NCBI RefSeq assembly: GCF_000980885.2
Contig: NZ_LBDA02000001.1
Location: 62,001 to 126,000, forward strand
Length of the DNA: 64,000 nucleotides
Direction: 5' to 3'
Source of the DNA: Streptomyces malaysiense
GTDB taxonomy: Bacteria > Actinomycetota > Actinomycetes > Streptomycetales > Streptomycetaceae
In this document: positions 1 through 64,000 of the stretch, piece after piece
Layout: each line of letters starts with the position of its first letter
Numbering within the stretch: position 1 is the stretch's first letter
The notes under the pieces: generated by a model
What the model was told of the DNA's origin: nothing
Seen by the model: the letters and a program-made list of their open reading frames with translations, nothing else
Databases searched by the model: none
Made by a program: the position numbers and the translations under genes

Positions 1-383
1 GGGCCGAGGCTGCGCGGCCCGAGCCGGGACCGGTCGCCGTCCCGCGCCAGCAGCAGCAGATCGGCCCCCTCCGCGGCGGCCACCACCTCCCGCTCGACCC
101 GGCCCGCGCGCTCCTCGCACACGGCGGGCCGGCCCAGCCGCTCGGCCGCGGCTGCCAGGAGTTCGGCGGCCGACGTCCCGCCCAGCTCCTCCAGCAGGAC
201 ACCGGGATCGCGCTCCGGGTGCCCGCGGCCCAGCAATCCCGCGAACGCGCCGTGTGCGACCCCGGGCACATCGGGGCCGCTGACGTGCAGCAGCACCACT
301 TCGGCGGACTCCGGCGCGTGGGTGCGCACGGCGTCCACGCAGGCGGGCCAGGTGCCCTCGACCAGCCAGACGATCACCCGCAT
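1..383 (-). CDS. Universal stress protein (UspA family), C-terminus cut by window edge
   Basis: 127 codons are open to the window edge with no stop, so the C-terminus is missing. The protein begins MRVIVWLVEGTWPACVDAVR and alternates hydrophobic strands with helices (AEVVLLHVSG, then ADLLLLARDG near the cut end). This is the Rossmann-like alpha/beta pattern of UspA proteins; the usual ATP-binding G-x2-G-x9-G(S/T) loop would lie beyond the edge. The ATG lies 15 bases after the stop of the upstream permease gene and a GGGAGG-type ribosome site overlaps that stop, so the two are probably co-transcribed. The usual role is nucleotide-binding stress protection in the cytoplasm. The family call is by fold pattern only and its partner is unknown. 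Confidence 0.6.
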   Translation of the reverse strand, partial: MRVIVWLVEGTWPACVDAVRTHAPESAEVVLLHVSGPDVPGVAHGAFAGLLGRGHPERDPGVLLEELGGTSAAELLAAAAERLGRPAVCEERAGRVEREVVAAAEGADLLLLARDGDRSRLGPRSLG

Positions 384-398
384 CGGGTCGGCCTCCCG

Positions 399-1700
399 TC
401 AGAGAACGTGCAGCGACCCCCACAGTGCCACCACCGCGACCGCGAGGGAGGACGGCACGGCGAGCAGACCCAGCCGGGTGAACTCGCCGAGATTCACGCC
501 GTGCTCGTGCTGGTGCACGATCCGCCGCCACAGCAGCGTGGCCAGCGACCCGGCGTAGGTCAGGTTCGGGCCGATGTTCACGCCGAGCAGCACCGCGAGC
601 ACCGCGCCGGGACCCGCCGGGGCCGCGAGCGGCAGCAGGACCAGCACCGCGGGCAGGTTGTTGACGATGTTCGCGAGGACGGCGGCCAGCGCGGCCGTCC
701 CCAGCAGCGCGGGCAGACCGGTGCCGCCCGGCACGACGTGGCCGAGCGCGTCGGCGAGCCCGTTGTCCACCACCGCCCGCACCACGATGCCCAGCGCCAG
801 GACGAACGCGAGGAACGCCGGGGCCGCCGCCCTCACCACGTCCACCGGGGTCGCCTCCCGGCGCAGCAGCGACCGCCCGGCCAGCACCAGCGCCCCGGCC
901 GCCGCCACCCAGGCGGGCTCGACGCCGAACGCCGAGGCCACCACGAACCCGGCCAGCGTGCAGGCGACGGTCACCACCGCGAACCGGGGAAGGACGGGCG
1001 GCTCGCCGGCGTCGCGGCCCGCCGGGGCCGCCGCCGCGAGGTCCCCGGCGAAGAACCGCCGGAACACCGCGTACTCCACGCAGATCGCCGCCAGCCACGG
1101 CAGCGCCATCAGCCCGGCGAACCGGGTGAAGCTCAGCCCGCTCGCCGCGAACGCCAGCAGGTTCGTCAGATTGGACACCGGCAGCAGCAGCGACGCCGTG
1201 TTCGACAGATGCGTGCAGGCGTAGACATGCGGCTTGGGTCGTACGCCGGTGCGCGCGGCGGTGGCGAACACCACCGGGGTGAGCAGCACGATCGTGGCGT
1301 CCAGGCTGAGTACGGCGGTGATGGCGGACGCGAGCACGAAGACCGCCGTCAGCAGCCGTACCGGACGTCCCGCGGCGCAGCGGGCCATCCACGCCCCGCA
1401 CGCCCGGAACAGGCCCTCCACGGAACAGAAGTGGGCGAGCACGAGAACCGCCGCGAGGAAACCGACCACCGGACCCAGCCGCTCGGCCTCGGCGCGGGCA
1501 TGGCCGAGGGAGATGGCGCCGGAGGCGATGACGATCCCGGCGGCCGGCACGGCCATGACCGCCTCCGGCCACCCGAAGGGCCGTACGACGGCGAAGGCGA
1601 GCACCCCGAGGAGCAGGACGACGGAGAGTGCTTCGGCGAGCGCGCTGTTCAGTGCGGGGTCCTTCCGGATTCGGTCACGCTGTCCCGCCCATGAAAACAC
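399..1700 (-). CDS. SLC13/ArsB-type membrane permease
   Basis: 433 aa starting with GTG. About eleven hydrophobic segments span the whole length. The C-terminal part carries the ArsB/CitM-family signature NIVNNLPAVLVLLPLA (about residues 342-357), followed by GVNIGPNLTYAGSLATLLW, the second re-entrant half of the transport fold. An equivalent first-half signature (TIVLLTPVVFATAARTG, HLSNTASLLLPVSNLTNLL) lies around residues 135-180. Known members move arsenite, organic anions or other oxyanions across the cytoplasmic membrane. No arsR, arsC or arsA gene is nearby, so arsenite export cannot be asserted. The downstream partner is a universal stress protein. Confident as a permease of this superfamily; the substrate is unknown. 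Confidence 0.8.
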   Translation of the reverse strand: MFSWAGQRDRIRKDPALNSALAEALSVVLLLGVLAFAVVRPFGWPEAVMAVPAAGIVIASGAISLGHARAEAERLGPVVGFLAAVLVLAHFCSVEGLFRACGAWMARCAAGRPVRLLTAVFVLASAITAVLSLDATIVLLTPVVFATAARTGVRPKPHVYACTHLSNTASLLLPVSNLTNLLAFAASGLSFTRFAGLMALPWLAAICVEYAVFRRFFAGDLAAAAPAGRDAGEPPVLPRFAVVTVACTLAGFVVASAFGVEPAWVAAAGALVLAGRSLLRREATPVDVVRAAAPAFLAFVLALGIVVRAVVDNGLADALGHVVPGGTGLPALLGTAALAAVLANIVNNLPAVLVLLPLAAPAGPGAVLAVLLGVNIGPNLTYAGSLATLLWRRIVHQHEHGVNLGEFTRLGLLAVPSSLAVAVVALWGSLHVL

Positions 1701-1754
1701 CCGCTCGGGAGTACGGAGTCCCCGGCCGTGCCGCGACGGCCGGGGCGGGACCCG

Positions 1755-2462
1755 TCAGGGAGCGGTGCCGGGGCTGAACACCGTCAGGAAGACGGACGAG
1801 GAGTTGCCGGAGACCGGGACCTCGCCACCCGTCCACGTCACCTTCAGGTGATCGCGTTCATCCGGCGGGGTGATCAGCAGAGCCGCCGGCTTGGCCGTCC
1901 TCGCCCCGCTCACCCCCGGGTTGGAGAAGGTCAGCCCGGCCCAGGCGCTCTGGCCGGGCTTGAGGGTGACCGTCTTGGAGGTGCCGCCCGACTCCCGTCC
2001 GGGATTGGGCCCGAGCTGGTCGCCGGAGGCGTTCACGAATGCCGCGCCCGGGAAGCCGCGCACGGTGCAGGTGCGCCCGGAGGTGTTGGTGAGCACCAGG
2101 GGGAAGTTCTCCTGCCCGGCGCCCGGGTCGTTGCGGCCCACGGAGGCGCGCAGTTCGGAGGTGTGGCAGCGGGTGCTCACCGCCGTGGTGCCTCCGCCCG
2201 AGGTGGCGGTCGCCCGGGTCGGCGCCGCCGTGGGGGCGCCGGTGGGCGCGGAGGACGCGGAGGACGCGGGGGAGGGTGTGGTCGCGGTGTCGGAGGGCCC
2301 CGGTGTGGAGTCGCCGGTCGCGGGCGCCGCCGTGCCCGAGGACTTCATGGGGGGATCGCTGTGCACGGTCTGTCCGTTGCCGCAGGCGGTCAGCAGGCCC
2401 AGCACGGCGACCGAGCCCGCGAAAAGGACTCCGCGCCGCGCGGACCGTGGGGTGTACACCAT
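1755..2462 (-). CDS. DUF4232 lipoprotein
   Basis: 235 aa. The chosen ATG gives MVYTPRSARRG followed by a hydrophobic stretch and the lipobox LLTAC, so the protein should be lipidated and anchored outside the cytoplasmic membrane. A TTG 12 bases upstream is possible but sits only two bases from the AGGAG ribosome site, which favours the ATG. A Ser/Thr/Pro/Ala-rich linker of about 70 residues follows. The C-terminal DUF4232 beta-sandwich (about 100-235) contains CHTSELRASVG, NTSGRTCTVRGFPG and LKPGQSAWAGLTFSNPG, with two Cys placed for a disulfide. Streptomyces genomes carry many DUF4232 lipoproteins of unknown function. It appears monocistronic. Confidence 0.85.
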   Translation of the reverse strand: MVYTPRSARRGVLFAGSVAVLGLLTACGNGQTVHSDPPMKSSGTAAPATGDSTPGPSDTATTPSPASSASSAPTGAPTAAPTRATATSGGGTTAVSTRCHTSELRASVGRNDPGAGQENFPLVLTNTSGRTCTVRGFPGAAFVNASGDQLGPNPGRESGGTSKTVTLKPGQSAWAGLTFSNPGVSGARTAKPAALLITPPDERDHLKVTWTGGEVPVSGNSSSVFLTVFSPGTAP

Positions 2463-2621
2463 GTCGCTCAACACTCCTGGTTGGTCGGGGCACGCGCCGG
2501 ACGCGTGCCTACGGTGCCGAGTGCGCCGTCACCCCACTCCGATGCACGGACGGTGGGAAAAGTTCGGAACACGACGGTACTTTTTCCCGCTTCGGCCCCG
2601 GACCGACCCTCGGCTCACCCC

Positions 2622-4034
2622 TCAGCTCACCCGCAGGGAGCGGAGTACGCCATCGGTGGCGTCGCCGTCACCCTGCTGGCGTAGCTGCACGTACACCTGC
2701 GGTTCGGTGGCACCGCCCGCCGGGACGAGCGCGGACTCGGTGATCGAACCGCCGTCCGGACAGCCGGTCCAGGACCGCACCAGGCCGTGCCAGTCGGCGC
2801 TGCGGAAGTCCCGGCTGCCGGAGCGGTGACAGCCGGTGTGCGTGAGGGCCTTCACCCGTTCGGTGACATCGCCGTGCGCGCTGACCCCGACGAACACCCC
2901 GTCGACCGGGGCGGCCAGATCGGGCCAGCGGGCGAGGTCGTCGGCCACCACCAGGCCCGGTTCGTGTCCGGAGCCGAGTCCGAGCACACGCGGGTCCCAG
3001 CCGGCGTCGCGCAGCTCGCGGTCCCAGCTCGCGGGCACCCGGACGCTCACCCGGCCGTCCGCGTCCGCCACCCGCGGCTGCTCCGGGGCCCCGCCGCGGT
3101 GGAGCACCACGGTCACCGTGACCGCCGCCACCGCGGCCGCGACCAGCGCGGCCACGGACATGGTCACGGCGTTCAGCCGGCCCCGGACCCCACCGCGGTC
3201 CCGGCCCGGTCCCGGCCGCTCGGCCCCGACCGCGGCCCCGGCCGGCCGCCCCGCGAGCCGGTCCAGCTCGGCCGCGAACTCCCGAGCGCCGGGCCAGCGC
3301 CGCGCCCGGTCCGGCTCCAGGGCCTGCAGCAGCGCCCGCGCCACGTCGTCGCCGAGATCCGGCCGCAGCCGTGCGGGCGGCACCACCTTGCCGGGCGGCC
3401 CCGGCACGTTCCCGGTGACCAGTTCATAGCCCACCGCGCCCAGGCTGTAGACGTCGGCCCGCTCGTCGATGCCCGCGCCGGGCTCCGCCTGCTCCGGCGG
3501 CCGGTAGCCCGCCGAGCCCGCCGCCAGGGTCAGCACCGAGCCCTGCGCCAGGCTCTTGGCGAGCCCCAGATCGGCCAGCAGCACCCGCCGGGTACCGTCC
3601 GGGGCCGTGTGCAGCAGCACATTGGTCGGCTTGATGTCGCGGTGCACGATCCCCGCCTCGTGCAGCGCGGCGGCGGCCCGCGCCGCCTCCGCCGTCAGCG
3701 CCAGCGCCTCCGGCACCGGCAACGGGCCGTCCCGCAACAGACCGGCGAGGGTGCCGCCGTCGGCGTACTCCATCACGAAGTACGGCCGTCCGTCGGGGAG
3801 TTCACCGATGTCGTAGACCTGCACCACCCGGCTGGAACCGGCCCGCCGCAGCAGCCGGGCCTCCGACAGGAAGCGGTCCCGGACGTCCAGCCGGTGCGAC
3901 CAGTTCTCGGCGAGCACCTTCACCGCCACCGGGGCCTCGAGCTCCGGGTCGTGGGCGAGCCACACGGTGGCGAAGGCGCCGGTGCCCAGCGGCCGTTCGA
4001 GACGGTGGCGGCCGATCCGCTCCAGGGAGTGCAT
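2622..4034 (-). CDS. Membrane Ser/Thr protein kinase with extracytoplasmic C-terminal domain
   Basis: 470 aa beginning MHSLERIGRHRLERPLGTG. The glycine loop GTGAFATV is at about 17-24, the catalytic Lys in VAVKV at 39, the catalytic loop HRDIKPTNVLL near 135, a DLG in place of DFG, and APE-like GYRPPEQAEPG. A single transmembrane helix at about 288-310 separates the kinase from a roughly 160-residue outer domain, giving PknB-like topology with a non-PASTA sensor. A frame-consistent start 37 codons upstream would run across the divergent sigma-factor promoter; the internal ATG is preferred and is preceded by CATGAT six bases upstream, so the transcript may be leaderless. It is divergent from an ECF sigma gene 47 bases away, which suggests a joint signalling pathway. 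The ligand of the outer domain is unknown. Confidence 0.9.
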   Translation of the reverse strand: MHSLERIGRHRLERPLGTGAFATVWLAHDPELEAPVAVKVLAENWSHRLDVRDRFLSEARLLRRAGSSRVVQVYDIGELPDGRPYFVMEYADGGTLAGLLRDGPLPVPEALALTAEAARAAAALHEAGIVHRDIKPTNVLLHTAPDGTRRVLLADLGLAKSLAQGSVLTLAAGSAGYRPPEQAEPGAGIDERADVYSLGAVGYELVTGNVPGPPGKVVPPARLRPDLGDDVARALLQALEPDRARRWPGAREFAAELDRLAGRPAGAAVGAERPGPGRDRGGVRGRLNAVTMSVAALVAAAVAAVTVTVVLHRGGAPEQPRVADADGRVSVRVPASWDRELRDAGWDPRVLGLGSGHEPGLVVADDLARWPDLAAPVDGVFVGVSAHGDVTERVKALTHTGCHRSGSRDFRSADWHGLVRSWTGCPDGGSITESALVPAGGATEPQVYVQLRQQGDGDATDGVLRSLRVS

Positions 4035-4081
4035 ACGACTATCATGCCTGCCCTGAGATCGACTCGAAGGAGGGCCACGAC

Positions 4082-4630
4082 GTGCGGGACGAGGGGCCGG
4101 TGGAGGAACTCGCCCGGCATGCCGCCGCCGGGGACCAGACGGCACTGGACCGGCTGCTGGCCGAGCTGCGGCCCGACGTCGTACGCCGCTGCGGACGCTT
4201 CCTGCCCTGCCGCGAGGACGCCGAGGAGGCCGCCCAGGACGTGCTGCTCCAAGTGGCCCGGCACATCGGCGCCTTCGAGGGCCGCAGCCGCTTCGGCACC
4301 TGGCTGTACACCGTGGTGGCCAACTGCTGCAGGCAGAAGTACCGCGAGCTGAAGCGGCGGGCCGCCGAACAGCCCGTCGCCATCGAGCCGGCGCACGCCG
4401 TCGACCCGCGCACCACCAGCGTCATCGCCGGCTCCCGGGTGGACCTGCTGGAGGCCCTGGAACGGCTGGAGCGGGAGCATCCGAACCTGGTCGCGCCGCT
4501 GGTCTACCGGGACATCTGCCAGCTCGACTACGCCGAGGCCGCCGAACGCGCCGGTATTCCGCTCGGCACCTTCAAGTCCCGTCTGCACGAGGCCCGCAGA
4601 CAGGTGAGGCCCTGGCTCACGAGCCTGTGA
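4082..4630 (+). CDS. ECF-family RNA polymerase sigma factor
   Basis: 182 aa, GTG start behind a strong AAGGAGGG ribosome site. Region 2 (about 25-90) includes REDAEEAAQDVLLQVARHIG and SRFGTWLYTVVANCCRQKYR, the core-binding and -10 recognition helices. Region 4 (about 120-178) has YAEAAERAGIPLGTFKSRLH, a helix-turn-helix for the -35 element. There is no region 1 or 3, as expected for ECF factors. No anti-sigma factor is adjacent. Its neighbours are a divergent Ser/Thr kinase and a convergent PAS-GAF-SpoIIE-HATPase protein, so control by phosphorylation or partner switching is plausible but is inference. The last 14 bases overlap the 3' end of the opposing phosphatase gene. Confidence 0.92.
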   Translation: MRDEGPVEELARHAAAGDQTALDRLLAELRPDVVRRCGRFLPCREDAEEAAQDVLLQVARHIGAFEGRSRFGTWLYTVVANCCRQKYRELKRRAAEQPVAIEPAHAVDPRTTSVIAGSRVDLLEALERLEREHPNLVAPLVYRDICQLDYAEAAERAGIPLGTFKSRLHEARRQVRPWLTSL

Positions 4631-7010
4631 CCGGCGGCTGCCCGTCCTCCTCGAACAGCGGCAGCTCCGCCCAGATCGTCTTGCCGTCGCCGGTGTGCCT
4701 GCTGCCCCAGCGCTGGGTGAGCTGGGCGACCAGCAGCAGCCCCCGGCCGCCCTCGTCGAAGGTCTTGGCCCGGCGCAGATGCGGGGCGGTGTGGCTGGTG
4801 TCGGAGACCTCGCAGATCAGTGTGGCCGCGTCATGGATCAGCCGGAGCCGGATCGGGTGGGCGCCGTAGCGGATGGCGTTGGTGACCAGCTCGCTGACCA
4901 CCAGCTCCGCCGTGAACGACGCCTCGCTCAGCCCCCACATGTCCAGCTGCCCCACCACCTGCTTGCGGATCGGCGCGACCAGTGCCGGGTCCGCCGGGAT
5001 GTCCCAGGTCGCCACCTGGGAGGCGGGCAGGCCCTGGGTGCGGGCGAGCAGCAGCGCCACGTCGTCGGCGGCGCCACCGGTCGGCAGCAGGGTGCGCAGG
5101 ATCCGGTCGCAGGAGAGGTCCAGCGAACCGGCGCCCGCGCTCAGCGCCTCGAAGAGCATCGCGCGCCCGGCGTCCCGGTCCCGGGACTTGACCAGACCGT
5201 CCGTGTACAGCGCGAGCACGGTGCCCTCCGCCAGCTCCACCTCGGCGGACTCGAACGGCAGCCCGCCCAGGCCCAGCGGCGGTCCCGCGGGCAGGTCCAG
5301 CTGGTGCGGGCGGCCGTCCGGCGGCAGCACGACGGGCGGTGGGTGCCCGGCGCGGGCCAGCGTGCAGCGCCGCGACACCGGGTCGTAGACGGCGTACAGA
5401 CAGCTCGCGCCGACCTCGCCGGTGCTGCCGTCCCGGCCGGTCTCCTCGGCGAGCCGCATCACCAGGTCGTCCAGGTGCGTGAGCAGTTCGTCCGGGGCGA
5501 GGTCGATGTCCGCGAGGGTGCGTACGGCGGTGCGCATCCGGCCCATGGCGGCCGAGGCCTGCACGCCGTGCCCGACCACGTCCCCGACGACCATCGCGAC
5601 CCGCAGCCCCGACAGCGGGATCACGTCGAACCAGTCGCCGCCCACCCCGGCCCGCGCCGCCGGCAGATAGCGGGAGGACGCCTGCAGCGCCGCCGTGCGC
5701 GGCAGCGTGCGGGGCAGCAGGCTGCGCTGCAGGGCGAGGGCGGTCTCCCGTTCCCGCGAGTACCGCCGGGCGTTGTCGATGCAGACGGCGGCCCGGGTGG
5801 TGATCTCCTCCGCCAGCAACCGGTCGTCGGAGTCGAAGCCGTCCGGGCGCCGGTGCCGTACGAAGACCGCGACCCCCAGGGTGAGCCCGCGGGCCCGCAC
5901 CGGGACCGACATCGTGGAGTGGATGCCGAAGGCCCGCACCTGCCGGGTGCGGGCGCTGTTCCAGTTCATCCAGGGGTGCGTGCCGCCCACGGTCCTGGAG
6001 GCGATGATGGTGCGACCCGCGGTCAGCGAGTCGGCCTGCGCGGAGCCGCCCGGATAGCGCTCGGTCTGCCCCGGCTCCATCACCGCCTCCGGCACCCCGT
6101 CCAGGATCGAGCGGTGGGCGGCCCGGCGCAGGGTCACCGGGGTGGCGATGCGGGCCGGGGGCTCTCCGCCGTACTCCTCGGGGTCCAGCAGGTCGACGGT
6201 GACGAAGTCGGCGAGCGCCGGCACGCACATGTCGGCCAGTTCCTGCGCCGTGCGGGTGACGTCGAGGGTGGTGCCGATGCGCACGCTCGCCTCGTTGACC
6301 AGCTGGAGCCGCTGCCGGGCCCGGTGGCTGTCGCTGACGTCGTGCGCGGCCAGGCAGACCCCCCGCACCCGGCCCGCGCGGTCGTGCACCGGGGCCATCC
6401 GGGCGAGCCAGGCGTGCGCCCGGCTCTCGCCGCCCGCCCGCATGAAGGTCTGCACGTCCAGCGGGCGGTCGGTGGCCAGCACCTCGCGCATGCCCCGCGC
6501 CAGTTCCTCGCTCCGCGGGTCGTCGACCAGTTCCGTGAAGCGCAGGCCCCGCGCGTGCTCCTCCGGCAGCCCGGACACCAGGGACATGGCCTCGTTCATC
6601 CGGCGCAGCCGCAGCTCCTCGTCGTACACCGCGATCGCGCACGGCGACTGGATCAGGCCCGCATCGCCAAGCGGATCGTCCGCGGCGGGCGGTTCCGCAC
6701 GGGGCACCGGGGTGACCAGGATCCACCGGCCCCCCGATCCGTCCGTCGCCGGGCGGTACCGGGCGAGCAGCCATACGTCGACGCCGCGGCCGTCGCGGTG
6801 GCGCACGCAGAGCGTGCCGTGCCAGCGGGAACCCCGGGGCAGGACGGGGGCGGGGCCGGTGAGCAGATCCGCGGCGGGGCGGCCCAGGACCGCGTCGGCG
6901 GGGTGGCCGAGCAGACGCCGCGCGCCCTCGTTCCACTCCACCAGCGTTCCGTCGTCATCGATGACAGCTCGGGCCGTCGCCGCCTCGTCGAACGGATTGA
7001 CCCGGCTCAT
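4617..7010 (-). CDS. PAS-PAS-GAF-SpoIIE phosphatase-HATPase signalling protein
   Basis: 797 aa. The ATG (MSRVNPFDEAATARAVIDDD) is chosen because GGGAG lies eight bases upstream; a longer in-frame start reads through promoter sequence. Domains in order: PAS (about 12-110, VEWNEGARRLLGHPADAVLG), PAS (about 125-235, LRLRRMNEAMSLVSGLPEEH), GAF (about 245-425), SpoIIE/PP2C phosphatase (about 440-655) with LQRSLLP, GGDWFD, VGDVVGHG and ARAGHPPPV metal and substrate motifs, and a C-terminal RsbW-like HATPase (about 675-790, ELVTNAIRYGAH). Streptomyces has dozens of such cytoplasmic sensors, thought to switch anti-sigma partners by dephosphorylation and kinase activity. Convergent with the ECF sigma gene. 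Upstream, a TAGGCT -10-like box lies about 50 bases before the start. The signal is unknown. Confidence 0.92.
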   Translation of the reverse strand: MSRVNPFDEAATARAVIDDDGTLVEWNEGARRLLGHPADAVLGRPAADLLTGPAPVLPRGSRWHGTLCVRHRDGRGVDVWLLARYRPATDGSGGRWILVTPVPRAEPPAADDPLGDAGLIQSPCAIAVYDEELRLRRMNEAMSLVSGLPEEHARGLRFTELVDDPRSEELARGMREVLATDRPLDVQTFMRAGGESRAHAWLARMAPVHDRAGRVRGVCLAAHDVSDSHRARQRLQLVNEASVRIGTTLDVTRTAQELADMCVPALADFVTVDLLDPEEYGGEPPARIATPVTLRRAAHRSILDGVPEAVMEPGQTERYPGGSAQADSLTAGRTIIASRTVGGTHPWMNWNSARTRQVRAFGIHSTMSVPVRARGLTLGVAVFVRHRRPDGFDSDDRLLAEEITTRAAVCIDNARRYSRERETALALQRSLLPRTLPRTAALQASSRYLPAARAGVGGDWFDVIPLSGLRVAMVVGDVVGHGVQASAAMGRMRTAVRTLADIDLAPDELLTHLDDLVMRLAEETGRDGSTGEVGASCLYAVYDPVSRRCTLARAGHPPPVVLPPDGRPHQLDLPAGPPLGLGGLPFESAEVELAEGTVLALYTDGLVKSRDRDAGRAMLFEALSAGAGSLDLSCDRILRTLLPTGGAADDVALLLARTQGLPASQVATWDIPADPALVAPIRKQVVGQLDMWGLSEASFTAELVVSELVTNAIRYGAHPIRLRLIHDAATLICEVSDTSHTAPHLRRAKTFDEGGRGLLLVAQLTQRWGSRHTGDGKTIWAELPLFEEDGQPPVTGS

Positions 7011-7281
7011 CGTCGCCGCTCCCAAGCGCACACTCACAGTGAAAAGGTGGCACCTCTCGCGACCCCAGCCTAGTGCTTCCCGCAGAGCGGTGAACGCCGG
7101 GCCCCGGGACGGGGTGGGAGCGCGGGCGGCCGCGGGGTGCGGTGACCGGCTCGCGTCGTGGCACACCGGCCCCGGCGGGCGCCGCCGTCCGGATCCCTGC
7201 GGCGCTCACCCCGTGCCGCATCGCGCCGGCCGTTCCGGGGGCCGGCCGGTACCGCACCGGATACGACGTGGCCTGGGGAAA

Positions 7282-7310
7282 TTTACGGGTGAGTACCCGA
7301 GCGGTACGGT
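7282..7310 (+). promoter_or_regulatory. Promoter for a leaderless antitoxin-like gene
   Basis: TTTACG at 7282-7287 and TACGGT at 7305-7310 are separated by exactly 17 bases. The -10 box ends seven bases before the ATG at 7318, so transcription should begin at or next to the start codon and give a leaderless message. No ribosome site is visible before the ATG, which agrees. Confidence 0.6.
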
Positions 7311-7317
7311 TTGGTCC

Positions 7318-7557
7318 ATGCCAGCTCTCAACGTGGAGTTCAGTGATCGGGAACTAGAGGACCTGCGGCAGATCGCCAAGGAGCGCGGTACGTCGATGAA
7401 GGCCCTCGTCCGCGAGGCCGCCGCCGCCGACATCGCCCGGCACCGGGCGCTGAAGGAGGGCGCCGCGGCGTTCCGCAGTTTCTTCACCGCGCACGCCGAC
7501 GAGTTCGCCGCCGCGTTCCCCGAGGACGAACCGCCCGCACGGGGCGAGGCCGCCTGA
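7318..7557 (+). CDS. Putative antitoxin of a Fic-like pair
   Basis: 79 aa beginning MPALNVEFSDRELEDLRQIA. The N-terminal half (VEFSDRELEDLRQIAKERGT, then SMKALVREAAAAD) reads as a short strand followed by two helices, the ribbon-helix-helix pattern of many antitoxins. The C-terminal half (AAAFRSFFTAHADEFAAAFP) is an amphipathic tail suited to neutralising a partner. It is immediately followed by the Fic/Doc-like gene with no gap. The gene appears leaderless from the promoter just upstream. The inferred role is to bind and restrain the downstream protein and to repress the shared promoter. The call rests on size, fold pattern and position. Confidence 0.7.
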   Translation: MPALNVEFSDRELEDLRQIAKERGTSMKALVREAAAADIARHRALKEGAAAFRSFFTAHADEFAAAFPEDEPPARGEAA

Positions 7558-7560
7558 GTG

Positions 7561-7938
7561 ATGCCGCCCGTCATCCACATCGACGTCCCGTGGCTGCTCC
7601 AGCGGCACGAAGAGGTCCTGCCCGAGCAGCCCGCGGTCGACGACTTCTCCGCGCTGGTCGCCGCCGTCGCCCGGCACCGGGTCGACCCGCCCCGGCTCGG
7701 CGTGGACTCCGACCCCGCATGGCGGGCCGCCGCCCTGCTGCACACCCTCGCCCTGCTCAAGCCGCTGCCCGCGGCCAACGCCCGCTTCGCCTGCGCCACC
7801 GCCGTCGCCTACATGTTCGTCAGCGGCGCCGGCATCGACCCGCCCTACGGCGCCCTGGTGGACCTCGCCCGCGACCTGATCTCCGGCAAGACGGACGTGT
7901 ACGGGGCCGCCGACCGGCTCCGCTCCTGGCAGATCTGA
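7561..7938 (+). CDS. Fic/Doc-like protein with degenerate catalytic motif (toxin-position gene)
   Basis: 125 aa from ATG; a GTG directly before it at 7558, abutting the antitoxin stop, is also possible. Residues 55-85 follow the Fic fold helix pair (AALLHTLALL then ARFACATAVAYMFV). The expected catalytic motif HPFx(D/E)GNxR reads KPLPAANAR at 67-75: the catalytic His is Lys, the Phe is Leu, the acidic metal ligand is Ala and the Gly is Ala, while Asn73 and Arg75 remain. Known Fic proteins transfer AMP or phosphate to target proteins; this one probably cannot do so by the standard mechanism. It may be an inactive regulator, a phosphate-transfer variant, or a conserved Streptomyces subfamily with its own chemistry. 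It forms a two-gene unit with the preceding gene. Confidence 0.7.
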   Translation: MPPVIHIDVPWLLQRHEEVLPEQPAVDDFSALVAAVARHRVDPPRLGVDSDPAWRAAALLHTLALLKPLPAANARFACATAVAYMFVSGAGIDPPYGALVDLARDLISGKTDVYGAADRLRSWQI

Positions 7939-7948
7939 CCGCGCGGGA

Positions 7949-7971
7949 CCGGGGGGCGGACCGTCCCCCGG
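7949..7971 (+). terminator. Hairpin terminator after the Fic-like gene
   Basis: Arms CCGGGGG (7949-7955) and CCCCCGG (7965-7971) enclose a 9-base loop, starting ten bases after the stop codon. There is no U-tract, as is usual in Streptomyces. Confidence 0.5.
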
Positions 7972-8378
7972 CTTCCCCGGACTTCCCGCGACCCCCCGTG
8001 CGCGCCGCCGCTCCCGCCGCCGGTCGCCGTCTTTCGCCTGCGCGCCCCCGTCCGCCGCGCGGAGCGGTGATCGTCAGGTGAACACAGGGAGTCATGGAGG
8101 GGGTCCCGGACGGCCGTGTCGGAATGTTTCCGGACGATTAAATAACCGCTGATTTTCAGCCAATTGACGACTTCCCAAGGGCCGCCACCGCCCAGTTGCC
8201 GGGTCGCGTCGTTCGAATTCCGTGACTTCACGCCACTGCTTCAACACGAAATGTTACCGAAACCTGCGGGGTCGATGTGTGTTTCCGGCGGGGACTCGGC
8301 AGAGTGGCGCTCGCCGCTCCGACGTCCCACCGGAAACGGAGCAGGCACCCGTCTAGTTCGAGCGGAAGGATGCACACC
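7972..8378. other. Non-coding gap upstream of the protease inhibitor
   Basis: About 400 bases with no convincing ORF. Positions 8128-8165 form an unusually AT-rich pocket (GATTAAATAACCGCTGATT), a likely promoter region for the inhibitor gene; I could not assign boxes with confidence. Confidence 0.4.
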
Positions 8379-8813
8379 ATGCGGAACACCGCGCGCTGGG
8401 CAGCGGCCCTCGGCCTCACGGCCGTCGCCGTCTGCGGACCCCTGACCGGGGCCGCCGTCGCCGCCCCGGACGCCGCCCCGGCCTCGCTCTACGCCCCCTC
8501 GGCGCTGGTGCTGACCGTCGGCCACGGCGGTGAAGCGGCCACCGCGACCCCCGAACGCGCCGTCACACTCAGCTGCGCCCCGACCGCCTCCGGCACCCAC
8601 CCGGCCGCCCCCGCGGCCTGCGCCGAACTGCGCGCGGTCGGCGGCGACTTCACCGCCCTCAAGGCGCGTGACGACGTCTGGTGCAACAAGCTCTACGACC
8701 CGGTGGTCGTCACCGCCCAGGGTGTGTGGCAGGGCCAGCGGGTCAGCTACGAGCGCACGTTCGGCAACTCCTGTGAGCGGGACGCCGTCGGCGGCAGCCT
8801 CTTCGCGTTCTAG
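8379..8813 (+). CDS. Secreted subtilisin-inhibitor-like protein (SSI family) with Lys at P1
   Basis: 144 aa. The ATG at 8379 is chosen because GGAAGGA lies nine bases upstream. A Sec signal peptide of about 28 residues ends in GAAVAA. The mature part shows the SSI pattern: Cys66-Cys81 and Cys102-Cys132 have the same spacing as the two disulfides of SSI, and the reactive loop reads WCNKLYDPV. By alignment to SSI (Cys71 plus two) the P1 residue is Lys104 with P1' Leu, instead of Met-Val. A basic P1 in this family gives trypsin-like protease inhibition, so the target is probably a trypsin-like extracellular protease. SSI proteins are abundant exoproteins that restrain secreted proteases during morphological development. 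Monocistronic, with a strong terminator downstream. Confidence 0.93.
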
Positions 8814-8969
8814 CGAGGGCTGCGCAAGGACCGGGATCGCAGGATCTCCGTGTACACCGGATCAGGACCGTGACTGGGGAGTGCGGACCTCTCGGAACGG
8901 GGAACCCGTGATCTCGCGCCGGACCGCCGGGCGAAGTGGGGTCGCCCGCCGGCTTGCCGGCACACTGAG

Positions 8970-9011
8970 CCGCTCCCCGGACAGGCCCGTGGGGGGCCTG
9001 CCGGGGAGCGG
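8970..9011. terminator. Bidirectional hairpin terminator between convergent genes
   Basis: CCGCTCCCCGG (8970-8980), one bulged A, CAGGCCC (8982-8988), a five-base loop, then GGGCCTG and CCGGGGAGCGG (8994-9011). The 18-bp stem lies between the SSI gene (+) and the CDGSH gene (-), ending 17 bases from the CDGSH stop. Confidence 0.8.
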
Positions 9012-9028
9012 CGAAAAACGAACGGTGC

Positions 9029-9226
9029 TCAGGCCTTGCGCCGATGGCTCGTGTCGCACCACGGGTAGCGGCGAGATCGGTGGCAGGTACACAGAGCGAC
9101 ACGCCAGCGGTCCGAGAACACTGTCGTACCGTCTTCCAGTTCCACCTCGACCGGCCCCTCCACCAGCAGCGGCCCCGGCCGCCGTACGGTGATCCGGCGG
9201 GCGCGGTCAGTGGGTTCGTTCGGCAC
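9029..9226 (-). CDS. CDGSH iron-sulfur domain protein
   Basis: 65 aa, GTG start. The C-terminal part contains CTCHRSRRYPWCDTSH, matching C-x-C-x2-(S/T)-x3-P-x-C-D-x-(S/T)-H: Cys46, Cys48, Cys57 and His61 would hold a labile 3Cys-1His [2Fe-2S] cluster. Known CDGSH proteins (mitoNEET type) are redox or cluster-transfer proteins. The remaining sequence is a short beta-rich N-terminus. It is the last gene of a four-gene unit and overlaps the methyltransferase gene by 20 bases. The likely job is electron or cluster supply to the operon's iron enzyme, which is inference from context. Confidence 0.9.
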   Translation of the reverse strand: MPNEPTDRARRITVRRPGPLLVEGPVEVELEDGTTVFSDRWRVALCTCHRSRRYPWCDTSHRRKA

Positions 9227-9881
9227 GGATCACCACCAGCTCTTCCGTTCTCTCGTGCGGCGCGAGCAGTCCGCGCCGGCGCAGCCACTGCTCCCGGGAG
9301 CGCAGCACGGGCCCCAGCGCGATCCAGCGCCGCCGCACCACCGCGGCCTTCAGACCCGCGCCGCGCAGCAGTTCCAGGGTGCGCCCGGGATCGCTCAGCG
9401 CCGACTGCACGATCAGCACCACGCCCCGGGGCGCCAGCAGTCCGGGCGCTTCCCGGCAGATCCGGTCCAGCAGCAGCCGCCCGTCGTGGCCCGCGTCCCA
9501 GGCCCGGGACCGGCCGCGCGGCCCGCGCCCGCCGTGCGGCGCGGGGACGTACGGCGGATTCGCGAGGATCAGATCGTAGCGGTGCCCGCGCGCCGGGGCG
9601 AAGAGGTCGCCGCGCCGGATGCGTACCGGCAGCCGGAACAGCAGCGCGTTCAGCCGGGCCGTCCACACCGCCCGCCGGGACACGTCCACCGCGGTCACCT
9701 CGGCGCCCCGCCGGGCGGCCGCGAGTGCCAGCGCGCCGCTCCCGGTGCCCACGTCGAGCACCCGCGCCCCGGCCGGCAGCGCCTCCTCGCGCAGGGCCCC
9801 GGCCAGCAGCGCGGTGTCGTCCTGAGGGGCGTAGACGCCCGGGAGCGGCAAAGCGATCACGTGACGCGAGTACCCGGACAT
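9207..9881 (-). CDS. HemK/PrmC-like SAM-dependent methyltransferase
   Basis: 224 aa from the ATG at 9881. Motif I is VLDVGTGSGALALAAARRG (about 40-58), the acidic end of strand 2 is VTAVDVS, and the N-methyltransferase signature is NPPY (in YDLILANPPYVPAPHGG, about 105-121), which in HemK/PrmC and MTQ2 positions a Gln or Asn side-chain amide. Its length matches the short HemK2/MTQ2 group, without the N-terminal release-factor-binding domain of PrmC. The start codon shares one base with the upstream stop (TGATG), so translation is coupled to the iron-enzyme gene. The substrate is unknown; a side chain on a peptide or protein encoded nearby is possible. Confidence 0.85.
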   Translation of the reverse strand: MSGYSRHVIALPLPGVYAPQDDTALLAGALREEALPAGARVLDVGTGSGALALAAARRGAEVTAVDVSRRAVWTARLNALLFRLPVRIRRGDLFAPARGHRYDLILANPPYVPAPHGGRGPRGRSRAWDAGHDGRLLLDRICREAPGLLAPRGVVLIVQSALSDPGRTLELLRGAGLKAAVVRRRWIALGPVLRSREQWLRRRGLLAPHERTEELVVIRAERTH

Positions 9882-10909
9882 CACGGAAATATGGGTCGCG
9901 CCGTGCGCGGCTGCCCCGGCGCGTCCGGCCGCGTGAGGGGGACGCGCAGCGAGGACCGGCCCGCACGCCAGTCGGCGAGCAGCCGCCGGGCGAGCCGGTC
10001 CTCCAGGTACTCGGTCGCGCCGATACCGAAGGCCATGTCCGCGGCCAACTCCGGCTCCTGCGCAAGTAGTCCGCCGATCACCTCGTGCCGGACCACCTGC
10101 TCGTGCACCGCGTCCGCCTCCACGTGCTCGTCGTAGAAGAACTGCGCGGCCGCTCCCGCGCCGGTGCGGCGCAGCGCCTCGGCGAGCCGCCGGGACCCGG
10201 GGGAGGAGGTGATCTCCACGTCCGCGAAGTGGCCGACCAGCGCGCCGCGCAGCGCGCGGTGCAGGCCGAGCAGGGACATCAGGTTGACGACGGCGAGCAT
10301 CTCGGCGGGCGCCGCGTCCAGATAACGGCCGTACTCGGCGTCCAGGCCCAGGTCCCGCATCAGGTCGGCGAACAGGCGGGCGTGCACCCGTTCGGCCCGG
10401 CCGCCGCCGAACTCGTCGTACTCCACCGCCGCCATCGCCGCCTTCGCCCGCCCCCACAGCCGGGGCAGCACCCAGGCGTGCGGGTCGGCCTCCTTGAGGT
10501 GGTACAGGGAGCGCTGCGCCGCGTACTCGCGCAGCTGCCACAACTCGCCCTCGGCGCAGAGGAAATGGGTGACGCCGGTGCCCTCGGCCGGTTCCACCAG
10601 GAGCGCGCCGAGCGCCTCGTCCAGGCTCTCGTGCCCCGGGACGCTGGCGCGCAGCGCGGCCAGGAAGCGGTGCTCCAGCGCGGCCCGCAGCCGCAGCAGG
10701 TCCGGGTCCCACTCGGCCTCGGCGGGCACGCCCGCGAAGCCGCGGTAGTGCAGCTCGTAGCAGAGGTACAGGGTGAGCTGCGGGTCGTCCCCGCAAGGGT
10801 CCCCGGAGCCGGCCGGGCCGGGGAGCGGTCCGGTGCCGCGCAGGTATCCGATGAGCGCGGCGGACAGCGGGCCCCGCGCGGGCGGCAGCTCGGGTCCTCG
10901 TGCGTTCAT
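9881..10909 (-). CDS. Heme-oxygenase-fold iron-containing redox enzyme
   Basis: 342 aa, all-helical, with the ligand pattern of the heme-oxygenase-like diiron/redox family: YLCYELHYRGF (about 75-85), REYAAQRSLYHLKEADPHAW (about 140), VEYDEFGGGRAERVHARLF (about 165-183) and FYDEHVEADAVHEQVVRHEV (about 260-280). These supply the expected Glu/His/Asp iron ligands. Known relatives oxidise or cleave amino acids, fatty acids or small molecules with O2 (UndA, BesC and SznF types). It overlaps a 45-residue upstream ORF by four bases (ATGA) and the methyltransferase by one base, forming a tightly coupled operon with a CDGSH protein. The substrate is unknown. Confidence 0.82.
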   Translation of the reverse strand: MNARGPELPPARGPLSAALIGYLRGTGPLPGPAGSGDPCGDDPQLTLYLCYELHYRGFAGVPAEAEWDPDLLRLRAALEHRFLAALRASVPGHESLDEALGALLVEPAEGTGVTHFLCAEGELWQLREYAAQRSLYHLKEADPHAWVLPRLWGRAKAAMAAVEYDEFGGGRAERVHARLFADLMRDLGLDAEYGRYLDAAPAEMLAVVNLMSLLGLHRALRGALVGHFADVEITSSPGSRRLAEALRRTGAGAAAQFFYDEHVEADAVHEQVVRHEVIGGLLAQEPELAADMAFGIGATEYLEDRLARRLLADWRAGRSSLRVPLTRPDAPGQPRTARPIFP

Positions 10910-11043
10910 GGCGGCCGGGTACCCGGATCCGGGCAGCTCAGTTGCGTCGTCCGGGCGCCGCGCCGCTCGGTCCGCTCCGCCTCGTACAGCACTTCCTCCA
11001 GCGCCGTCCCCGGCCGCTCGACGCGTTCGTTCCCGCCGGCCAT
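10906..11043 (-). CDS. 45-residue mini-protein heading the iron-enzyme operon
   Basis: ATG at 11043 with a near-perfect GGGGGAGGAA ribosome site about seven bases upstream, ending in TGA that overlaps the next start as ATGA. The product starts MAGGNERVERPGTALEEVLY and ends TTQLSCPDPGTRPP: a charged amphipathic helix (ALEEVLYEAERTERRG) followed by a Cys- and Pro-containing tail. Nearly all third positions are G or C. I do not recognise the family. The strong ribosome site, translational coupling and position first in an operon with an iron oxidase and a methyltransferase suggest a real product, possibly a leader, an accessory subunit or a peptide substrate. It lies in the same frame as a very long spurious ORF, so automatic annotation probably misses it. 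Confidence 0.65.
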   Translation of the reverse strand: MAGGNERVERPGTALEEVLYEAERTERRGARTTQLSCPDPGTRPP

Positions 11044-11140
11044 GGCGTCTTCCTCCCCCAGGTGGTCGTCCTGGCCCGCTCCCGGTACCCGGACCTGCCG
11101 GGGCCAGGCCCGGACCCGGACGGGTGCCCCCGAGCGCGGG

Positions 11141-11178
11141 CGAGGGGCCGCCGTCCCCCTGCGGACGGCGGCCCCTCG
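11141..11178. terminator. Strong hairpin separating the efflux pump from the iron-enzyme operon
   Basis: CGAGGGGCCGCCGTCC (11141-11156) and its perfect complement (11163-11178) form a 16-bp stem with a six-base loop, 41 bases beyond the pump stop codon. Confidence 0.85.
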
Positions 11179-11219
11179 GACCGGGTGACCCCTCGGCGGC
11201 TCGGCCGGGCCGGGTGACC

Positions 11220-12725
11220 TCACATGTGGACGACCGCCACCGCGTCCGGGTCCTGCCGCGGCACCCCGCGTCGGTAGAGCAGGAAGGCGAGCACCGTGCC
11301 CGCGGCGAAGAAGCCCGCCGACCACCCGAAGGCGGTGGTGTAGCTCTCGATCGTGGCCTGCGTCTGGACCAGCTTGCTCGTGGCGTCGCGGCCGGCCACA
11401 TAGTGGGTGGCGGCGCTGGTCGCGAGGGTGTTGAGCAGGGCCGTACCGACCGAGCCGCCCACCTGCTGCATGGCGTTGACGCTCGCGGAGGCCACGCCCG
11501 CGTCCTCGGCGGCGACCCCGCCGGTGGCCAGCTGCATCGCGGGCGGCATCACCAGGCCGAGGCCGAAGCCCGTGACGATCAGCTGCGGCAGCACGGCGCT
11601 GCCGTAGTGCGAGCCGAGGCCGATGCCGGTCAGCCAGGCCATGCCGGCCATGGCGATGGCGAAGCCCAGCGGGATGACGGTCTTCGGGCCGAGGCGCGGC
11701 ACCAGGAGTGTGGTGCCCAGCTGCGCCGCCACCATCAGCGCGCCGACCATCGGCAGGAACGCCACACCGGTCCTGGTGGGGCTGAAGCCGAGGTTCAGCT
11801 GGAGGTAGTAGGTGAGGAAGAGGAACACGCCGAACATGCCGGCACCGGTGATCAGCACCGCGAGGAAGGACGCCGACCGGTCGCGGTCCAGCAGGATCCG
11901 CAGCGGCAGCAGCGGGTGCGCGGCGCGGGTCTGCCACCAGGTGAACGCGGCCAGCAGTACGGCGCCCGCGAGCAGGAAGCCCCAGGTCATGGGGGAGTGC
12001 CAGTGGTGGCTCTCGGCGTTGGAGAAGCCGTAGACCAGGGAGAAGAGCCCGGCGGCGACCAGGACCGTGCCCGGCACGTCCAGCTTGGCGTGTCCCGCGT
12101 CGCGGTGGTTGCCCAGCAGGATCCAGCCGCCGGCGAAGGCGACGACCGCGATGGCCACGTTCACGTACAGCGTCCAGCGCCAGTCCAGGGCGTCGGTGAG
12201 CAGCCCGCCGAGCAGCAGGCCGACCGCGCCGCCGGCGCCGGCGATCGCGCCGTAGACGCTGAACGCGCGGGCCCGCTCGCGGGCGTCGGTGAAGGTGGTG
12301 TTGAGCAGGGACAGCGCGGCCGGCGCGAGCAGCGCGCCGAAGGCGCCCTGGAGGGCGCGGGCGGTGACCAGCATGGCGAAGCCGTTCGCGGCGCCGCCAA
12401 GCGCGGAGGCCCCGGCGAAGCCCACGACGCCGACGAGGAAGGCCGGCTTGCGGCCGAACAGGTCGGCGATGCGGCCGCCGAGCAGCAGCAGCGAGGCGAA
12501 GGCCAGGGCGTAGGCGGTGACGACCCACTGCCGGTTGCCGTCGGAGAAGCCGAGGTCGCGCTGGGCGGAGGGCAGGGCGATGTTCACGATCGTGGCGTCG
12601 AGGACCACCATCAGCTGGGCGACGGCGATCACCGCGAGGATCCACCACCGCCGGGGCGAGGCGTCGTGCGGCGCCGCCGCCCGGGGCCCCGTTCGGGGGT
12701 CGTCGGTCAGGGTCTTCTGGGACAT
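11220..12725 (-). CDS. MFS efflux pump, DHA2 (EmrB/QacA) 14-helix type
   Basis: 501 aa, starting MSQKTLTDD after a GGAGT ribosome site. Helix 1 motif D1 (VAQLMVVLDATIVNIALPS, about 35-53) is diagnostic of the DHA2 group, followed by motif A (GGRIADLFGRKPAF, about 83-96) and helix-5 motif C-like glycines (GAIAGAGGAVGLLLGG). The length and hydrophobic count fit 14 transmembrane helices. Such pumps export drugs or toxic metabolites by proton antiport. The promoter upstream carries two inverted repeats, so expression is probably repressed until an inducer is bound, yet no TetR or MarR gene is adjacent. Confidence 0.93.
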   Translation of the reverse strand: MSQKTLTDDPRTGPRAAAPHDASPRRWWILAVIAVAQLMVVLDATIVNIALPSAQRDLGFSDGNRQWVVTAYALAFASLLLLGGRIADLFGRKPAFLVGVVGFAGASALGGAANGFAMLVTARALQGAFGALLAPAALSLLNTTFTDARERARAFSVYGAIAGAGGAVGLLLGGLLTDALDWRWTLYVNVAIAVVAFAGGWILLGNHRDAGHAKLDVPGTVLVAAGLFSLVYGFSNAESHHWHSPMTWGFLLAGAVLLAAFTWWQTRAAHPLLPLRILLDRDRSASFLAVLITGAGMFGVFLFLTYYLQLNLGFSPTRTGVAFLPMVGALMVAAQLGTTLLVPRLGPKTVIPLGFAIAMAGMAWLTGIGLGSHYGSAVLPQLIVTGFGLGLVMPPAMQLATGGVAAEDAGVASASVNAMQQVGGSVGTALLNTLATSAATHYVAGRDATSKLVQTQATIESYTTAFGWSAGFFAAGTVLAFLLYRRGVPRQDPDAVAVVHM

Positions 12726-12777
12726 GGGGAACTACTCCGGGGAAGTCGTTCACGCGCGAGTCGTGCGGCGTACATAA

Positions 12778-12838
12778 ACGAAACGGTTTCGTACGCGTCG
12801 AGGCTAGACCAGCTTGAGCGAAACGGCAACGTTTCGCT
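12778..12838 (-). promoter_or_regulatory. Pump promoter with two TetR-type operators
   Basis: On the minus strand TTGCCG (12829-12824) and TAGCCT (12806-12801) are 17 bases apart, a good vegetative-type promoter. Operator 1 is ACGAAAC-G-GTTTCGT (12778-12792), a perfect 7-bp inverted repeat in the transcribed leader. Operator 2 is AGCGAAACG-GCAA-CGTTTCGCT (12817-12838), a perfect 9-bp inverted repeat covering the -35 box. Both contain CGAAACN and its complement. No repressor gene lies next to them. Confidence 0.75.
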
Positions 12839-13065
12839 TTACCGCCCGCCAGGCCCCTCGTCCGCCGCCCGCGCCGGCGCCGACCGGACGGTGTGCCCGC
12901 CCCCCTCGACCACCCACCCGGCCACCCCGCTCCCCGAGCACCTGGGCCCCCGTCCGCGCCGCTTCCACATGCGCGGAGTTTCCGGGTGTGGCGCCCTGGA
13001 TACACCGCGAGGATCCGGCCCAGGAGCTCGCGACCCCCGCACGCCGTCGCAGTGAGGTCGCCACC

Positions 13066-13917
13066 ATGTCGCACGCCCCGTCCCCCGCAGGACCGTCGAA
13101 CCGCGCTCGGCCGGCGGCGGAGTCGGGCCCGGCGGCGGGTCCCGGCACCCCGCCCGCCGATCAGCGGGAACCCCTTTCCACGGCCCTGGTGACCGGCGCC
13201 TCCTCCGGTATCGGCGCGGCCGTCGCCCGCCGGCTGGCCGCCGACGGGGGCTGGCGGCTGGTGCTCAACGGCCGTGACCTCACCCGTCTGGAGCAGGTGG
13301 CCGCCGGGATGTCGGCGGCCACCGTCGCCGCCGACCTCACCTGGCCCGGCGCCGACCGCCGGGTGACCGAGGCCGCCCTCGGCCACCTGGGCCACGTGGA
13401 CCTGGTCGTGGCCGGCGCCGGCGTCGGCTGGGCCGGCGACTTCACCGGCATGCCCCGCGCCCGCATCGACGAACTGGTCGGTACCGACCTGCTGGCCACC
13501 CTGCACCTCGTGCGCGGACTGCTGCCCCACATGGTCGCGGCCGGCTCCGGGCGGATCGTGCTGCTCGGCTCCGTCGCGGGCAGCGTGGGCGTGCGCGGCG
13601 AGGCCGTGTACTCCGCGGCCAAGGCCGCCGTGGCCGCGTTCGCCGACGCGCTGCGCTACGAACTGCGCGGCACCGGCGTCGGCGTCACCCATGTGGTCCC
13701 CGGCGTGGTCGACACCCCCTTCTTCGACCGGCGCGGCGCCCCCTACCGGCGCTCCTGGCCCCGCCCGGTGCCGCCCGAGCGGGTCGCGGACGCCGTGCTC
13801 ACCGCCGTACGGCGCGGCACCGACGAGGTGTACGTGCCCGGCTGGCTGCGGCTGCCCGCCCGGGTGCGCGGCGCCGCGCCGGGGCTCTACCGGCGGCTCG
13901 CCGCCCACCTCGGGTGA
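13066..13917 (+). CDS. Short-chain dehydrogenase/reductase (SDR)
   Basis: 283 aa. An N-terminal Ala/Pro-rich tail of about 40 residues precedes the classical SDR fold: TGASSGIG cofactor motif (about 45-52), an NAG equivalent reading VVAGAGVGWAG, the catalytic Ser in LLGSVAGSVG and YSAAK (Tyr and Lys of the active site). The sequence after PGVVDTPFF resembles SDRs acting on lipids or hydrophobic ketones, but the substrate cannot be named. The start was chosen at MSHAPSPAG; upstream in-frame sequence is promoter. The next gene starts seven bases after the stop, so this is the first gene of a three-gene unit with a DMT permease and a polysaccharide deacetylase. Confidence 0.88.
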   Translation: MSHAPSPAGPSNRARPAAESGPAAGPGTPPADQREPLSTALVTGASSGIGAAVARRLAADGGWRLVLNGRDLTRLEQVAAGMSAATVAADLTWPGADRRVTEAALGHLGHVDLVVAGAGVGWAGDFTGMPRARIDELVGTDLLATLHLVRGLLPHMVAAGSGRIVLLGSVAGSVGVRGEAVYSAAKAAVAAFADALRYELRGTGVGVTHVVPGVVDTPFFDRRGAPYRRSWPRPVPPERVADAVLTAVRRGTDEVYVPGWLRLPARVRGAAPGLYRRLAAHLG

Positions 13918-13923
13918 GCGCGG

Positions 13924-14835
13924 GTGCTCGCCCTCACGGTCGCGCTGGCGCTGTGCTCGGCCCTCGCGAACGCCGCCTCCTCGGTGCTGCAACGCCGGGC
14001 CGCCGCGGTGGACACCCCGGCGGAACCCGGCGGGGCCGGCGCGCTGCTGCGGGGGCTGCGGCGACTGCTGCGCCGCCCGGACTGGCTGGCCGGCGTCGCC
14101 CTGCTGATGCTGTCCGCCGTCACGCAGGGCTGGGCGCTGGCCGTGGGCAGCCTGTCGCTGGTGCAGCCGCTGCTCGCCACCGAGCTGCTGTTCACGCTGA
14201 TCGTGGGCGGCCTCGTCTTCCGGCGCCGTCCGGACCGCCACACCTGGCTGGCGTTCGTCGCGCTCGCCGTGGGGCTCGCCGTCTTCCTGCTGTCGGCCGC
14301 GCCGCGTCCGGGCCGCGACGACGCCACCTCCCGGGCGTGGCTCATGGCGGGCGGGGTGGCCTGCTGCGTCGTCCTGCTGCTGGTGCTCTCCGCCCGAGCG
14401 GTACGGGGGCCCGCCCGCGCGGCGCTGCTGGGCCTCGCGTCCGCCGTGTCCTTCGCGACCACCGCCGCGCTGCTCAAGGAGACCGTGGGACGGCTGCGCC
14501 TGGGGCCCGGGGTGATGTTCTCCCACTGGTCGCCGTACGCCACCGCCGCCGTCGGGCTCGTCGCCTTCCTGCTGCTCCAGAGCGCGCTCGGCGCCGGATC
14601 GCTGGCCGCCTCCCAGCCCGCCCTCACCCTGGGCGACGCCCTCACCAGCGTGGCGCTCGGCTGGGCCCTGTTCGCGGAGTCCGTGCAGCTGGGACTGCGG
14701 ATCATCCCGGAGGTCATCGGCATCGCGCTGATCGGCGCGGGCAGTGTCGGGCTGGCCAACGCGCCCTCGGTGAACCGGGGCTGGGACACACCCGCCGAGG
14801 CGGGCGGCGGCCAGGTCGGGACGCGCCGTGAGTGA
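13924..14835 (+). CDS. DMT-superfamily (EamA/NIPA-like) permease
   Basis: 303 aa from a GTG. Nine or ten hydrophobic helices are arranged as an internal duplication: ALCSALANAASSVLQRRAA starts the first half and LLGLASAVSFATTAALLKE the second. WALAVGSLSLVQPLL and the repeat SLAASQPALTLGDALTSVAL are the paired EamA-type signatures. There is a short hydrophilic C-terminal tail. DMT permeases move small metabolites or metals across the cytoplasmic membrane; the substrate is unknown. It lies between an SDR gene (six-base gap) and a deacetylase gene (eight-base overlap), so it is probably co-translated with both. Confidence 0.88.
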   Translation: MLALTVALALCSALANAASSVLQRRAAAVDTPAEPGGAGALLRGLRRLLRRPDWLAGVALLMLSAVTQGWALAVGSLSLVQPLLATELLFTLIVGGLVFRRRPDRHTWLAFVALAVGLAVFLLSAAPRPGRDDATSRAWLMAGGVACCVVLLLVLSARAVRGPARAALLGLASAVSFATTAALLKETVGRLRLGPGVMFSHWSPYATAAVGLVAFLLLQSALGAGSLAASQPALTLGDALTSVALGWALFAESVQLGLRIIPEVIGIALIGAGSVGLANAPSVNRGWDTPAEAGGGQVGTRRE

Positions 14836-15586
14836 ACATCCGACCCGGCGGGCCACCTCCCCGCCCGCGCGCGCCCTGCGCACGGCCGCCGCCCTGCTGC
14901 CGCTCGGGCTCGCGGGCGCCCATATCGGCCCGGCCGCCACATGGCTGCCGGCCGTACGGCTGCCGCTGTTCCCCCGGCTCGCGGGTACCGGAGCGGGCCA
15001 CCATGTCGCCCTGACCTTCGACGACGGCCCCGACCCGGTCGCCACGCCACGCTTCCTGGACGTCCTGGACGGGCTCGGCGTGCGCGCCACCTTCTTCGTG
15101 CTCGGCGAACACGCGGTGCGGCATCCCGGGCTGGTCGCGGACACCGCGCGGCGCGGGCACGAGATCGCGGTGCACGGCTGGAGCCACGACCGGCCCTGGC
15201 GTCCCGCACTCGTCCGCGAACGGGAGGGCGTCGCCCGCACCGCCCGCGCCGTGCACGACCTGACCGGCGGCCGCCCCCGCTGGTACCGCCCGCCCTACGG
15301 CATCCTCACCTCTCCCCGCTGGCTGGCCGCCCACCGTGCCGGGCTGCGGCCCGTCCTGTGGTCCGCGTGGGGCGAGGACTGGCGCGCGGACGCCACCCCG
15401 GAGTCGGTACACGCCCTGGTCACCGCGCAACTGCGGGGCGGCGGCACGATCCTGCTCCACGACTCGGACCGGCAGTCCGCGCCCGGCTGCTGGCGATCGG
15501 CTCTCGACGCTCTGCCGGGCATCGTCGGGGACTGCCGTGAGGCGGGGCTCGCGGTGGGGACACTGGGGGAGCACGGGATCGGCTGA
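14828..15586 (+). CDS. Polysaccharide deacetylase (NodB family)
   Basis: 252 aa. An N-terminal hydrophobic segment (about 17-40) probably anchors or exports the enzyme. The NodB domain (about 55-215) has all five motifs: TFDDGPD (catalytic base and metal Asp), HGWSHDR (metal His pair), RPPYG, a DWRAD-type stretch, and ILLHDSD (catalytic His). It removes acetyl groups from N-acetylated sugars of the cell wall or an exopolysaccharide. It overlaps the DMT permease gene by eight bases. The deacylated product and the linkage to the SDR and permease are unknown. Confidence 0.9.
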   Translation: MSEHPTRRATSPPARALRTAAALLPLGLAGAHIGPAATWLPAVRLPLFPRLAGTGAGHHVALTFDDGPDPVATPRFLDVLDGLGVRATFFVLGEHAVRHPGLVADTARRGHEIAVHGWSHDRPWRPALVREREGVARTARAVHDLTGGRPRWYRPPYGILTSPRWLAAHRAGLRPVLWSAWGEDWRADATPESVHALVTAQLRGGGTILLHDSDRQSAPGCWRSALDALPGIVGDCREAGLAVGTLGEHGIG

Positions 15587-15605
15587 CCGGCGGACTCGCG
15601 CGGGG

Positions 15606-15635
15606 GAGCCGTCGGTCAGGGAGCCGTCGGTCAGG
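15606..15635. repeat. Perfect 15-bp tandem duplication across a stop codon
   Basis: GAGCCGTCGGTCAGG occurs twice in a row (15606-15620, 15621-15635). The second copy contains the stop codon of the glycosyltransferase gene; the first copy is downstream of it. Confidence 0.8.
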
Positions 15636-16764
15636 GGGCCGGCGGACCGGCGTGGTGCGCGTGTTCGGCGAGTTCCGCCACCGCCGCCATCGGGTCCGCC
15701 CGGAACAGGGCCCGGACCTGTGCCGCCCTCGCCGGGGCGGCCGACGGAAGGCCGGCCAGGGCCTTGAGCAGGGCGGGCGGGTCCGGGGCGAGGTCCGACA
15801 GACCCAGCTCGGCCATCCGGCGGACGCCCGCCAGACCGTGGCCCGGCAGGGGGCGGTAGCCGATGACCGGCAGCCCGGCCGCGAGGGCCTGGACGGCGGT
15901 CTGGCCGGCGGCGTTGTCCAGGAGGGCGTGGGACGCGCCGAGCAGCCCCGGCATGTCCCCGACCCAGCCGAGGGCGAGCACCCCCGGAACCCGGCCGACC
16001 CGGTCGTACAGCCGTCGGTTACGGCCGCACAGCACCACCGGCAGATACCCGGCACCGGCCAGCAGCCCGGCGGTGGCGTCCGGCCGGGACGCCGCTCCCC
16101 AGGCGCCCGCGGAGAGCAGCACCGGCGGCCGGCCGGGCGCGCGCCGGGCGAACCGCTCCCGCCAGCGCGCCGCGCCCGCGGCCGGCGCCGAGAACGCCGG
16201 TGCCACGGCGGGGCCGGTCGGCACGGCCTCCACCCCGAGGTTCCGGCGCACCTCCAGGGCCGCCGCCCGCGTCAGACACAGATAGCGGTCGTTGCCCGGG
16301 TGCAGCCACTGCCGGTGCACGGCGAAGTCGACCAGATAGACCGCGCTCGGCACCCGCAGCCGCCCCCGTGCCCGCAGATCCCCGGTCAGCTGGGCGGCCA
16401 GATGGAAGACGGGCACCACCACATCGGCGTCCACCCGGTCCACGAGCGAGAGCAGCCGCTCCCCGGCGAGCCGCGCCAGCGGCACCCCGCTCGGCCGGGT
16501 GCCGCCGGGACCGCCGCGCAGGAACGCCTCGTAGACCCCGGCGTACACCCAGGGCGCGTGCCGGACCACCGCCTGGTACCAGCCGCGCAGCCCCGCCCCG
16601 AGCCCGCGGGGCAGCAGCGTCAGCACGTCGACGACGTACGGCTCATGGCCGTACCCCCCGGCCCGCCGCGCCAGTTCGGCGGCGACCGTGTCATGACCGG
16701 CCCCCATGCTCGCGCTCACGATCAACGTCCGGCGCCGCCGGGGCCCCTCGGCAGATGCACACAC
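15631..16764 (-). CDS. MGDG-synthase-like glycosyltransferase (GT28-type)
   Basis: 377 aa from a GTG at 16764, leading VCASAEGPRRRRTLIVSASM. SASMGAGHDTVAAELARRA (about 17-35) is the MGDG_synth N-terminal motif that binds the lipid acceptor side. The C-terminal half (about 190-370) resembles GT-B domains, with LLSAGAWG, PGVLALGWVGDMPGLLGAS and DNAAGQTAVQALAAGLPVIG, the nucleotide-sugar-binding loop. Relatives make glycosyl-diacylglycerols or other glycolipids on the inner membrane face. It is divergent from the YihY-family membrane protein, and the neighbouring deacetylase suggests an envelope role. A longer ORF extends upstream, but the conserved part begins at the chosen start. Confidence 0.8.
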   Translation of the reverse strand: MCASAEGPRRRRTLIVSASMGAGHDTVAAELARRAGGYGHEPYVVDVLTLLPRGLGAGLRGWYQAVVRHAPWVYAGVYEAFLRGGPGGTRPSGVPLARLAGERLLSLVDRVDADVVVPVFHLAAQLTGDLRARGRLRVPSAVYLVDFAVHRQWLHPGNDRYLCLTRAAALEVRRNLGVEAVPTGPAVAPAFSAPAAGAARWRERFARRAPGRPPVLLSAGAWGAASRPDATAGLLAGAGYLPVVLCGRNRRLYDRVGRVPGVLALGWVGDMPGLLGASHALLDNAAGQTAVQALAAGLPVIGYRPLPGHGLAGVRRMAELGLSDLAPDPPALLKALAGLPSAAPARAAQVRALFRADPMAAVAELAEHAHHAGPPAP

Positions 16765-16945
16765 GGGGTCCGATTCTCCGGGGCCGGGGCGGTCGAACCG
16801 GACAACCCGGGGCCGTGTCGCACCGCGTCCTCGGACCCGACTGGCCGACTTCTCCGTGGCGGGACGCCCGGACCGTGCCAGAGTGAAGCCAGGCGCGCGT
16901 TCACGCCGGACCCGCACGCGCGCGGCGGTGAGCACGGGAGGTGCC

Positions 16946-17794
16946 GTGAGTCGGTTGCGGCGCGGCCTGCACCGCGCTTGGCGGTGGATCCGCATCCAGG
17001 CCCTGTTCACGCACGGCCGGGAGCTGGAGCTGATGCACCGGGCCATGGGTTTCGCCACCCTGGCGCTGGTGACGCTGGCCCCGCTGCTGATCGTGGTCGC
17101 CGCCGCCGACCCGCTGGTGCAGGGCGGGTTCGCCTCCTGGCTGACCGACGGGATGGGGCTGTCCGGCCCGTCGGCGCGCGTGGTCACGGACGTCATCAGC
17201 CCCCCGCACAACGTCATCGGCGCCACCAGTGCCTGGAGCGCCGTGCTGCTCGCGGTGTTCGGCGTGTCCTTCGGGGGCAGCGTGCAGAACGCCTACGAAC
17301 GCATCTGGGGCCTCTCCGCCGGGCCCTGGCACCGGGTCTGGCGCCAGGCCACCTGGCTGATCGTGCTGACGGCCTACCTCTACCAGGAGGTGGCGACCAA
17401 GGCCGCGCTGCACGGCTCCCAGCGGATCGTGCTGTCCGGGCTCAGCGGTGTGCTGTTCTTCTGGTGGGGGCAGCACTTCCTGCTCGGCGACCAGGTCCGC
17501 TGGCGGAAACTGCTGCCCGGCGCGCTGGCCACCATGATCGGCCTCGCGGGCCTGCGCGCCTTCTCCTACCTCGTCTTCACGCCCCTCATCGTCACCAACG
17601 CCCTGAGCTACGGCGCGGTCGGCACCGTCCTCGTCCTGGAGTCCTGGCTGATCGGCGTCGGCTTCGTCATCTACGGCGGCGCCCTGTTCGGCCGCTGGTT
17701 CTGCGATCACCACTGGATGCCGGCCCACCTGCGCGGACACGAGGACGGGGACAGCGGGGAGGCCGGGGAACCGGAGCAGGACGAGCCCCTCTAG
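16946..17794 (+). CDS. YihY/BrkB-family membrane protein
   Basis: 282 aa from the GTG at 16946, with GGGAGG four bases upstream; a GTG six codons earlier is possible. Six hydrophobic helices follow the family pattern: MGFATLALVTLAPLLIVVAA, the VLLAVFGVSFGGSVQNAYERIWGL-type stretch around 115, and C-terminal GTVLVLESWLIGVGFVIYGG. The product ends in an acidic hydrophilic tail. YihY/BrkB proteins are integral membrane proteins, once called ribonuclease BN and now of uncertain function. It is divergent from the glycosyltransferase gene. Confidence 0.85.
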   Translation: MSRLRRGLHRAWRWIRIQALFTHGRELELMHRAMGFATLALVTLAPLLIVVAAADPLVQGGFASWLTDGMGLSGPSARVVTDVISPPHNVIGATSAWSAVLLAVFGVSFGGSVQNAYERIWGLSAGPWHRVWRQATWLIVLTAYLYQEVATKAALHGSQRIVLSGLSGVLFFWWGQHFLLGDQVRWRKLLPGALATMIGLAGLRAFSYLVFTPLIVTNALSYGAVGTVLVLESWLIGVGFVIYGGALFGRWFCDHHWMPAHLRGHEDGDSGEAGEPEQDEPL

Positions 17795-17817
17795 CCAGGG
17801 GATCGTCCCGGCTCTCC

Positions 17818-18453
17818 TCAGGCCCCGTCGCCGCCGCGTTCCACGAGCCGCCGCCGGGCGATCTCGTCCCCGGGACCGGCGCGGCGGGCGAGCAGGCCGG
17901 CCACGTGGGCGCGGTGCGGGGCGTCCGCGTTGCCGCCGTACTTGAACTTGGCGGTCACCTTCTCCACCCGGACCCGCAGCCCCTGGATACCGGCGAGGCG
18001 GCGGCCGTGCTCGGCGGGGTCGACCAGCGAGGCACCGCCGTCGCTCTCCTCGCGGGCGATCTGGCGGCGCAGGATCTCCGCCTTGCCCTCGGGGTCGGCG
18101 ACGACGCGCGCCGTGCCGACGAGCTGGGCGGCCGCGTAGTACGTGGTCGGGACGCCCCGCGCGGGGTCCTCGTCACCGAGGGTCTTCCACGCGCCCGGGA
18201 TGTACGCCCAGTCGCCGGCGACGGACATCATGACGACCGGGTTCTCCTCGACCGCGGCCCAGACGGGGTTGGCGCGGGCGAGGTGCAGCAGGACCTCGGC
18301 CCCGTCCGCGTCCTGGGTCACGACGAACTGCGTCGGCACGACCACCGGCACGTCCCGCCCCCGCCCGGCCGCGACCAACTGCCCGAACCGGTGCGTCCGG
18401 GCCAGTTCGAGACCCTCCTCGGCCGTCCCGGCGTCCCATGGCTGAACGAACAA
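17818..18453 (-). CDS. paiB: PaiB-like FMN-binding negative transcriptional regulator family
   Basis: 211 aa starting at TTG, with GGAGGAGGGG just upstream supporting the rare start. The N-terminus MFVQPWDAGTAEEGLELART and the central VLLHLARANPVW and WAYIPGAWKT stretches are the split-barrel flavin-binding signatures of PaiB. The C-terminal KVTAKFKYGGN motif (K-x-SQ-like position) is the family's conserved Lys-rich tail. In Bacillus PaiB represses sporulation and protease genes; in other bacteria the biochemical role is unclear. Stop-to-start spacing to the next gene suggests an independent transcript. Confidence 0.85.
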   Translation of the reverse strand: MFVQPWDAGTAEEGLELARTHRFGQLVAAGRGRDVPVVVPTQFVVTQDADGAEVLLHLARANPVWAAVEENPVVMMSVAGDWAYIPGAWKTLGDEDPARGVPTTYYAAAQLVGTARVVADPEGKAEILRRQIAREESDGGASLVDPAEHGRRLAGIQGLRVRVEKVTAKFKYGGNADAPHRAHVAGLLARRAGPGDEIARRRLVERGGDGA

Positions 18454-18487
18454 CGTCCCCTCCTCCGACGGTTCCAGGGGCGTGAGC

Positions 18488-19771
18488 CTACTCGGAGGTC
18501 GCGCGCGGCTCGGGCACGGCCTCGGGTCCCGCGGGACCCGGAGCGCCGTCCGGGGCCGGCCGGGTGCGGTGCGCGGCGAGCCCGCGGTAGGCGGTCGCCG
18601 CGCTGGCCACGCTGAGGGCGGCGGCGGTCAGGAAGCTCCAGCGGGCGTCGCCGCCGGCGCCGGCGGCGATCGCCCCGAACAGCACGGCGCCCAGGGGGTT
18701 GGCGGCGAACGCGAACGTACGGGCGTTCGCGGTCACCCGGCCGAGCAGCCGGGCCGGCACGACGCGCTGGCGCACGGCGCGGATGTGCACGGAGGCGAAC
18801 ACCGAGAGGCCCCCGTGCAGGAAGTTCGCGGCGGCCAGGAACAGCGGGTCGCGGGCCGCTCCCATGGCCAGCAGGGTGCCGCCGAGGCCGATGACGGACA
18901 CGGCGATCAGCGGTCCGGCGTCGAAGCGCCGGGCCGCGGCGTCGGCGACGGAGGTGGCCCCGACACCGCCGAGTCCGGCCGCGGCGAGGACGACGCCGAT
19001 CCACGTGGGCGAGGCGTGCAGATCGTGGGTGGCGTAGAAGACGACGAGGGTCTCGGCGGCGATGACCAGGTTGACGACCACCTGGAGCGAGACCAGCCGC
19101 ATGACCAGCGCGTGGCCGCGGATGTAGCGCAGCCCCTCGGCCATGTCCCGGCGGACCGAGGCACGCGCCCCGGGCCCGGCCGGGGTACCCGCGTCGAAAC
19201 GCATCGGGACGAGGGTGAGGGCGGAGAGCAGGAAGGTGACGGCGTTGAACCACATCGCGGAGGGCACACCGAACGCGGCCACGCCGGTCCCGATGACGGC
19301 GGGTCCCAGCAGCAGACCGAGCTGATTGCTCATCTCCAGGCGGGCGTTGCCGGTCACCAGGTCCTGTGGGCGCAGGCTGGTCTGGACGGCGACGGCAAGG
19401 GCGGTCTCGAAGAACACGCCGGCCGAGGACGCGGCGAAGGCCAGCAGCAGGACGAGCGCCGGGCCGAAGGGGGCCTGCACGGCGGCGGGCAGCACGCCGA
19501 AGACCGCGAAGCGCAGCAGGTCGCAGACCAGCATCACGCGCCGGGGGTCGCGCACGCGGTCCACGACGGGCCCGGCGAGGAAGCCCACGAGCAGGTACGC
19601 CACCGTACGGGGGGTCGCCGCGAGGGCGCCAAGGACCGGGCTGCCGGTGGCGTGGATCACCAGCAGGGGGACGGCGAGCGCCGCCGCGCCGTCCCCGATG
19701 ACGGAGATCGTCTGGCCGCTCCACAGCAGCCTGAACGTGCTGCCGCGGACCGTACCGGTGCTCAACGCCAC
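18488..19771 (-). CDS. MFS exporter (macrolide-efflux-like), last gene of the peptide locus
   Basis: 427 aa from GTG. Twelve hydrophobic helices; FRLLWSGQTISVIGDGAAALAV-type helix 1 and GFLAGPVVDRVRDPRRVM (motif A) place it in the MFS_3/MefA-like group. The acidic, Pro-rich tail is hydrophilic. It lies on the same strand as, and 113 bases downstream of, the ALDH-like gene of the peptide locus, so it may export the small-molecule or peptide product or confer self-resistance. The spacer contains three near-copies of CGCCTGCT (19785-19808). Membership of the operon is inferred from orientation only. Confidence 0.8.
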   Translation of the reverse strand: MALSTGTVRGSTFRLLWSGQTISVIGDGAAALAVPLLVIHATGSPVLGALAATPRTVAYLLVGFLAGPVVDRVRDPRRVMLVCDLLRFAVFGVLPAAVQAPFGPALVLLLAFAASSAGVFFETALAVAVQTSLRPQDLVTGNARLEMSNQLGLLLGPAVIGTGVAAFGVPSAMWFNAVTFLLSALTLVPMRFDAGTPAGPGARASVRRDMAEGLRYIRGHALVMRLVSLQVVVNLVIAAETLVVFYATHDLHASPTWIGVVLAAAGLGGVGATSVADAAARRFDAGPLIAVSVIGLGGTLLAMGAARDPLFLAAANFLHGGLSVFASVHIRAVRQRVVPARLLGRVTANARTFAFAANPLGAVLFGAIAAGAGGDARWSFLTAAALSVASAATAYRGLAAHRTRPAPDGAPGPAGPEAVPEPRATSE

Positions 19772-19884
19772 GTCTTACTTCCTTCGCCTGCTCGCCTGCT
19801 CGTCTGCTCGCCGGCCGCGGGCCCGTCGGCCCTCGCCGGTCCCACGCGTCCTGGGGGTGCCGCCGGACATCCGCGTCCCGCGCG

Positions 19885-20838
19885 TCATACGAGGAAGTCG
19901 CCGGGCCACCCCTGCCACGGGTCGCGTCCGAAGCCCACCAGGGTGCCGAGCGCACCGTCGGCGTCGCACGGCAGGGCGGTGTATCCGGCGATCTCCCCGG
20001 GTGGTTCGTCGAGGGAGCCGGTGAGCCGCAGGACTGCCGAGGGGTGGGCCTGGGTGACGACCTCCCCGGGCGCGACTCCGGTGCCGTCGCGCCGCCAGGG
20101 CGCGGCGCCCGCCGGGCCGGTGCCCCACACACCGCCGAGCCGGGTGCAGCTGCCGGGGTGCCGGTGGGAGCCGAGCGCGGCCGCCGCGGCGGCCAGCCGC
20201 TCGCCGTCGGGGCCGGCGAGCACGACGCAGCCGCCGGTCGCGCCCAGCACCGTCGCGCGGGTGGCCGCCCGCACCTTCTCGGCGGTGGCCGGATGGCCGG
20301 TGACCACCACCAGGTCGTCGGCGGTCAGCGCCGCGACCGCCTCGGCGGCGGGCGCGGCAGCCGGGCGCAGCGCGTCGTCCGGCAGGCGCAGCAGCCGGGC
20401 CGTCCGGGACACCGCCGAGGCGATCGCGGCGCGCTGCCGGTCGTGGCCCGCGACCCGTACCGGGACGCCGCACACCGCGAACGGCGCGGCCCGCCGCAGC
20501 AGATGGACCATGTGCCCGTGGGCGGGCAGCAGGGCGAGCACCCGCCCGCGCCCGTGCCAGCCGGCCCTCGCGGCGGGTTCCCGGCCGGCGAGGGCGAGCG
20601 TCCGCCGGGCCGACCAGCGCGCGGTGGCGGCCACCTCCCGGGCGAGCACCCCCGGCCACACCGCGGGCGGGAGCCGGGGGTCGCGCAGGGCCGCGGTGTC
20701 GTCGCCGGGCACGCCCACGGCCAGCAGGTCGCGCAGCGCGGCGAAGGAGTTGCGCAGCGGCCGTCGCTCCAGGGGCAGCACGGCGCCCACGCCGAAGCGA
20801 CCCGCCCCGTCCGCTCCCTCGCGAGTCGTCTCAGGCAT
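19885..20838 (-). CDS. Aldehyde-dehydrogenase/LuxC-like acyl reductase
   Basis: 317 aa. The middle matches the ALDH fold: LVVVTGHPATAEKVRAA corresponds to the usual FTGS-type loop, TVLGATGGCVVLAGPDGERL to the LELGGK segment, and HPGSCTRLGGVWG to the NAGQxC catalytic loop with putative nucleophile Cys near 229. The general-base Glu of the LELGG segment is Val, as in acylating enzymes such as LuxC that reduce acyl thioesters to aldehydes. VLALLPAHGHMVHLLRRA may be the cofactor loop. It is only about two-thirds of normal ALDH length. The ATG overlaps the tandem iron-enzyme stop by eight bases, so the two are coupled. The alternative reading is an inactive scaffold; the substrate is unknown. Confidence 0.5.
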   Translation of the reverse strand: MPETTREGADGAGRFGVGAVLPLERRPLRNSFAALRDLLAVGVPGDDTAALRDPRLPPAVWPGVLAREVAATARWSARRTLALAGREPAARAGWHGRGRVLALLPAHGHMVHLLRRAAPFAVCGVPVRVAGHDRQRAAIASAVSRTARLLRLPDDALRPAAAPAAEAVAALTADDLVVVTGHPATAEKVRAATRATVLGATGGCVVLAGPDGERLAAAAAALGSHRHPGSCTRLGGVWGTGPAGAAPWRRDGTGVAPGEVVTQAHPSAVLRLTGSLDEPPGEIAGYTALPCDADGALGTLVGFGRDPWQGWPGDFLV

Positions 20839-22693
20839 CGGTGTGCCAGCCGGCCCGCTGCACGATCGCCGCCTCGCCGTGCCGGTAGTGCTGGAGGATC
20901 CCGTCCAGGAAGCTCCAGGTGAGCTGGGGGACGAGGGCGGCCGCGGCGACGGACTCGCGGTCGACGCGGTGCCGGGTGGTGAGCAGGTCGAGCAGGACCC
21001 GGGTGTCGTCGCCGTGGCCGAGCCGGGTGTCCTCGTCGTCGTGGCGCCGCATCGCCGCCACCATCGCCTCCGCGCCGGGGCACCGGTCGAACACCGTGCG
21101 GTAGAAGCCGTCGTGGCGGGCGTGCACCCCGCCGTCCGCGGCGGTGAGCGACAACTGGAGGTAGGCCAGGGCGATCACGTACGCCTTCCAGTCGCGCCCG
21201 CCCAGCTCGCGCAGGGTGCCGACGAAGGCGACCGTGGTCGGCAGCGGCCGCATCCGGTCGGTGGGCAGCCCCGGGTAGCGGTTCCCGCGTGCTCGTTCGA
21301 TGCCGCGCAGGAACATCTTGCCGTGATTGAACTCCTCGGTCAGATGCTTGACGAGTTCGGCCCGGATCACCGGGTCCGGGCAGGCGGCGACCGCGGCGCC
21401 GGCGTGCTGCCAGATCCCGGCGACGTAGTGGTAGTTCTCGACCATCCAGCCGTGCACCAGCGGAAGGGTGGGGTCCTCGGTGAGCCGGCGCCACAGCCGG
21501 TGTCCGTCGATGGCCGTCATCCAGCCCTCGACCAGTTTCTCCAGGTCGGCCGCGCTGGTGCCGCCGTCCCAGTCGCGCGCGGTACGCGTGGTCAGGTCGC
21601 GCGCGGCGGTGGCGGGAGTGGGACCGGCACCCTCCGCGGCCGGCTCCCGGCCGGTGGCACGCCCGGAGAAGGCGTAGGCGAGCGCGAGGGTCCGGCGGAC
21701 GCCGGGGCGCGGGCTGCGCGGGCCGTGCGTGACGGAGTCGTAGATCTCGGCGGGCCACACCGGCAGTCCGTCGGCCTCGCCACCGAGGGTGCGCACGGGA
21801 CCGTCGAGGGCCAGCCCCGGGGCCGCCTCGACCACGGTGGCCGACAGGCCCTCGGTGCACGTCTCCAGCCAGCGGACGATCATCTCGGCGACCAGGCTCA
21901 CCGCGTTGAGCCAGTCGGCGAGTTCCGCCGCGGGCACGACGCCGGCGGCCTCCAGGGCGTGCCGCCAGTTGGAACCGTGGCCGAGGCCGAGGTCGGTCTG
22001 CACGTGTTCGAAGATCGCGTCGACCGCCTCGCGGGAGAGCACCCCCTGGTCGACCAGCATGGTGTGCCACCCGGCGACCGACTCGCGGTCCCCGGCGGTG
22101 TACTCCAGCAGCCCGGAGCAGAGCGCCGCGGCCAGCGGGCCGTAGGCGGCGACCGTGCGCATGAGGTGGATCCACTCGACCGTCACCGGCGCGGGCCGGG
22201 CCTCGCGCACCAGGTCGCGGGGCAGGCCCAGCGCGGCCAGCCCGTTCTCGAAGTACGTGTCGTGGTCGGCCTCTTCGACCACGTGGTGCGCCTGGAGGCG
22301 GATCAGGGCACCGGGTCGCAGCGCGTCGGTGATGCCGCCGGCCATCCGGAACGGCGCCGCGGCCAGATAGTGACGCGACTCCAGGAGGTAGGCGAGGACG
22401 GGCGCGGCGCCGTCGGTGCCGCGCGCCGCGCGGATGCGCCGCCACACCGGGTGGCCGTAGACGAACTCCAGGCTCGCCCGGTACTGCGCCTCGACCAGTT
22501 GTCCGGCCTCGGCCGCCGGGAAGCACCGGTCGCCGGGACCGAGCCCGAGCGGGCGCAGCAGGGTGGTCAGCAGCGAGGAATTTCCGGCCGCGGTGAGCGG
22601 AAGCTCCACGGAATCCACGAGAATTACCGGTTCCGTTTTCTCGTCGTCACTGGAACGGGAAAGGTAGGGAACCGTCCTGCGGAGCTTCGTCAA
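20831..22693 (-). CDS. Tandem heme-oxygenase-fold (iron redox) protein of the peptide locus
   Basis: 620 aa from a TTG preceded by GGGAGAGAGA; ATG-less, so the start is less certain. Two all-helical domains are visible. The first (about 60-290) has LQAHHVVEEADHDTYFENGL near 145 and IFEHVQTDLGLGHGSNW near 245. The second (about 380-600) has HGWMVENYHYVAGIWQHAG, HLTEEFNHGKMFLRGIER near 450 and HARHDGFYRTVFDRC near 535. These resemble Glu/His/Asp ligand sets of the PqqC/TenA/diiron oxidase superfamily. The first codons use rarer A/T-ending codons than its neighbours. It lies after the 33-residue peptide gene and a hairpin, and overlaps the ALDH-like gene. The inferred role is O2-dependent modification of a product of this locus. 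Confidence 0.72.
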   Translation of the reverse strand: MTKLRRTVPYLSRSSDDEKTEPVILVDSVELPLTAAGNSSLLTTLLRPLGLGPGDRCFPAAEAGQLVEAQYRASLEFVYGHPVWRRIRAARGTDGAAPVLAYLLESRHYLAAAPFRMAGGITDALRPGALIRLQAHHVVEEADHDTYFENGLAALGLPRDLVREARPAPVTVEWIHLMRTVAAYGPLAAALCSGLLEYTAGDRESVAGWHTMLVDQGVLSREAVDAIFEHVQTDLGLGHGSNWRHALEAAGVVPAAELADWLNAVSLVAEMIVRWLETCTEGLSATVVEAAPGLALDGPVRTLGGEADGLPVWPAEIYDSVTHGPRSPRPGVRRTLALAYAFSGRATGREPAAEGAGPTPATAARDLTTRTARDWDGGTSAADLEKLVEGWMTAIDGHRLWRRLTEDPTLPLVHGWMVENYHYVAGIWQHAGAAVAACPDPVIRAELVKHLTEEFNHGKMFLRGIERARGNRYPGLPTDRMRPLPTTVAFVGTLRELGGRDWKAYVIALAYLQLSLTAADGGVHARHDGFYRTVFDRCPGAEAMVAAMRRHDDEDTRLGHGDDTRVLLDLLTTRHRVDRESVAAAALVPQLTWSFLDGILQHYRHGEAAIVQRAGWHTDA

Positions 22694-22737
22694 TTCTCTC
22701 TCCCACGCCGAATGTCAGCTGCCTGCACTCGTCCTGA

Positions 22738-22776
22738 CGTGCCGGTGCTGCCCTGATGAGGGGCGGCACCGGCACG
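22738..22776 (-). terminator. Attenuator-like hairpin after the 33-residue peptide gene
   Basis: Arms 22738-22753 and 22761-22776 pair at 15 of 16 positions around a seven-base loop, starting 11 bases after the peptide stop and 45 bases before the tandem iron-enzyme gene. It probably reduces transcription of downstream genes relative to the peptide. Confidence 0.8.
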
Positions 22777-22787
22777 CGCGGGAACGT

Positions 22788-22889
22788 TTACTCGACGACC
22801 GCGGCCCGCAGCTCCTGCGACGCCTCGGCGGCGCGCGCCTCGACGTCCGCGATCTCCTGGAGTTCCTCGATCGAGATTTCCTCGGCCAT
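22788..22889 (-). CDS. 33-residue acidic mini-peptide (candidate precursor or scaffold)
   Basis: ATG behind GAGGAG, ending at TAA (rare in this genome). The product starts MAEEISIEELQEIADVEARA and ends QELRAAVVE. It has eleven acidic residues against three Arg, no Cys, Gly, Pro or aromatic residue, and is predicted by eye to be one amphipathic helix. It has no double-glycine site and no signal peptide, unlike the other small gene of this locus. It is followed at once by a strong hairpin and then the tandem iron-enzyme gene. The layout is that of ribosomal peptide precursors; a scaffold, leader-only peptide or small regulatory subunit is also possible. I know no family with this sequence. Confidence 0.6.
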   Translation of the reverse strand: MAEEISIEELQEIADVEARAAEASQELRAAVVE

Positions 22890-22971
22890 CGCATTCTCCT
22901 CAATCAGTGCCGGCAGGTCGCCAACCTGAATACCCGCAGGACCGGGTTCCGGCAAGAAGGAGAGAAATTGA

Positions 22972-25803
22972 TCAAAGCGTTTCGGCCAGTTGCCGCCGCA
23001 CCAGTTCGTGCAGCCGGCCCGTCGTGTCCGCCAGCAGTTCGGCCGGCCTGCCCTGCTGGACCACGCGGCCGTTCTCCATGACGATCACCCGGTCCGCGTC
23101 CAGGACCGTGGACAGGCGGTGGGCGATGACGACGCGGGTGGCGTTGAGTTTGCGGGTGCTGTCGATGACGATGCGCTGGGTGTCGTTGTCGAGCGCGCTG
23201 GTCGCCTCGTCGAAGAAGAGGATGCGGGGCCGGCGGATCAGCGCCTGGGCGATCATCAGCCGCTGGCGCTGCCCGCCGGAGACCGAGCCGCTGCCGGAGA
23301 CGATGGTGTGCAGGCCCATCGGCATGCGCTTGATGTCCTCCGCGAGCCCCGCCATCTCGGCCGCTGCCATCGCCTCCTCGGGGGTGCACGGCTCGGTGCC
23401 GCAGATGACGTCCAGGAGTGAGCCGGTGAACGGCTGGGCGTGCTGGAGCACCACCCCGCACTGGCGGCGCACCGCCGACTGGTCGAGGGCGGCGAGATCC
23501 TGGCCGTCGTACAGGACGCTGCCGGAGAGCGGCCGGTCGAAGCCGATCAGCAGCCGCAGCAGGGTGGACTTGCCGCAGCCGCTCGGGCCGACGACCGCGA
23601 CGAACTCGCCCGCCTCGACGGTGAAGTCGACATTGTCCAGGACGAGCGGGCCGTCCTCGGTGTACCGGAAGGACAGCTTGCGGGCCTCCAGCGCGCCGCT
23701 GAGGGGTCCGGGCCGGGTGCTCGCGGCGCGGACCTCGGGCGCGGCCTCCAGGACCGGGCGGATCTCCTCGAACAGCGGCAGCGCGGCCACCGCCGACACC
23801 AGGGAGCCGGTCAGCTGGGTGACGGAGGTGAGCACCATCGTCACCGAGGTGTTGAAGGTGAGGAAGTCCGCCGCCGACAGCGTGCCCTTCGCCGGGCCCG
23901 CCAGCAGCATGAACATCAGCAGCGAGCACACCGGCAGATAGACCGCGCCGAGCACGGTGCTGAGGTTCTTGATCCGCCCGGCCTTCTGCTGGAGCTCCCG
24001 GCCGCGCGCGAACTCCCGTGCCCACGCGGCGTACGCGTAGTTCTCGGCGGCCGCGACCCGCAGCTTGGGCAGCCCGCGCAGGGTCTGGAACGCCTGGTTG
24101 TTCAGCCGGTTGCCGAGCACCACCAGACGCCGCTGCCAGCGCACCTGCCACAGCCCGAGCCCGAGGAACACGGCCGCGATGACCACCAGCATGCCGATCG
24201 CCGCGAGCGCCATCGGTACGCTGTACCACAGCAGCAGACCGAGGTTCATGGCGCCGACGGTCACCGACTGGGCGACCACCGGGCCGACGCCCGCCAGCAT
24301 CCGGCGCATCGCGCTGATCCCCATGGCCGCGCTGGCCAGTTCGCCGGTGGAACGCCTGGTGAAGAACCGGGTGGGCAGCCGCAGCAGCCGGTCCCAGACG
24401 GCCGGTTGCAGCGCCGACTCGACCCGCCCTTCCAGACGCAGGATCGACAGGTTCTCCAGCAGGGTGAACGCCGCCGACACCACCCCGCTCACCATCACCG
24501 CCAGGCACACCTGGACGATCAGGCCCTCCTGGGCCCTCGGCACGTACTCGCCGAGCACCTTGCCGGTGGCGACGGGCACCAGCGCGCCGATCGCCACCGT
24601 CACCAGACCCGCGAGCAGCAGCCCGAGCAGATCACCGCGGGCGCCGCGCAGGGTGAACCGGAGCAGGCCGAGCGGCGAGAGCGGCTTGTCGGGCAGCGGC
24701 CGGTAGAACATCACCGCGCGCGGCTCGAAATCCTGCGCGTTCACCTTGTCGACGGGCGTCTCCCGGCCGCTGCCGGGGTGGACGGCCGCGTAGCCGCCGC
24801 GCCGCCACAGCAGGGCGACCGGCGCTCCGGACAGCGCCCGCTGCCCCACCAGCGGCCCCACGTTCTCCCGCCACCAGCGGCCGTCGAGCCGTACCGCGCG
24901 GGTGCGTACCCGGGAGGCCAGCGCCACGCGCTCGACCGGATCGAGGCGCTCGCTCTCGGTGCCGCCGCGCGCGGGTTCGGCGAGCCTGATCCCGGCGGCC
25001 GCGGCGACCAACTCGCAGGCCGCGTACGTGGCATCGGCGTCGGCCGCCGTCGTACGACGCCCCGAGCGGCGGCCGATCGAGGCGAGCAGGGTGCGGTCCG
25101 CCTGGGCGCCCGCCGCCTCACCCGCCTTGATCCCGGCGGCAGTCCGGGTCTCGTGGCTGCGCTCCAGCTGCTCGATCCAGCGGTCCAGCGCGGTCAGCAG
25201 CCGGTACTGCTGGTCGACCAGCGACTGCCACAGCGCCGCGTCCATCAGCAGGTCGGCGGCGGCCTCCGCGCCGTACAGGGAGCCGTACTGGACGCTGCCG
25301 GGCGGCACCTGCATCCAGAACACGTCGTCGTCGGTGGGGACTTCGGGCCGCTCCTCGGCCAGCGGGGCCTGGAAGAGCACGGACAGGCCGCGGCCGACGC
25401 CGAGCGCGAGGGCGTACTCCAGCGGGCTGGACACGGGCGGCACGTACTGCGGCCGCCCGTACTCGTCGTACGACCAGGTCTGGGTGTCCGTCCGCTGGTA
25501 CAGCTCGCGCAGGTTCACCCGGTGCAGCGCGCAGTCCCGCACCGGGCGGGCCACCAGGGTGTGCCGGGGACCGGAGACCGGGCCGAGCAGCAGCGCGCCC
25601 GCTTCGAGGCGGCCCAGATGGTGCCACTGGCCCTGCCCGCCGGCATCGACCGCGAACAGGTCCAGGGCGCCCGCCGCCACCAGCCAGAGCACCTGGGGGC
25701 CCGCCAGGTCGAGGCGGGTGAGTCCGGCGCCGTCGACGCGGGTGCCGAGCGCGCCCAGCGCCCCGAGCACCACGTCCTCCCCGTAGCCCTCCTGAACCGT
25801 CAT
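22972..25803 (-). CDS. NHLM-type ABC transporter, second subunit without peptidase
   Basis: 943 aa from the ATG at 25803. The N-terminal roughly 350 residues are soluble (cyclic-nucleotide-binding-like beta pattern, then a helical stretch), as in the NHLM_ABC2 group of peptide exporters. A six-helix ABC membrane domain follows (about 360-640), then an ATPase domain with Walker A GPSGCGKSTL, signature SVSGGQRQRL, Walker B RILFFDEATSALD and the HRLS switch. There is no C39 peptidase, so it is expected to pair with the preceding gene. Its start shares one base with that gene's stop (TGATG). It lies at the inner cytoplasmic membrane and exports the leader-cleaved peptide. Confidence 0.9.
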   Translation of the reverse strand: MTVQEGYGEDVVLGALGALGTRVDGAGLTRLDLAGPQVLWLVAAGALDLFAVDAGGQGQWHHLGRLEAGALLLGPVSGPRHTLVARPVRDCALHRVNLRELYQRTDTQTWSYDEYGRPQYVPPVSSPLEYALALGVGRGLSVLFQAPLAEERPEVPTDDDVFWMQVPPGSVQYGSLYGAEAAADLLMDAALWQSLVDQQYRLLTALDRWIEQLERSHETRTAAGIKAGEAAGAQADRTLLASIGRRSGRRTTAADADATYAACELVAAAAGIRLAEPARGGTESERLDPVERVALASRVRTRAVRLDGRWWRENVGPLVGQRALSGAPVALLWRRGGYAAVHPGSGRETPVDKVNAQDFEPRAVMFYRPLPDKPLSPLGLLRFTLRGARGDLLGLLLAGLVTVAIGALVPVATGKVLGEYVPRAQEGLIVQVCLAVMVSGVVSAAFTLLENLSILRLEGRVESALQPAVWDRLLRLPTRFFTRRSTGELASAAMGISAMRRMLAGVGPVVAQSVTVGAMNLGLLLWYSVPMALAAIGMLVVIAAVFLGLGLWQVRWQRRLVVLGNRLNNQAFQTLRGLPKLRVAAAENYAYAAWAREFARGRELQQKAGRIKNLSTVLGAVYLPVCSLLMFMLLAGPAKGTLSAADFLTFNTSVTMVLTSVTQLTGSLVSAVAALPLFEEIRPVLEAAPEVRAASTRPGPLSGALEARKLSFRYTEDGPLVLDNVDFTVEAGEFVAVVGPSGCGKSTLLRLLIGFDRPLSGSVLYDGQDLAALDQSAVRRQCGVVLQHAQPFTGSLLDVICGTEPCTPEEAMAAAEMAGLAEDIKRMPMGLHTIVSGSGSVSGGQRQRLMIAQALIRRPRILFFDEATSALDNDTQRIVIDSTRKLNATRVVIAHRLSTVLDADRVIVMENGRVVQQGRPAELLADTTGRLHELVRRQLAETL

Positions 25804-28028
25804 CAACGCTCCCTGACCAGCGCCGCGTACGTGCCGCCGCGCGCCACCAGCTCCTCGTGCCGCCCGCGTTCGACCACCGTGCCGTGCCGGAGCACGACGA
25901 TCTCGTCGCTGTCGCGGACGGTGCTCAGCCGGTGCGCGATCACCACGCAGGCGCAGCCGCGCCGGCGCAGGTTGTCCATCACCAGCAGCTCGGTCTGCGC
26001 GTCCAGCGCGCTGGTCACCTCGTCCAGCACCAGGATGCTCGGCCTGCGCACCAGCGCCCGTGCGATCTCCAGGCGCTGACGCTGCCCGCCGGAGAAGTTG
26101 CGGCCGTCCTGGTCGACCCTGCCGTGGATGCCGCCGGGCCGGCGCGCCACCACCTCGTACAGGGCCGCGTCCTTCAGCGCCTCGACCACCGCCTCGTCCG
26201 GGATCGAGGGGTCCCACAGGGCGATGTTGTCGCGGACCGAGCCCTCGAAGAGGAACACCTCCTGGTCCACGAAGGAGACCGAGGCGGCGAGGGCGCCGCG
26301 CGGGATGTCCTCCAGGCGCCGGCCGTCGATGCGGATCACCCCGTCCCACGGCGCATACAGGCCCGAAATGAGCCTGGACACCGTGGACTTGCCGCTGCCC
26401 GAGCCGCCCACCAGAGCCACCTGCTGTCCCGGCCCCACGGTCAGGTCGAACCCGGTCAGCAGCGGCTTGTCCAGCGGGCTGTAGCCGAACGTGACGTTCT
26501 CCAGCCGGACATGGCCGTGCAGCCGGCGCGTCTCGTCGCCGGGGCCGCCCCGCGCGTAGAGCGGATCGGCCTGGAAGTTCTCCACGTCCTTCAGCCGGGC
26601 CACGTCGGCCGCGAAGTCCTGGATGCGGCCCGCCACCCCGTTGAGCCGGGTCAGCGGTGCGGTGAAGCGGGTGACCAGTGCCTGGAAGGCCACCAGCAGA
26701 CCCACCGAGATGTGGCCCTCGACGGCGCGCAGGCCACCGATCCACAGGATCAGCGCGCTGTTGAACGTGGCCAGCGTCGGGGCGACCACCCCGAGCCAGG
26801 CGCTCGGCACCCCGAGCCGCTGCTGCTCCTCCAGCGTGGCGGCGTGCTGCCCGGCCCACTTGCGGAAGTAGCCGTCCTCACCACCGGTCGCCTTCATCGT
26901 CTCGATCAACTGGAGCCCGGTGTAGGCCGTGTTGGTCAGCCGGGCGGTGTCCGCGCGCAGCTTGGCCGTACGGGTCGCGCGCAGCCGTACGACCAGCCGC
27001 ATGGCCACGATGTTCAGCAGGGCCACACCGATGCCGAGGAACGTCAGCTGGGGGTCGTAGGTGTAGAGCAGCACCGCGTACAGCACGACCACGATCGCGT
27101 CCACGCCGGCCGCCGCGAGGTCGCGGGCCAGCGTCTCCGCCACCTGGTCGTTGGACTGGAGGCGCTGCACGAGATCGGCGGGGGAGCGCTGGGCGAAGAA
27201 CGTCACCGGCAGCCGCAGCAGATGGCGCAGGAAGCGGGCGCTGGTCAGCGTGGAGGAGATGATCCGGCCGTGCAGCAGATTGGCCTGCTGGAGCCAGGTC
27301 AGCACCAGGGTGAGCAGCACACAGGCGGCCATCGAGGTGAACAGCACGCCCAGCAGCGAGGTCTGCCCGCCGATCAGGAACATGTCGATATAGGTGCGGC
27401 TCAGCGCCGGCACGGCCGCGCCGACCGCGACCAGCAGCAGGCTGGCCAGCACCGCTGCGGGCAGGGTGCCCGCGGTGCCGCGCAGCCGGGCCGGCATCGC
27501 GCCCAGCACGCCCGGCTTGCGCCCGCCCCGGGTGAAGTCCTCCCCGGGCTCCAGTACCAGGACCACGCCGGTGAAGCTGCCGTCGAACTCCTCCAGGGGC
27601 ACGAAACGCCGGCCCTTGGCGGGGTCGTTGATGTGGATGCCGCGCCTGCCGAGGCGGCGGCCCGTCCCGTCGTAGACGACGTAGTGGTTGAATTCCCAGA
27701 ACAGGATGGCCGGGGCGCGCACCTCGGTGAGGGCGGCAAGGTCCATCTGCATGCCCTTGGCGGTCAGGCCGTAACTGCGCGCCGCCTTCAGGAGGTTGCT
27801 GGCGCGCGAGCCGTCCCGGGAGACGCCGCAGGCGATGCGCAGTTCCTCCAGCGGGACGTGCCGGCCGTAGTGGCCGAGGACCATGGCCAGGGAGGCGGCG
27901 CCGCACTCGACGGCCTCCATCTGGAGCACGGTGGGCGTACGGACCGTGCCGGTACGGGGCCCCGGGGCCCCGCGCCGGGTGGGAGCGGCGCGTCTGCGGC
28001 CGCGGGTCTCCTGGGGAGCGGGCGTCAC
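25803..28028 (-). CDS. NHLM-type peptidase-containing ABC transporter (C39)
   Basis: 741 aa from a GTG at 28028. The C39 domain (about 28-165) has TVLQMEAVECGAASLAMVLG with the nucleophile Cys42, FWEFNHYVVYDG with the catalytic His and HINDPAKGRR with the Asp. A six-helix membrane domain follows (about 185-475), then an ATPase with GGSGSGKSTV, FSGGQRQRLE and SILVLDEVTSALD. It cuts double-glycine leaders while exporting the core peptide; the expected substrate is the 71-residue peptide encoded upstream. It overlaps the HlyD gene by four bases and the second ABC gene by one, so the three form one translational unit. Confidence 0.93.
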   Translation of the reverse strand: MTPAPQETRGRRRAAPTRRGAPGPRTGTVRTPTVLQMEAVECGAASLAMVLGHYGRHVPLEELRIACGVSRDGSRASNLLKAARSYGLTAKGMQMDLAALTEVRAPAILFWEFNHYVVYDGTGRRLGRRGIHINDPAKGRRFVPLEEFDGSFTGVVLVLEPGEDFTRGGRKPGVLGAMPARLRGTAGTLPAAVLASLLLVAVGAAVPALSRTYIDMFLIGGQTSLLGVLFTSMAACVLLTLVLTWLQQANLLHGRIISSTLTSARFLRHLLRLPVTFFAQRSPADLVQRLQSNDQVAETLARDLAAAGVDAIVVVLYAVLLYTYDPQLTFLGIGVALLNIVAMRLVVRLRATRTAKLRADTARLTNTAYTGLQLIETMKATGGEDGYFRKWAGQHAATLEEQQRLGVPSAWLGVVAPTLATFNSALILWIGGLRAVEGHISVGLLVAFQALVTRFTAPLTRLNGVAGRIQDFAADVARLKDVENFQADPLYARGGPGDETRRLHGHVRLENVTFGYSPLDKPLLTGFDLTVGPGQQVALVGGSGSGKSTVSRLISGLYAPWDGVIRIDGRRLEDIPRGALAASVSFVDQEVFLFEGSVRDNIALWDPSIPDEAVVEALKDAALYEVVARRPGGIHGRVDQDGRNFSGGQRQRLEIARALVRRPSILVLDEVTSALDAQTELLVMDNLRRRGCACVVIAHRLSTVRDSDEIVVLRHGTVVERGRHEELVARGGTYAALVRER

Positions 28029-28831
28029 GGGAGCAGCCAATCGACGGGGTGCTGGTCGGCCAGCCGGATGGAGGCGGAGGCGAGGGTCATGGAGTCCAGC
28101 CGGAACGGCGGTCCGCCGGCGGTCGACCACCGGTAACCGCTCCTGGTCGCCCTGGAGGCGTCCAGCCGGACCGTCACCGCGACCGGGCGGCCGCCCTGGG
28201 TGAACTGCCGGCCGAGCTGGCCGTCGCCGAGGAAGGCGGCGATCGACTGCGCGGACTGCGCGGCCCGGTCCACCGAGCGCACCTGACCGCGCAGCACGCC
28301 GTAGCGCTGTGCCGGCACGGAGGAGACGGTGAGGTCCACGGAGGCGTGCGCGGGGATGGCGGCGGCGTTCTCGGCGGGCACGTACACGGTCGCCCACAGC
28401 GGGTCGTCCGGGTGGGCGACCTTCTCGACGGCGGCCACGTCGGTGCCGGTCCGCACGATCTGGCCGATGGTGGCGGCGAGCGTGGTGATCCGGCCCGCGG
28501 CGATCGTGCGGACGACCGAATCCCCTTGCGGGGTACGGACCTTGACCACGGGGGCGTTGGCCGGCAGCTGTTCGCCCTGCCGGGCGAGGACGGCCGTCAC
28601 CTGCCCAGCCACCGGGCTCTGGAGGACATAACTGCCCTGCCCGTGGGTGAGGATGGCGCCGGCGCTCACCGTGGAGGCGACCGAGCCGGTCACCGCCCAG
28701 ACGGAGGCCGCGGCCATGACGGCGACGGCGACACCGAGCGCGAGCCAGCCCTGCGGGCGGGCGAGCCGCACCGGGAGGTCCAGCTCCTGGGGCGACTGGT
28801 TCTTGGCGAGGGCCTGTTGGCGGAACTGCAC
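28025..28831 (-). CDS. HlyD-family secretion protein of the NHLM exporter
   Basis: 268 aa. A short cytoplasmic N-terminus (MQFRQQALAKNQSPQELDLP), one membrane helix (LALGVAVAVMAAASVWAVTG, about 31-50) and an extracytoplasmic part with the split biotinyl-lipoyl-like pattern: SYVLQSPVAGQVTAVLARQG and GRITTLAATIGQIVRTGTDV. This is the adaptor of the NHLM bacteriocin export system (membrane-fusion type). It overlaps the C39 ABC gene by four bases (GTGA). It follows the precursor gene across a 103-base spacer that holds a perfect hairpin. Confidence 0.9.
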   Translation of the reverse strand: MQFRQQALAKNQSPQELDLPVRLARPQGWLALGVAVAVMAAASVWAVTGSVASTVSAGAILTHGQGSYVLQSPVAGQVTAVLARQGEQLPANAPVVKVRTPQGDSVVRTIAAGRITTLAATIGQIVRTGTDVAAVEKVAHPDDPLWATVYVPAENAAAIPAHASVDLTVSSVPAQRYGVLRGQVRSVDRAAQSAQSIAAFLGDGQLGRQFTQGGRPVAVTVRLDASRATRSGYRWSTAGGPPFRLDSMTLASASIRLADQHPVDWLLP

Positions 28832-28884
28832 GGAACTTCCCTCACCTGTGGGGGAGTCGCTGGTGTGTCGGGACGCCCGAGAGC

Positions 28885-28909
28885 CCCGGAGCCGGGGGAC
28901 GGCTCCGGG
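28885..28909 (-). terminator. Attenuator-like hairpin after the GG-leader peptide gene
   Basis: CCCGGAGCCG (28885-28894) and its perfect complement (28900-28909) form a 10-bp stem with a five-base loop, 25 bases beyond the peptide stop and ahead of the HlyD gene. It is the second hairpin in this locus that directly follows a peptide gene. Confidence 0.75.
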
Positions 28910-28934
28910 ACCGACGGGTTGCGAGGGGGCTCGG

Positions 28935-29150
28935 TCAGAGACCGGCGACCAGGCTGGTGACCGGGGCCACGTTCAGGCCGGTGACACCCTCGACCGTGCC
29001 GATGGCCGTGTCGGCCAGGCCGGAAACCGGGGCGATGCCGTTGACGGCGCCGGTCACGGTGTTGAGGGCGTTCACCTGGAGACCACCGGAGACGGCGTCC
29101 AGCTCGGCGTCGGCGATCTCAACGGTCTCGACCTGGGGGGTGGAGTTCAT
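28935..29150 (-). CDS. Double-glycine-leader peptide precursor (candidate bacteriocin-like RiPP)
   Basis: 71 aa from the ATG at 29150, chosen because GAAGGGAAG lies eight bases upstream; ATGs 4 and 10 codons earlier have weaker sites. The 23-residue leader ends EIADAELDAVSGG, matching the ELxxVxGG site cut by C39 peptidases. The 48-residue core starts LQVNALNTVTGAVNGIAPVS and ends TGLNVAPVTSLVAGL. It has no Cys, Lys, Arg, His, Trp, Tyr or Phe, only Gly/Ala/Val/Thr/Asn/Pro/Ser/Leu/Ile with one Asp and one Glu. It is built from two imperfect repeats (VTGAVNGIAPVSGL and VTGLNVAPVTSL). It lacks the Cys needed for thioether rings. It is the first gene of the operon with its own exporter. Confidence 0.85.
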   Translation of the reverse strand: MNSTPQVETVEIADAELDAVSGGLQVNALNTVTGAVNGIAPVSGLADTAIGTVEGVTGLNVAPVTSLVAGL

Positions 29151-29885
29151 GATGGAACTTCCCTTCATATGGATATTCACAAGGGGGAAACGGTCCCTCC
29201 GATCAACAGGAGGAGGGCCGCGGCCGCGGGGTGGCGGGCTCCGTCGCCGGTGCCCGTCGGCCCCCCGCGATGCGAAGGATCAAAGCACGCAGGCTGGCCG
29301 CGCTTCCAATCAATCAGGGCCCTCACCAGGGAATTTGATCCATGACGGGGTGCAACCGTGCAGGCGTGGGCACGGCTTGTCGGCGACTTTTTCACATGTG
29401 CCACGGCATCGTCGCGGTCGCGGGGTTGCCTCGGGCGGTGCGTCCGGCGCGGGGGCCGCCCAGGGCGGGCCGGGGGCGCCAGGATGTGCAGAAGCGCTGA
29501 CCGCGGTGACTTGGTTGAGTATTCAATGTGTAGATTCCCTGAAGCAGGGATTCCGGTATGCGACCGGAACCGACCGTCACGGATCGATCGCTGAGTGTGT
29601 CTGTTCGCGTGGGTGACCCTCCAGGGCTCGGGCCGGGGCACACGCGGTCCGGGTACGAGGGCACTCCCGGGTTCCTCCTACGGCCGCGTGTCGCGTCCCG
29701 GACAAGACTCCCGCCTGGCGGCGCCCGGCGCACGGCGAGCGCCCCGGGCGACGTGACGCCGCGACGCGCCGTCGTGTGCGGCGGCGGACCGCGGCGCCGG
29801 CCGCCGGGCGCGGGCCGGGTGCGGCGACGGGCTTGGTTGCGGCTTGGACAGGCGCGCCGACCGGACCGCGCCTAGATTCGATGGG
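29151..29885. other. Regulatory gap between the peptide locus and a small leaderless gene
   Basis: About 730 bases without a supported gene. It has lower local GC than its surroundings around 29160-29210, 29305-29345 and 29515-29560. GGATCAAA (29277-29284) and TTTGATCC (29334-29341) form an inverted repeat 49 bases apart upstream of the peptide promoter, a possible operator pair. A TAGATT at 29532-29537 could be a plus-strand -10 box but no gene follows it closely. Confidence 0.4.
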
Positions 29886-30173
29886 GTGGCACACACCTTC
29901 GAGGAACTGGTGCAGAAGCAGCGGGCGGCCGTCGCGGCCCACACCACGGTCGAGGAACTGCGGGAGACGTACGGCCCGCCGGCCGGACAGGGCATGACCG
30001 GCGCGCAGTCGGGCACCTACGAGACCGCCCTGCGCGCCTGGCGCGACCTCGCCCGCGATGTGCAGACCGCGTTGAGCGAGTACGCGAGGGACACGGGCCG
30101 GCCGCGCGCCGACATCGAGGCCGAGGTGGAGCGCGCCGCCGCCGCGCAGGGGGAGAGACCGCCCGCGGGCTGA
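29886..30173 (+). CDS. Small helical hypothetical protein
   Basis: 95 aa from a GTG (VAHTFEELVQKQRAAVAAHT). TAGATT at 29873-29878 ends seven bases upstream, so the message is probably leaderless and the GTG is the true start; an in-frame TTG upstream would lie in the promoter. The sequence is mostly helical and charged, with YETALRAWRDLARDVQTALS in the middle and an acidic Ala-rich C-terminal helix. No Cys, no membrane segment. I do not recognise the family; third-position GC is high, so it is coding. Confidence 0.6.
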   Translation: MAHTFEELVQKQRAAVAAHTTVEELRETYGPPAGQGMTGAQSGTYETALRAWRDLARDVQTALSEYARDTGRPRADIEAEVERAAAAQGERPPAG

Positions 30174-30341
30174 CGGCCGGGGGGCCGCGCCGGAGCCGGA
30201 ATCCGTCCGCCCGCCCCGGGTACCCGGCGTCCATCAAGCTCGGCGACATCCCTTCCGGCGGCGGTGGCGGCGGCCGTGCCCGAGCGCCTCCGGCGCGTGG
30301 CCGGTGTTTGCGGGGCGCGCCGGGCGGTTACCCGCGACGGA

Positions 30342-30359
30342 CAGTCCAGACCAGGTCTG
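30342..30359. promoter_or_regulatory. DasR/chitinase-box-like motif
   Basis: AGTCCAGACCA (30343-30353) matches GGTCTAGACCA, the core of the DasR site, at 9 of 11 positions and resembles the direct-repeat box of Streptomyces chitinase promoters. CAGACC-A-GGTCTG (30347-30359) is a perfect 6-bp inverted repeat at the same place. It lies 57 bases upstream of a small gene. Confidence 0.35.
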
Positions 30360-30415
30360 CGGGGCCGTCGCGCCGGTCCCGCGGGCCGCGCAACGCAGAG
30401 GGTGGATGACACGAC

Positions 30416-30601
30416 GTGATCGCGCAGCCGACCGAGCAGCCGGACATACCGCGGGCCGAGACGGGGTGGGCGCAGGCGCACAGCCGGCGGGACCGGCCGG
30501 ACCTGGGGGTGCGCACCTGCGTGCCCGCCGTCCTGGACCGCACCGGAACCTGGTGGCCGGGAAACGGCCCCGCGGACACCATCGTGCGCGGCGAGGACTG
30601 A
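30416..30601 (+). CDS. Small hypothetical protein
   Basis: 61 aa from a GTG, with AGAGGGTGG about 14 bases upstream. The product starts MIAQPTEQPDIPRAETGWAQ and ends NGPADTIVRGED, with RPDLGVRTCVPAVLDRTGTW between. Roughly 58 of 61 codons end in G or C, a strong coding sign on this strand, and the gene runs into a strong bidirectional terminator. No domain is recognised; a single Cys and two adjacent Trp stand out. An unusual motif resembling a DasR site lies upstream. Confidence 0.5.
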   Translation: MIAQPTEQPDIPRAETGWAQAHSRRDRPDLGVRTCVPAVLDRTGTWWPGNGPADTIVRGED

Positions 30602-30630
30602 GCGCACGGCGCCCGCCCGGCGGCCTCGGA

Positions 30631-30683
30631 CACCGCACCGGCCCGGCCCCTCGCGCGGACGAGGGAACCGGGCCGGTGCGGTG
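30631..30683. terminator. Strong bidirectional terminator between convergent genes
   Basis: CACCGCACCGGCCCGG (30631-30646) pairs perfectly with 30668-30683, a 16-bp stem; a CTCG/CGAG inner stem lies in the loop. It separates the small plus-strand gene from the minus-strand isochorismatase-fold gene. Confidence 0.9.
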
Positions 30684-30724
30684 GTCGGCGGGGTTCTTCC
30701 GCGGGACGCCGCCGGTTGTCGGGC

Positions 30725-31309
30725 TCAGCCGTGCGTCTTCGCCAGCAGCTCCAGGACCTCCGCCGTCGTGCCGGTCTCGCCCAGCCTCGGGAAGATCTTC
30801 TCGACGCTGTGTGCGTGCGTGGCGGCGTCGCGGTCGGCCATCGCGTCGGTGGCCAGGGTGACGTGGTAGCCCATGGCGTAGGCGTCCCGCGCGGTGGACT
30901 CGACCCCGATGCTGGTGGCGATGCCCGTCAGCACGATCTGGGTGACGCCCCGGCGGCGCAGCTGCACGTCCAGGTCGGTACCGAACAGGGCGCTCCAGTT
31001 GTGCTTGGTGACCTGGATGTCGCCCGCGTGGCCGGTGAGTTCGCCGACGATGACGTCCCAGCCCTCCGGGAACGCCGCGCCGCCGCCCTGCTGCTCGGTG
31101 CGGCCGGGCATGACGTCGGAGAAGTCGGCGGCGAAGGACACCCGGACCAGGACGACGGGCAGGTTCCGGGCGCGGAACGCCTCGGCCAGTTCCACCGAGC
31201 GGGACAGCACGTCGGCGGCAGGGTGCGGCTGGGTGGGGGAGCCCACGATGCCGTGCTGGAGGTCGATCACGACGAGGGCGGTGCGGGGGTCGAGCGTGGT
31301 GAGCGACAT
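30725..31309 (-). CDS. Isochorismatase-fold hydrolase lacking the catalytic Cys
   Basis: 194 aa. ALVVIDLQHGIVGSPTQPH (about 12-30) holds the catalytic Asp, and VTKHNWSALFGTDLD (about 98-112) the catalytic Lys and a cis-peptide-type region. The third member of the usual Asp-Lys-Cys triad should lie in GIATSIGVESTARDAYAMGY, where the expected Cys (xCVE) is Gly. True isochorismatases also lack this Cys, whereas the amidohydrolases need it, so a hydrolase acting without a thiol nucleophile is likely. It lies 77 bases downstream of a MarR regulator on the same strand and is probably its target gene. The substrate is unknown. Confidence 0.82.
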   Translation of the reverse strand: MSLTTLDPRTALVVIDLQHGIVGSPTQPHPAADVLSRSVELAEAFRARNLPVVLVRVSFAADFSDVMPGRTEQQGGGAAFPEGWDVIVGELTGHAGDIQVTKHNWSALFGTDLDVQLRRRGVTQIVLTGIATSIGVESTARDAYAMGYHVTLATDAMADRDAATHAHSVEKIFPRLGETGTTAEVLELLAKTHG

Positions 31310-31386
31310 GAGTCGGTCAGGCCTTTCGAGGGGTTGTTTCAGGGGCCGTTCACAGTCGTGCGGGGTGGTGCGTGTTCTTCCGGTGG

Positions 31387-31824
31387 CTACGGCCGCGACA
31401 GCCGCTGCATCAGCTCCAGGGCCGCCAGGATCGTCTGCCGTTCCTGGTCGCTGTACCGGTCCTGGAAGGCGCGTGCCAGCCACTCCTCGCGCACCTGCTT
31501 GTTGCCCTCGACACGGGCGCGGCCGGCGTCGGTCAGGGTGACCAGCTGGCGGCGGCCGTCGTCCGGGTCGGGGGCGCGGCGGATCAGACCGTGACCCTCC
31601 AGCCCGGCCAGCGTGGTGGCCATGGACTGCGGGCGCACTCCCTCGGCGGCGGCCAGCGCGCTCGCGGTGGCCGCGCCGTGCTTGCCGACCAGGCTCAGCG
31701 CCGACTCCTGCGAGGGACTCAGGTCCGCGTCCCGGGCGACCTCGCGGATACGGCGCCGCAGCCGGCTGAACGCCACCCGCAGATCGCGTGCCGCCCGGAC
31801 CGCGGCTTCGGAGATGTCTTCCAC
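31387..31824 (-). CDS. MarR-family transcriptional regulator
   Basis: 145 aa from a GTG (VEDISEAAVRAARDLRVAFS). The winged helix-turn-helix spans about 45-110: SPSQESALSLVGKHGAATAS, AAAEGVRPQSMATTLAGLEG (recognition helix) and the wing RAPDPDDGRRQLVTLTDAG, a typical MarR DxRxxxxxLT motif. The GTG start is supported by a promoter whose TAGGCT box ends seven bases upstream, giving a leaderless transcript; a longer start would erase the promoter. The regulator sits in front of the isochorismatase-fold gene and an operator overlaps its own -35 box, so autoregulation is expected. Confidence 0.9.
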   Translation of the reverse strand: MEDISEAAVRAARDLRVAFSRLRRRIREVARDADLSPSQESALSLVGKHGAATASALAAAEGVRPQSMATTLAGLEGHGLIRRAPDPDDGRRQLVTLTDAGRARVEGNKQVREEWLARAFQDRYSDQERQTILAALELMQRLSRP

Positions 31825-31831
31825 GTCCGTC

Positions 31832-31876
31832 AGCCTAGATCCGTCAGGATGAACTGTCCAGTCGAAGCTGTTCAGT
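31832..31876 (-). promoter_or_regulatory. marR promoter and operator
   Basis: TGGACA (31860-31855) and TAGGCT (31837-31832) are exactly 17 bases apart on the minus strand. Two near-palindromes with ACTGnnCAGT character, ACTGTCCAGT (31853-31862) and GCTGTTCAGT (31867-31876), lie 14 bases apart over the -35 box, a likely binding site for the MarR protein itself. Confidence 0.65.
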
Positions 31877-31946
31877 TCCACCTGAAGGAAATGCCGGGCG
31901 CCCGTCCGAGCGGGAGCGCTTCCTGCGCACCCCCTAGGCTGAAGCC

Positions 31947-32462
31947 GTGCGACTCCTGCTCATGTCCGACACGCATCTGCCCCGGCGCGCCAAGCGGCTC
32001 CCGGACGCGTTGCTGGACGAACTCCCGCGCGCGGACGTCGTGTTCCACGCCGGTGACTGGGTGGACGCCGCCACGCTCGATCTGCTGGAGAGCCGCAGCC
32101 GCCGGCTGATCGGGGTGTACGGCAACAACGACGGGCCCGGACTGCGGGCCCGGCTGCCCGAGGTGGCGTACGCCGAACTCGACGGCCTGCGCTTCGGGGT
32201 GGTGCACGAGACCGGATCCGCGCGGGGGCGCGAGGCCCGCTGTGCCGCCCGCTTTCCCGGCCTCGACGTGCTCGTGTTCGGGCACAGCCACATCCCCTGG
32301 GACAGCACGGCACCCGGCGGGCTGCGGCTGCTCAACCCCGGCTCGCCGACCGACCGCCGCCGCCGGCCGTACCCCACCTATCTCACGGCCGAGATCGAGG
32401 GCGGGACGCTCGCCGGGGTGACCCTGCACCGGCTGCCCCGGCGGGAGGACGGCGTGCGATGA
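31947..32462 (+). CDS. YfcE-like metallophosphoesterase
   Basis: 171 aa from a GTG; TAGGCT ends six bases upstream, so the transcript is leaderless. The calcineurin-like motifs are in order: LMSDTHLP (metal ligands), HAGDWVD, YGNNDGPG, VVHETGSA (in place of HG) and VFGHSHIPW. The compact size fits the YfcE/MJ0936 phosphodiesterase group that uses two divalent metals in the cytoplasm. Eight bases separate it from the acetyltransferase gene. The substrate is not defined. Confidence 0.92.
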   Translation: MRLLLMSDTHLPRRAKRLPDALLDELPRADVVFHAGDWVDAATLDLLESRSRRLIGVYGNNDGPGLRARLPEVAYAELDGLRFGVVHETGSARGREARCAARFPGLDVLVFGHSHIPWDSTAPGGLRLLNPGSPTDRRRRPYPTYLTAEIEGGTLAGVTLHRLPRREDGVR

Positions 32463-32469
32463 TCACCGG

Positions 32470-33066
32470 ATGATCTCCGGTGCGGACATACCCGACGTCG
32501 TACCCGCGGGCCGCATGGCGGCCGGCGCGCAGCCCGTTCTCGGCCTCGTGGCGGGTGTGGAGCTTCGGCCCTGGAGGCCGGACGACGCCGACGCGCTCCT
32601 GACCGCCGCGCGGGATCCGGCGATCCGGCGCTGGAACCTGTTCACCGTGGCCGACCGCGCCGACGCCCGGCGCCGGATCGAGCGGATGCACGAACGGTGG
32701 CGGAGCGAGACCGGTGCCGTCTGGGCCGTCGCCGGGACCGGTGGCGCGGCGACCGGACTGATCGGACTGAACGGCATCGACCTCGCCGGCGGCACCGCCG
32801 AACTCGTCTACTGGCTGCTGCCCGAGGCCCGCGGCGCCGGCCTCGCCGTCACCGCGACCCGGCGCCTCACCCACTGGTCCCTCGACGACCTGGGCCTGCA
32901 CCGCCTGCGCCTGTGCCACTCCACCGCCAACCCCGCCTCCTGCCGGGTCGCCGAGAAGGCCGGCTTCACCTTCGAGGGCACGATGCGCGACGCCCTCCTG
33001 CACGCCGACGGATGGCACGACCAGCACCTGCACGCACGGGTGGCGGGCGACCCGGAACAGGGCTAG
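32470..33066 (+). CDS. GNAT acetyltransferase (RimJ/RimL type)
   Basis: 198 aa. After about 25 unconserved residues, VELRPWRPDDADALLTAARDP starts the GNAT fold. LVYWLLPEARGAGLAVTATR (about 112-131) is the acetyl-CoA pyrophosphate loop with RGxG, and LHRLRLCHSTANPASCRVAEKAGFTFEG the C-terminal RimJ/L signature with the Asn-Ser-Lys-Gly region. It transfers an acetyl group from acetyl-CoA to a protein N-terminus or small amine. It probably forms a pair with the upstream phosphoesterase. The substrate is unknown. Confidence 0.9.
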   Translation: MISGADIPDVVPAGRMAAGAQPVLGLVAGVELRPWRPDDADALLTAARDPAIRRWNLFTVADRADARRRIERMHERWRSETGAVWAVAGTGGAATGLIGLNGIDLAGGTAELVYWLLPEARGAGLAVTATRRLTHWSLDDLGLHRLRLCHSTANPASCRVAEKAGFTFEGTMRDALLHADGWHDQHLHARVAGDPEQG

Positions 33067-33152
33067 GACGGGCTAGGACCTCTCCTTCGGGTCTGGTCCG
33101 GGTCGCGGGCCGGGTACCGTCGCGCCCGGAGCCGACCTGGTCCGGCACATGG

Positions 33153-33827
33153 TCACCTGCGCCGCCCCCGCCCGCGACGCCGTAGCCGTACCACCACCAC
33201 GACCAGCACGGCGAGGGCCGCCGCCACCGGTGCCACGCGTTTGGCCAGGGGGACGCCGGCGGTGCGGAGAAGGTCGAGCGCGGGCGGTTCCGACTCGGTG
33301 CCCCCGGCCGCGGCGGGGGCGGCCGGGGCGGTCACCCCTTCCGCCGTGCCCGTTGCCCCGGTCGCCCTCTCCTCCTCGGCCCCTCCGGCCAGCCGTGAGG
33401 CCAGACAGTCCGCGAACCGGCCCACCAGCCGGTCGCCCACCTCCGCCAGAACCCCCCGCCCGAACTGCGCGGGACGTCCCGTCACCGTGAGGTCGGTGCG
33501 GACCGAGACCGCCGTACCGCCGTCCTCCCGTTCGTCCAGCGCGGCGGTGACCGTCGCCCGCGCCGTGCCCTGGCCCCGGGTTTCCCGGCCGTTCGCGACC
33601 AGCACCATCCGGTGGGCCACCGCGTCCTGTTCCTCGAACACCGCCGTACCGCGATAGGTCACCGTGACCGGGCCGACCTTCACCTTCACCGAGCCGGTCA
33701 CGGTCTTTCCGTCGTACTCCTCCACCACCGCGCCCGGCAGACACGGCGCGACCCGCTCGATGTCGAGCAGCGCGGGCCAGGCCCGGTCGACCGGGACCGG
33801 AACGGTGAACTCGTGGTGCAACTCCAT
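33153..33827 (-). CDS. coxG: CoxG-like SRPBCC protein with C-terminal membrane anchor
   Basis: 224 aa. The N-terminal START/SRPBCC domain (about 1-145) starts MELHHEFTVPVPVDRAWPAL and includes LPGAVVEEYDGKTVTGSVKV, the CoxG signature. A Gly/Ala/Thr-rich linker leads to one terminal helix (VAPVAAALAVLVVVVVRLRR) and a basic tail, so it anchors in the cytoplasmic membrane. In carboxydotrophs CoxG tethers the hydroxylase to the membrane. A GGAGCC-type ribosome site precedes the ATG. It is the last gene of the six-gene molybdenum hydroxylase operon. Confidence 0.9.
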   Translation of the reverse strand: MELHHEFTVPVPVDRAWPALLDIERVAPCLPGAVVEEYDGKTVTGSVKVKVGPVTVTYRGTAVFEEQDAVAHRMVLVANGRETRGQGTARATVTAALDEREDGGTAVSVRTDLTVTGRPAQFGRGVLAEVGDRLVGRFADCLASRLAGGAEEERATGATGTAEGVTAPAAPAAAGGTESEPPALDLLRTAGVPLAKRVAPVAAALAVLVVVVVRLRRRGRGRRR

Positions 33828-33858
33828 CGCGGGCTCCTTCGGGGTAACGGATCGGGAA

Positions 33859-35067
33859 TCAACGCTCGGCCCCCGCCCCCGGCACCGCACCGGTCCGTGC
33901 CCCGCGCACCACCGCCGCGAGCCGTTCCAGCGCCTCCAGGCTGTGCCCCGCCACGAACTCGTCCACGCTCGGCAGCGCCGCCGCCATCCCCGCGGCCGTC
34001 GGCGCGTAACCCGGCTGTGCCTTACGGGGGTTGGACCAGATCACCCGGTGCGCCAGCGTGTGCAGCCGGCGCATCTGGGCGCCGAGCAGCGCGGGATCGC
34101 CGCGCTCCCACCCGTCGGAGAGCAGCACGACGACCGCGCCGCGTGCCATGCCCCGCTGACCCCAGCGGTTCAGGAACTCGCGCAGCAGCTCGCCCAGCCG
34201 GGTGCCGCCCCGCCAGTCGGGCACCGCCGCCGCGACCGCCGCCATCGCCAGGTCCGGGTCACGACGGGACAGTTCACGCGTCACCCGGGTCAGGCGCGTG
34301 CCGATCGTGAACACCTCGGTACGGCCGCCCCGCGCCGCCGCGTGGGCGAAGCGCAGCAGCGCGTCCGCGTACGGCGCCATCGAACCGCTCACGTCCACCA
34401 GCAGCACCACCCGGCGCGGCCGCTCGACACGCGCGTGCCGGCGCAGCCGGGCCGGTTCGCCGCCACGCCGCAGCAGTTCGCGCACGGTACGACGAGGATC
34501 CACCTCCCCGCGCCGCGCCGGCCGCCGCCGCGCGGCGCGCCGGGCCTCGCCCCGCAGCGCGAACGCGGCCAGCAGCCGGTGGAGCTGGGCGCGCTCGGCG
34601 GCGTCCAGCGCCGCGACGTCGCGGTGCCGCAGCACCTCGGTGGAGCTGGCGAGCGCCGCGGTGGGCGGGCCCAGTGGATCGCGTTCGCCGGGGTCGCGGC
34701 CGCCGCTCACGGAGTCCCGCGCGCCCAGCCGTGGCCGCGGCGGGGGAGGGGTGCGGACCGCCGGCAGGGCGGCGGAGCCCCCGGTGCGACCGAAGTAGGC
34801 GGTGAACACCCGCTCGTACCGCTCCAGGTCGTCCGGTCCGCCGCACAGCGTCGCCCGGCCCGCCGCGTACACGTCCGCCCGCACCCCGGGCCGCAGCAGG
34901 GACACCGCGCGCAGGAAGGCGTACATCCGCTCGGCGCTCGCGTCGACCCCGGCCGCGCGCAACGCCCGTACGAAGCCGAGCAGTACGGCGTCGGCCCCGG
35001 CCGGCCCCGGAGCCGGCGGCCCGGCCTCCCGCGACTCCTTCCGCCCGCCGGCCGCCATCCCGCTCAC
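33859..35067 (-). CDS. coxE: CoxE-like von Willebrand factor A protein
   Basis: 402 aa from GTG. The N-terminal helical part (about 20-180) is followed by the VWA domain (about 210-390): VVLLVDVSGSMAPYADALLR contains the metal-binding DxSxS site, with Thr in GTRLT and Asp in LLSDGWERGD completing the MIDAS set. It partners a MoxR-type AAA ATPase in assembling or inserting the Mo-cofactor site of the hydroxylase. It overlaps the ATPase gene by four bases. An Arg-rich stretch (RRAARRRPARRGEVDPRR) is unusual but common in this group in streptomycetes. Confidence 0.9.
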   Translation of the reverse strand: MSGMAAGGRKESREAGPPAPGPAGADAVLLGFVRALRAAGVDASAERMYAFLRAVSLLRPGVRADVYAAGRATLCGGPDDLERYERVFTAYFGRTGGSAALPAVRTPPPPRPRLGARDSVSGGRDPGERDPLGPPTAALASSTEVLRHRDVAALDAAERAQLHRLLAAFALRGEARRAARRRPARRGEVDPRRTVRELLRRGGEPARLRRHARVERPRRVVLLVDVSGSMAPYADALLRFAHAAARGGRTEVFTIGTRLTRVTRELSRRDPDLAMAAVAAAVPDWRGGTRLGELLREFLNRWGQRGMARGAVVVLLSDGWERGDPALLGAQMRRLHTLAHRVIWSNPRKAQPGYAPTAAGMAAALPSVDEFVAGHSLEALERLAAVVRGARTGAVPGAGAER

Positions 35068-35939
35068 ACCCCCCGCGCCGCCAGCACCGCGGCCAGGTCG
35101 AGCCCCCGGGCCCGGTCCGTGTCCTCCCGGTACTTCAGGACCGAACCCAGTGTGGAGACGGCGAGTTCCGCGTCGACCTCCGTGGCGCCCAGGGCGTCCA
35201 GCGCCTCGGCCCAGTCGATGGTCTCCGCGACACCCGGGGGTTTCACCAGGTCGGCACCGCGCAACGCCTGGACGAGAGCCGTGACCTGTTCGGCGAGACG
35301 CGCCGAGACCCCCGGCAGCCGGCGGCGCACGATGGCCAGTTCACGGGCGAAGCCCGGATGGTCGAACCAGTGGTAGAGGCACCGCCGCTTCAGCGCGTCG
35401 TGCACCTCCCGGGTCCGGTTGGAGGTCAGCACGACCACCGGCGGCACCTCGGCGCGCAGCGTGCCCAGCTCCGGGATCGTCACCGCGTACTCGGACAGCA
35501 GCTCCAGCAGGAACGCCTCGAACTCGTCGTCGGCGCGGTCGATCTCGTCCACCAGCAGTACCGAGGGCTGTGTCTGCAGGGCCTGGAGCAGTGGCCGCGC
35601 GACGAGGAACCGCCGGTCGTACAGCTCGCTCTCCAGCCGGTCCGCGTCCTTGACGCCGGCCGCCTCCGCCGCGCGCAGGTGCAGCAGCTGACGGGGGAAG
35701 TCCCAGTCGTACAGGGCCTGCGAGGCGTCGATGCCCTCATGGCACTGCAACCGGATCAGCGGCGCGTCGAGTGCCTCGGCGAGGGCGGAGGCGAGCGCGG
35801 TCTTGCCGACGCCCGCGTCGCCCTCGCAGAACAGCGGCCGGTGCAGTCTCAGCGCCAGGTAGCAGGTGACGGCCAGCCCCTCGTCGACGAGATATCCCGT
35901 CTCCTCCAGGCGGGCCCGCACCTGCTCCGGGTCATCCAT
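35064..35939 (-). CDS. coxD: CoxD-like MoxR-family AAA+ ATPase
   Basis: 291 aa. Walker A GDAGVGKTAL (about 40-49), Walker B VLLVDEIDRADDEFEA (about 125-140), sensor 1 VVLTSNRTREVHDALKRRCL with the arginine finger. The size and the pairing with a VWA protein mark the MoxR/CoxD group, ATP-driven chaperones for maturation of metalloenzymes. The start MDDPEQVRARLEETG is preceded by GGATG. Stop overlaps the CoxE start (GTGA). In known systems CoxD with CoxE is required to form the active Mo-containing site. Confidence 0.92.
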   Translation of the reverse strand: MDDPEQVRARLEETGYLVDEGLAVTCYLALRLHRPLFCEGDAGVGKTALASALAEALDAPLIRLQCHEGIDASQALYDWDFPRQLLHLRAAEAAGVKDADRLESELYDRRFLVARPLLQALQTQPSVLLVDEIDRADDEFEAFLLELLSEYAVTIPELGTLRAEVPPVVVLTSNRTREVHDALKRRCLYHWFDHPGFARELAIVRRRLPGVSARLAEQVTALVQALRGADLVKPPGVAETIDWAEALDALGATEVDAELAVSTLGSVLKYREDTDRARGLDLAAVLAARGV

Positions 35940-35954
35940 CCGGGTGATCGGCGC

Positions 35955-36809
35955 TCACCCCATCCCGGCGGCGGTCAGCACCGCCCGCTCGGTCAGCACC
36001 CGGGCCAGATGCGTCCGGTAGTCGGGCGCGGCCGACGCGTCCCGCCCCGGCCGCGTGCCCTCGGCCGCCGACCGCGCGGCACGTGCCACCGCGTCCGGCC
36101 CGTCGGCTCCGGCCAGCGCCGCCTCCGCCGCGGCCGCGCGCAGCGGGGTCGCGCCCATGTTGGTCAGGCCCACCCGCGCCTCGGCGATGTGCCCGTCCTC
36201 CCGCCGCACCAGGGCGGCGACCCCGACGATCGCCCAGGACTGCGCGACCCGGTGGAACTTCTCGTAGGCGAAGCCCCAGCCGTCCGCCTTCGGCAGCCGC
36301 ACCTCCACCAGCAACTCGTCGGGGGAGAGCGAGGTCTGGAGGTAGTCGACGAAGAACTCCCGGGCCGGGACCGTGCGTCGGCCGCCGGGGCCCGCGGCGA
36401 CCAGCTCGCCGTCCAGCGCCAGTACGATCGCGGCCAGGTCGCCGGCCGGGTCGGCGTGCGCCAACGAGCCGCCGAGCGTGCCCCGGTGCCGTACCGCGGG
36501 ATCGGCGACGGTCGCCGTCGCCTCCGCCAGCAGACCTGCGTGGCGGCGCACCAGCGGGTCGTGGATCACGTCGTGGTGGGTGGTGAGCGCGCCGATCACC
36601 AGTGTGCCGCCGTCCTCGCGGACCCCGCGCAGACCGGGGATCCGGCCCACGTCCACCACGAGTTCGGGGAAGGCGAGCCGCAACCGCAGCAGCGGCAGCA
36701 GGCTCTGCCCGCCGGCCAGTACCTTCGCCTCCTCGCCCGCCTCGCCGAGCAGCCGTACGGCCTCCTCGACGGTCTCCGGGCGGGCGTACTCGAACGCCGG
36801 GGGAATCAT
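35955..36809 (-). CDS. FAD-binding subunit of molybdenum hydroxylase (CoxM-like)
   Basis: 284 aa beginning MIPPAFEYARPETVEEAVRL. KVLAGGQSLLPLLRLRL (about 29-45) and AVRHRGTLGGSLAHADPAGD (about 100-119) are the two FAD-binding loops of the vanillyl-alcohol-oxidase-type fold, with the TLGGS core. The C-terminal domain carries VGLTNMGATPLRA. It accepts electrons from the Fe-S subunit in the cytoplasmic hydroxylase complex. The start overlaps the large subunit stop by four bases, consistent with a polycistronic operon. Confidence 0.92.
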   Translation of the reverse strand: MIPPAFEYARPETVEEAVRLLGEAGEEAKVLAGGQSLLPLLRLRLAFPELVVDVGRIPGLRGVREDGGTLVIGALTTHHDVIHDPLVRRHAGLLAEATATVADPAVRHRGTLGGSLAHADPAGDLAAIVLALDGELVAAGPGGRRTVPAREFFVDYLQTSLSPDELLVEVRLPKADGWGFAYEKFHRVAQSWAIVGVAALVRREDGHIAEARVGLTNMGATPLRAAAAEAALAGADGPDAVARAARSAAEGTRPGRDASAAPDYRTHLARVLTERAVLTAAGMG

Positions 36810-39181
36810 GCCGTCGCCTCCCTCACCGCGCGCCACACCCGTTCCGGGGTGCAGGGCATCCGTACGTCGTGCACGCCCAGCGGCCGCAGGGCGTCCACGA
36901 CGGCGTTGACCACGGCGGGCGTCGAGGCGATCGTCCCGGCCTCGCCGACCCCCTTCACCCCGAGCGCGTTGGACGAGGCGGGGGTCTCGGTCCGGTCGGT
37001 CACGAACTCCGGCAGGTCGGCGGCCGAGGGCACGAGGTACTCGGCCATGCTGCCGGAGACGAGGTTGCCCTCGTCGTCGTAGACGGCCTCCTCGTACAGC
37101 GCCTGGGCGATGCCCTGCGCGAGCCCGCCGTGCACCTGCCCCTCGACGATCATCGGGTTGACCACATGGCCGACGTCGTCCACGCACACGTACGACCTGA
37201 TCCGTGTCAGGCCGGTCTCCGTGTCGACCTCGACCGCGCACAGATGGGTGCCGTGCGGGAAGGAGAAGTTCTCCGGGTCGACCACGTGCTCGGCGTTGAT
37301 GGACGGCTCCACCCCGTCGGGCAGATCATGGTTGGTGAACGCCTCGAAGGCGATCTCCTGGATGGACCTGCGCGCCTCCGGTGAGCCCTTCACGGAGAAG
37401 ACGCCCTCCCGGAACTCCAGGTCCTGCTCGCTCGCCTCCAGCAGATGCGCGGCCACCTTGCGGGCCTTGTCGACCACGGTGGTCGCCGCCCGGTGCACGG
37501 CCTCGCCGCCGACGGCGAGCGAGCGCGAACCGTAGGTGTCCATGCCCTGCGGGGAGGACCTGGTGTCGCCGTGCAGCACCTCGACGTCCTCGAACGGCAC
37601 GCCGAGGACGTCCGCCGCGATCTGGCTCCAGCAGGTCTCGTGGCCCTGCCCGTGCGGGCTGGTCCCGGTGACCACCTCGACCTTGCCGGTGGGCAGCATC
37701 CGGATGCTCGCCGCCTCCCAGCCGCCCGCGCCGTACCTGAGGTCGCGCAGCACCCGGCTCGGCGCCAGCCCGCACATCTCCGTGAACGTCGACACGCCGA
37801 TGCCGAGGCGCACCGGGTCGCCGCGCCCGGCGCGCTCGCGCTGCTCGGCGCGGAGCCCGTCGTAGTCGAACAGGGCGAGCGCCTTCGCGGTGGCCGCCTC
37901 GTAGTCGCCGCTGTCGTAGGTCAGTCCGGCGATCGTGGTGTACGGGAACTCCTCGTGCCGGATCCAGTTGCGGCGCCGCAACTCCACCGGGTCCAGGTCC
38001 AGTTCGGCGGCCAGCTCGTCCATGATCCGCTCGATGGCGAACGTGGCCTCCGGGCGGCCGGCGCCCCGGTAGGCGTCGGTGGGGGTGCGGGTGGTGAAGA
38101 CGCCGGTGCAGTTGAACTCGTAGGAATCCATCTTGTAGATCGCCGGGTACATGAACGCGCCCAGGATCGGGATGCCCGGTGTGACCAGCATCAGATAGGC
38201 GCCCATGTCCGCCAGCAGATCCACCTTCAGGCCGAGCAGCCGGCCCTCCCGGGTGGCCGCGACCTCGATGTCCTGGATCATGCCGCGCCCGTGGTGGGTG
38301 GCGAGACAGCCCTCGGAGCGGGACTCGGTCCACTTCACCGGCCGCCCCAGCCTGCGGGCGACCGCGAGGGCGAGGACCTCCTCGCCGTACACCTGGAGCT
38401 TGGAGCCGAAGCCGCCGCCGACGTCCGGGGCGACCACCCGCAGCTTGTGCTCCGGGATGCCGGTGACCGTCGCGAGCATGATCCGCAGGATGTGCGGGAT
38501 CTGGGTGGCCGAGTACACGGTGTACTCGCCGGAGGCGGCCAGCGGGGTGACCACGACCGCGCGCGGCTCCATGGCGTTGGGGATGAGCCGCTGCTGGTGG
38601 TAGCGCCGCCGGACCGTTACCTCGGCGCGCTCGCGCACCGCCGCGAAGCTCTCGCCGGTGGCCAGCGGCCAGGTGTAGCAGCGGTTGGTGCCCTTGTCGG
38701 AGTGGACCAGCGGGGCGCCCTCGGCGAGCGCCTCCTCCAGGTCCAGGACCGGTGGCAACGGCTCGTAGTCGACGTCGATCGCCTCCAGCGCGTCGGCCGC
38801 CGCGTACCGGTCGCGGGCCACGACGACCGCCACCGGGTCGCCCGCGTAGCGGACCTCCTCGACCGCGATCGGCGGATGGTCGGGCAGCACGATGTCCTCG
38901 GTCACCGGCCACGCGCAGGGCAGCGAGCCGAGTCCTTCGGCGAGGTCCGCGCCGCTGAACGCCGCGAGGACGCCGGGGCGTTCGAGCGCGGGGGCCACGT
39001 CGACGCGGGTGACGCGGGCGTGCGCCATCGGGCTGCGCAGCACGGCCAGGTGCAGCAGCCCGGCGACCTGGATGTTGTCGGTCCAGGTGGTCTGGCCGGT
39101 GACCAGCCGGGCGTCCTCCTTGCGCAGCCGGGACCGGCCGACCTCCCGGCCGGTGCCGCTCGCCACGGCCCTGTCGGTCAT
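36806..39181 (-). CDS. Molybdenum hydroxylase large subunit (CoxL-like, form II)
   Basis: 791 aa from the ATG overlapping the small-subunit stop. Motifs in order: GGGFGSK (molybdopterin), the active-site loop AYRGAGRPEA (about 368-377), SPHGQGHE and the catalytic Glu in GVGEAG near the C-terminus (about 740). Form I CO dehydrogenases have AYRCSFR with a Cys for the Cu-S-Mo centre; here it is AYRGAGR, so the enzyme belongs to form II and CO oxidation should not be assumed. Known form II-like enzymes hydroxylate aldehydes or N-heterocycles, or have no known substrate. It forms the heterotrimer with the FAD and Fe-S subunits. Confidence 0.93.
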   Translation of the reverse strand: MTDRAVASGTGREVGRSRLRKEDARLVTGQTTWTDNIQVAGLLHLAVLRSPMAHARVTRVDVAPALERPGVLAAFSGADLAEGLGSLPCAWPVTEDIVLPDHPPIAVEEVRYAGDPVAVVVARDRYAAADALEAIDVDYEPLPPVLDLEEALAEGAPLVHSDKGTNRCYTWPLATGESFAAVRERAEVTVRRRYHQQRLIPNAMEPRAVVVTPLAASGEYTVYSATQIPHILRIMLATVTGIPEHKLRVVAPDVGGGFGSKLQVYGEEVLALAVARRLGRPVKWTESRSEGCLATHHGRGMIQDIEVAATREGRLLGLKVDLLADMGAYLMLVTPGIPILGAFMYPAIYKMDSYEFNCTGVFTTRTPTDAYRGAGRPEATFAIERIMDELAAELDLDPVELRRRNWIRHEEFPYTTIAGLTYDSGDYEAATAKALALFDYDGLRAEQRERAGRGDPVRLGIGVSTFTEMCGLAPSRVLRDLRYGAGGWEAASIRMLPTGKVEVVTGTSPHGQGHETCWSQIAADVLGVPFEDVEVLHGDTRSSPQGMDTYGSRSLAVGGEAVHRAATTVVDKARKVAAHLLEASEQDLEFREGVFSVKGSPEARRSIQEIAFEAFTNHDLPDGVEPSINAEHVVDPENFSFPHGTHLCAVEVDTETGLTRIRSYVCVDDVGHVVNPMIVEGQVHGGLAQGIAQALYEEAVYDDEGNLVSGSMAEYLVPSAADLPEFVTDRTETPASSNALGVKGVGEAGTIASTPAVVNAVVDALRPLGVHDVRMPCTPERVWRAVREATA

Positions 39182-39708
39182 GCCCCGACCTCCTCGGTGA
39201 CCTGCGCCCCGCCGGCGCCCGCCGTACGGGAGGCGTCCGCCGGGCCGTCCTGCCGGCCGGCGGCGGCGAGGACCGCGCGGACGATGTTCTGGTAGCCGGT
39301 GCAGCGGCAGAGGTTGCCCTCCAGGGCGCCGCGCACCTCCTCGGCGGTGGGCTGCGGGTTCTCCCGCAGGAGATCGCGCGCCGCCATGATCATGCCGGGG
39401 GTGCAGTAGCCGCACTGGAGTCCGTGCTGCTCGTGGAACGCGCGCTGGAGCCCCGTCCACTCGCCGTCCTTCGCCAGACCCTGCACGGTCGTCACCGCCG
39501 ATCCGTCCGCCTGGACGGCCAGTACCGAGCAGCTCTTGACGGTCGCGCCGTCCAGGTCGACCGTGCACGCCCCGCAGTTGGAGGTGTCGCAGCCGATCGG
39601 GGTGCCGGTCAGGCCGAGGCGGTCACGCAGATAGTGGACGAGGAGCAGCCGCGGCTCCACGTCGTCCTCGTAGCTCGTGCCGTCCACGTTCACCTTGATG
39701 TGCGTCAT
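39178..39708 (-). CDS. [2Fe-2S] subunit of molybdenum hydroxylase (CoxS-like)
   Basis: 176 aa. The N-terminal plant-type ferredoxin domain has GCDTSNCGACTVDLDG with Cys40, 45 and 48 and SCSVLAVQAD with Cys60. The C-terminal helical [2Fe-2S] domain has GLQCGYCTPGMIMAA and NLCRCTGYQNIV. The tail (about 155-176) is variable. This subunit passes electrons from the Mo site to the FAD subunit. First gene of the operon; a Crp-like palindrome lies about 50 bases upstream. Confidence 0.94.
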   Translation of the reverse strand: MTHIKVNVDGTSYEDDVEPRLLLVHYLRDRLGLTGTPIGCDTSNCGACTVDLDGATVKSCSVLAVQADGSAVTTVQGLAKDGEWTGLQRAFHEQHGLQCGYCTPGMIMAARDLLRENPQPTAEEVRGALEGNLCRCTGYQNIVRAVLAAAGRQDGPADASRTAGAGGAQVTEEVGA

Positions 39709-39755
39709 GCGCCCTCCAGACCGTGCGGGCAGGAGTCGGTATCAGCCGGTCCGGC

Positions 39756-39769
39756 GTGATGTAGGTCAC
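39756..39769. promoter_or_regulatory. Crp-like palindrome upstream of the molybdenum hydroxylase operon
   Basis: GTGA-TGTAGG-TCAC is a perfect GTGA-N6-TCAC match to the core of the Crp/FNR-family consensus, centred about 55 bases before the small-subunit start. It may be a Streptomyces Crp or related site. Confidence 0.5.
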
Positions 39770-39961
39770 TCTATGGCTCGGGTGTGAACCCGGCGAGCGC
39801 TGCGCCGTTCGGTCAGGCCGGTCCTACCGGCGTCGACACGGGCGAGGATTCCGAGGTCGGGCAGGTGCACTGAGCGTGACGTCCTTCGGCATGGGGGTGG
39901 ATTCCTTCCCGGGCGGACACGCACGCGGTGCGCATCCGAGGTCCTTTCGCCATGACGCGGG

Positions 39962-40174
39962 GTGTCTGTCGATCACCCGTCGATCACGTCCAGGTGGATC
40001 ACCGTCAAGTCCGCCGTCGTCTGCTTCGCGCACCGCGTCCGTCCGGCGGCACCGGCCGGCACCCTCGGCGTCCTGCCGCCGGTGCTCGCCCGGCTCGGCG
40101 CGATCCCCGGGAACACCGGCACCGGCGGCCCCGCGGCCGTCCTGGCGGGCGTACTGCCCGCCGCCCGGGTTTAG
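39962..40174 (+). CDS. Possible small gene or gene remnant
   Basis: 70 codons from a GTG with about 91 percent G/C third positions, starting MSVDHPSITSRWITVKSAVV and ending AVLAGVLPAARV. No clear ribosome site and no recognised family. In the following 170 bases a second frame ends in DPLDRKEYLLNVTRRVGA, which also looks protein-like, so the whole 39.9-40.35 kb stretch may be a decayed gene with a frameshift. Weak support; listed so that the 800-base gap is accounted for. Confidence 0.25.
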   Translation: MSVDHPSITSRWITVKSAVVCFAHRVRPAAPAGTLGVLPPVLARLGAIPGNTGTGGPAAVLAGVLPAARV

Positions 40175-40507
40175 AGCCGGAGCGACGGCTGCCGGGGCTG
40201 GCCCGCGGCGAGGGCGGACCGGAGACCGCCTTCTCCCACTACGCGACTCCTTCGCCCACGGCCCGGTCCCCCGGCGTCCGCGCACCGACCGCGACCCGCT
40301 GGACCGGAAGGAGTACCTGCTCAACGTGACGCGCAGGGTGGGGGCCTGAGCGGTCCGGTCCGGCGGGAGCCGTTCGGCGCGCGCGATCGCGCCGGAACTG
40401 GTCTGCTGGGGAGGGGCGGACCGTCGCACCGGCCCGTCCGGGAGAGCGGCGGCCGGAGCGTCCGCCCGGTCGCCCCCATCACTCGTACACCTTCCGCGGA
40501 GAGATCC

Positions 40508-41533
40508 ATGAGCAGCTATCGAGTGGCCCAGGTGACCGCCCCGAACGGCACGTTCGAGATGGTCGAGCGCGAGGTGCCGCGGCCGGGGCCCGGCCATGCG
40601 CGGATCGCCGTCGAGGCGTGCGGCGTCTGCCACAGCGACGCGCTGTTCGTCAGCGCGGCCATGCCGGGCATCACCTTCCCCGAGGTACCCGGTCACGAGA
40701 TCGCCGGGCGGATCGCGGAGCTGGGCGAGGGGGCGGGCGACCGGGGGTGGCAGGTCGGCGACCGGGTGGCCGTGGGCTGGTTCGGCGGCAGCTGCGGCCA
40801 CTGCCGGGCCTGCCGCGAGGGCGACTTCATCGTGTGCGAGAGTCTCAAGGTGCCGGGCTGGACCTACGACGGCGGTTTCGGCGAGCAGGTGGTCGCACCC
40901 GTCGACGCCCTGGCCCGGATCCCCGACGCGCTCGCCGCGAGCGACGCGGGGCCGCTCGCGTGCGCGGGTGTGACCACGTTCAACGGGCTGCGGCGCAGCG
41001 CGGGGCGTCCCGGCGACCTGGTCGCGGTGCTCGGCCTCGGCGGTCTCGGCCACCTCGGGGTGCAGTACGCGGCCGCGATGGGCTTCGAGACGGTCGCGAT
41101 CGCGCGGGGCCCGCAGAAGGCGGACTTCGCGAAGCAGCTCGGCGCCCACCACTACGTCGACAGCACCGCCGCCACCCCGGTCGCCGAGGCGCTCCAGTCC
41201 CTGGGCGGCGCCAAGGTCGTCCTCGGCACGGCCGGCAACTCCGAGGCCATCTCCGCCACCGTGGACGGCCTGACCCACCGCGGCGAACTGGTCGTCATCG
41301 GCGCGGACACCGCCCCCCTCGGCATCAGCCCCAACCAGCTCCTCATGGCCGGCCGCGTGGTCCGGGGCCACCCCTCCGGGACCTCCCGGGACGTCGAGGA
41401 CACCATGGCCTTCAGCGTCCTGCACGGCATCCGTCCGATGACGGAGAAGGTCCCCCTGGCGGAGGCGGACGCGGCGTACCGGAAGATGATGTCGGGCGGC
41501 GCGCGGTTCAGGATGGTGCTGACGGACGGGTGA
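40508..41533 (+). CDS. Zinc-dependent alcohol dehydrogenase
   Basis: 341 aa. ACGVCHSDALF (about 38-48) and GHEIAG (66-71) supply catalytic zinc ligands, and CGHCRACREGDFIVC (about 98-112) the four-Cys structural zinc site. The Rossmann motif is GLGGLGHLGVQYAAAMG (about 178-194). It oxidises a primary alcohol or reduces an aldehyde with NAD(P). The GAGAGATCC stretch before the ATG is a fair ribosome site. It is not adjacent to genes that would define its substrate. Convergent with FolD across a 130-base spacer containing a tandem repeat. Confidence 0.92.
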   Translation: MSSYRVAQVTAPNGTFEMVEREVPRPGPGHARIAVEACGVCHSDALFVSAAMPGITFPEVPGHEIAGRIAELGEGAGDRGWQVGDRVAVGWFGGSCGHCRACREGDFIVCESLKVPGWTYDGGFGEQVVAPVDALARIPDALAASDAGPLACAGVTTFNGLRRSAGRPGDLVAVLGLGGLGHLGVQYAAAMGFETVAIARGPQKADFAKQLGAHHYVDSTAATPVAEALQSLGGAKVVLGTAGNSEAISATVDGLTHRGELVVIGADTAPLGISPNQLLMAGRVVRGHPSGTSRDVEDTMAFSVLHGIRPMTEKVPLAEADAAYRKMMSGGARFRMVLTDG

Positions 41534-41551
41534 GCCGGGCGGCGGGGGCGG

Positions 41552-41589
41552 GGCACCCGGCGGGGCGGACGGCACCCGGCGGGGCGGAC
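41552..41589. repeat. Perfect 19-bp tandem repeat between convergent genes
   Basis: GGCACCCGGCGGGGCGGAC occurs twice in direct tandem (41552-41570 and 41571-41589) in the non-coding spacer between the alcohol dehydrogenase and FolD genes. Confidence 0.85.
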
Positions 41590-41665
41590 GGCTCCCACCG
41601 GCTCCCGCGGGGGACGACCTTGGTACGGCCGGCACGGCCGAGCGCGCCCGCCCCGCCCCCTTCCG

Positions 41666-42526
41666 TCAGGCGGCCTGGAGCCCTCCCGCGGCGGCCTCCG
41701 CCGCCGTCACCGTCTGCTCCAGCAGCGTGGCGATCGTCATCGGACCGACGCCGCCCGGCACCGGGGTGATCAGGGAGGCCCGTTCGACGGCCGAGTCGAA
41801 GTCGACGTCGCCGACGTTTCCCGCGTTGTATCCGGCGTCGATCACGACCGCGCCGGGCTTGATGTCCTGGCCCCGCAGCAGCCGCGGCCGGCCGACCGCG
41901 GCGACGACGATGTCCGCCTCGCGGACCGCCGCCGACAGATCCCGGGTGCGCGAGTGGCAGTACGTCACCGTCGCGTCCCTGGCCAGGAGCAGCATGCCCA
42001 CCGGCTTGCCGAGGATCGCGCTGCGGCCCACCACCACGGCCCGCTTCCCGGCCGGGTCGACGGCGTACTCGTCCAGCAGCCGCATGATGCCGCCCGGCGT
42101 GCAGGACACGAAGCCCGGCAGGCCGAAGCTCATCGTGGCGAAGGAGGCGAAGGTGACCCCGTCCACGTCCTTCCCGGGCGCGATCGCCTCGAACGCGGCC
42201 CGCTCGTCGATGTGGTCTCCCACCGGATGCTGGAGCAGGATCCCGTGCACGGCCGGATCGGCCGACAACTCCCGCAGCGTGCCCACCAGTTCCGCGGTAC
42301 TCGTGCTCGCGGGCAGGGCCACGTGCCGGGAGGTGATGCCGGCCTCGCGGCAGCGGTTCCGCTTCATCCGGACGTAGGTCACGGACGCCGGGTCCTCGCC
42401 GACCAGCACGGTCGCGAGAGCGGGCACCACACCGGTGCGGGCGGTGAGCTGCGCCGCCCTGCGCGCGGTGTCCTCGACGATGCGACGGGCGAGGGCGGTT
42501 CCGTCCATGAGACGGGCCTGGGTCAT
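41666..42526 (-). CDS. folD: FolD methylenetetrahydrofolate dehydrogenase/cyclohydrolase
   Basis: 286 aa from the ATG after AGGAGTG. YVRMKRNRC holds the catalytic Lys of the YxxxK motif (about 55), GILLQHPVGDHID the QLPLP-equivalent loop, and CTPGGIMRLL the folate-binding motif. GRSAILGKPVG (about 170-180) is the NADP-binding loop, and ITPVPGGVGPMTIATLLEQT the C-terminal signature. It oxidises 5,10-methylene-THF to 10-formyl-THF via the methenyl form in the cytoplasm. QLPLP reads QHPVG, a deviation common in secondary FolD copies, so it may be a paralogue of the housekeeping folD. The context gives no folate partner. Confidence 0.93.
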   Translation of the reverse strand: MTQARLMDGTALARRIVEDTARRAAQLTARTGVVPALATVLVGEDPASVTYVRMKRNRCREAGITSRHVALPASTSTAELVGTLRELSADPAVHGILLQHPVGDHIDERAAFEAIAPGKDVDGVTFASFATMSFGLPGFVSCTPGGIMRLLDEYAVDPAGKRAVVVGRSAILGKPVGMLLLARDATVTYCHSRTRDLSAAVREADIVVAAVGRPRLLRGQDIKPGAVVIDAGYNAGNVGDVDFDSAVERASLITPVPGGVGPMTIATLLEQTVTAAEAAAGGLQAA

Positions 42527-42999
42527 GCGGCACACTCCTGAGCTGGATCGAAGTCTCTCGCCCAGGCGCGCGGCAACCACACGGACCGCTCCCCGGTGGT
42601 ACTCCACCTCAGCGCCAGTCACGGCCCGGACACAGCGTATCCGAGGCGGGTACGCGGCTGAGCCGCGGGCGCCCTCACCCACGTGGCTCCGCCGCCGCGA
42701 TCCGCGCGCACCTGCCCGGGTCCCCCGGACCGGCCGGCCCGGGAAGCCCGCTGCCGGGCAGGCTCACCGCCTCCGTATCGGCCCACGCCGGACCCGCGGC
42801 ACCCGGGACCCGCGCGGCACCGCCGCCGGGGGACGTCCGCGTACCGCCTTCAGGGCCGACCGCACGGCCGCCCTCGTCACCGGCACACCCGCCGCGCGGA
42901 CCAGCCCGCGGCGGCGGGGCCGCACCCGGCCCATCACCGCGCGGGCCGAGAAGGTCCAGGTCAGCCGGGAGCTGATCCGGATCCGCGCGCACCTTCCGC
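42527..42999. other. Gap without a supported gene
   Basis: About 470 bases. Both strands hold long open frames, but they are Arg/Pro/Gly-rich without conserved motifs or ribosome sites and look like shadows of high GC. The folD promoter should lie at 42540-42660. Confidence 0.4.
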
Positions 43000-43365
43000 C
43001 TAGTCGTCCCATGCCTGGATCAGAATCTGCTCGGCGATCTTCCCGTCCCGCAGGGTGATCATCGACTCGGCGAGGACGCGGGTGCCGTCCCCGTACTGGC
43101 AGGACTCGGTGAACGCGACGTGGTCGCCCTGCACCACACACCGGTCCAGCTTGTGGATCATGTCGCGGCGGTAGACGTCGTCGAGCAACTCGGCGATCTC
43201 GCCCCTGCCGTGCAGGATCCTGGGGTGGCTGGGCTGGGTGTCGCGGTCGATGATGCGGATCTCCGCGTCGTCCGCGTACAGGGACAGCAGGGTGTTCCCG
43301 GTGTTCCCCTCGATGCCCCGGCGCAGTGTCTCGACGTCGAAGCCGGAGCCTGTCACGGTGCCCAT
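43000..43365 (-). CDS. SnoaL/NTF2-like protein
   Basis: 121 aa; the ATG follows an almost ideal GAAGGAGGT ribosome site, and a longer in-frame start is rejected for that reason. The cone-shaped NTF2 fold is seen in SLYADDAEIRIIDRDTQPSH, HGRGEIAELLDDVYRRDM and the C-terminal RDGKIAEQILIQAWDD strand. Proteins of this shape isomerise, hydrolyse or simply bind small hydrophobic molecules. No neighbour points to a pathway, and catalytic residues cannot be assigned. Confidence 0.85.
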   Translation of the reverse strand: MGTVTGSGFDVETLRRGIEGNTGNTLLSLYADDAEIRIIDRDTQPSHPRILHGRGEIAELLDDVYRRDMIHKLDRCVVQGDHVAFTESCQYGDGTRVLAESMITLRDGKIAEQILIQAWDD

Positions 43366-43537
43366 GGTGACCTCCTTCGGGCGCTCCCGGCCCGGCACGC
43401 GGCGGACCGTACGGGCCCCGTCTTCGAGCGTCCCCCGGCCCGGCGGCCTCGGCAAGCGCACGGGGCGCGCTCCGCCTCACGAGTGAGCGCGGGCCGCCGC
43501 CCGTGTCCGGCCGGGGGTCCGGGCCGTTGCTGAGGGC

Positions 43538-43840
43538 ATGATCTCAACACGCCGTATCGTCGCCGTCCTCGGTCTCGCCGCCGGGGTCACGGGCCTGGCC
43601 GCCCCCCTCGCCAACGCGGCCGACGCGAGCGCCTCGCACAGCGGGCGGATCAACCCGATGACCGCTCTCGACTCCCTGACCGCCGGTGACATCCCCGCCG
43701 CGCAGCGGGCGCAGCTGCCCACGACCTCCGAGCAGCTCAAGGCCCTGAACCAGGTCGGCGAGCTGAACCGGCTCAGCGAGCTCCACCAGGTCACCGACAT
43801 CGTGGCGCCGGTGACCGGCCTGGTGCCCGCCGTCGCCTGA
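43538..43840 (+). CDS. Small Sec-secreted protein
   Basis: 100 aa. A clear signal peptide (MISTRRIVAVLGLAAGVTGL, cleavage after about ANA at 27) is followed by a Ser/His-rich start, a helical middle (LDSLTAGDIPAAQRAQLPTT, LNQVGELNRLSELHQVTD) and the hydrophobic C-terminus IVAPVTGLVPAVA. It has no Cys and is expected outside the cell. The C-terminus resembles the end of the double-glycine-leader peptide at 28.9 kb. GAGGG precedes the ATG. Such secreted peptides are common in Streptomyces and have no known function. Confidence 0.8.
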   Translation: MISTRRIVAVLGLAAGVTGLAAPLANAADASASHSGRINPMTALDSLTAGDIPAAQRAQLPTTSEQLKALNQVGELNRLSELHQVTDIVAPVTGLVPAVA

Positions 43841-43849
43841 CCCGGCGCC

Positions 43850-44719
43850 TCACACCGGGGCGCCGCGCAGCCCCGAGCCGAAGCCCGCTCTCAGCACCGC
43901 CCAGTCCCGGGCCACGGCGTACGCAGAGCCGGGGGCCGGGGCGGCGTCCGACGGCAGGGCCTCGGCCAGCGCGCGGGTCAGGGTGTCCGCCGGGCCCAGC
44001 TCCAGCCAGTTCCGCACCCCGTCCCGGTGCAGCAGAGCCGCCACGTCCGCGAACCGCCGGCTCCCCGGGCCCGGCAGCCAGAACCCCGGCTCGGCGGTCT
44101 CGGCGCCGACCGGGCGGGCGGTGAGGTCGGAGACGAGCGGGAGCCGCGGCGGGCGGGGGTGGAGGGTGGCGAGCGTACGGCCGTAGGCGGTGCGCAGAGC
44201 CTGCGGGGCGGCCGCGCCCGGGGCGCCGTCCAGCAGCCGGGCCAGCGTGCCGACCGCGTGGCAGCCGCCCGCCGGCGAGAAGACCCCGGCGGCGTACGCG
44301 GCGGCCATCCGCCCGGCCCCGTGCCCGAACAGCACATCGGGGCGGGCGCCCCAGCTCCGCAGCAGCCGGTACTGCGCCACCTGGACCGCGAAGAGTGCCG
44401 GGCCCGCGTAAGACGCCCGGCCCAGCAGGGCCGCCGTCCGGGTACCGGGATCCGCGAACATCACGCTTTTCAGAGGCAGTTCGAGATACGGGTCCAGACG
44501 CGCGCAGAGCTCGTCCAGCGTCTTCGCGAACAGCGGGAAAGCCGCCGCGAGTTCACGTTCCGTCCCCGGGCGCGGCAAGGCCCCGGCCGAGAACAGGAAT
44601 GCGGTACGTCCCTTACGGCCATCAGCGAGCATGCCTCCATGAAGCCACGGCCGGGTAAGCACGGGACCGGTCGCGTGCCCCCGCCGCGCAAAGGAATCGC
44701 CATCAGCGGACGTCGTCAT
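43850..44719 (-). CDS. Stand-alone acyltransferase-fold protein lacking the catalytic Ser
   Basis: 289 aa. FLFSAGALPRPGTERELAAA (about 40-60) matches the FxFSGQGxQ opening of PKS/FabD acyltransferases. The nucleophile elbow GHSxG reads GHGAG near 132, so the acyl-accepting Ser is Gly. Later, LPLVSDLTARPVG, FWLPGPGSRRFADVAALLHR and WLELGPADTLTRALAEAL follow the C-terminal acyltransferase pattern (FLEVGPxxxLT). No ketosynthase, carrier protein or other PKS gene is near. It is either an inactive scaffold or an enzyme with altered chemistry. A start at residue 30 is possible but has poor spacing from its ribosome site. Confidence 0.75.
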   Translation of the reverse strand: MTTSADGDSFARRGHATGPVLTRPWLHGGMLADGRKGRTAFLFSAGALPRPGTERELAAAFPLFAKTLDELCARLDPYLELPLKSVMFADPGTRTAALLGRASYAGPALFAVQVAQYRLLRSWGARPDVLFGHGAGRMAAAYAAGVFSPAGGCHAVGTLARLLDGAPGAAAPQALRTAYGRTLATLHPRPPRLPLVSDLTARPVGAETAEPGFWLPGPGSRRFADVAALLHRDGVRNWLELGPADTLTRALAEALPSDAAPAPGSAYAVARDWAVLRAGFGSGLRGAPV

Positions 44720-44891
44720 TCGGTCCGATTCTTGTGCGATTCATAAGCGTTCCTCGGGCCGGGAGGGACGCGTGCCCGGTGAACCGGCGCCCCCGGGGGA
44801 AAGATCCACGGTCACCGCCGTGGCCCGTCCCGCCGCCCACCGGACGCGCGTAGGGTCTGCACCGTAAGCACTCGATGGAAGGAACCAGACC

Positions 44892-45980
44892 ATGGCGCAG
44901 GAAGTACGCGGCGTGATCGCACCGGGCCGGGACGAGCCCGTACGAGTCGAGACGATCGTGGTGCCGGATCCCGGGCCGGGCGAGGCCGTCGTACGCGTCC
45001 AGGCCTGCGGTGTCTGCCACACCGACCTGCACTACAAGCAGGGCGGCATCTCCGACGACTTCCCCTTCCTCCTCGGTCATGAGGCCGCCGGCGTGGTGGA
45101 GTCGGTCGGCGAGGGGGTCACCGAGGTGGCGCCCGGTGACTTCGTCGTCCTCAACTGGCGTGCGGTGTGCGGCAATTGCCGTGCCTGTCTGCGTGGCCGC
45201 CCCTGGTACTGCTTCAACACCCACAACGCGAGGCAGAAGATGACCCTCGCCGCCACCGGCCAGGAGCTCTCCCCGGCCCTCGGCATCGGCGCGTTCGCCG
45301 AGAAGACCCTCGTCGCCGCCGGCCAGTGCACCAAGGTCGACCCGGCCGTCTCCCCGGCGGTCGCGGGCCTCCTCGGCTGCGGCGTGATGGCCGGCATCGG
45401 CGCCGCCATCAACACGGGTGGAGTCGGCCGGGGCGACTCGGTCGCCGTCATCGGCTGCGGCGGTGTCGGCGACGCGGCCATCGCCGGGGCCGGCCTGGCC
45501 GGCGCGGCGAAGATCATCGCCGTGGACATCGACGACCGCAAGCTGGAGAAGGCCCGCGCCCTCGGCGCCACCCACACCGTCAACTCCAAGCGCGACGACC
45601 CGGTCGAAGCCGTCCGCGAGCTGACCGGCGGCTTCGGGGCCGACGTCGTCATCGAGGCGGTCGGCCGCCCGGAGACGTACAAGCAGGCCTTCTACGCCCG
45701 CGACCTCGCCGGCACCGTCGTCCTCGTCGGCGTCCCCACGCCGGAGATGAAGCTCGAACTTCCCCTGCTGGACGTGTTCGGCCGCGGCGGCGCCCTCAAG
45801 TCCAGCTGGTACGGCGACTGCCTGCCCTCCCGCGACTTCCCGATGCTCATCGACCTGCACCTGCAAGGCAGGCTGCCGCTCGACGCCTTCGTCACCGAGA
45901 CCATCCGACTGGACGAGGTCGAGAAGGCGTTCGAGCGGATGCACCAGGGCGACGTACTGCGCTCGGTGGTGGTCCTCTGA
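44892..45980 (+). CDS. mscR: S-(hydroxymethyl)mycothiol dehydrogenase (mycothiol-dependent formaldehyde dehydrogenase)
   Basis: 362 aa after [31 protein letters not shown] and the structural zinc cluster [15 protein letters not shown] follow the class III alcohol dehydrogenase pattern; the NAD motif is [18 protein letters not shown] and [13 protein letters not shown] the characteristic loop. [16 protein letters not shown] and [20 protein letters not shown] are features of the mycothiol-dependent enzymes of actinomycetes. It oxidises the spontaneous adduct of formaldehyde and mycothiol (and denitrosates S-nitrosomycothiol). It is followed, with one-base overlap, by an MBL hydrolase, the usual partner. 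Confidence 0.93.
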
Positions 45981-46609
45981 TGACCGCACGCATCGAACGG
46001 CTCGTCACCTCGGGGCAGTTCACCCTCGACGGCGGCACCTGGGACGTCGACAACAACGTCTGGATCGTCGGCGACGACCACGAGGCGATCGTCATCGACG
46101 CCGCCCATGACGCCGACGCCATCGCCCGCGCCGTGGGCGACCGGCGGCTCACCGCCATCGTGTGCACCCACGCCCACAACGACCACATCGACGCCGCTCC
46201 CGCGCTGGCCGACCGCACCGGCGCCGTCATCTGGCTGCACCCCGACGACCTGCCGTTGTGGCGGATGACCCACCCCGACCGCGACCCCGACCGGCTCCTC
46301 GTGGACGACCAGGTCATCGAGGCCGCCGGCGCCGACCTGACCGTGCTGCACACCCCGGGGCACGCACCCGGCGCGGTCTGCCTCTACGACCCCGCACTGG
46401 GCGCCGTCTTCACCGGCGACACCCTCTTCCAGGGCGGTCCCGGCGCCACCGGCCGTTCCTTCTCCCACTTCCCGACGATCATCGACTCCATCCGCGGCAA
46501 ACTGCTCACCCTCCCGCCCGAGACCAGGGTCCTCACCGGCCACGGCGACTCCACCACCATCGGCGCCGAGGCCTCCCACCTGGACGAGTGGATCAAACGC
46601 GGGCACTGA
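45980..46609 (+). CDS. MBL-fold hydrolase of mycothiol-dependent formaldehyde oxidation
   Basis: 209 aa; the ATG shares its A with the stop of the dehydrogenase gene (TGATG). CTHAHNDHIDAAP is the metal-binding HxHxDH motif (about 58-67), followed by HTPGHAPGAVCLYD, FTGDTLFQGGPGATGR and the C-terminal VLTGHGDSTTIGAE. The metallo-beta-lactamase fold and its fusion-like coupling to the dehydrogenase imply hydrolysis of S-formylmycothiol to formate and mycothiol, by analogy with S-formylglutathione hydrolase. This is the established pairing in actinobacteria. Confidence 0.92.
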   Translation: MTARIERLVTSGQFTLDGGTWDVDNNVWIVGDDHEAIVIDAAHDADAIARAVGDRRLTAIVCTHAHNDHIDAAPALADRTGAVIWLHPDDLPLWRMTHPDRDPDRLLVDDQVIEAAGADLTVLHTPGHAPGAVCLYDPALGAVFTGDTLFQGGPGATGRSFSHFPTIIDSIRGKLLTLPPETRVLTGHGDSTTIGAEASHLDEWIKRGH

Positions 46610-46637
46610 ACCGCGTCGTGCGCATAGGGTCGCGATC

Positions 46638-47012
46638 ATGACCACGAACACGCTCGTGACCCTGCACGACGTCCGCGTCCTGCGCTGCGCCCCCGACGGC
46701 CCGCCCCTGGACGGCGAGCGGGCGGCACTGGACCTGATCGGCGACGCCTTCGGGCAGGACGCCCAGCTGGTCGAGGTGCCCGTGGCGCGAATCGCCCAGG
46801 AGTTCTTCCGGCTGCGGTCGGGCGTCGCGGGCGCCATCGTCCAGAAGTTCGTGAACTACCGGGTGCGGCTCGCCGTCGTCGGCGACATCTCGGTTCACAC
46901 CGGGGCGAGCGGCGCCCTGCGCGACTTCGTGCACGAGTCCAACCAGGGCGACCAGCTCTGGTTCCTGCCGGACGCCGACGCCCTCGCCGGGCGGCTCGCC
47001 GGCGCCGTCTGA
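46638..47012 (+). CDS. DUF4180 protein
   Basis: 124 aa; TAGGGT ends seven bases before the ATG, so the transcript is leaderless. Sequence MTTNTLVTLHDVRVLRCAPD, a helical centre (ALDLIGDAFGQDAQLVEVPV) and RVRLAVVGDISVHTGASGAL, FVHESNQGDQLWFLPDAD match the DUF4180 family. No catalytic motif or membrane segment is seen. The function of this family is unknown; some members have been linked by context to resistance or stress. Its position behind the formaldehyde genes may be incidental. Confidence 0.88.
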   Translation: MTTNTLVTLHDVRVLRCAPDGPPLDGERAALDLIGDAFGQDAQLVEVPVARIAQEFFRLRSGVAGAIVQKFVNYRVRLAVVGDISVHTGASGALRDFVHESNQGDQLWFLPDADALAGRLAGAV

Positions 47013-47157
47013 CGCGGGTCCAGGACACGGGGCGGCACGCGGCCACAACCGGGCGGCCCCGACGGGGGGTCGGGGGAACACGCCGGCGCGGGACGGTCGG
47101 GAAACGCGCCGGCACGGGACGGTGAAGGACCACAGGGTACGGACGTACCGTCGCCCC

Positions 47158-47952
47158 ATGAGCGATCACACCCGTTTCGCGGGACACGGAGTCCTCGTCA
47201 CCGGAGCGGCCCGCGGCATCGGCGCCGCCGTCGCCCGGCGGCTCGCCGAGGAGGGTGGCCGGGTCCTGCTGGCCGACCGGGACCCGGCCGAGGCCGAGCG
47301 GACCGCCGCCGGGCTGCGCCAACAGGGGCTGATCGCCGAGGCGTTCGCCTGCGACGTGGCCGACCGCGCCGGCGTGGAGGCGGCCGTGGGCCGTGCCGTC
47401 GACGCCTACGGCTCCCTGGACGTCCTGGTCAACTGTGCCGCCCACTGCACCCCGGACACCCCGCGCTTCGAGGACGGCGCGGACGAGACGTGGGCGCGCG
47501 ACCTCGACATCACCCTGACCGGCGTCCACCGCTGCTGCCGCGCCGCCCTGCCCCACCTGGCCGCCTCCGGACGCGGCGCGATCGTGAGCATCGGCTCCGT
47601 CAACGGCCTCCAGGACTTCGGCAACCACGCCTACAGCGCCGCCAAGGCCGGTCTCGGTTCCCTGACCCGCACCCTCGCCGGGCACGCGGCGGCCCGGGGC
47701 GTCCGGGTCAACCTCGTGGCGCCGGGCACGGTGCGCACCTCGGCGTGGCAGGGCCGCGACGACGAACTCGACGCCGTCCGCGCCCTGTACCCGCTGGGCA
47801 GGATCGGCGAACCCGAGGACGTCGCCGCCGCGGTGGCCTTCCTCGCCTCCCGCGACGCCGCCTGGATCACCGGCACCACCCTCGTGGTCGACGGCGGCCT
47901 CACCTCGGTGCACACCGGCTTCCACGCCGCCCTGCACGATCGGCACGACTGA
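47158..47952 (+). CDS. Short-chain dehydrogenase/reductase
   Basis: 264 aa; TACCGT ends six bases before the ATG, a leaderless pattern. TGAARGIG (about 14-21) is the cofactor loop, the NAG site reads VNCAAHCTPD (about 86), Ser is in VSIGSVNGLQDF and Tyr-Lys in YSAAK. PGTVRTSAW and the C-terminal SRDAAWITGTTLVVDGG are classical. The acidic residue after the cofactor loop (LLADRD) suggests NAD(H) preference. Substrate unknown. Short imperfect direct repeats precede the promoter. Confidence 0.9.
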   Translation: MSDHTRFAGHGVLVTGAARGIGAAVARRLAEEGGRVLLADRDPAEAERTAAGLRQQGLIAEAFACDVADRAGVEAAVGRAVDAYGSLDVLVNCAAHCTPDTPRFEDGADETWARDLDITLTGVHRCCRAALPHLAASGRGAIVSIGSVNGLQDFGNHAYSAAKAGLGSLTRTLAGHAAARGVRVNLVAPGTVRTSAWQGRDDELDAVRALYPLGRIGEPEDVAAAVAFLASRDAAWITGTTLVVDGGLTSVHTGFHAALHDRHD

Positions 47953-47980
47953 CCCCGGACCAGCTTGGACGCGGTCCTCG

Positions 47981-48883
47981 TCAGCCCTCCGCGCGCAACT
48001 CCCGTCGCAGCCGCCCCAGCAGCTCCCGCGCCGCCGGGCCCAGCGGACCCCGGGCCCGCCAGACCAGGGCCACGCGGCCGCGGGCGCGCGGGCTGTCGAG
48101 GGGGAGGACGCGCAGGCCGGGCCGGGGGTTTGGACCGGGCAGGACCGCGACGCCGAGGCCGCGCGCGGCGAGGCGGGCGAGCGCGTCCGGAGCCGCCGCC
48201 TCGAACACGACGTGCGGCGCGAACCCGGCCTCGGCACACAGCCGCTCCAGCACCGTCCGCGTCCCGGTTCCGCGCGGCGTTCCGATCAGCCGGTGCCCGT
48301 CCAGGGCGCCCACCGGGACGGCCTCCCCCTCCCGGTAGCCGCCCACCAGCGGATGCTCCGGTACGGCCGCCACCACCAGCGGCACATCGACGAACACCTC
48401 CCAGGCGAGGCCCGCCGGCGGGGTCCGGTCCGCCACCCCGGCCACCGCGAGGTCGAGCGTGCCGGCGCGCAGCGCGGAGAGCATCCCGTCCGAGAGGTCC
48501 TCGGTGAGGGTGACCTCCACCCCGGGATGCGTCCGGTGGAAGCGGGCCAGCAGCCCGGCGAGGTCGGACGGATGGCCCAGGGCACCGGGCACGAGTCCGA
48601 TCGCGACCCGCCCGCGCAGCAGACCCGTGTACTCCTGCGCCGTCCGCCGCGCCCCGTCGGCCGCCGCCAGTGCCGCCCGCGCGTACGGCAGTACGGCCTC
48701 GCCGACCTCGGTCGGCCGCACCGTGCGCCCCGAGCGGTCCAGCAGCGGCTGTCCCAACTCCCGCTCCAGTTGCCGTATCTGCGCGCTCAGCCCCGGCTGT
48801 GCCAGATGCAGCCGTGCGGCGGCCCGGGTGAAACCGGCCTCTTCCACCACCGTCACGAAGTAGCGCAGCTGCCTCAACTCCAT
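47981..48883 (-). CDS. LysR-family transcriptional regulator
   Basis: 300 aa. The helix-turn-helix is at about 1-60: MELRQLRYFVTVVEEAGFTR, AAARLHLAQPGLSAQIRQLE and the RSGRTVRPTEVGEAV wing. The rest is a periplasmic-binding-protein-like effector domain (about 90-295), with VAIGLVPGALGHPSDLAGLL. It is divergent from the DinB-like gene at 48955 across 71 bases, the typical arrangement in which a LysR protein controls both. The inducer is unknown. Confidence 0.93.
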   Translation of the reverse strand: MELRQLRYFVTVVEEAGFTRAAARLHLAQPGLSAQIRQLERELGQPLLDRSGRTVRPTEVGEAVLPYARAALAAADGARRTAQEYTGLLRGRVAIGLVPGALGHPSDLAGLLARFHRTHPGVEVTLTEDLSDGMLSALRAGTLDLAVAGVADRTPPAGLAWEVFVDVPLVVAAVPEHPLVGGYREGEAVPVGALDGHRLIGTPRGTGTRTVLERLCAEAGFAPHVVFEAAAPDALARLAARGLGVAVLPGPNPRPGLRVLPLDSPRARGRVALVWRARGPLGPAARELLGRLRRELRAEG

Positions 48884-48954
48884 AACGGATCATGCTAGTT
48901 GCGATACGGACCCGGTCTTGGACGCGTCGCCGCGGCGCTCCCCATGCTGGGGGC

Positions 48955-49584
48955 ATGGAGAAAGCACCGGACATCGCCGCACTCATCGCCGCCGAACGCC
49001 GCGAATCGGCCAAACTTTTCGAGGAGCTGTCGCCGGCGCAGTGGGACGCTCCCAGCCTCTGCGCGGGCTGGCGGGTCCGAGAGGTCGTGGCGCACATGTC
49101 GATGGGGTTCCGGTACCCGACCGCGAAGGTGCTGCTGGAGCTGGCCAAGGCGCGCGGGAGCCTGCACCGGATGACCGACCGGCTCGCCCGCCGGGACGCG
49201 GCCGCCCACCCGGACCGCGCCCTCGCCGGCTTTCTGCGCACTCATGCCCGCCACCCCTGGAAGCCGCCGGTCGGCGGCCTCGCCGCGGCCCTCGGCCATG
49301 ACGTCGTCCACGGCCTGGACGTCACCGTGGCGCTGGGCCTGGACCGCCGGGTCCCCGAGGACCGGCTGCGGGTCCTCCTCGACGCCGTCGATCCGCGCGC
49401 CTTCCGCCTCTTCGGCACCGACCTCACCGGGGTGCGGCTGTGCGCCGACGATCTCGACTGGTCCTTCGGTGCCGGCGCACCCCTGCGCGGCAGTGCCCAG
49501 GACCTGCTGCTCGTCGCCTACGGCCGGGCGCTCCCCGACGGCCGGCTCCGGGGTGAGGAAGCTCACCGTTTCGTCACGAGGTGA
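48955..49584 (+). CDS. DinB/maleylpyruvate-isomerase-family protein
   Basis: 209 aa. LSPAQWDAPSLCAGWRVREVVAHM (about 26-50; quoted in part) is the TIGR03083-type N-terminus, with His in VAHM as a metal ligand, and LGHDVVHGLDVTVALGL (about 118-134) the second ligand set (H..H/D). The four-helix DinB bundle continues to ASAQDLLLVAYGRALPD-like sequence. Relatives are mycothiol-dependent isomerases or transferases, often of unknown substrate. CATGCT ends six bases before the ATG (possibly leaderless). It is likely controlled by the divergent LysR protein. Confidence 0.85.
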   Translation: MEKAPDIAALIAAERRESAKLFEELSPAQWDAPSLCAGWRVREVVAHMSMGFRYPTAKVLLELAKARGSLHRMTDRLARRDAAAHPDRALAGFLRTHARHPWKPPVGGLAAALGHDVVHGLDVTVALGLDRRVPEDRLRVLLDAVDPRAFRLFGTDLTGVRLCADDLDWSFGAGAPLRGSAQDLLLVAYGRALPDGRLRGEEAHRFVTR

Positions 49585-49704
49585 CCAGAAAGGCAACCCC
49601 GGCGTGTCCGATCGGGTCTACTTGTCCGAGATCGTGGGAATCGCGGACGCGAGCACCCGGGGGAGGCCCTGGGAAAAAAGGTGAGAAGAAGGAGAAAAGC
49701 CCTC

Positions 49705-50403
49705 ATGGGGGACATACGCAGACGAGGTGTTGTGGCGGCCGGAATCACGGGACTCGTGGCGCCGCTCACACTCGCCCTCACCGCGGCACCGGCCCAGGCC
49801 GCGAGTTACTGCACCACATCGACGGGCCCGTACCAGAAGCAGGCCGAGAAGTTCCTCGGCCGCCCGGTGGACGGCCGCCAGTCCGCCGCCGACTGCAAGG
49901 CGATCCGCTCCTTCCAGGCGAAGAACGGCATCACGCCCACCATCGGCTACGCGGGGCCGGTCACCTGGGGTGTGATGGACCTCATCGACAAGCAGAAGGC
50001 CGTGGGGAGGAATCCGAACAAGAGCGGCAAGTGCCCGGTGAACAAGGGCCGGATCGCCTGTGTGGACCTCACGCACCAGCTCAGCTGGATCCAGGACGGC
50101 AAGAAGCTCGTCTACGGTCCGGTGCCGGTGCGCACCGGCCGCAAGGGCTTCGTCACCCGCACCGGCCTGACGAAGGTCTACTGGCGTGACCTCCACCACG
50201 TCTCGACGCTCTACGACGTGCCGATGCCGTACAGCCAGTTCTTCAACGGCGGCGAGGCGTTCCACTCGGTCGGCCTGAGCATGTGGAACCCGCCGGGGTC
50301 GCACGGCTGCGTCAACATGACCCCGAAGGACGCCAAGAAGTACTGGTCGCTGCTGCGGACGGGCGACGACGTCTTCGTGTACGGCCGCAAGCCCGGCACC
50401 TGA
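49705..50403 (+). CDS. Secreted L,D-transpeptidase with peptidoglycan-binding domain
   Basis: 232 aa from the ATG, preceded by AAGGAG ten bases upstream; a GTG 24 bases earlier is less likely. A signal peptide (about 1-30, ends APAQA) is followed by a peptidoglycan-binding repeat (about 40-95, YQKQAEKFLGRPVDGRQSAA) and the YkuD domain (about 110-230). The active-site motif HSVGLSMWNPPGSHGCVNM (His at about 192 and catalytic Cys) is complete. It makes 3,3 cross-links or attaches proteins to peptidoglycan outside the membrane. Monocistronic. Confidence 0.94.
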   Translation: MGDIRRRGVVAAGITGLVAPLTLALTAAPAQAASYCTTSTGPYQKQAEKFLGRPVDGRQSAADCKAIRSFQAKNGITPTIGYAGPVTWGVMDLIDKQKAVGRNPNKSGKCPVNKGRIACVDLTHQLSWIQDGKKLVYGPVPVRTGRKGFVTRTGLTKVYWRDLHHVSTLYDVPMPYSQFFNGGEAFHSVGLSMWNPPGSHGCVNMTPKDAKKYWSLLRTGDDVFVYGRKPGT

Positions 50404-50621
50404 GCGCCCGTTCGCCCGGTTCCGCCGGTCGCTCCGGCCGGGAAACCGTGCCGTCGCCCACCCTCGTCCGGCGGTCCCGGAGCCGCCGCCGGGTGAGGGT
50501 CGGGTGTGAACTCCCTTACACCGCTTGACACATCGACGTGATGAGCAACACGGTCCGAAATGTCCATGTCGGGGCTACTTACTCACAGCGTCTTCACCCC
50601 GATCGGCATATGCTTCACAGC

Positions 50622-50795
50622 ATGTCCACCACTCTTGAAGCCGCCTCCGAGCGATCGGCCGCGGAGGTCAACGAGGAGATCCGGGCCCTGTGGCGCCGAT
50701 CGGGCGGGACGCTTACCACCGAGCAGCGCAAGGAGTACCAGCGCCTCGTGATGGAGTGGGCCGCCGCGGCTCCACGGCCGTACCGGGCCGTCTGA
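50622..50795 (+). CDS. 57-residue leaderless hypothetical protein
   Basis: ATG with TATGCT ending seven bases upstream, so the gene is leaderless; a longer upstream frame is not supported. The product starts MSTTLEAASERSAAEVNEEI and reads RALWRRSGGTLTTEQRKEYQ in the middle, a helical, charged chain with an Ala-rich end (WAAAAPRPYRAV). It has no Cys and no membrane segment. I know it only as a type of small Streptomyces protein without function. The next gene converges on it. Confidence 0.65.
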   Translation: MSTTLEAASERSAAEVNEEIRALWRRSGGTLTTEQRKEYQRLVMEWAAAAPRPYRAV

Positions 50796-50850
50796 CCCCG
50801 CGACGCGAACCCGCGACCCCGATCGGGAGTCGCGGGTCCCCAGACCCTCC

Positions 50851-51681
50851 TCAGCCCTTGCGGGCCACCCCGCCGAACATGGCGACCTCCTCCGGCTCGG
50901 CCCCGTTGTCGTGCTCCGGGCGCCAGCGCGAGCAGGAGACCACACCCGGCTCCAGCAGCCGAAGACCGTCGAAGAACCGGGCCACGTCCGCAGGCGTGCG
51001 CTGGGTCAGCTTCGGGGTGCCGTGCTCGTTCCAGAACTTCACCGCCTCGTCCACGTCCGGCATCGAGGGATGCGTGACCGTGTGCGACAGCACCAGATGG
51101 CTGCCCGCCGGAAGCCGGTCCATGAACCTGCGCACAAGTCCGTACGCCTCGTCGTCCTCACCGATGAAGATGACCACACCGAGCAGTATCAGCGCGACCG
51201 GCTCGCTGAAGTCCAGCGTCTTCGCCGCGTGTTCGAGGATCGCGTCCACATTGCGCAGATCCTCGTCCAGGTAGTCGGTACGGCCCTCCGGCGTGCTCGT
51301 CAGCAGGGCCCGCGCGTGTGCCAGCACCAGCGGGTCGTTGTCGACGTACACGATCCGCGACGCGGGCGCGATGCGCTGGGCGACCTCGTGCGTGTTGTCG
51401 GCGGTGGGCAGCCCGGTGCCGACGTCCAGGAACTGGCGGATGCCCGCCTTCTCGACCAGGTGCCGCACGGCCCGGCCCAGGAACAGCCGGTCCGCGCGGG
51501 CGTACTCCCCGATGCCCGGGTGTAGTTGGCGGATCTGATCGCCGGCCGTCCGGTCGACCTCGTAGTTGTCCTTGCCGCCGAGCCAATAGTTCCAGATCCG
51601 CGCGGTGTGCGGCTGGCTGGTGTTGATACGGGCGCGCAGCGACACCGCCACGTCGTTGGTGGCTGCGGGGTTGTCGGTCAC
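50851..51681 (-). CDS. SAM-dependent methyltransferase, DUF574 family
   Basis: 276 aa. INTSQPHTARIWNYWLGGKD (about 19-38) is the diagnostic N-terminal motif of this actinobacterial family, followed by FLDVGTGLPTADNTHEVAQR (about 90-109, SAM motif I), IVYVDNDPLVLAHARALL (motif II), and VALILLGVVIFIGEDDEAYG. The C-terminal FFDGLRLLEPGVVSCSRWRP closes the domain. Substrates are unknown; many copies exist per Streptomyces genome. The length equals the typical family size. Confidence 0.9.
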   Translation of the reverse strand: MTDNPAATNDVAVSLRARINTSQPHTARIWNYWLGGKDNYEVDRTAGDQIRQLHPGIGEYARADRLFLGRAVRHLVEKAGIRQFLDVGTGLPTADNTHEVAQRIAPASRIVYVDNDPLVLAHARALLTSTPEGRTDYLDEDLRNVDAILEHAAKTLDFSEPVALILLGVVIFIGEDDEAYGLVRRFMDRLPAGSHLVLSHTVTHPSMPDVDEAVKFWNEHGTPKLTQRTPADVARFFDGLRLLEPGVVSCSRWRPEHDNGAEPEEVAMFGGVARKG

Positions 51682-52186
51682 GTGCGTCAGCTCCTGGGGG
51701 CCTGGAGGAGTGGTTCAGCCTTCAAGGCGCAATCTAATCCCCCGAGTTGCCCCGCGCCGCCGGTCCCGCCGATTCCGCCGCCGGAGCCGCGGGGCACCCG
51801 GTCGCCGAGGTGCGGGCGCCTGACCGGTCCCGCCGGCGGCAGCGGCAGCGGGAGCGGGGAGCGGGGAGTGGGGGGCGGCCGGACGCGCCCCCGGTGGCGG
51901 TCCGCGCCGGAGTGGGCCGCCGTCGGCACGGACGCGCGGCGGGCGGTCCGCCGCGCGCGGGCCCCCGCCGGCCCGGCGCGCCGAAGGTGCCGGACCGGCG
52001 CGGCGGACCGGACCCGGCCGTGCCGCCGGCGGCGGACCGACGGTCCGCTCCACCGCGGAGTACGCCTCGCCGCCGGCCGGGAACTCCCTGCCGGGGCCGG
52101 GCCCGTCACAGGCGGCCTCCCGGCCGCGCGCCACCGCCCCGTCCGCCCCGTTCCGGCTCACGGCACAGCCCCCTATCTTGTGCCTC
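51682..52186. other. Gap without a supported gene
   Basis: About 500 bases. It holds only low-complexity Gly/Arg/Pro-rich frames and G-rich stretches (GCGGGAGCGGGGAGCGGGGA around 51848). The promoter of the aminotransferase, TATCTT (52174-52179), lies at the right end. Confidence 0.4.
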
Positions 52187-53365
52187 ATGACCAGCCTCCC
52201 GCACGACACCGCCGCCGAACCGGATCCGCTGCGCGCCCTCGGCCTGGAGCGGCTGCGCCGTCGTACGAGCATGAAGTGGCGCACCTACCCCGAGGACGTC
52301 CTCCCGCTGTGGGTGGCCGAGATGGACGTGCCCCTCGCCCCGCCCGTGGTCCGCGCCGTCACCGACGCCCTCGCCCTGGGCGACACCGGGTACCCGGCCG
52401 GCACCGCCTACGCCGAGGCCCTCGCCGCCTTCGCGGCCCGGAGCTGGCGGTGGGACGGGATCGCGGCGGACCGTACGGCGATCGTTCCGGACGTCATGCT
52501 CGGAGCGGTCGAAATGATCAGACTGGTGACCGGAGCGGGCGATCCGGTGATCGTCAACCCGCCGGTCTACCCGCCGTTCTTCATGTTCATCACCCATATG
52601 GACCGCCGGGTGGTGGAAGCCCCGCTCGGCGCGGACCTGCGCCTCGACCTGGGGGCGCTGGAGGACGCCTTCCGACGGGCCACCGCGGGCGGCGGGCGCG
52701 CGGCCTACCTGCTGTGCAGCCCGCACAACCCCACCGGCACCGTGCACACCGCCGCCGAGCTGACGGCCGTCGCCGAGCTGGCCGAGCGCCATGGCGTGCG
52801 GGTCGTCGCGGACGAGATCCACGCCCCGCTCACCGCCCCCGGCACCTCCTTCGTGCCGTACCTCAGTCTGCCCGCCGCCGCTCGGGGCCTCTCCCTCATG
52901 TCGGCCTCCAAGGGCTGGAACCTCCCGGGCCTCAAGGCCGCCCTCGCCCTGGCCGGCCCCGGGGCCGCCGCCGATCTCGCCCGGATGCCCGAGGAGGTCG
53001 GCCACGGCGCCGGCCACGTCGCGGTCATCGCGCACACCGCCGCCCTGCGTGAGGCCACCGGCTGGCTCGACGCCCTGCGCACCGGGATCCAGTCCAACCG
53101 GCGCCTGCTGGCCGGCCTGCTCGCCGAGCACCTGCCCGCGGTCCGCCTCCACCCCGGCGAGGCGACCTACCTCGCCTGGCTCGACTGCCGCGCCCTCGGC
53201 CTCGGCGACGACCCCGCCGGGGTCTTCCTGGACCGCGGCCGGGTCGCCCTCTCCGCGGGTCTCCCGTTCGGCACCGGAGGCGCGGGCCACGCGCGCCTCA
53301 ACCTCGCGACCTCGCCGGAGATCCTCACCGAGGCCGTACACCGCATGGCCGCCGCCCTGAGGTGA
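52187..53365 (+). CDS. MalY/PatB-type aminotransferase or C-S lyase
   Basis: 392 aa from the ATG at 52187; TATCTT ends seven bases upstream, so the message is probably leaderless. PLP fold type [21 protein letters not shown] (about 170-189, the NPTG motif), VADEIHAPL (Asp for the PLP nitrogen) and [17 protein letters not shown] with the Schiff-base Lys (about 243). The Pro-rich [10 protein letters not shown] and the DEIHAPL motif characterise the MalY/PatB group, which includes cystathionine beta-lyases and related beta-C-S lyases. The exact reaction is undecided. Confidence 0.9.
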
Positions 53366-53387
53366 GCGGACGCCTAGACTCACCGTC

Positions 53388-53777
53388 ATGGACGAAGACT
53401 CGCGTCAGGCCCGGCTCGCCGCCGGAAAGTACCTGCTGGTGACCAGCTACCGCAGGAACGGAACGCCCGTGGCCACCCCGGTGTGGGTGGTCCAGGACGG
53501 CCCGCGCCTCGGTGTCTGGACGGCCGCCGACAGCTTCAAGGTCAAACGCATCCGCAACCGCGCCGACATCCTCGCCGGCCCCTGCGACCTGCGCGGCAAC
53601 CCCACCGGCGACCAGCTCCCCGCCACCGCCGAGATCACCGACCCGGCCACCACCGCCCGCTACCGCGACCTGATCGCCCGCAAGTACGGCATCCTCGGCC
53701 GCCTCATCCTCCTGGGCAGCCGACTGCGGCGTGGCTCGGGCGGCGCGGTCGGCATCCGGGTGACCCTCGACGGCTGA
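53388..53777 (+). CDS. PPOX-class F420/FMN-dependent oxidoreductase
   Basis: 129 aa; TAGACT ends seven bases before the ATG, a leaderless arrangement. YLLVTSYRRNGTPVATPVWV (about 15-34) and LGVWTAADSFKVKRIRNRAD (about 41-60) are the split-barrel cofactor-binding strands typical of the F420-dependent Rv1155/FDOR-B group. No catalytic residue is diagnostic. Likely reduces or binds an unidentified substrate. The gene follows the aminotransferase by 22 bases but has its own promoter. Confidence 0.88.
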   Translation: MDEDSRQARLAAGKYLLVTSYRRNGTPVATPVWVVQDGPRLGVWTAADSFKVKRIRNRADILAGPCDLRGNPTGDQLPATAEITDPATTARYRDLIARKYGILGRLILLGSRLRRGSGGAVGIRVTLDG

Positions 53778-53813
53778 CGGCCGGGAGCCACCCGGAGCGG
53801 AACCGCTCCTGGA

Positions 53814-56651
53814 TCAGGGCGCGTTCAGCACCGAACCCGCCAGCACCAGCCCGTTCCGGCGGGGTTCGCCCGTCATGTCGTCGAGCTGCTGGAACCGGAC
53901 CGACTCCGTGGGCTCGGCGGTCCTGTCCTCGACCGTGGGCACCGTGATGTCCGCACTCGTCCGGTGCGCGGGGACGTCGACCCAGAGGTAGAGGCCGTTC
54001 ACCTTGGACAGCGGGCGCTCCGGGTCCGGGGACGCACCGCAGATGTCGCGCAGCCACGCGGCCGGGACGTCCTTGGTGGACAGCTCCGCACCGCCGGCGG
54101 GCGGGGCGACGCCGAACAGGGCGCTCATGTCCATGTCGACCGGTTCCGACAGCGTCACGCGCCACGTGAGGGACTGGCCCTCCGTGACGCGGTTCGCGAG
54201 CGGGGTGACGGTCATGGCGGGCGCCGGATCGTCGTCGTGCACGGTCACGCCGCCCCCGTAGGAGCCGACGACGGCGCCGTGTACCGCCTTGACCAGCACG
54301 TCGTACGTGATGTCCGGGCCGTAGCGGGTGTTGCCCCTGACCTCGATCGGCACGTCGATGTCCTGGCCGCCCGGGTGCACCGTGACCAGCCGGTCGGTGG
54401 CACGGCCGGTGGCCGGGTCCAGCACGTAGACGCGGACCTGGCCGCTGCCGTGGCCGGACACGCGGGCCGGGACGCGGTAGGTGCGCGCGCCAGAGTCGCC
54501 CTCGGCCACCGTCAGCCGGCCGAGGTCCACGCGCGGCAGCGCCGCCGGGCGCACCGCGGGCGTGCCCGGACGCCAGCCCCACGCGTCGACGAGCCAGGCC
54601 CGTCCGGACGCCGAATGCGCCTTCAGTTCCATGGACTTGACGGAAGCCAGGTCCACGCGGGCGCGGCCGGCGGCCGTCAGTGGGACCCGGAACTCGCGGG
54701 CCCAGTAGGCGGCGGTCCGCTGGCTGCCGGGCAGTCCGTCGGCATGGATCCGGCCCAGCGTCGCACGGTGGCCGCCGGTGTCGGTGAGGGTCACGTCGAA
54801 CTGTGTGCCGCGGGAGTCGGGCGGCACGAACAGCCGGAGCGCCAGATCCTCGGCTCCGGACAGGGACAGCGGCCGCCGCGCGGTCACCCGGGTCCGGGCG
54901 CCGGTGTGCGTCCAGCGCAGCGCGATCGCGTGCCGGCCGGACTCCCGGTCGGTCTGCCACTGCGCGAAGTGCGGCGAGTAGCCGCTCGCGTCGTCGCCGA
55001 GACAGCGCTTCGCCGGGCTGGGATCCACGACGGCACACAGCCTGCCGCCGCTCACCGAGACCCCGCCGTCCGGCAGGAAGCCGCCGCCGCGGCGCGCCCC
55101 CACCGCATGGCTGAGGACCCGCGCCGGATCCGCCGACGGCGCCCGCTTCCCGGAGCCGTCCAGCAGCGGCCGCACCCGGTCGTCGCCGGCCACGAACAGC
55201 CGCGCGGCCGCCGCGACGTACACCGAACCGGCCCGGTGCTGCCGGTCGGCGGAGAGCCGGGTCGCGGCGTGGTTGCCGCACACCGGGTCCGGACGGTCCG
55301 GGTCGTCGTAGAAGTCGTCCTCGGCGGGCGCCGCCGAAGTTCCTGGTGTCCACTCGGAGTTGAAGAAGTTGTGATCGGCGCCGACGACGTACACGGCACT
55401 GTGCAGGGCGCGGCCCGTGCTGACCGTGCGCGTCCCGTCGACGTACAACTCGCCTTCCAGATCGGAGACGTCACCGTCGCAGCCCGGCAGGACCGACACC
55501 GACGGCACGTCGGGCACCGGGTTCTGGCCGAACAGGGTGGGGCCGATCAGCACCATGCCACGCACGTTCCAGCGCACCGCGCCGTGATAGCCGTCCTGGT
55601 CGGCGGGCGGCGGGTAGAGGCTGTCCAGGGCCGCCCGGTCGACACCCTCGCCGCCCCGGGAATGCCCGACGAGCAGCACCCGGTTCAGATCGGCGCGGGG
55701 CGCGGAACGGACGATCGCCGGCGCGGACCCGGGGTTTCGCGCCCAGTCGGCCCAGTGGCCCAGGTGGAGCCGGATCAGGGAGGAGCGGGCCTGGGCGCCG
55801 CCGTCCTCGGCCGACTCGTCGTCCTGGCCGTTGACGCCGTTCGCCGAGACCGACACCGTCAAGTAGCCCTGCGAGGCGAGGAGTCGCTGGTCGCGCAGAT
55901 AGCCGCGGTAGCTCGGCACCGGAAGGTAGCCGGACTTGCAGGGCCAGTCGATGCTGATCTCGCCGCCCCGGTAGCAGGTGTAGTGACGGCCGTGCAGGAA
56001 GAGCGCGAGCGGCCGCTTGCCCAGGGCGCCGACGGGGGCGACGACCACCGCGCGCATCTCCACCGGCTTCGCGAAACCCGGCAGCCGTACCGACGTGAGG
56101 GCGTATTCGCCGGTCCGGGTGCGATAGGCGCCCGGCTTGCCCGGATCGACGCCGTTCGCGGGGAGCCGGGGCGGAGGAGCCTGTTCGGCGGGTGGTGCGG
56201 GGGCCACGGGCGAGGCGGGCGGTGCCGCTGTCGCGCCGCTCGGGCGGCCGTCCAGCCGGTGGCCACCGGACCAGACCTGCAGCGCCTCGGGCCGGCCGAG
56301 TCCGACGAGTCCGCGCGGTCCGCTCGCCTGCGATCCGTCGAGCGGGAGACGGAACGTGCGGCCGTCGGCGTCCGGCTTCGGCACCCCCAGCAGGCGCCCG
56401 TCCGAGCGGAACTCGACCCGCGCGTCCCCCATCGGTACCGGCCGGTCGGAGCGCCACTCCAGCCGGGGCGCCGCGTTCTCGCCGGCCAGCCGCCAGCCCG
56501 GTGGCAACGCGCCGCGGCCGTCCGGTGACGCCGGTATCGCTGTCGCTGTCGCTGACGTTGGCCGTCCCTGGGCGACCGCCGTTCCTGGAGACACCCCCGC
56601 CACCGCGCATAACGCGGCGGCGGTGACCCATATGCGCCGGGCACGGACCAC
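53814..56651 (-). CDS. Large secreted alpha/beta hydrolase with Calx-beta-like tail
   Basis: 945 aa. A signal peptide (about 1-28, ends GTAVA) and a Pro/Ala linker lead to an alpha/beta-hydrolase region (about 175-490): LALFLHGRHYTC, the nucleophile elbow VLLVGHSRGGEG with Ser near 329, and VYVVGADHNFFNSEW containing the catalytic His. A beta-sandwich follows (about 580-690, LALRLFVPPDSRGTQFDVTL), then a Calx-beta-type repeat region (about 705-830, YRVPARVSGHGSGQVRVYVL; VHDDDP). It probably cleaves an ester or peptide outside the cell. The modular tail is unusually long for a single-domain lipase. Convergent with the oxidoreductase gene. Confidence 0.8.
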   Translation of the reverse strand: MVRARRIWVTAAALCAVAGVSPGTAVAQGRPTSATATAIPASPDGRGALPPGWRLAGENAAPRLEWRSDRPVPMGDARVEFRSDGRLLGVPKPDADGRTFRLPLDGSQASGPRGLVGLGRPEALQVWSGGHRLDGRPSGATAAPPASPVAPAPPAEQAPPPRLPANGVDPGKPGAYRTRTGEYALTSVRLPGFAKPVEMRAVVVAPVGALGKRPLALFLHGRHYTCYRGGEISIDWPCKSGYLPVPSYRGYLRDQRLLASQGYLTVSVSANGVNGQDDESAEDGGAQARSSLIRLHLGHWADWARNPGSAPAIVRSAPRADLNRVLLVGHSRGGEGVDRAALDSLYPPPADQDGYHGAVRWNVRGMVLIGPTLFGQNPVPDVPSVSVLPGCDGDVSDLEGELYVDGTRTVSTGRALHSAVYVVGADHNFFNSEWTPGTSAAPAEDDFYDDPDRPDPVCGNHAATRLSADRQHRAGSVYVAAAARLFVAGDDRVRPLLDGSGKRAPSADPARVLSHAVGARRGGGFLPDGGVSVSGGRLCAVVDPSPAKRCLGDDASGYSPHFAQWQTDRESGRHAIALRWTHTGARTRVTARRPLSLSGAEDLALRLFVPPDSRGTQFDVTLTDTGGHRATLGRIHADGLPGSQRTAAYWAREFRVPLTAAGRARVDLASVKSMELKAHSASGRAWLVDAWGWRPGTPAVRPAALPRVDLGRLTVAEGDSGARTYRVPARVSGHGSGQVRVYVLDPATGRATDRLVTVHPGGQDIDVPIEVRGNTRYGPDITYDVLVKAVHGAVVGSYGGGVTVHDDDPAPAMTVTPLANRVTEGQSLTWRVTLSEPVDMDMSALFGVAPPAGGAELSTKDVPAAWLRDICGASPDPERPLSKVNGLYLWVDVPAHRTSADITVPTVEDRTAEPTESVRFQQLDDMTGEPRRNGLVLAGSVLNAP

Positions 56652-56822
56652 TGTTCCTCCTCGACCCCCGACCTCGGGCGCCCCGGCCGTCCCGGGGCCC
56701 CTCGCTCCCGGAGGACGGAACGCGGAGTCTGTGGGTTGCCTGTGAAAGGGAAGCGGTGGATCACATGTGCCGCAACCGGGCTAACCGAAGTGGGGTGTTC
56801 GAGGGTGCGGCGGTCGGGAGGG
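56652..56822. other. Short gap upstream of the secreted hydrolase
   Basis: Divergence is not present here; the gap holds the hydrolase promoter region (G-rich minus strand) and no gene. Confidence 0.3.
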
Positions 56823-57239
56823 TCAGGTCCAGGCCCGGTACGGCTCGTCCACCAGCTGGAAGACCGGCTCGCCGCGCACCGGGTCCTTGGTCGTCGACAG
56901 CCGCACCCGGTCGCCGCTGTGGATGCCGACCGGCGGCCCCATGACCCGGCCCCGTACGACGAAGCCCTCGGCCATCTCGATCAGCGAGACATTGCGCGCC
57001 GCCGGGGTGTTGCGGTGCACCACCGTGGAATGGCGGACGGTGCCGGTCCCCTCGCTGCGCTCGGTGCACAGTTCACTGCCCTGGCACACCGGGCACAGCA
57101 GCCGGTGGTACATCGCGGTACCGCACCAGGTGCAGCGCTGGAAGTGGATGGCGTCCCTGGAGTCCGTGGCGGCGGGATCGAGCACACCCGTCGCGGAGCC
57201 GGCCACCGGATGCGGGGCGCTCACTGAGTGTTGGTACAT
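56823..57239 (-). CDS. DUF35 zinc-ribbon/OB-fold acyl-CoA-associated protein
   Basis: 138 aa. The zinc ribbon is FQRCTWCGTAMYHRLLCPVCQG, quoted in part: Cys at about 36, 39, 50 and 53. An OB fold follows (STVVHRNTPAARNVSLIEMA, VVRGRVMGPPVGIHSGDRVR). DUF35 proteins usually work beside a thiolase-like enzyme (SCP2/KAS-III type) in CoA-ester chemistry, for example the polyketide or fatty-acid C-acetyl transfer of PhlB/DitF. No thiolase is adjacent here. A TetR-type operator lies upstream, shared with the neighbouring TetR gene. Confidence 0.88.
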   Translation of the reverse strand: MYQHSVSAPHPVAGSATGVLDPAATDSRDAIHFQRCTWCGTAMYHRLLCPVCQGSELCTERSEGTGTVRHSTVVHRNTPAARNVSLIEMAEGFVVRGRVMGPPVGIHSGDRVRLSTTKDPVRGEPVFQLVDEPYRAWT

Positions 57240-57335
57240 CCTGGTCAACTCCCTGCACTCGGCCGGAATCCCGCGTGCGCGTCCCGTGCACGCGTGCGCC
57301 CGGCGGCCTGGCCACCGCGCCTGACCGACAGCGTA

Positions 57336-57350
57336 TGGCACTCAGTGTCA
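57336..57350. promoter_or_regulatory. TetR-type operator upstream of the DUF35 gene
   Basis: TGGCACT-C-AGTGTCA, a 15-base near-palindrome (6 of 7 pairs), about 97 bases before the DUF35 ATG. The sequence TGACACT(G/C)AGTGC recurs upstream of the TetR gene at 58211-58224. Confidence 0.55.
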
Positions 57351-57417
57351 CTCGTAAAGGCACTCGGTACCCTTAAGTGAATTCCGGGGTTACCCGCGCG
57401 ACCGCGGCGCCGGCCGC

Positions 57418-58179
57418 TCAGACGTGACGCGGCGCCGTCTCCAGCTGCTGCACCACCCGCCACAGCGGGGCGTCCCGGCGCGTGACGAGGACCAGTACGT
57501 CGTCGGGGCGCGGGGAGTCCTCGGCGTCCGGCGCGGACCCGGGCCGCACGGGGGTACGGCCGTCCGGCGCGGACGCCGTCTCCTGCGGACGCCCGAACTC
57601 CCTCTGCACATAGCCCAGCGCGCGGTCCAGCGCGGCGACCGCGTCGCCGGTCCCGTCCGAACGCAGCCAGGAGCGCAGCGCGTTGTTGTGCGCGGCGACC
57701 ACCGCGGCCGCGATCACATCGGCCCGCAGCGTGCCGTCGGGGTGCCCGGCGAACCGGCCGCGCAGATATCCGGCCATCGCGCGCTCGTAGCGCCACACCA
57801 CCGAGAGTTCCGACGCCCGCAGGCCCGGCACCTTCCGGGTGAGGCGATAGCGCTGCACGGAGAACGCCGGGCTCTCCGCGTACATGTGCAGCACCATCCG
57901 GGCCGAGTCGCACACCCGCCGCACCGGCTCGCACTCCTCGCCGCCCGCCGCGAGGAAGGCCGTCATGTCGGCGAGACAGCGCTCGTGGTCCGGGAAGACC
58001 ACGTCCTCCTTGGCGGGGAAGTAACGGAAGAAGGAACGCCGGCCGACTCCGGCCAGGGCCACGATGTCGTCCACCGTGGTCTGCTCGTAGCCGTGTTCCG
58101 AGAAGAGCCGGAAGGCCGCCGCGACCAGGGCGTCCCGCATCGGCGGTTTGGCGGCCGGCGCCGCGCTGCTGGAGCTCAT
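57418..58179 (-). CDS. TetR-family transcriptional regulator
   Basis: 253 aa. The DNA-binding domain lies near the N-terminus: ALVAAAFRLFSEHGYEQTTV, VDDIVALAGVGRRSFFRYFP and the KEDVVFP wing. The C-terminal domain (about 65-195) is TetR-like and ends in a long charged Pro-rich tail of about 60 residues. A shared motif at its own promoter (58211-58224) and in front of the DUF35 gene (57336-57350) suggests autoregulation plus control of that gene. Ligand likely an acyl-CoA or similar, by context only. Confidence 0.92.
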   Translation of the reverse strand: MSSSSAAPAAKPPMRDALVAAAFRLFSEHGYEQTTVDDIVALAGVGRRSFFRYFPAKEDVVFPDHERCLADMTAFLAAGGEECEPVRRVCDSARMVLHMYAESPAFSVQRYRLTRKVPGLRASELSVVWRYERAMAGYLRGRFAGHPDGTLRADVIAAAVVAAHNNALRSWLRSDGTGDAVAALDRALGYVQREFGRPQETASAPDGRTPVRPGSAPDAEDSPRPDDVLVLVTRRDAPLWRVVQQLETAPRHV

Positions 58180-58210
58180 GGACGGGAACGTAGCACCCGG
58201 ATCGACAATG

Positions 58211-58224
58211 TGACACTCAGTGCA
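58211..58224. promoter_or_regulatory. TetR-type operator upstream of its own gene
   Basis: TGACACTCAGTGCA, 31 bases before the TetR start. It shares TGACACT(C/G)AGTGC with the operator at 57336-57350 when read in the opposite sense. A third weaker copy, GAACTGAGTGCTG, is at 58245-58257. Confidence 0.55.
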
Positions 58225-58494
58225 GCAACTGTGGAGATCCGAGGGAACTGAGTGCTGTGCGAAAGGTGCGCTCGGACATCGGAGTGATCATATTGACGGG
58301 AAACGGTCGCCACAGCCGTGGGCGTGGAGCGAGTGACCCGAAATCAGGCTCGGACCACCGTCCAGGAGGGAGCCCCGTGCGAGCCTCCGCGTCGCCGAAC
58401 CGGCGGACGGACCCGGCGTCCCCGCCGTCACCTCGTGCCGCGCCGTCGAGACGCCGGCATCCCGCTGCGCCGCATCGCCGAACGCGCCGCCCGG

Positions 58495-59655
58495 TCAGGA
58501 GTCGAGCCAGTCGGCGATCTCGTCGGTGTGCTCGCCGAGGCGGGGCGGCCGGTGGTCGTAGCGGGGCGGGGTACGGGACAGCGAGATCGGGTTGGCGACC
58601 AGGTCCAGGGTCGCCCCGTCGTCCCCGTCCACGGAGGCGCGGGGGGCGAGGCCCAGCCGTTCGGCGAGGGCGAAGGCCCCGCCGATGTCGTTGACCGGAC
58701 CGCACGGGACGCCGAGCGGTGTGAGGTGCTCGAACCACTCGGCGGCGGTCCGAGCCGCCAGCAACTCCGACAGTTTTGCGGCCAGTTCGTCGACATGGGC
58801 CACCCGCTCGGCGTTGCCGGCGAAACGCGCGTCGTCGGCCAGCTCCGGGGCGCCGACGCCCTGGCACAGAGCCGCGAACTGGCGGTCGTTGCCGACGGCG
58901 ATCACCAGCGGCCGGTCCTTGGCCCGGTACACCTCGTACGGGGCGATCGACGGATGCCGGTTGCCCATGATGCCCGGCACCCGGCCGGCCAGGGTGTATC
59001 CGGCGGACTGGTTGACCAGGCCCGACAGCAGGGTCGTCAGCAGATCGACCTCGATGAGCTGCCCCTCGCCGGTCGCCTCCCGGTGCCGCAGCGCGGCCAG
59101 CACCCCGACCGCGGCGTGCAGCCCGGTCAGCACGTCCACCACCGCCACCCCGGTCTTCACCGGCTCCCCGGGCGCGGACCCGGTGACACTCATCAGCCCG
59201 CCCACGGCCTGGATCAGCAGGTCGTACCCGGGCAGCGCGGCCCCCGGTCCGGACCCGAAACCGGTGATCGAGCAGTACACGATGCCCGGGTTGCCGGCGC
59301 ACACCTCGTCGTAGCCGAGCCCGTACTTCCGCAGCGTCCCCGGCCGGAAGTTCTCGAACAGCACATCCGCGCGGCGCGCCAGTTCGACGGCACGGCGCCG
59401 GTCGGCCTCCGCACGCAGATCGAGAGCGACCGAGCGCTTGTTGCGGTTGACGGACAGGAAATAGGTGGCCTCGCCGTGCGCGTGCGGCGGCCCCCACGCA
59501 CGGGTGTCGTCACCGCCCGCCGGATGCTCGACCTTGATCACATCGGCGCCCAGGTCGGCGAGGAGCATCGTCGCGTACGGCGCCGCGAGCACCCGCCCGA
59601 AGTCGGCGACGAGAACACCGCTCAGCGGCAGCGGCACATCGGCTCCACCCGTCAC
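58495..59655 (-). CDS. CaiB/BaiF family CoA-transferase
   Basis: 386 aa from GTG. Family III CoA-transferase motifs: ADFGRVLAAPYATMLLADLG (about 17-36), RNKRSVALDL, FENFRPGTLRKYGLGYDEV, and VAVVDVLTGLHAAVGVLAAL with the catalytic Asp in place. HTDEI near the C-terminus is the closing signature. It moves CoA between acyl donors (for example formyl, succinyl or other short acyl groups) with a glutamyl/aspartyl-anhydride mechanism. No partner gene identifies the acceptor; the TetR/DUF35 neighbours suggest an acyl-CoA pathway. Confidence 0.92.
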   Translation of the reverse strand: MTGGADVPLPLSGVLVADFGRVLAAPYATMLLADLGADVIKVEHPAGGDDTRAWGPPHAHGEATYFLSVNRNKRSVALDLRAEADRRRAVELARRADVLFENFRPGTLRKYGLGYDEVCAGNPGIVYCSITGFGSGPGAALPGYDLLIQAVGGLMSVTGSAPGEPVKTGVAVVDVLTGLHAAVGVLAALRHREATGEGQLIEVDLLTTLLSGLVNQSAGYTLAGRVPGIMGNRHPSIAPYEVYRAKDRPLVIAVGNDRQFAALCQGVGAPELADDARFAGNAERVAHVDELAAKLSELLAARTAAEWFEHLTPLGVPCGPVNDIGGAFALAERLGLAPRASVDGDDGATLDLVANPISLSRTPPRYDHRPPRLGEHTDEIADWLDS

Positions 59656-60073
59656 GTCCTACCTCCCGAGCCGTGCGGATTCCCGGTGGTCCGGGGCCGC
59701 CGGACCACTCCGGCCCGGCCGAGGCGGCCATTGTGGGGGTGGCCGGCCCTTCGGCGCACTGGACGAAATGGCCTGCTCCCGGGGGTCGGGGTGCGCCGGT
59801 CTGTCGATGGCGCGGGGCCTTCGGGCCGGCCCTCGTCCCCCTGCTGCCCTCGCTCCCCATACCGCCCTCGCTCCCCACGCTGCCCTCGCCCCCTCCGCCC
59901 GGGTCACACCGACGGCGCCGCGCCCCCCCCCCCGCCGTGCACCGGGGGTCGGGGTACCGGAGCGCGGCGAGGTGGAACCCCGGGTGATCGAAAGCGCGTC
60001 AACTGCCAGGCGTAACCTTTCTGCGCCCGATCCGCCCCGCCCGTCGACCCCAGCGCCGCCCAAGGAGAACCGC
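59656..60073. other. Low-complexity gap before the ATP-grasp gene
   Basis: About 420 bases. It contains three imperfect 18-base copies (59843-59896) and an 11-base run of C (59923-59933). No supported gene; the promoter of the next gene should lie at 59990-60040 (GCGTAACCTTTC). Confidence 0.5.
59843..59896. repeat. Three imperfect 18-bp tandem repeats
   Basis: GCTGCCCTCGCTCCCCAT (59843-59860), ACCGCCCTCGCTCCCCAC (59861-59878) and GCTGCCCTCGCCCCCTCC (59879-59896) share the core GCCCTCGCYCCC. Confidence 0.75.
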
Positions 60074-60916
60074 ATGCCCGCCGCTCGCCCCCGTGTCCTC
60101 TACGTCACCGACCTGGCGTACCAGGCCCGCGGGCGCCGCTACTGCGACGAGGACATCTTCCTCACCTCCCGGCTGCGCGCCCATTTCGACCTCGCCCTGT
60201 GCCATCCGCTGGACACGGCGGCACTCATGGACGGCCACGACGCCGTCGTCGTCCGCAACAGCGGCCCCGTCCTCGGCTACCAGCGGGCCTACGACGCCTT
60301 CCGCGCGCGGGCGCTGGAACACGGCAGCCGTGTGTACAACCCGCTCACCGGCAAGGCCGACATGGCCGGCAAGCAGTACCTCCTCGACCTGACCGCCGCC
60401 GGGTACCCGGTCATCCCGACCGTCGACCGCCTTGCCGACCTGCACCGGCTGCCGCCCGCGCACCGCTACGTGGTCAAGCCCAGGCTCGGCGCGGACTCCC
60501 TCGGCCTGCGCATCGTCCCCGCCACCCGCCTCGACACCCACGCGGGGGACGACGTCCTCATCCAGCCGCACATCGACTTCGCCTACGAGGTCTCCTTCTA
60601 CTTCGTGGACGACGACTTCCAGTACGCCCTCTACGCCCCCGACCCGCGCCGCCGCTGGGAGCTGAAGCCGTACGCGGCGACCGCCGCCGACCTGGAGTTC
60701 GCCCGGCGCTTCATCGACTGGAACGAACTCGGCCACGGCATCCAGCGGGTCGACGCCTGCCGGGCCCCCGACGACGGCCTCCTGCTGGTCGAACTGGAGG
60801 ACCTCAACCCCTACCTGTCGCTGGAGGCCCTGCCGGAGCGGGACAGGGACGCCTTCGTGGGCGCGTTCACGGCGTCCCTGAGCCGGTTCGTGCGGGGGGC
60901 GGTCAGCGCGATGTGA
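60074..60916 (+). CDS. ATP-grasp-like protein
   Basis: 280 aa after AAGGAGAACCGC. N-terminus MPAARPRVLYVTDLAYQARG, then DAVVVRNSGPVLGYQRAYDA and a central VVKPRLGADSLGLRIVPATR (about 133-152), the Lys-containing glycine-poor loop of the ATP-grasp fold. DDVLIQPHIDFAYEVSFYFV, LYAPDPRRRWELKP and LLLVELEDLNPYLSLEALPE, the last carrying the metal ligands E..E..N, complete it. Such enzymes ligate acids to amines or thiols with ATP. The substrate is unknown and no partner gene is adjacent. It ends 14 bases into the opposing lyase gene. Confidence 0.8.
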   Translation: MPAARPRVLYVTDLAYQARGRRYCDEDIFLTSRLRAHFDLALCHPLDTAALMDGHDAVVVRNSGPVLGYQRAYDAFRARALEHGSRVYNPLTGKADMAGKQYLLDLTAAGYPVIPTVDRLADLHRLPPAHRYVVKPRLGADSLGLRIVPATRLDTHAGDDVLIQPHIDFAYEVSFYFVDDDFQYALYAPDPRRRWELKPYAATAADLEFARRFIDWNELGHGIQRVDACRAPDDGLLLVELEDLNPYLSLEALPERDRDAFVGAFTASLSRFVRGAVSAM

Positions 60917-63326
60917 CGCCGATCAGCTGGCTGACTCCGGCCGTGCCGGCGAGGTCGCCGAAGGTCAGGGTGAGGGACTCGCCGGTCTCGGCCGAAGCGA
61001 GCGTGGCCGGGGCCGAGACGACCGAGGTGACCGGACGCCGCCAGGTCAGGGTCAGACCCGTGCGCGTCAGTGTCGGATCGCTCACGGCGATCACCGCGGT
61101 ACCGTCCCCCCGCTCGCTGATCATCACGGAACACGGATCGCTCGCCGTGAGCGATCCGACCGTTCCGCCGGACCAGAAGTTCACCCCGGTGAAGCCGAGC
61201 GAACGGACCGAAACGCCCTGCTGACCGTCCGCGTTGGCCGATACGGTCAGCCAGTGCCGGTCCGCCGACCGTGCGCGCGTTCGCGCGGCGCTCGCGCCCG
61301 GCATGAGCAGATAGGAGTACGAGGCGTCCACCGGATCGGTGCCGTGATCGACGTACATCGTCAGGTACTTCCTGGTCAACACGGCGGTCGAGCCGGCCGT
61401 GTTGATCGAGCTCCAACTGCCCTCGCGCGCCTCGCGCAGCGCCCGTACCGTCGCGCCCCCGGGAAAGACATAGCCGCCGTGCCCGCCGATGTGCGCCCAG
61501 CCGGTGCCTTCGAGCGTCTGCGACCAGGGGTACCCCGCCGGTTCCGCGCCGCCGTCCACCGTGAACGTCGCGCCGCCGGCCGCGCCGAGGTTGCGGTTCT
61601 CGATCGTCGTCTCCACGGTCGTGCCGTCGGTGCAGGAGATGCCGGCGCCGAGGCAGACCACCGTGTCGTCCAGGAAGAACCACGACTTCCTCGCGACCAG
61701 TGTCGACCGGAGGCCCTTGAGGTACTGCCCGACCGCGGCCCGGCGGCCGTCCGTCGCGCCGCCCACCCAGTTCACGTCCGGTCTGGCCGCGCCCCAGTCG
61801 CCGCCCGCACCGTCGGCCAGGGCCTTGCGCGAGACGGTCGTACCGGGGAGCCGGCAGGGGTCGACGGTGGGCCAGAAGGCGTCGCTGTACTGGTCGTCGG
61901 CGAAGGTGCCGCCCCACCAGTACAGCATCCCGGAACCGGTGTGCCAGCCGCGCGGGTTCTCGCCGTTGCCGCACTCGTAGTAAGCGATCCGCTCGCTCGC
62001 CATGCTCAGCGAGGCCGCCCAGCCGGGCCGGCGGTGCGTGGCCCGTGCCATGGCCGGGAACAGCCGGTGCCCGGTCGGCTCCGGGACCGCCCGCACCGTC
62101 GTATCGTCCTCGACCTCCTGGAGCCGGGCCAGGTTCGGCAGGCTGAGCACCGGGTCCGCGAGCGGCGGACGGTACCGGTCGCGCCGCATCCAGCCCTTCA
62201 CCAGAGCGCGCCAGCGCGCGTTCCGCGCCGCGCCCGCGCCCTGGCCGAGCAGCACGATGGCGGCGAGGACGGGGTGCCCGCGCAGGTGGTCGTCCTGCTG
62301 TACGCCCGCCGGGTCATCGGCGGACAGGCCCCGGCTGACCGCGCGGCCCGCGACGCCGTCCATGACCAGGCCGTTGTACAGGAACGGCGCCCAGGCCCTC
62401 TCGACCGAGTCGAACACGGCCGTCCGGTTCTCGTCCGTCACCTCCCAGTTCGACCCGGCCAGCAGCGCGAACAGCATGCCGAGACCGCCCAGGAACACCG
62501 AACCGTACGAGCCCGTGTACGGCACCCAGGTGTGCTGGACGAACGAGCCGTCGGCGTACAGGCCGTCACCCGAGGAGACGTAGGGGAAGACGGGGGACAG
62601 GGCGTCCCGGGCCAGTGCCACCTTCGCCGCGTCCGCCCCGACCACCCCGCGCAGCGCCAGCACCCGGCACAGATCGACCCGGTTGGCGCCGGTGCTCGTA
62701 CCGCTGTAGTCCGACACCGCCGAGTCGGGAACGAACTGGTCCACCGCCGCCAGGTACCCGGCGAGTCGGTCGGCCGGCAACGCGTCGTGGAGCAGCACGC
62801 ACGTGTCCAGGAGTGCCTGCGGGGCGCCGATCTGCCAGCTCCACCAGTTGCCGTAACGGGCCCGGCCGGCGTGGTACACGTCGTCGTGGAGGTGGCCGAG
62901 GCCGGTGACGACGGCGTCGCGCAGGTTCGCGTCACCGGTGAGACCGGTGCCCGGCTGGCCGTACGCCTGCGCGAGAGTGCTCAGCCGGGTGTAACTGGTG
63001 CTCATGTTGCCCGAGCAGACGTACGATCCCGGGTCCGTGCCCGGATCCGGTTCGGCGTACGGGAGGTCCGGCCACAGGGCCCCGGCCGTCGGCGACATCG
63101 AGGCGAGGTACCGTCGCGCCGTTCCGCCCAGGCCGGCCAGGCGGGAGGCGAAGGGCTCGGCGGCGGGGTCGAAGCCCTCGCCGAGGATCAGGGTGCGCCA
63201 CTTGGACCGCAGGGCGGTGAACTCGTCCGGCACGGCGGAGGCGGGGGAGGGGGTGCCCAGTCCCAGGGCGGCGGCGGTGCCGGAGCAGACGGCCAGGAAA
63301 CCACGACGTGACCGAGGAGTCGTCAT
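60903..63326 (-). CDS. Tat-exported family 8 polysaccharide lyase (hyaluronate/xanthan-lyase-like)
   Basis: 807 aa from the ATG beginning MTTPRSRRGFLAVCSGTAAA: SRRGFL is a twin-arginine signal, followed by a cleavage region (SPASA). The alpha/alpha toroid (about 50-390) carries the family 8 catalytic residues: NWWSWQIG with Asn near 160, and QHTWVPYTGSYGSVFLGGLG with His and Tyr near 263-268. Beta-sandwich domains follow (about 400-800), with ISCTDGTTVETTIENR and the C-terminal VVSAPATLASAETG. It cleaves acidic polysaccharides by beta-elimination outside the cell. The last 14 bases overlap the ATP-grasp gene. Confidence 0.92.
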   Translation of the reverse strand: MTTPRSRRGFLAVCSGTAAALGLGTPSPASAVPDEFTALRSKWRTLILGEGFDPAAEPFASRLAGLGGTARRYLASMSPTAGALWPDLPYAEPDPGTDPGSYVCSGNMSTSYTRLSTLAQAYGQPGTGLTGDANLRDAVVTGLGHLHDDVYHAGRARYGNWWSWQIGAPQALLDTCVLLHDALPADRLAGYLAAVDQFVPDSAVSDYSGTSTGANRVDLCRVLALRGVVGADAAKVALARDALSPVFPYVSSGDGLYADGSFVQHTWVPYTGSYGSVFLGGLGMLFALLAGSNWEVTDENRTAVFDSVERAWAPFLYNGLVMDGVAGRAVSRGLSADDPAGVQQDDHLRGHPVLAAIVLLGQGAGAARNARWRALVKGWMRRDRYRPPLADPVLSLPNLARLQEVEDDTTVRAVPEPTGHRLFPAMARATHRRPGWAASLSMASERIAYYECGNGENPRGWHTGSGMLYWWGGTFADDQYSDAFWPTVDPCRLPGTTVSRKALADGAGGDWGAARPDVNWVGGATDGRRAAVGQYLKGLRSTLVARKSWFFLDDTVVCLGAGISCTDGTTVETTIENRNLGAAGGATFTVDGGAEPAGYPWSQTLEGTGWAHIGGHGGYVFPGGATVRALREAREGSWSSINTAGSTAVLTRKYLTMYVDHGTDPVDASYSYLLMPGASAARTRARSADRHWLTVSANADGQQGVSVRSLGFTGVNFWSGGTVGSLTASDPCSVMISERGDGTAVIAVSDPTLTRTGLTLTWRRPVTSVVSAPATLASAETGESLTLTFGDLAGTAGVSQLIGVTSR

Positions 63327-63557
63327 GACGGCGCTTTCTAGCACGCGCCCGCTCAGACGCTCAATAGGTGTGTTTTCGGACATCACTTGGGCATCCGGGT
63401 GTTCGGTCCAATGGCGAGGGCGAGTTGAGCCATTGGGGCGATTCGGTGGCGGCGCGCGGGGAACGCCGGACCACGGGACGACGAGTGCGCGAAACGATCG
63501 GCACGCGGGCACGGCACTCGCGGGCGACGGGTGCGGCGGCGGACGGAGCGGAGCGGT

Positions 63558-64000
63558 ATGGCGCGGGCGGAGGACGGTTTCCTGGGGCGGCTCGACCCCG
63601 ACATGTGCGTGGTCACGGCCGCGGCCCGCGGTGAGCGGGCGGGCTGTCTGGTCGGCTTCGCCTCGCAGTGCTCCATCCGGCCACCCCGGTTCGCCGTGTG
63701 GCTGTCCAAGGTCAACCACACCTATCGAGTCGCCCGCGCCGCGCACTGCCTCGTCGTCCACCTGCTCACCCGCGACCAGCGCGCCCTCGCGGAACGCTTC
63801 GGCGGCGAGACCGGGGACGACACCGACAAGTTCGTCGGCCTCGACTGGGTGCCAGGACCTGACGGCGCGGTCGTCCTCGCGGACGCGGCGGCCTGGTTCG
63901 TCGGCGGCATCCTGCACCGCGTCGACGGCGGCGATCACGTCGGCTTCGTACTCGACCCCCTGGAGTGGGGCGGGGGAGCGGCGGGCCCCCTGTTGCGACT
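63558..64000 (+). CDS. Flavin reductase (FMN-binding split barrel), C-terminus cut by window edge
   Basis: 147 codons are open to the window edge with no stop. MARAEDGFLGRLDPDMCVVT starts the split barrel, GERAGCLVGFASQCSIRPPR (about 24-43) contains the flavin-binding loop, FAVWLSKVNHTYRVARAAHC and HVGFVLDPLEWGGG continue it. Flavin reductases supply reduced FMN to monooxygenases in the cytoplasm. The start could be a few codons upstream; no ribosome site stands out. No partner enzyme is seen in the window. Confidence 0.8.
   Translation, partial: MARAEDGFLGRLDPDMCVVTAAARGERAGCLVGFASQCSIRPPRFAVWLSKVNHTYRVARAAHCLVVHLLTRDQRALAERFGGETGDDTDKFVGLDWVPGPDGAVVLADAAAWFVGGILHRVDGGDHVGFVLDPLEWGGGAAGPLLR

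Follow-up and report, generated by a model that had tools for sequence, protein, structure and literature searches.

What does a 33-codon open reading frame do in front of the gene for a tandem iron oxidase? This question is raised by one locus of the window, that is, the whole stretch of 64,000 nucleotides analysed here, for which an earlier note had described an acidic mini-gene and had left its product as a precursor or scaffold peptide, or a small protein partner. The features of the locus are collected in Table 1.

Table 1. Features of the mini-gene locus, with positions given in the window.
Feature	Position	Strand	Basis or occurrence
Island of about 5.2 kb (FMN protein, MFS, 317-aa gene, HDO, mini-gene)	17795..22971	.	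absent in two same-genus genomes, both flanks matched
FMN-binding pyridoxamine-oxidase-like protein (FMN_bind_2)	17818..18453	minus	2/5 loci
MFS transporter	18488..19771	minus	5/5 loci; divergently transcribed in L005
Aldehyde-dehydrogenase (ALDH)-superfamily-like protein, 317 aa, SCT motif (C231)	19885..20838	minus	4/5 loci
Tandem HDO (heme-oxygenase-like diiron oxidase), 620 aa	20831..22693	minus	Pfam, fold matches, ligand motifs
GC-rich stem-loop in mini-gene/oxidase spacer, no T-run	22738..22776	minus	fold energy vs shuffles
Mini-gene, 33-aa putative precursor/carrier peptide (assigned role), C-terminal -VVE	22788..22889	minus	ORF of such kind before 5/5 HDO loci
Ribosome binding site GAGGAG and spacer	22890..22901	minus	read from sequence

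Mini-gene and its conservation beside the oxidase

The product of the mini-gene is MAEEISIEELQEIADVEARAAEASQELRAAVVE, and the coordinates, the sequence and the TAA stop given earlier were all correct, the strand being minus. The good ribosome site noted before is seen as GAGGAG located 6 bases 5' of the ATG, and purine-rich Shine-Dalgarno-like stretches are also present ahead of the mini-ORFs of the four relatives described below. The peptide is acidic as claimed, with a net charge of -8, and the window copy carries no GG site, again as claimed, the copy of the most distant relative (L022) having RGGIVE. The proposal of a full-length amphipathic helix was not supported, as the helical hydrophobic moment was equalled by 25% of the shuffles of the peptide's own residues, and by 8-48% of shuffles for the peptides of the four relatives. 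No Pfam or NCBIfam family matched the mini-peptide. The hairpin placed 11 bases past the stop was confirmed as a stem-loop beginning there, the fold energy of the spacer giving a z value of -5.1 against base shuffles. A GC-rich stem begins 11-16 bases past the mini-ORF stop in four of the five loci, L022 being devoid of a stem; the spacer z values were -4.1 for L004, -2.2 for L005, -0.9 for L006 and +0.9 for L022, and the stem of L006 is not clearly above base shuffles. Promoter and terminator patterns were absent from positions 22600-23100, and Rfam gave no match at gathering score within 17000-24000.

Relatives of the locus were collected by a pattern scan of one genome per species over 84,980 species, which detects close relatives only, and which gave Streptantibioticus silvisoli (L004, 73% identity), Longimycelium tulufanense (L005, 66%) and Microbispora sp. 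(L006, 57%). A distant relative of 38-40% identity (L021/L022, genome G890) was obtained when 297 genomes from the family of L005 were searched. Together with the window, L004, L005, L006 and L022 make up the five tandem-HDO loci. The short ORFs upstream of the oxidases in these four relatives encode MAEQITVEELQEITALEERAEAAAAALRAAVVE; MGEKISVEELQELAEIAARSEAAASALRAGVVE (from a GTG start, or 36 aa via an earlier GTG); MHLTTEELEGLAEIVVRAESAADDLRPAVVE; and MNQNSDIDLRAGKLTAEDLGALESLVERTEAAARQLRGGIVE. In all five loci, an ORF of 31-42 aa ending in [IV]VE is thus located directly upstream of the oxidase, at a distance of about 33-152 bases. The N-terminus varies in length and sequence, and the C-terminus is kept to the last residue, the tail being Rxx[IV]VE with a C-terminal Glu in every copy. 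The earlier note had advised a search for conserved C-terminal residues beside homologous oxidases, and had named as fatal the loss of the ORF or codon changes that do not preserve the protein; both comparisons were run, and both came out in favour of the ORF.

Eight amino-acid columns are invariant across the five mini-peptides, and synonymous codon changes are found in five of these eight. Apart from the tail, the invariant residues are E8, L10, R19, A23, L27 and R28, and all five peptides have Ser or Thr at position 6; Ser/Thr6 and Glu8 would fit a helix N-cap, or could instead be handles. The last two codons of the mini-ORF are identical DNA in all five loci, and the host genomes, being GC-rich, presumably favour these two codons, so that the tail alone cannot separate protein conservation from DNA conservation, but L10, R19, A23, L27 and R28 do. 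The pN/pS ratio ranged from 0.48 to 1.61 over ten pairs and was uninformative.

The linkage to the oxidase was compared with a control set of 13 loci, L022 being left out. A filter on GC content by codon position, applied to the ORFs of 200 aa or longer, left 125 of them. Four of the 125 were preceded by a short ORF (20-60 aa) with an [IV]VE ending, and these four are the HDO genes of the window, L004, L005 and L006; none of the 121 other long coding-like ORFs carried one. A profile made from the other four peptides detected the L022 peptide with 23.6 bits (E 2.6e-4 for 100,000 sequences). When the mini-profile was searched through the 297 genomes of the L005 family, the copy of L005 itself and a weak partial match within a 250-aa frame of G1162 (E 8.9e-4) were found. 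The copy of G890 was missed by this genome-wide search with the same four-row alignment, and absence by peptide profile is therefore weak evidence. A DNA match (L002) considered as a second copy of the mini-gene sits inside a long ORF, read as a histidine kinase, and was rejected; weaker profile matches fell in frames of 50-1381 aa. From these observations altogether, we regard it as practically certain that the mini-peptide is genuine and tied to the HDO.

Island and the neighbouring NHLP exporter

Upstream of the mini-gene lies an NHLP bacteriocin export cassette on the same strand, of which two ABC proteins scored above the NCBIfam cut-offs and the HlyD protein just below. The exporter genes stop 82 bases upstream, and the mini-peptide might accordingly be taken for a substrate of this exporter with its C39 peptidase, as part of a bacteriocin cluster. 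This reading is largely refuted by empty sites and by the distribution within the genus. In two same-genus genomes, G020 (L044 and L033) and G016 (L034), the DNA matches the window up to 17729 and 17774, respectively, and then, about 30-45 bases on, from 22984 and 22974; the 5.2-kb unit is a discrete island separate from the exporter, and the mini-gene is to be grouped with the oxidase rather than the exporter. The ABC gene of the exporter was found in 70 of 101 same-genus genomes, with the window's own counted, as against one of 199 for the HDO, and gave no tblastn match in the other four HDO loci. In addition, as regards a leader domain, no NCBIfam family matched the mini-peptide, the GG site is missing from the window copy, and the exporter has a GG-type candidate precursor of its own. 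A role of the mini-peptide as NHLP substrate is thus highly improbable.

This candidate precursor, beginning with MNSTPQVETVEIADAELDAVSGG, is encoded at 28935-29147 (minus) directly before the exporter genes, and gave weak NCBIfam matches only (bacteriocin_sig, E 0.085; pheromone_VP1, E 0.0049); it is probably the true substrate of the C39 exporter. Among 11 other NHLP loci (L032-L042), a match to the island was found in none, and both flanks were matched in two, namely those of G020 and G016. For the other nine, with the exception of G003, only the exporter side was matched in the stretch examined. In a longer stretch of G003, both flanks occur, separated by about 8.2 kb of DNA with other genes. 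The insert of about 8 kb at the island spot of G003 (contig C14, L043 about 1042-9201) carries ORFs read as cytochrome-oxidase-like and cytochrome-b-like. This site next to the NHLP cassette may be prone to insertions.

The unit is rare. With the oxidase as query, the window's own genome was the only match among 199 genomes of the genus and among 394 of the class; in the family of L006, one of 297 genomes matched (L006 itself), and in that of L005, two of 297 (L005 itself and G890, the only genome of its genus covered). No relative was found on plasmids, and none of 61 pattern matches in viral contigs was a relative.

Tandem oxidase and its companion genes

The tandem iron-oxidase claimed to follow the mini-gene was borne out, as the next gene encodes a protein with two HDO domains. 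In Pfam, PF03070 scored above the cut-off and PF14518 just below, and residues 1-68 gave no match. The structure model has a mean pLDDT of 68, and VIA-align on this model recognized the helical heme-oxygenase-like fold in both halves, with Z values of 20.2 for residues 58-292 against 3dde, 19.4 for residues 62-281 against CADD, and 18.8 for residues 378-603 against a TenA homologue (2gm8). Domain 1 contains the motif E141xxH144, E197 and H230xxxD234xxxxH239, in which all six ligands of the expected 3-His/3-carboxylate set are present and invariant in the five loci; its spacing, with the Glu 53 residues on from ExxH and followed by HxxxDxxxxH, is near that of MboA, for which the available part of the source gives E86, H89, E143, H172, D176 and H181 (PMC13185094). 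Domain 2 contains E454xxH457, Q513 and H551xxxD555xxxxH560, of which five of the six ligands are present and all are invariant in the five loci, Q513 standing at the position where a carboxylate (Glu) is expected. The roles of these residues as metal ligands are predicted from motif spacing relative to MboA. The linker between the two domains (window 21719-21856, residues about 280-325) contains GLPVWPA at residues 309-315, invariant in all five loci. A resemblance of the linker to PVWPAAISGSITHG of EntD-type phosphopantetheinyl transferase was not significant (E 0.068) and was discarded.

The genes shared by the five loci were identified by an all-versus-all comparison of 269 coding-like ORFs of the five regions. 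At E 1e-5, 53 cross-locus pairs were obtained, of which 48 are inside the unit; the remaining five involve only ORFs that by reading are response-regulator-like or short-chain-dehydrogenase-like, and one window frame. By tblastn of the window genes in the four relatives, the oxidase and the MFS gene were found in all four, the 317-aa gene in three and the FMN protein gene in one. No ligase, either PEARL or ATP-grasp, and no protease is included among the genes common to the five loci.

The 317-aa gene overlaps the HDO gene by 8 bases, and its product in the window gave no Pfam match. In the model, pLDDT is at least 50 essentially only over residues 17-198, and Foldseek with this partly confident model listed aldehyde dehydrogenases (best E 1.2e-4) and gamma-glutamyl-phosphate reductase (E 5.3e-4). 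C231 of the SCT motif is invariant in the four ALDH-like copies and lies where the model has a pLDDT under 50. The protein that the earlier note had named an acyl reductase resembles a shortened ALDH-superfamily member; the gene is absent near L006, and the acyl-reductase role itself is putative. Directly before its mini-gene, L006 carries an NAD_binding_4 reductase gene, which may belong with the adjoining polyketide-type genes; the neighbours there encode an aminotransferase, an acyl-CoA dehydrogenase, a ketosynthase and a methyltransferase. The neighbours in L004 encode chorismate-binding, TauD and redoxin proteins. The outer context of L022 is little covered since its contig is 7,558 bases long.

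Possible function of the mini-peptide

The product of the mini-gene may well be a ribosomally made precursor, or a carrier, in a small RiPP-like pathway, in which the HDO would oxidise the terminal Glu or Val-Glu, and this is the reading to which we incline. As in RiPP clusters, an encoded candidate precursor adjoins a possible modifying enzyme; a recognition element or a leader protease is common in such clusters but not universal. The order of mini-gene and HDO, kept in all five loci, supports the precursor reading. A GC-rich stem after the first small gene is often found where that gene must be over-produced. Among the roles offered earlier, precursor or scaffold fits best, and the small protein partner is retained as a rival of lower standing; as to the further suggestion, that the enzymes attach or release a C-terminal residue, the shared genes include no PEARL or ATP-grasp ligase, so that attachment is less supported than modification of the encoded terminal Glu.

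In the proposed pathway, the acidic N-terminal part of the peptide would serve as the recognition handle, and the C-terminal Glu, with one or both of its carboxylates, would enter the active site of the HDO and ligate iron, like the C-terminal carboxylate of the MboA substrate. The two HDO domains would carry out one or two oxidations of Glu or Val-Glu, for example desaturation or oxidative decarboxylation, after which the ALDH-like protein would work on the carbonyl or acyl group so formed, an unlinked housekeeping peptidase would release the product, and the MFS pump would export it. Since Cys is present in none of the five peptides and Lys in only two, a thioester or lysine handle is unlikely. 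According to the sections available of one source, the C-terminal carboxylate of the peptide substrate of MboA ligates Fe1, and substrates do likewise in AetD, UndA, HrmI and PolF (PMC13185094), which fits a peptide that needs to end exactly in Glu. Several points count against the precursor reading: the tail is not the sole conserved polar site (Ser/Thr6 and Glu8 being others), no protease is shared, residues 1-68 of the HDO gave no Pfam match, the ALDH-like gene is lacking near L006, domain 2 has Gln513, and the stems of L006 and L022 are weak or missing. One product per 33-aa peptide would moreover be wasteful unless the peptide is reloaded, and a ligase for reloading is not among the shared genes.

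The main rival to the precursor reading is that the peptide serves the tandem HDO as a small subunit or gating partner, the substrate being a separate small molecule. The one-to-one linkage with HDO in five of five loci, the acidic make-up and the invariant residues along the chain beyond the tail (E8, L10, R19, A23, L27 and R28) all agree with a subunit, and an HDO gated by a partner protein is described for MboA with MboB in the available part of PMC13185094. However, the final residues belong to the most conserved stretch, the helical moment is no higher than in shuffles, and so short a peptide would seldom be a stable subunit; we consider the subunit somewhat unlikely. Rather less probable is a pearlin-like or LysW-like carrier, which overlaps with the precursor reading, and in which a ligase from another part of the genome, PEARL or ATP-grasp, would first join an amino acid to the terminal Glu, the HDO oxidation coming afterwards. 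The C-terminal Glu, present in all five peptides, is the attachment site in LysW-type carriers as far as the accessible text of PMC9303977 goes, and a Lant_dehydr_N match exists in all five genomes. Within the window's genus, however, 46 of 61 genomes also had such a match, a base rate for that genus only, and none was found in the five island proteins. Among the 10 compared of about 14 Lant_dehydr_N proteins, no close group extends across all five genomes: one is common to G000 and G582 (58%), another to G000 and G890 (50-57%), and other cross-genome matches are partial and at about 23-45%. LysW-type carriers have zinc-binding cysteines and an EDWGE tail; the five mini-peptides contain no Cys, hence no LysW zinc site, and end in Rxx[IV]VE, and a ligase is again missing from the shared genes of the loci.

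Improbable, and well behind these, is a regulatory leader peptide on which ribosome arrest at AVV-E would control the downstream genes. [AG]VV precedes E in four of the five peptides (AVV in three), a stem follows the ORF in four of the five loci, a pump is within the unit, and IAVV is the stalling motif of ErmAL1, the erm(A) leader, in the portion available of PMC12698558. Against such a leader, the pump is divergent in L005 and L022 is without a stem, the mini-gene precedes the HDO and not the pump, and the invariant residues E8, L10, R19 and A23 are far from the tail.

The precursor reading can be compared with several known systems. In the available text on thiovarsolin (VarA/VarO; PMC6511847), a ribosomal-peptide cluster likewise includes an HDO and an MFS gene, and release is ascribed to endogenous peptidases, whether VarO acts on the precursor or after proteolysis being unsettled. 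Unlike the island, with its single 33-aa peptide, tandem HDO and lack of YcaO, the thiovarsolin cluster has a repeating precursor, VarA, and YcaO/TfuA thioamidation. MboA, the mangotoxin acetylenase, is similar in that an HDO with near ligand spacing modifies the side chain of a tripeptide with an iron-ligating C-terminal carboxylate, but, judging from the same part of the source, its substrate is non-ribosomal and made by ATP-grasp ligases, and MboA appears not to be tandem (PMC13185094). The pearlins (TglA, TmoA and AmmA) share C-terminal chemistry on a short ribosomal carrier with release of a small product, and the LysW-type amino-group carriers share small size, a functional C-terminal Glu and negative charges, as described in the accessible sections of PMC9303977. 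They differ in that a PEARL adds the residue of pearlins and a protease releases the product, neither of which the island has, and in that LysW has a globular N-terminal domain, whereas the island has a peptide without Cys and is devoid of a LysX-type ligase.

Carrier peptides modified at the C-terminus (pearlins) and an HDO in a ribosomal-peptide pathway (VarO) are thus already known from the literature at hand. To our knowledge, VarO is the one ribosomal precedent for HDO chemistry. In the literature searched, in which few subscription papers were covered, no description was found of a Glu-ending peptide combined with a tandem HDO and an ALDH-like protein and with no linked ligase. We therefore suggest, tentatively and with less confidence than for the precursor role itself, that the island could represent a new class of peptide-templated pathway, in which an encoded C-terminal Glu would be converted to a small exported metabolite, without a ligase, by the tandem diiron oxidase together with a shortened reductase of the ALDH type, and which distant actinomycetes would carry as a transferable island of five genes. 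Should the C-terminal Glu be the substrate, HDO chemistry would here lead from a ribosomal peptide to a small metabolite by a minimal route, and orphan-looking HDO clusters could then conceal precursors of some 33 residues, missing from Pfam and NCBIfam.

PqqC and CADD are heme-oxygenase-fold enzymes that give small molecules from protein-derived residues, and both are among the fold matches of the HDO. PqqC builds its small molecule from such residues by acting on a released intermediate. The CADD family sacrifices a residue of its own, according to the available part of PMC11965152. CADD, a p-aminobenzoate synthase, is one of the solved structures nearest to the HDO in fold, and a link, possibly coincidental, may be seen to L004, where a gene for a chorismate-binding/amidotransferase fusion (L004 5450-7369, Streptantibioticus) is located about 0.3 kb upstream of the mini-gene.
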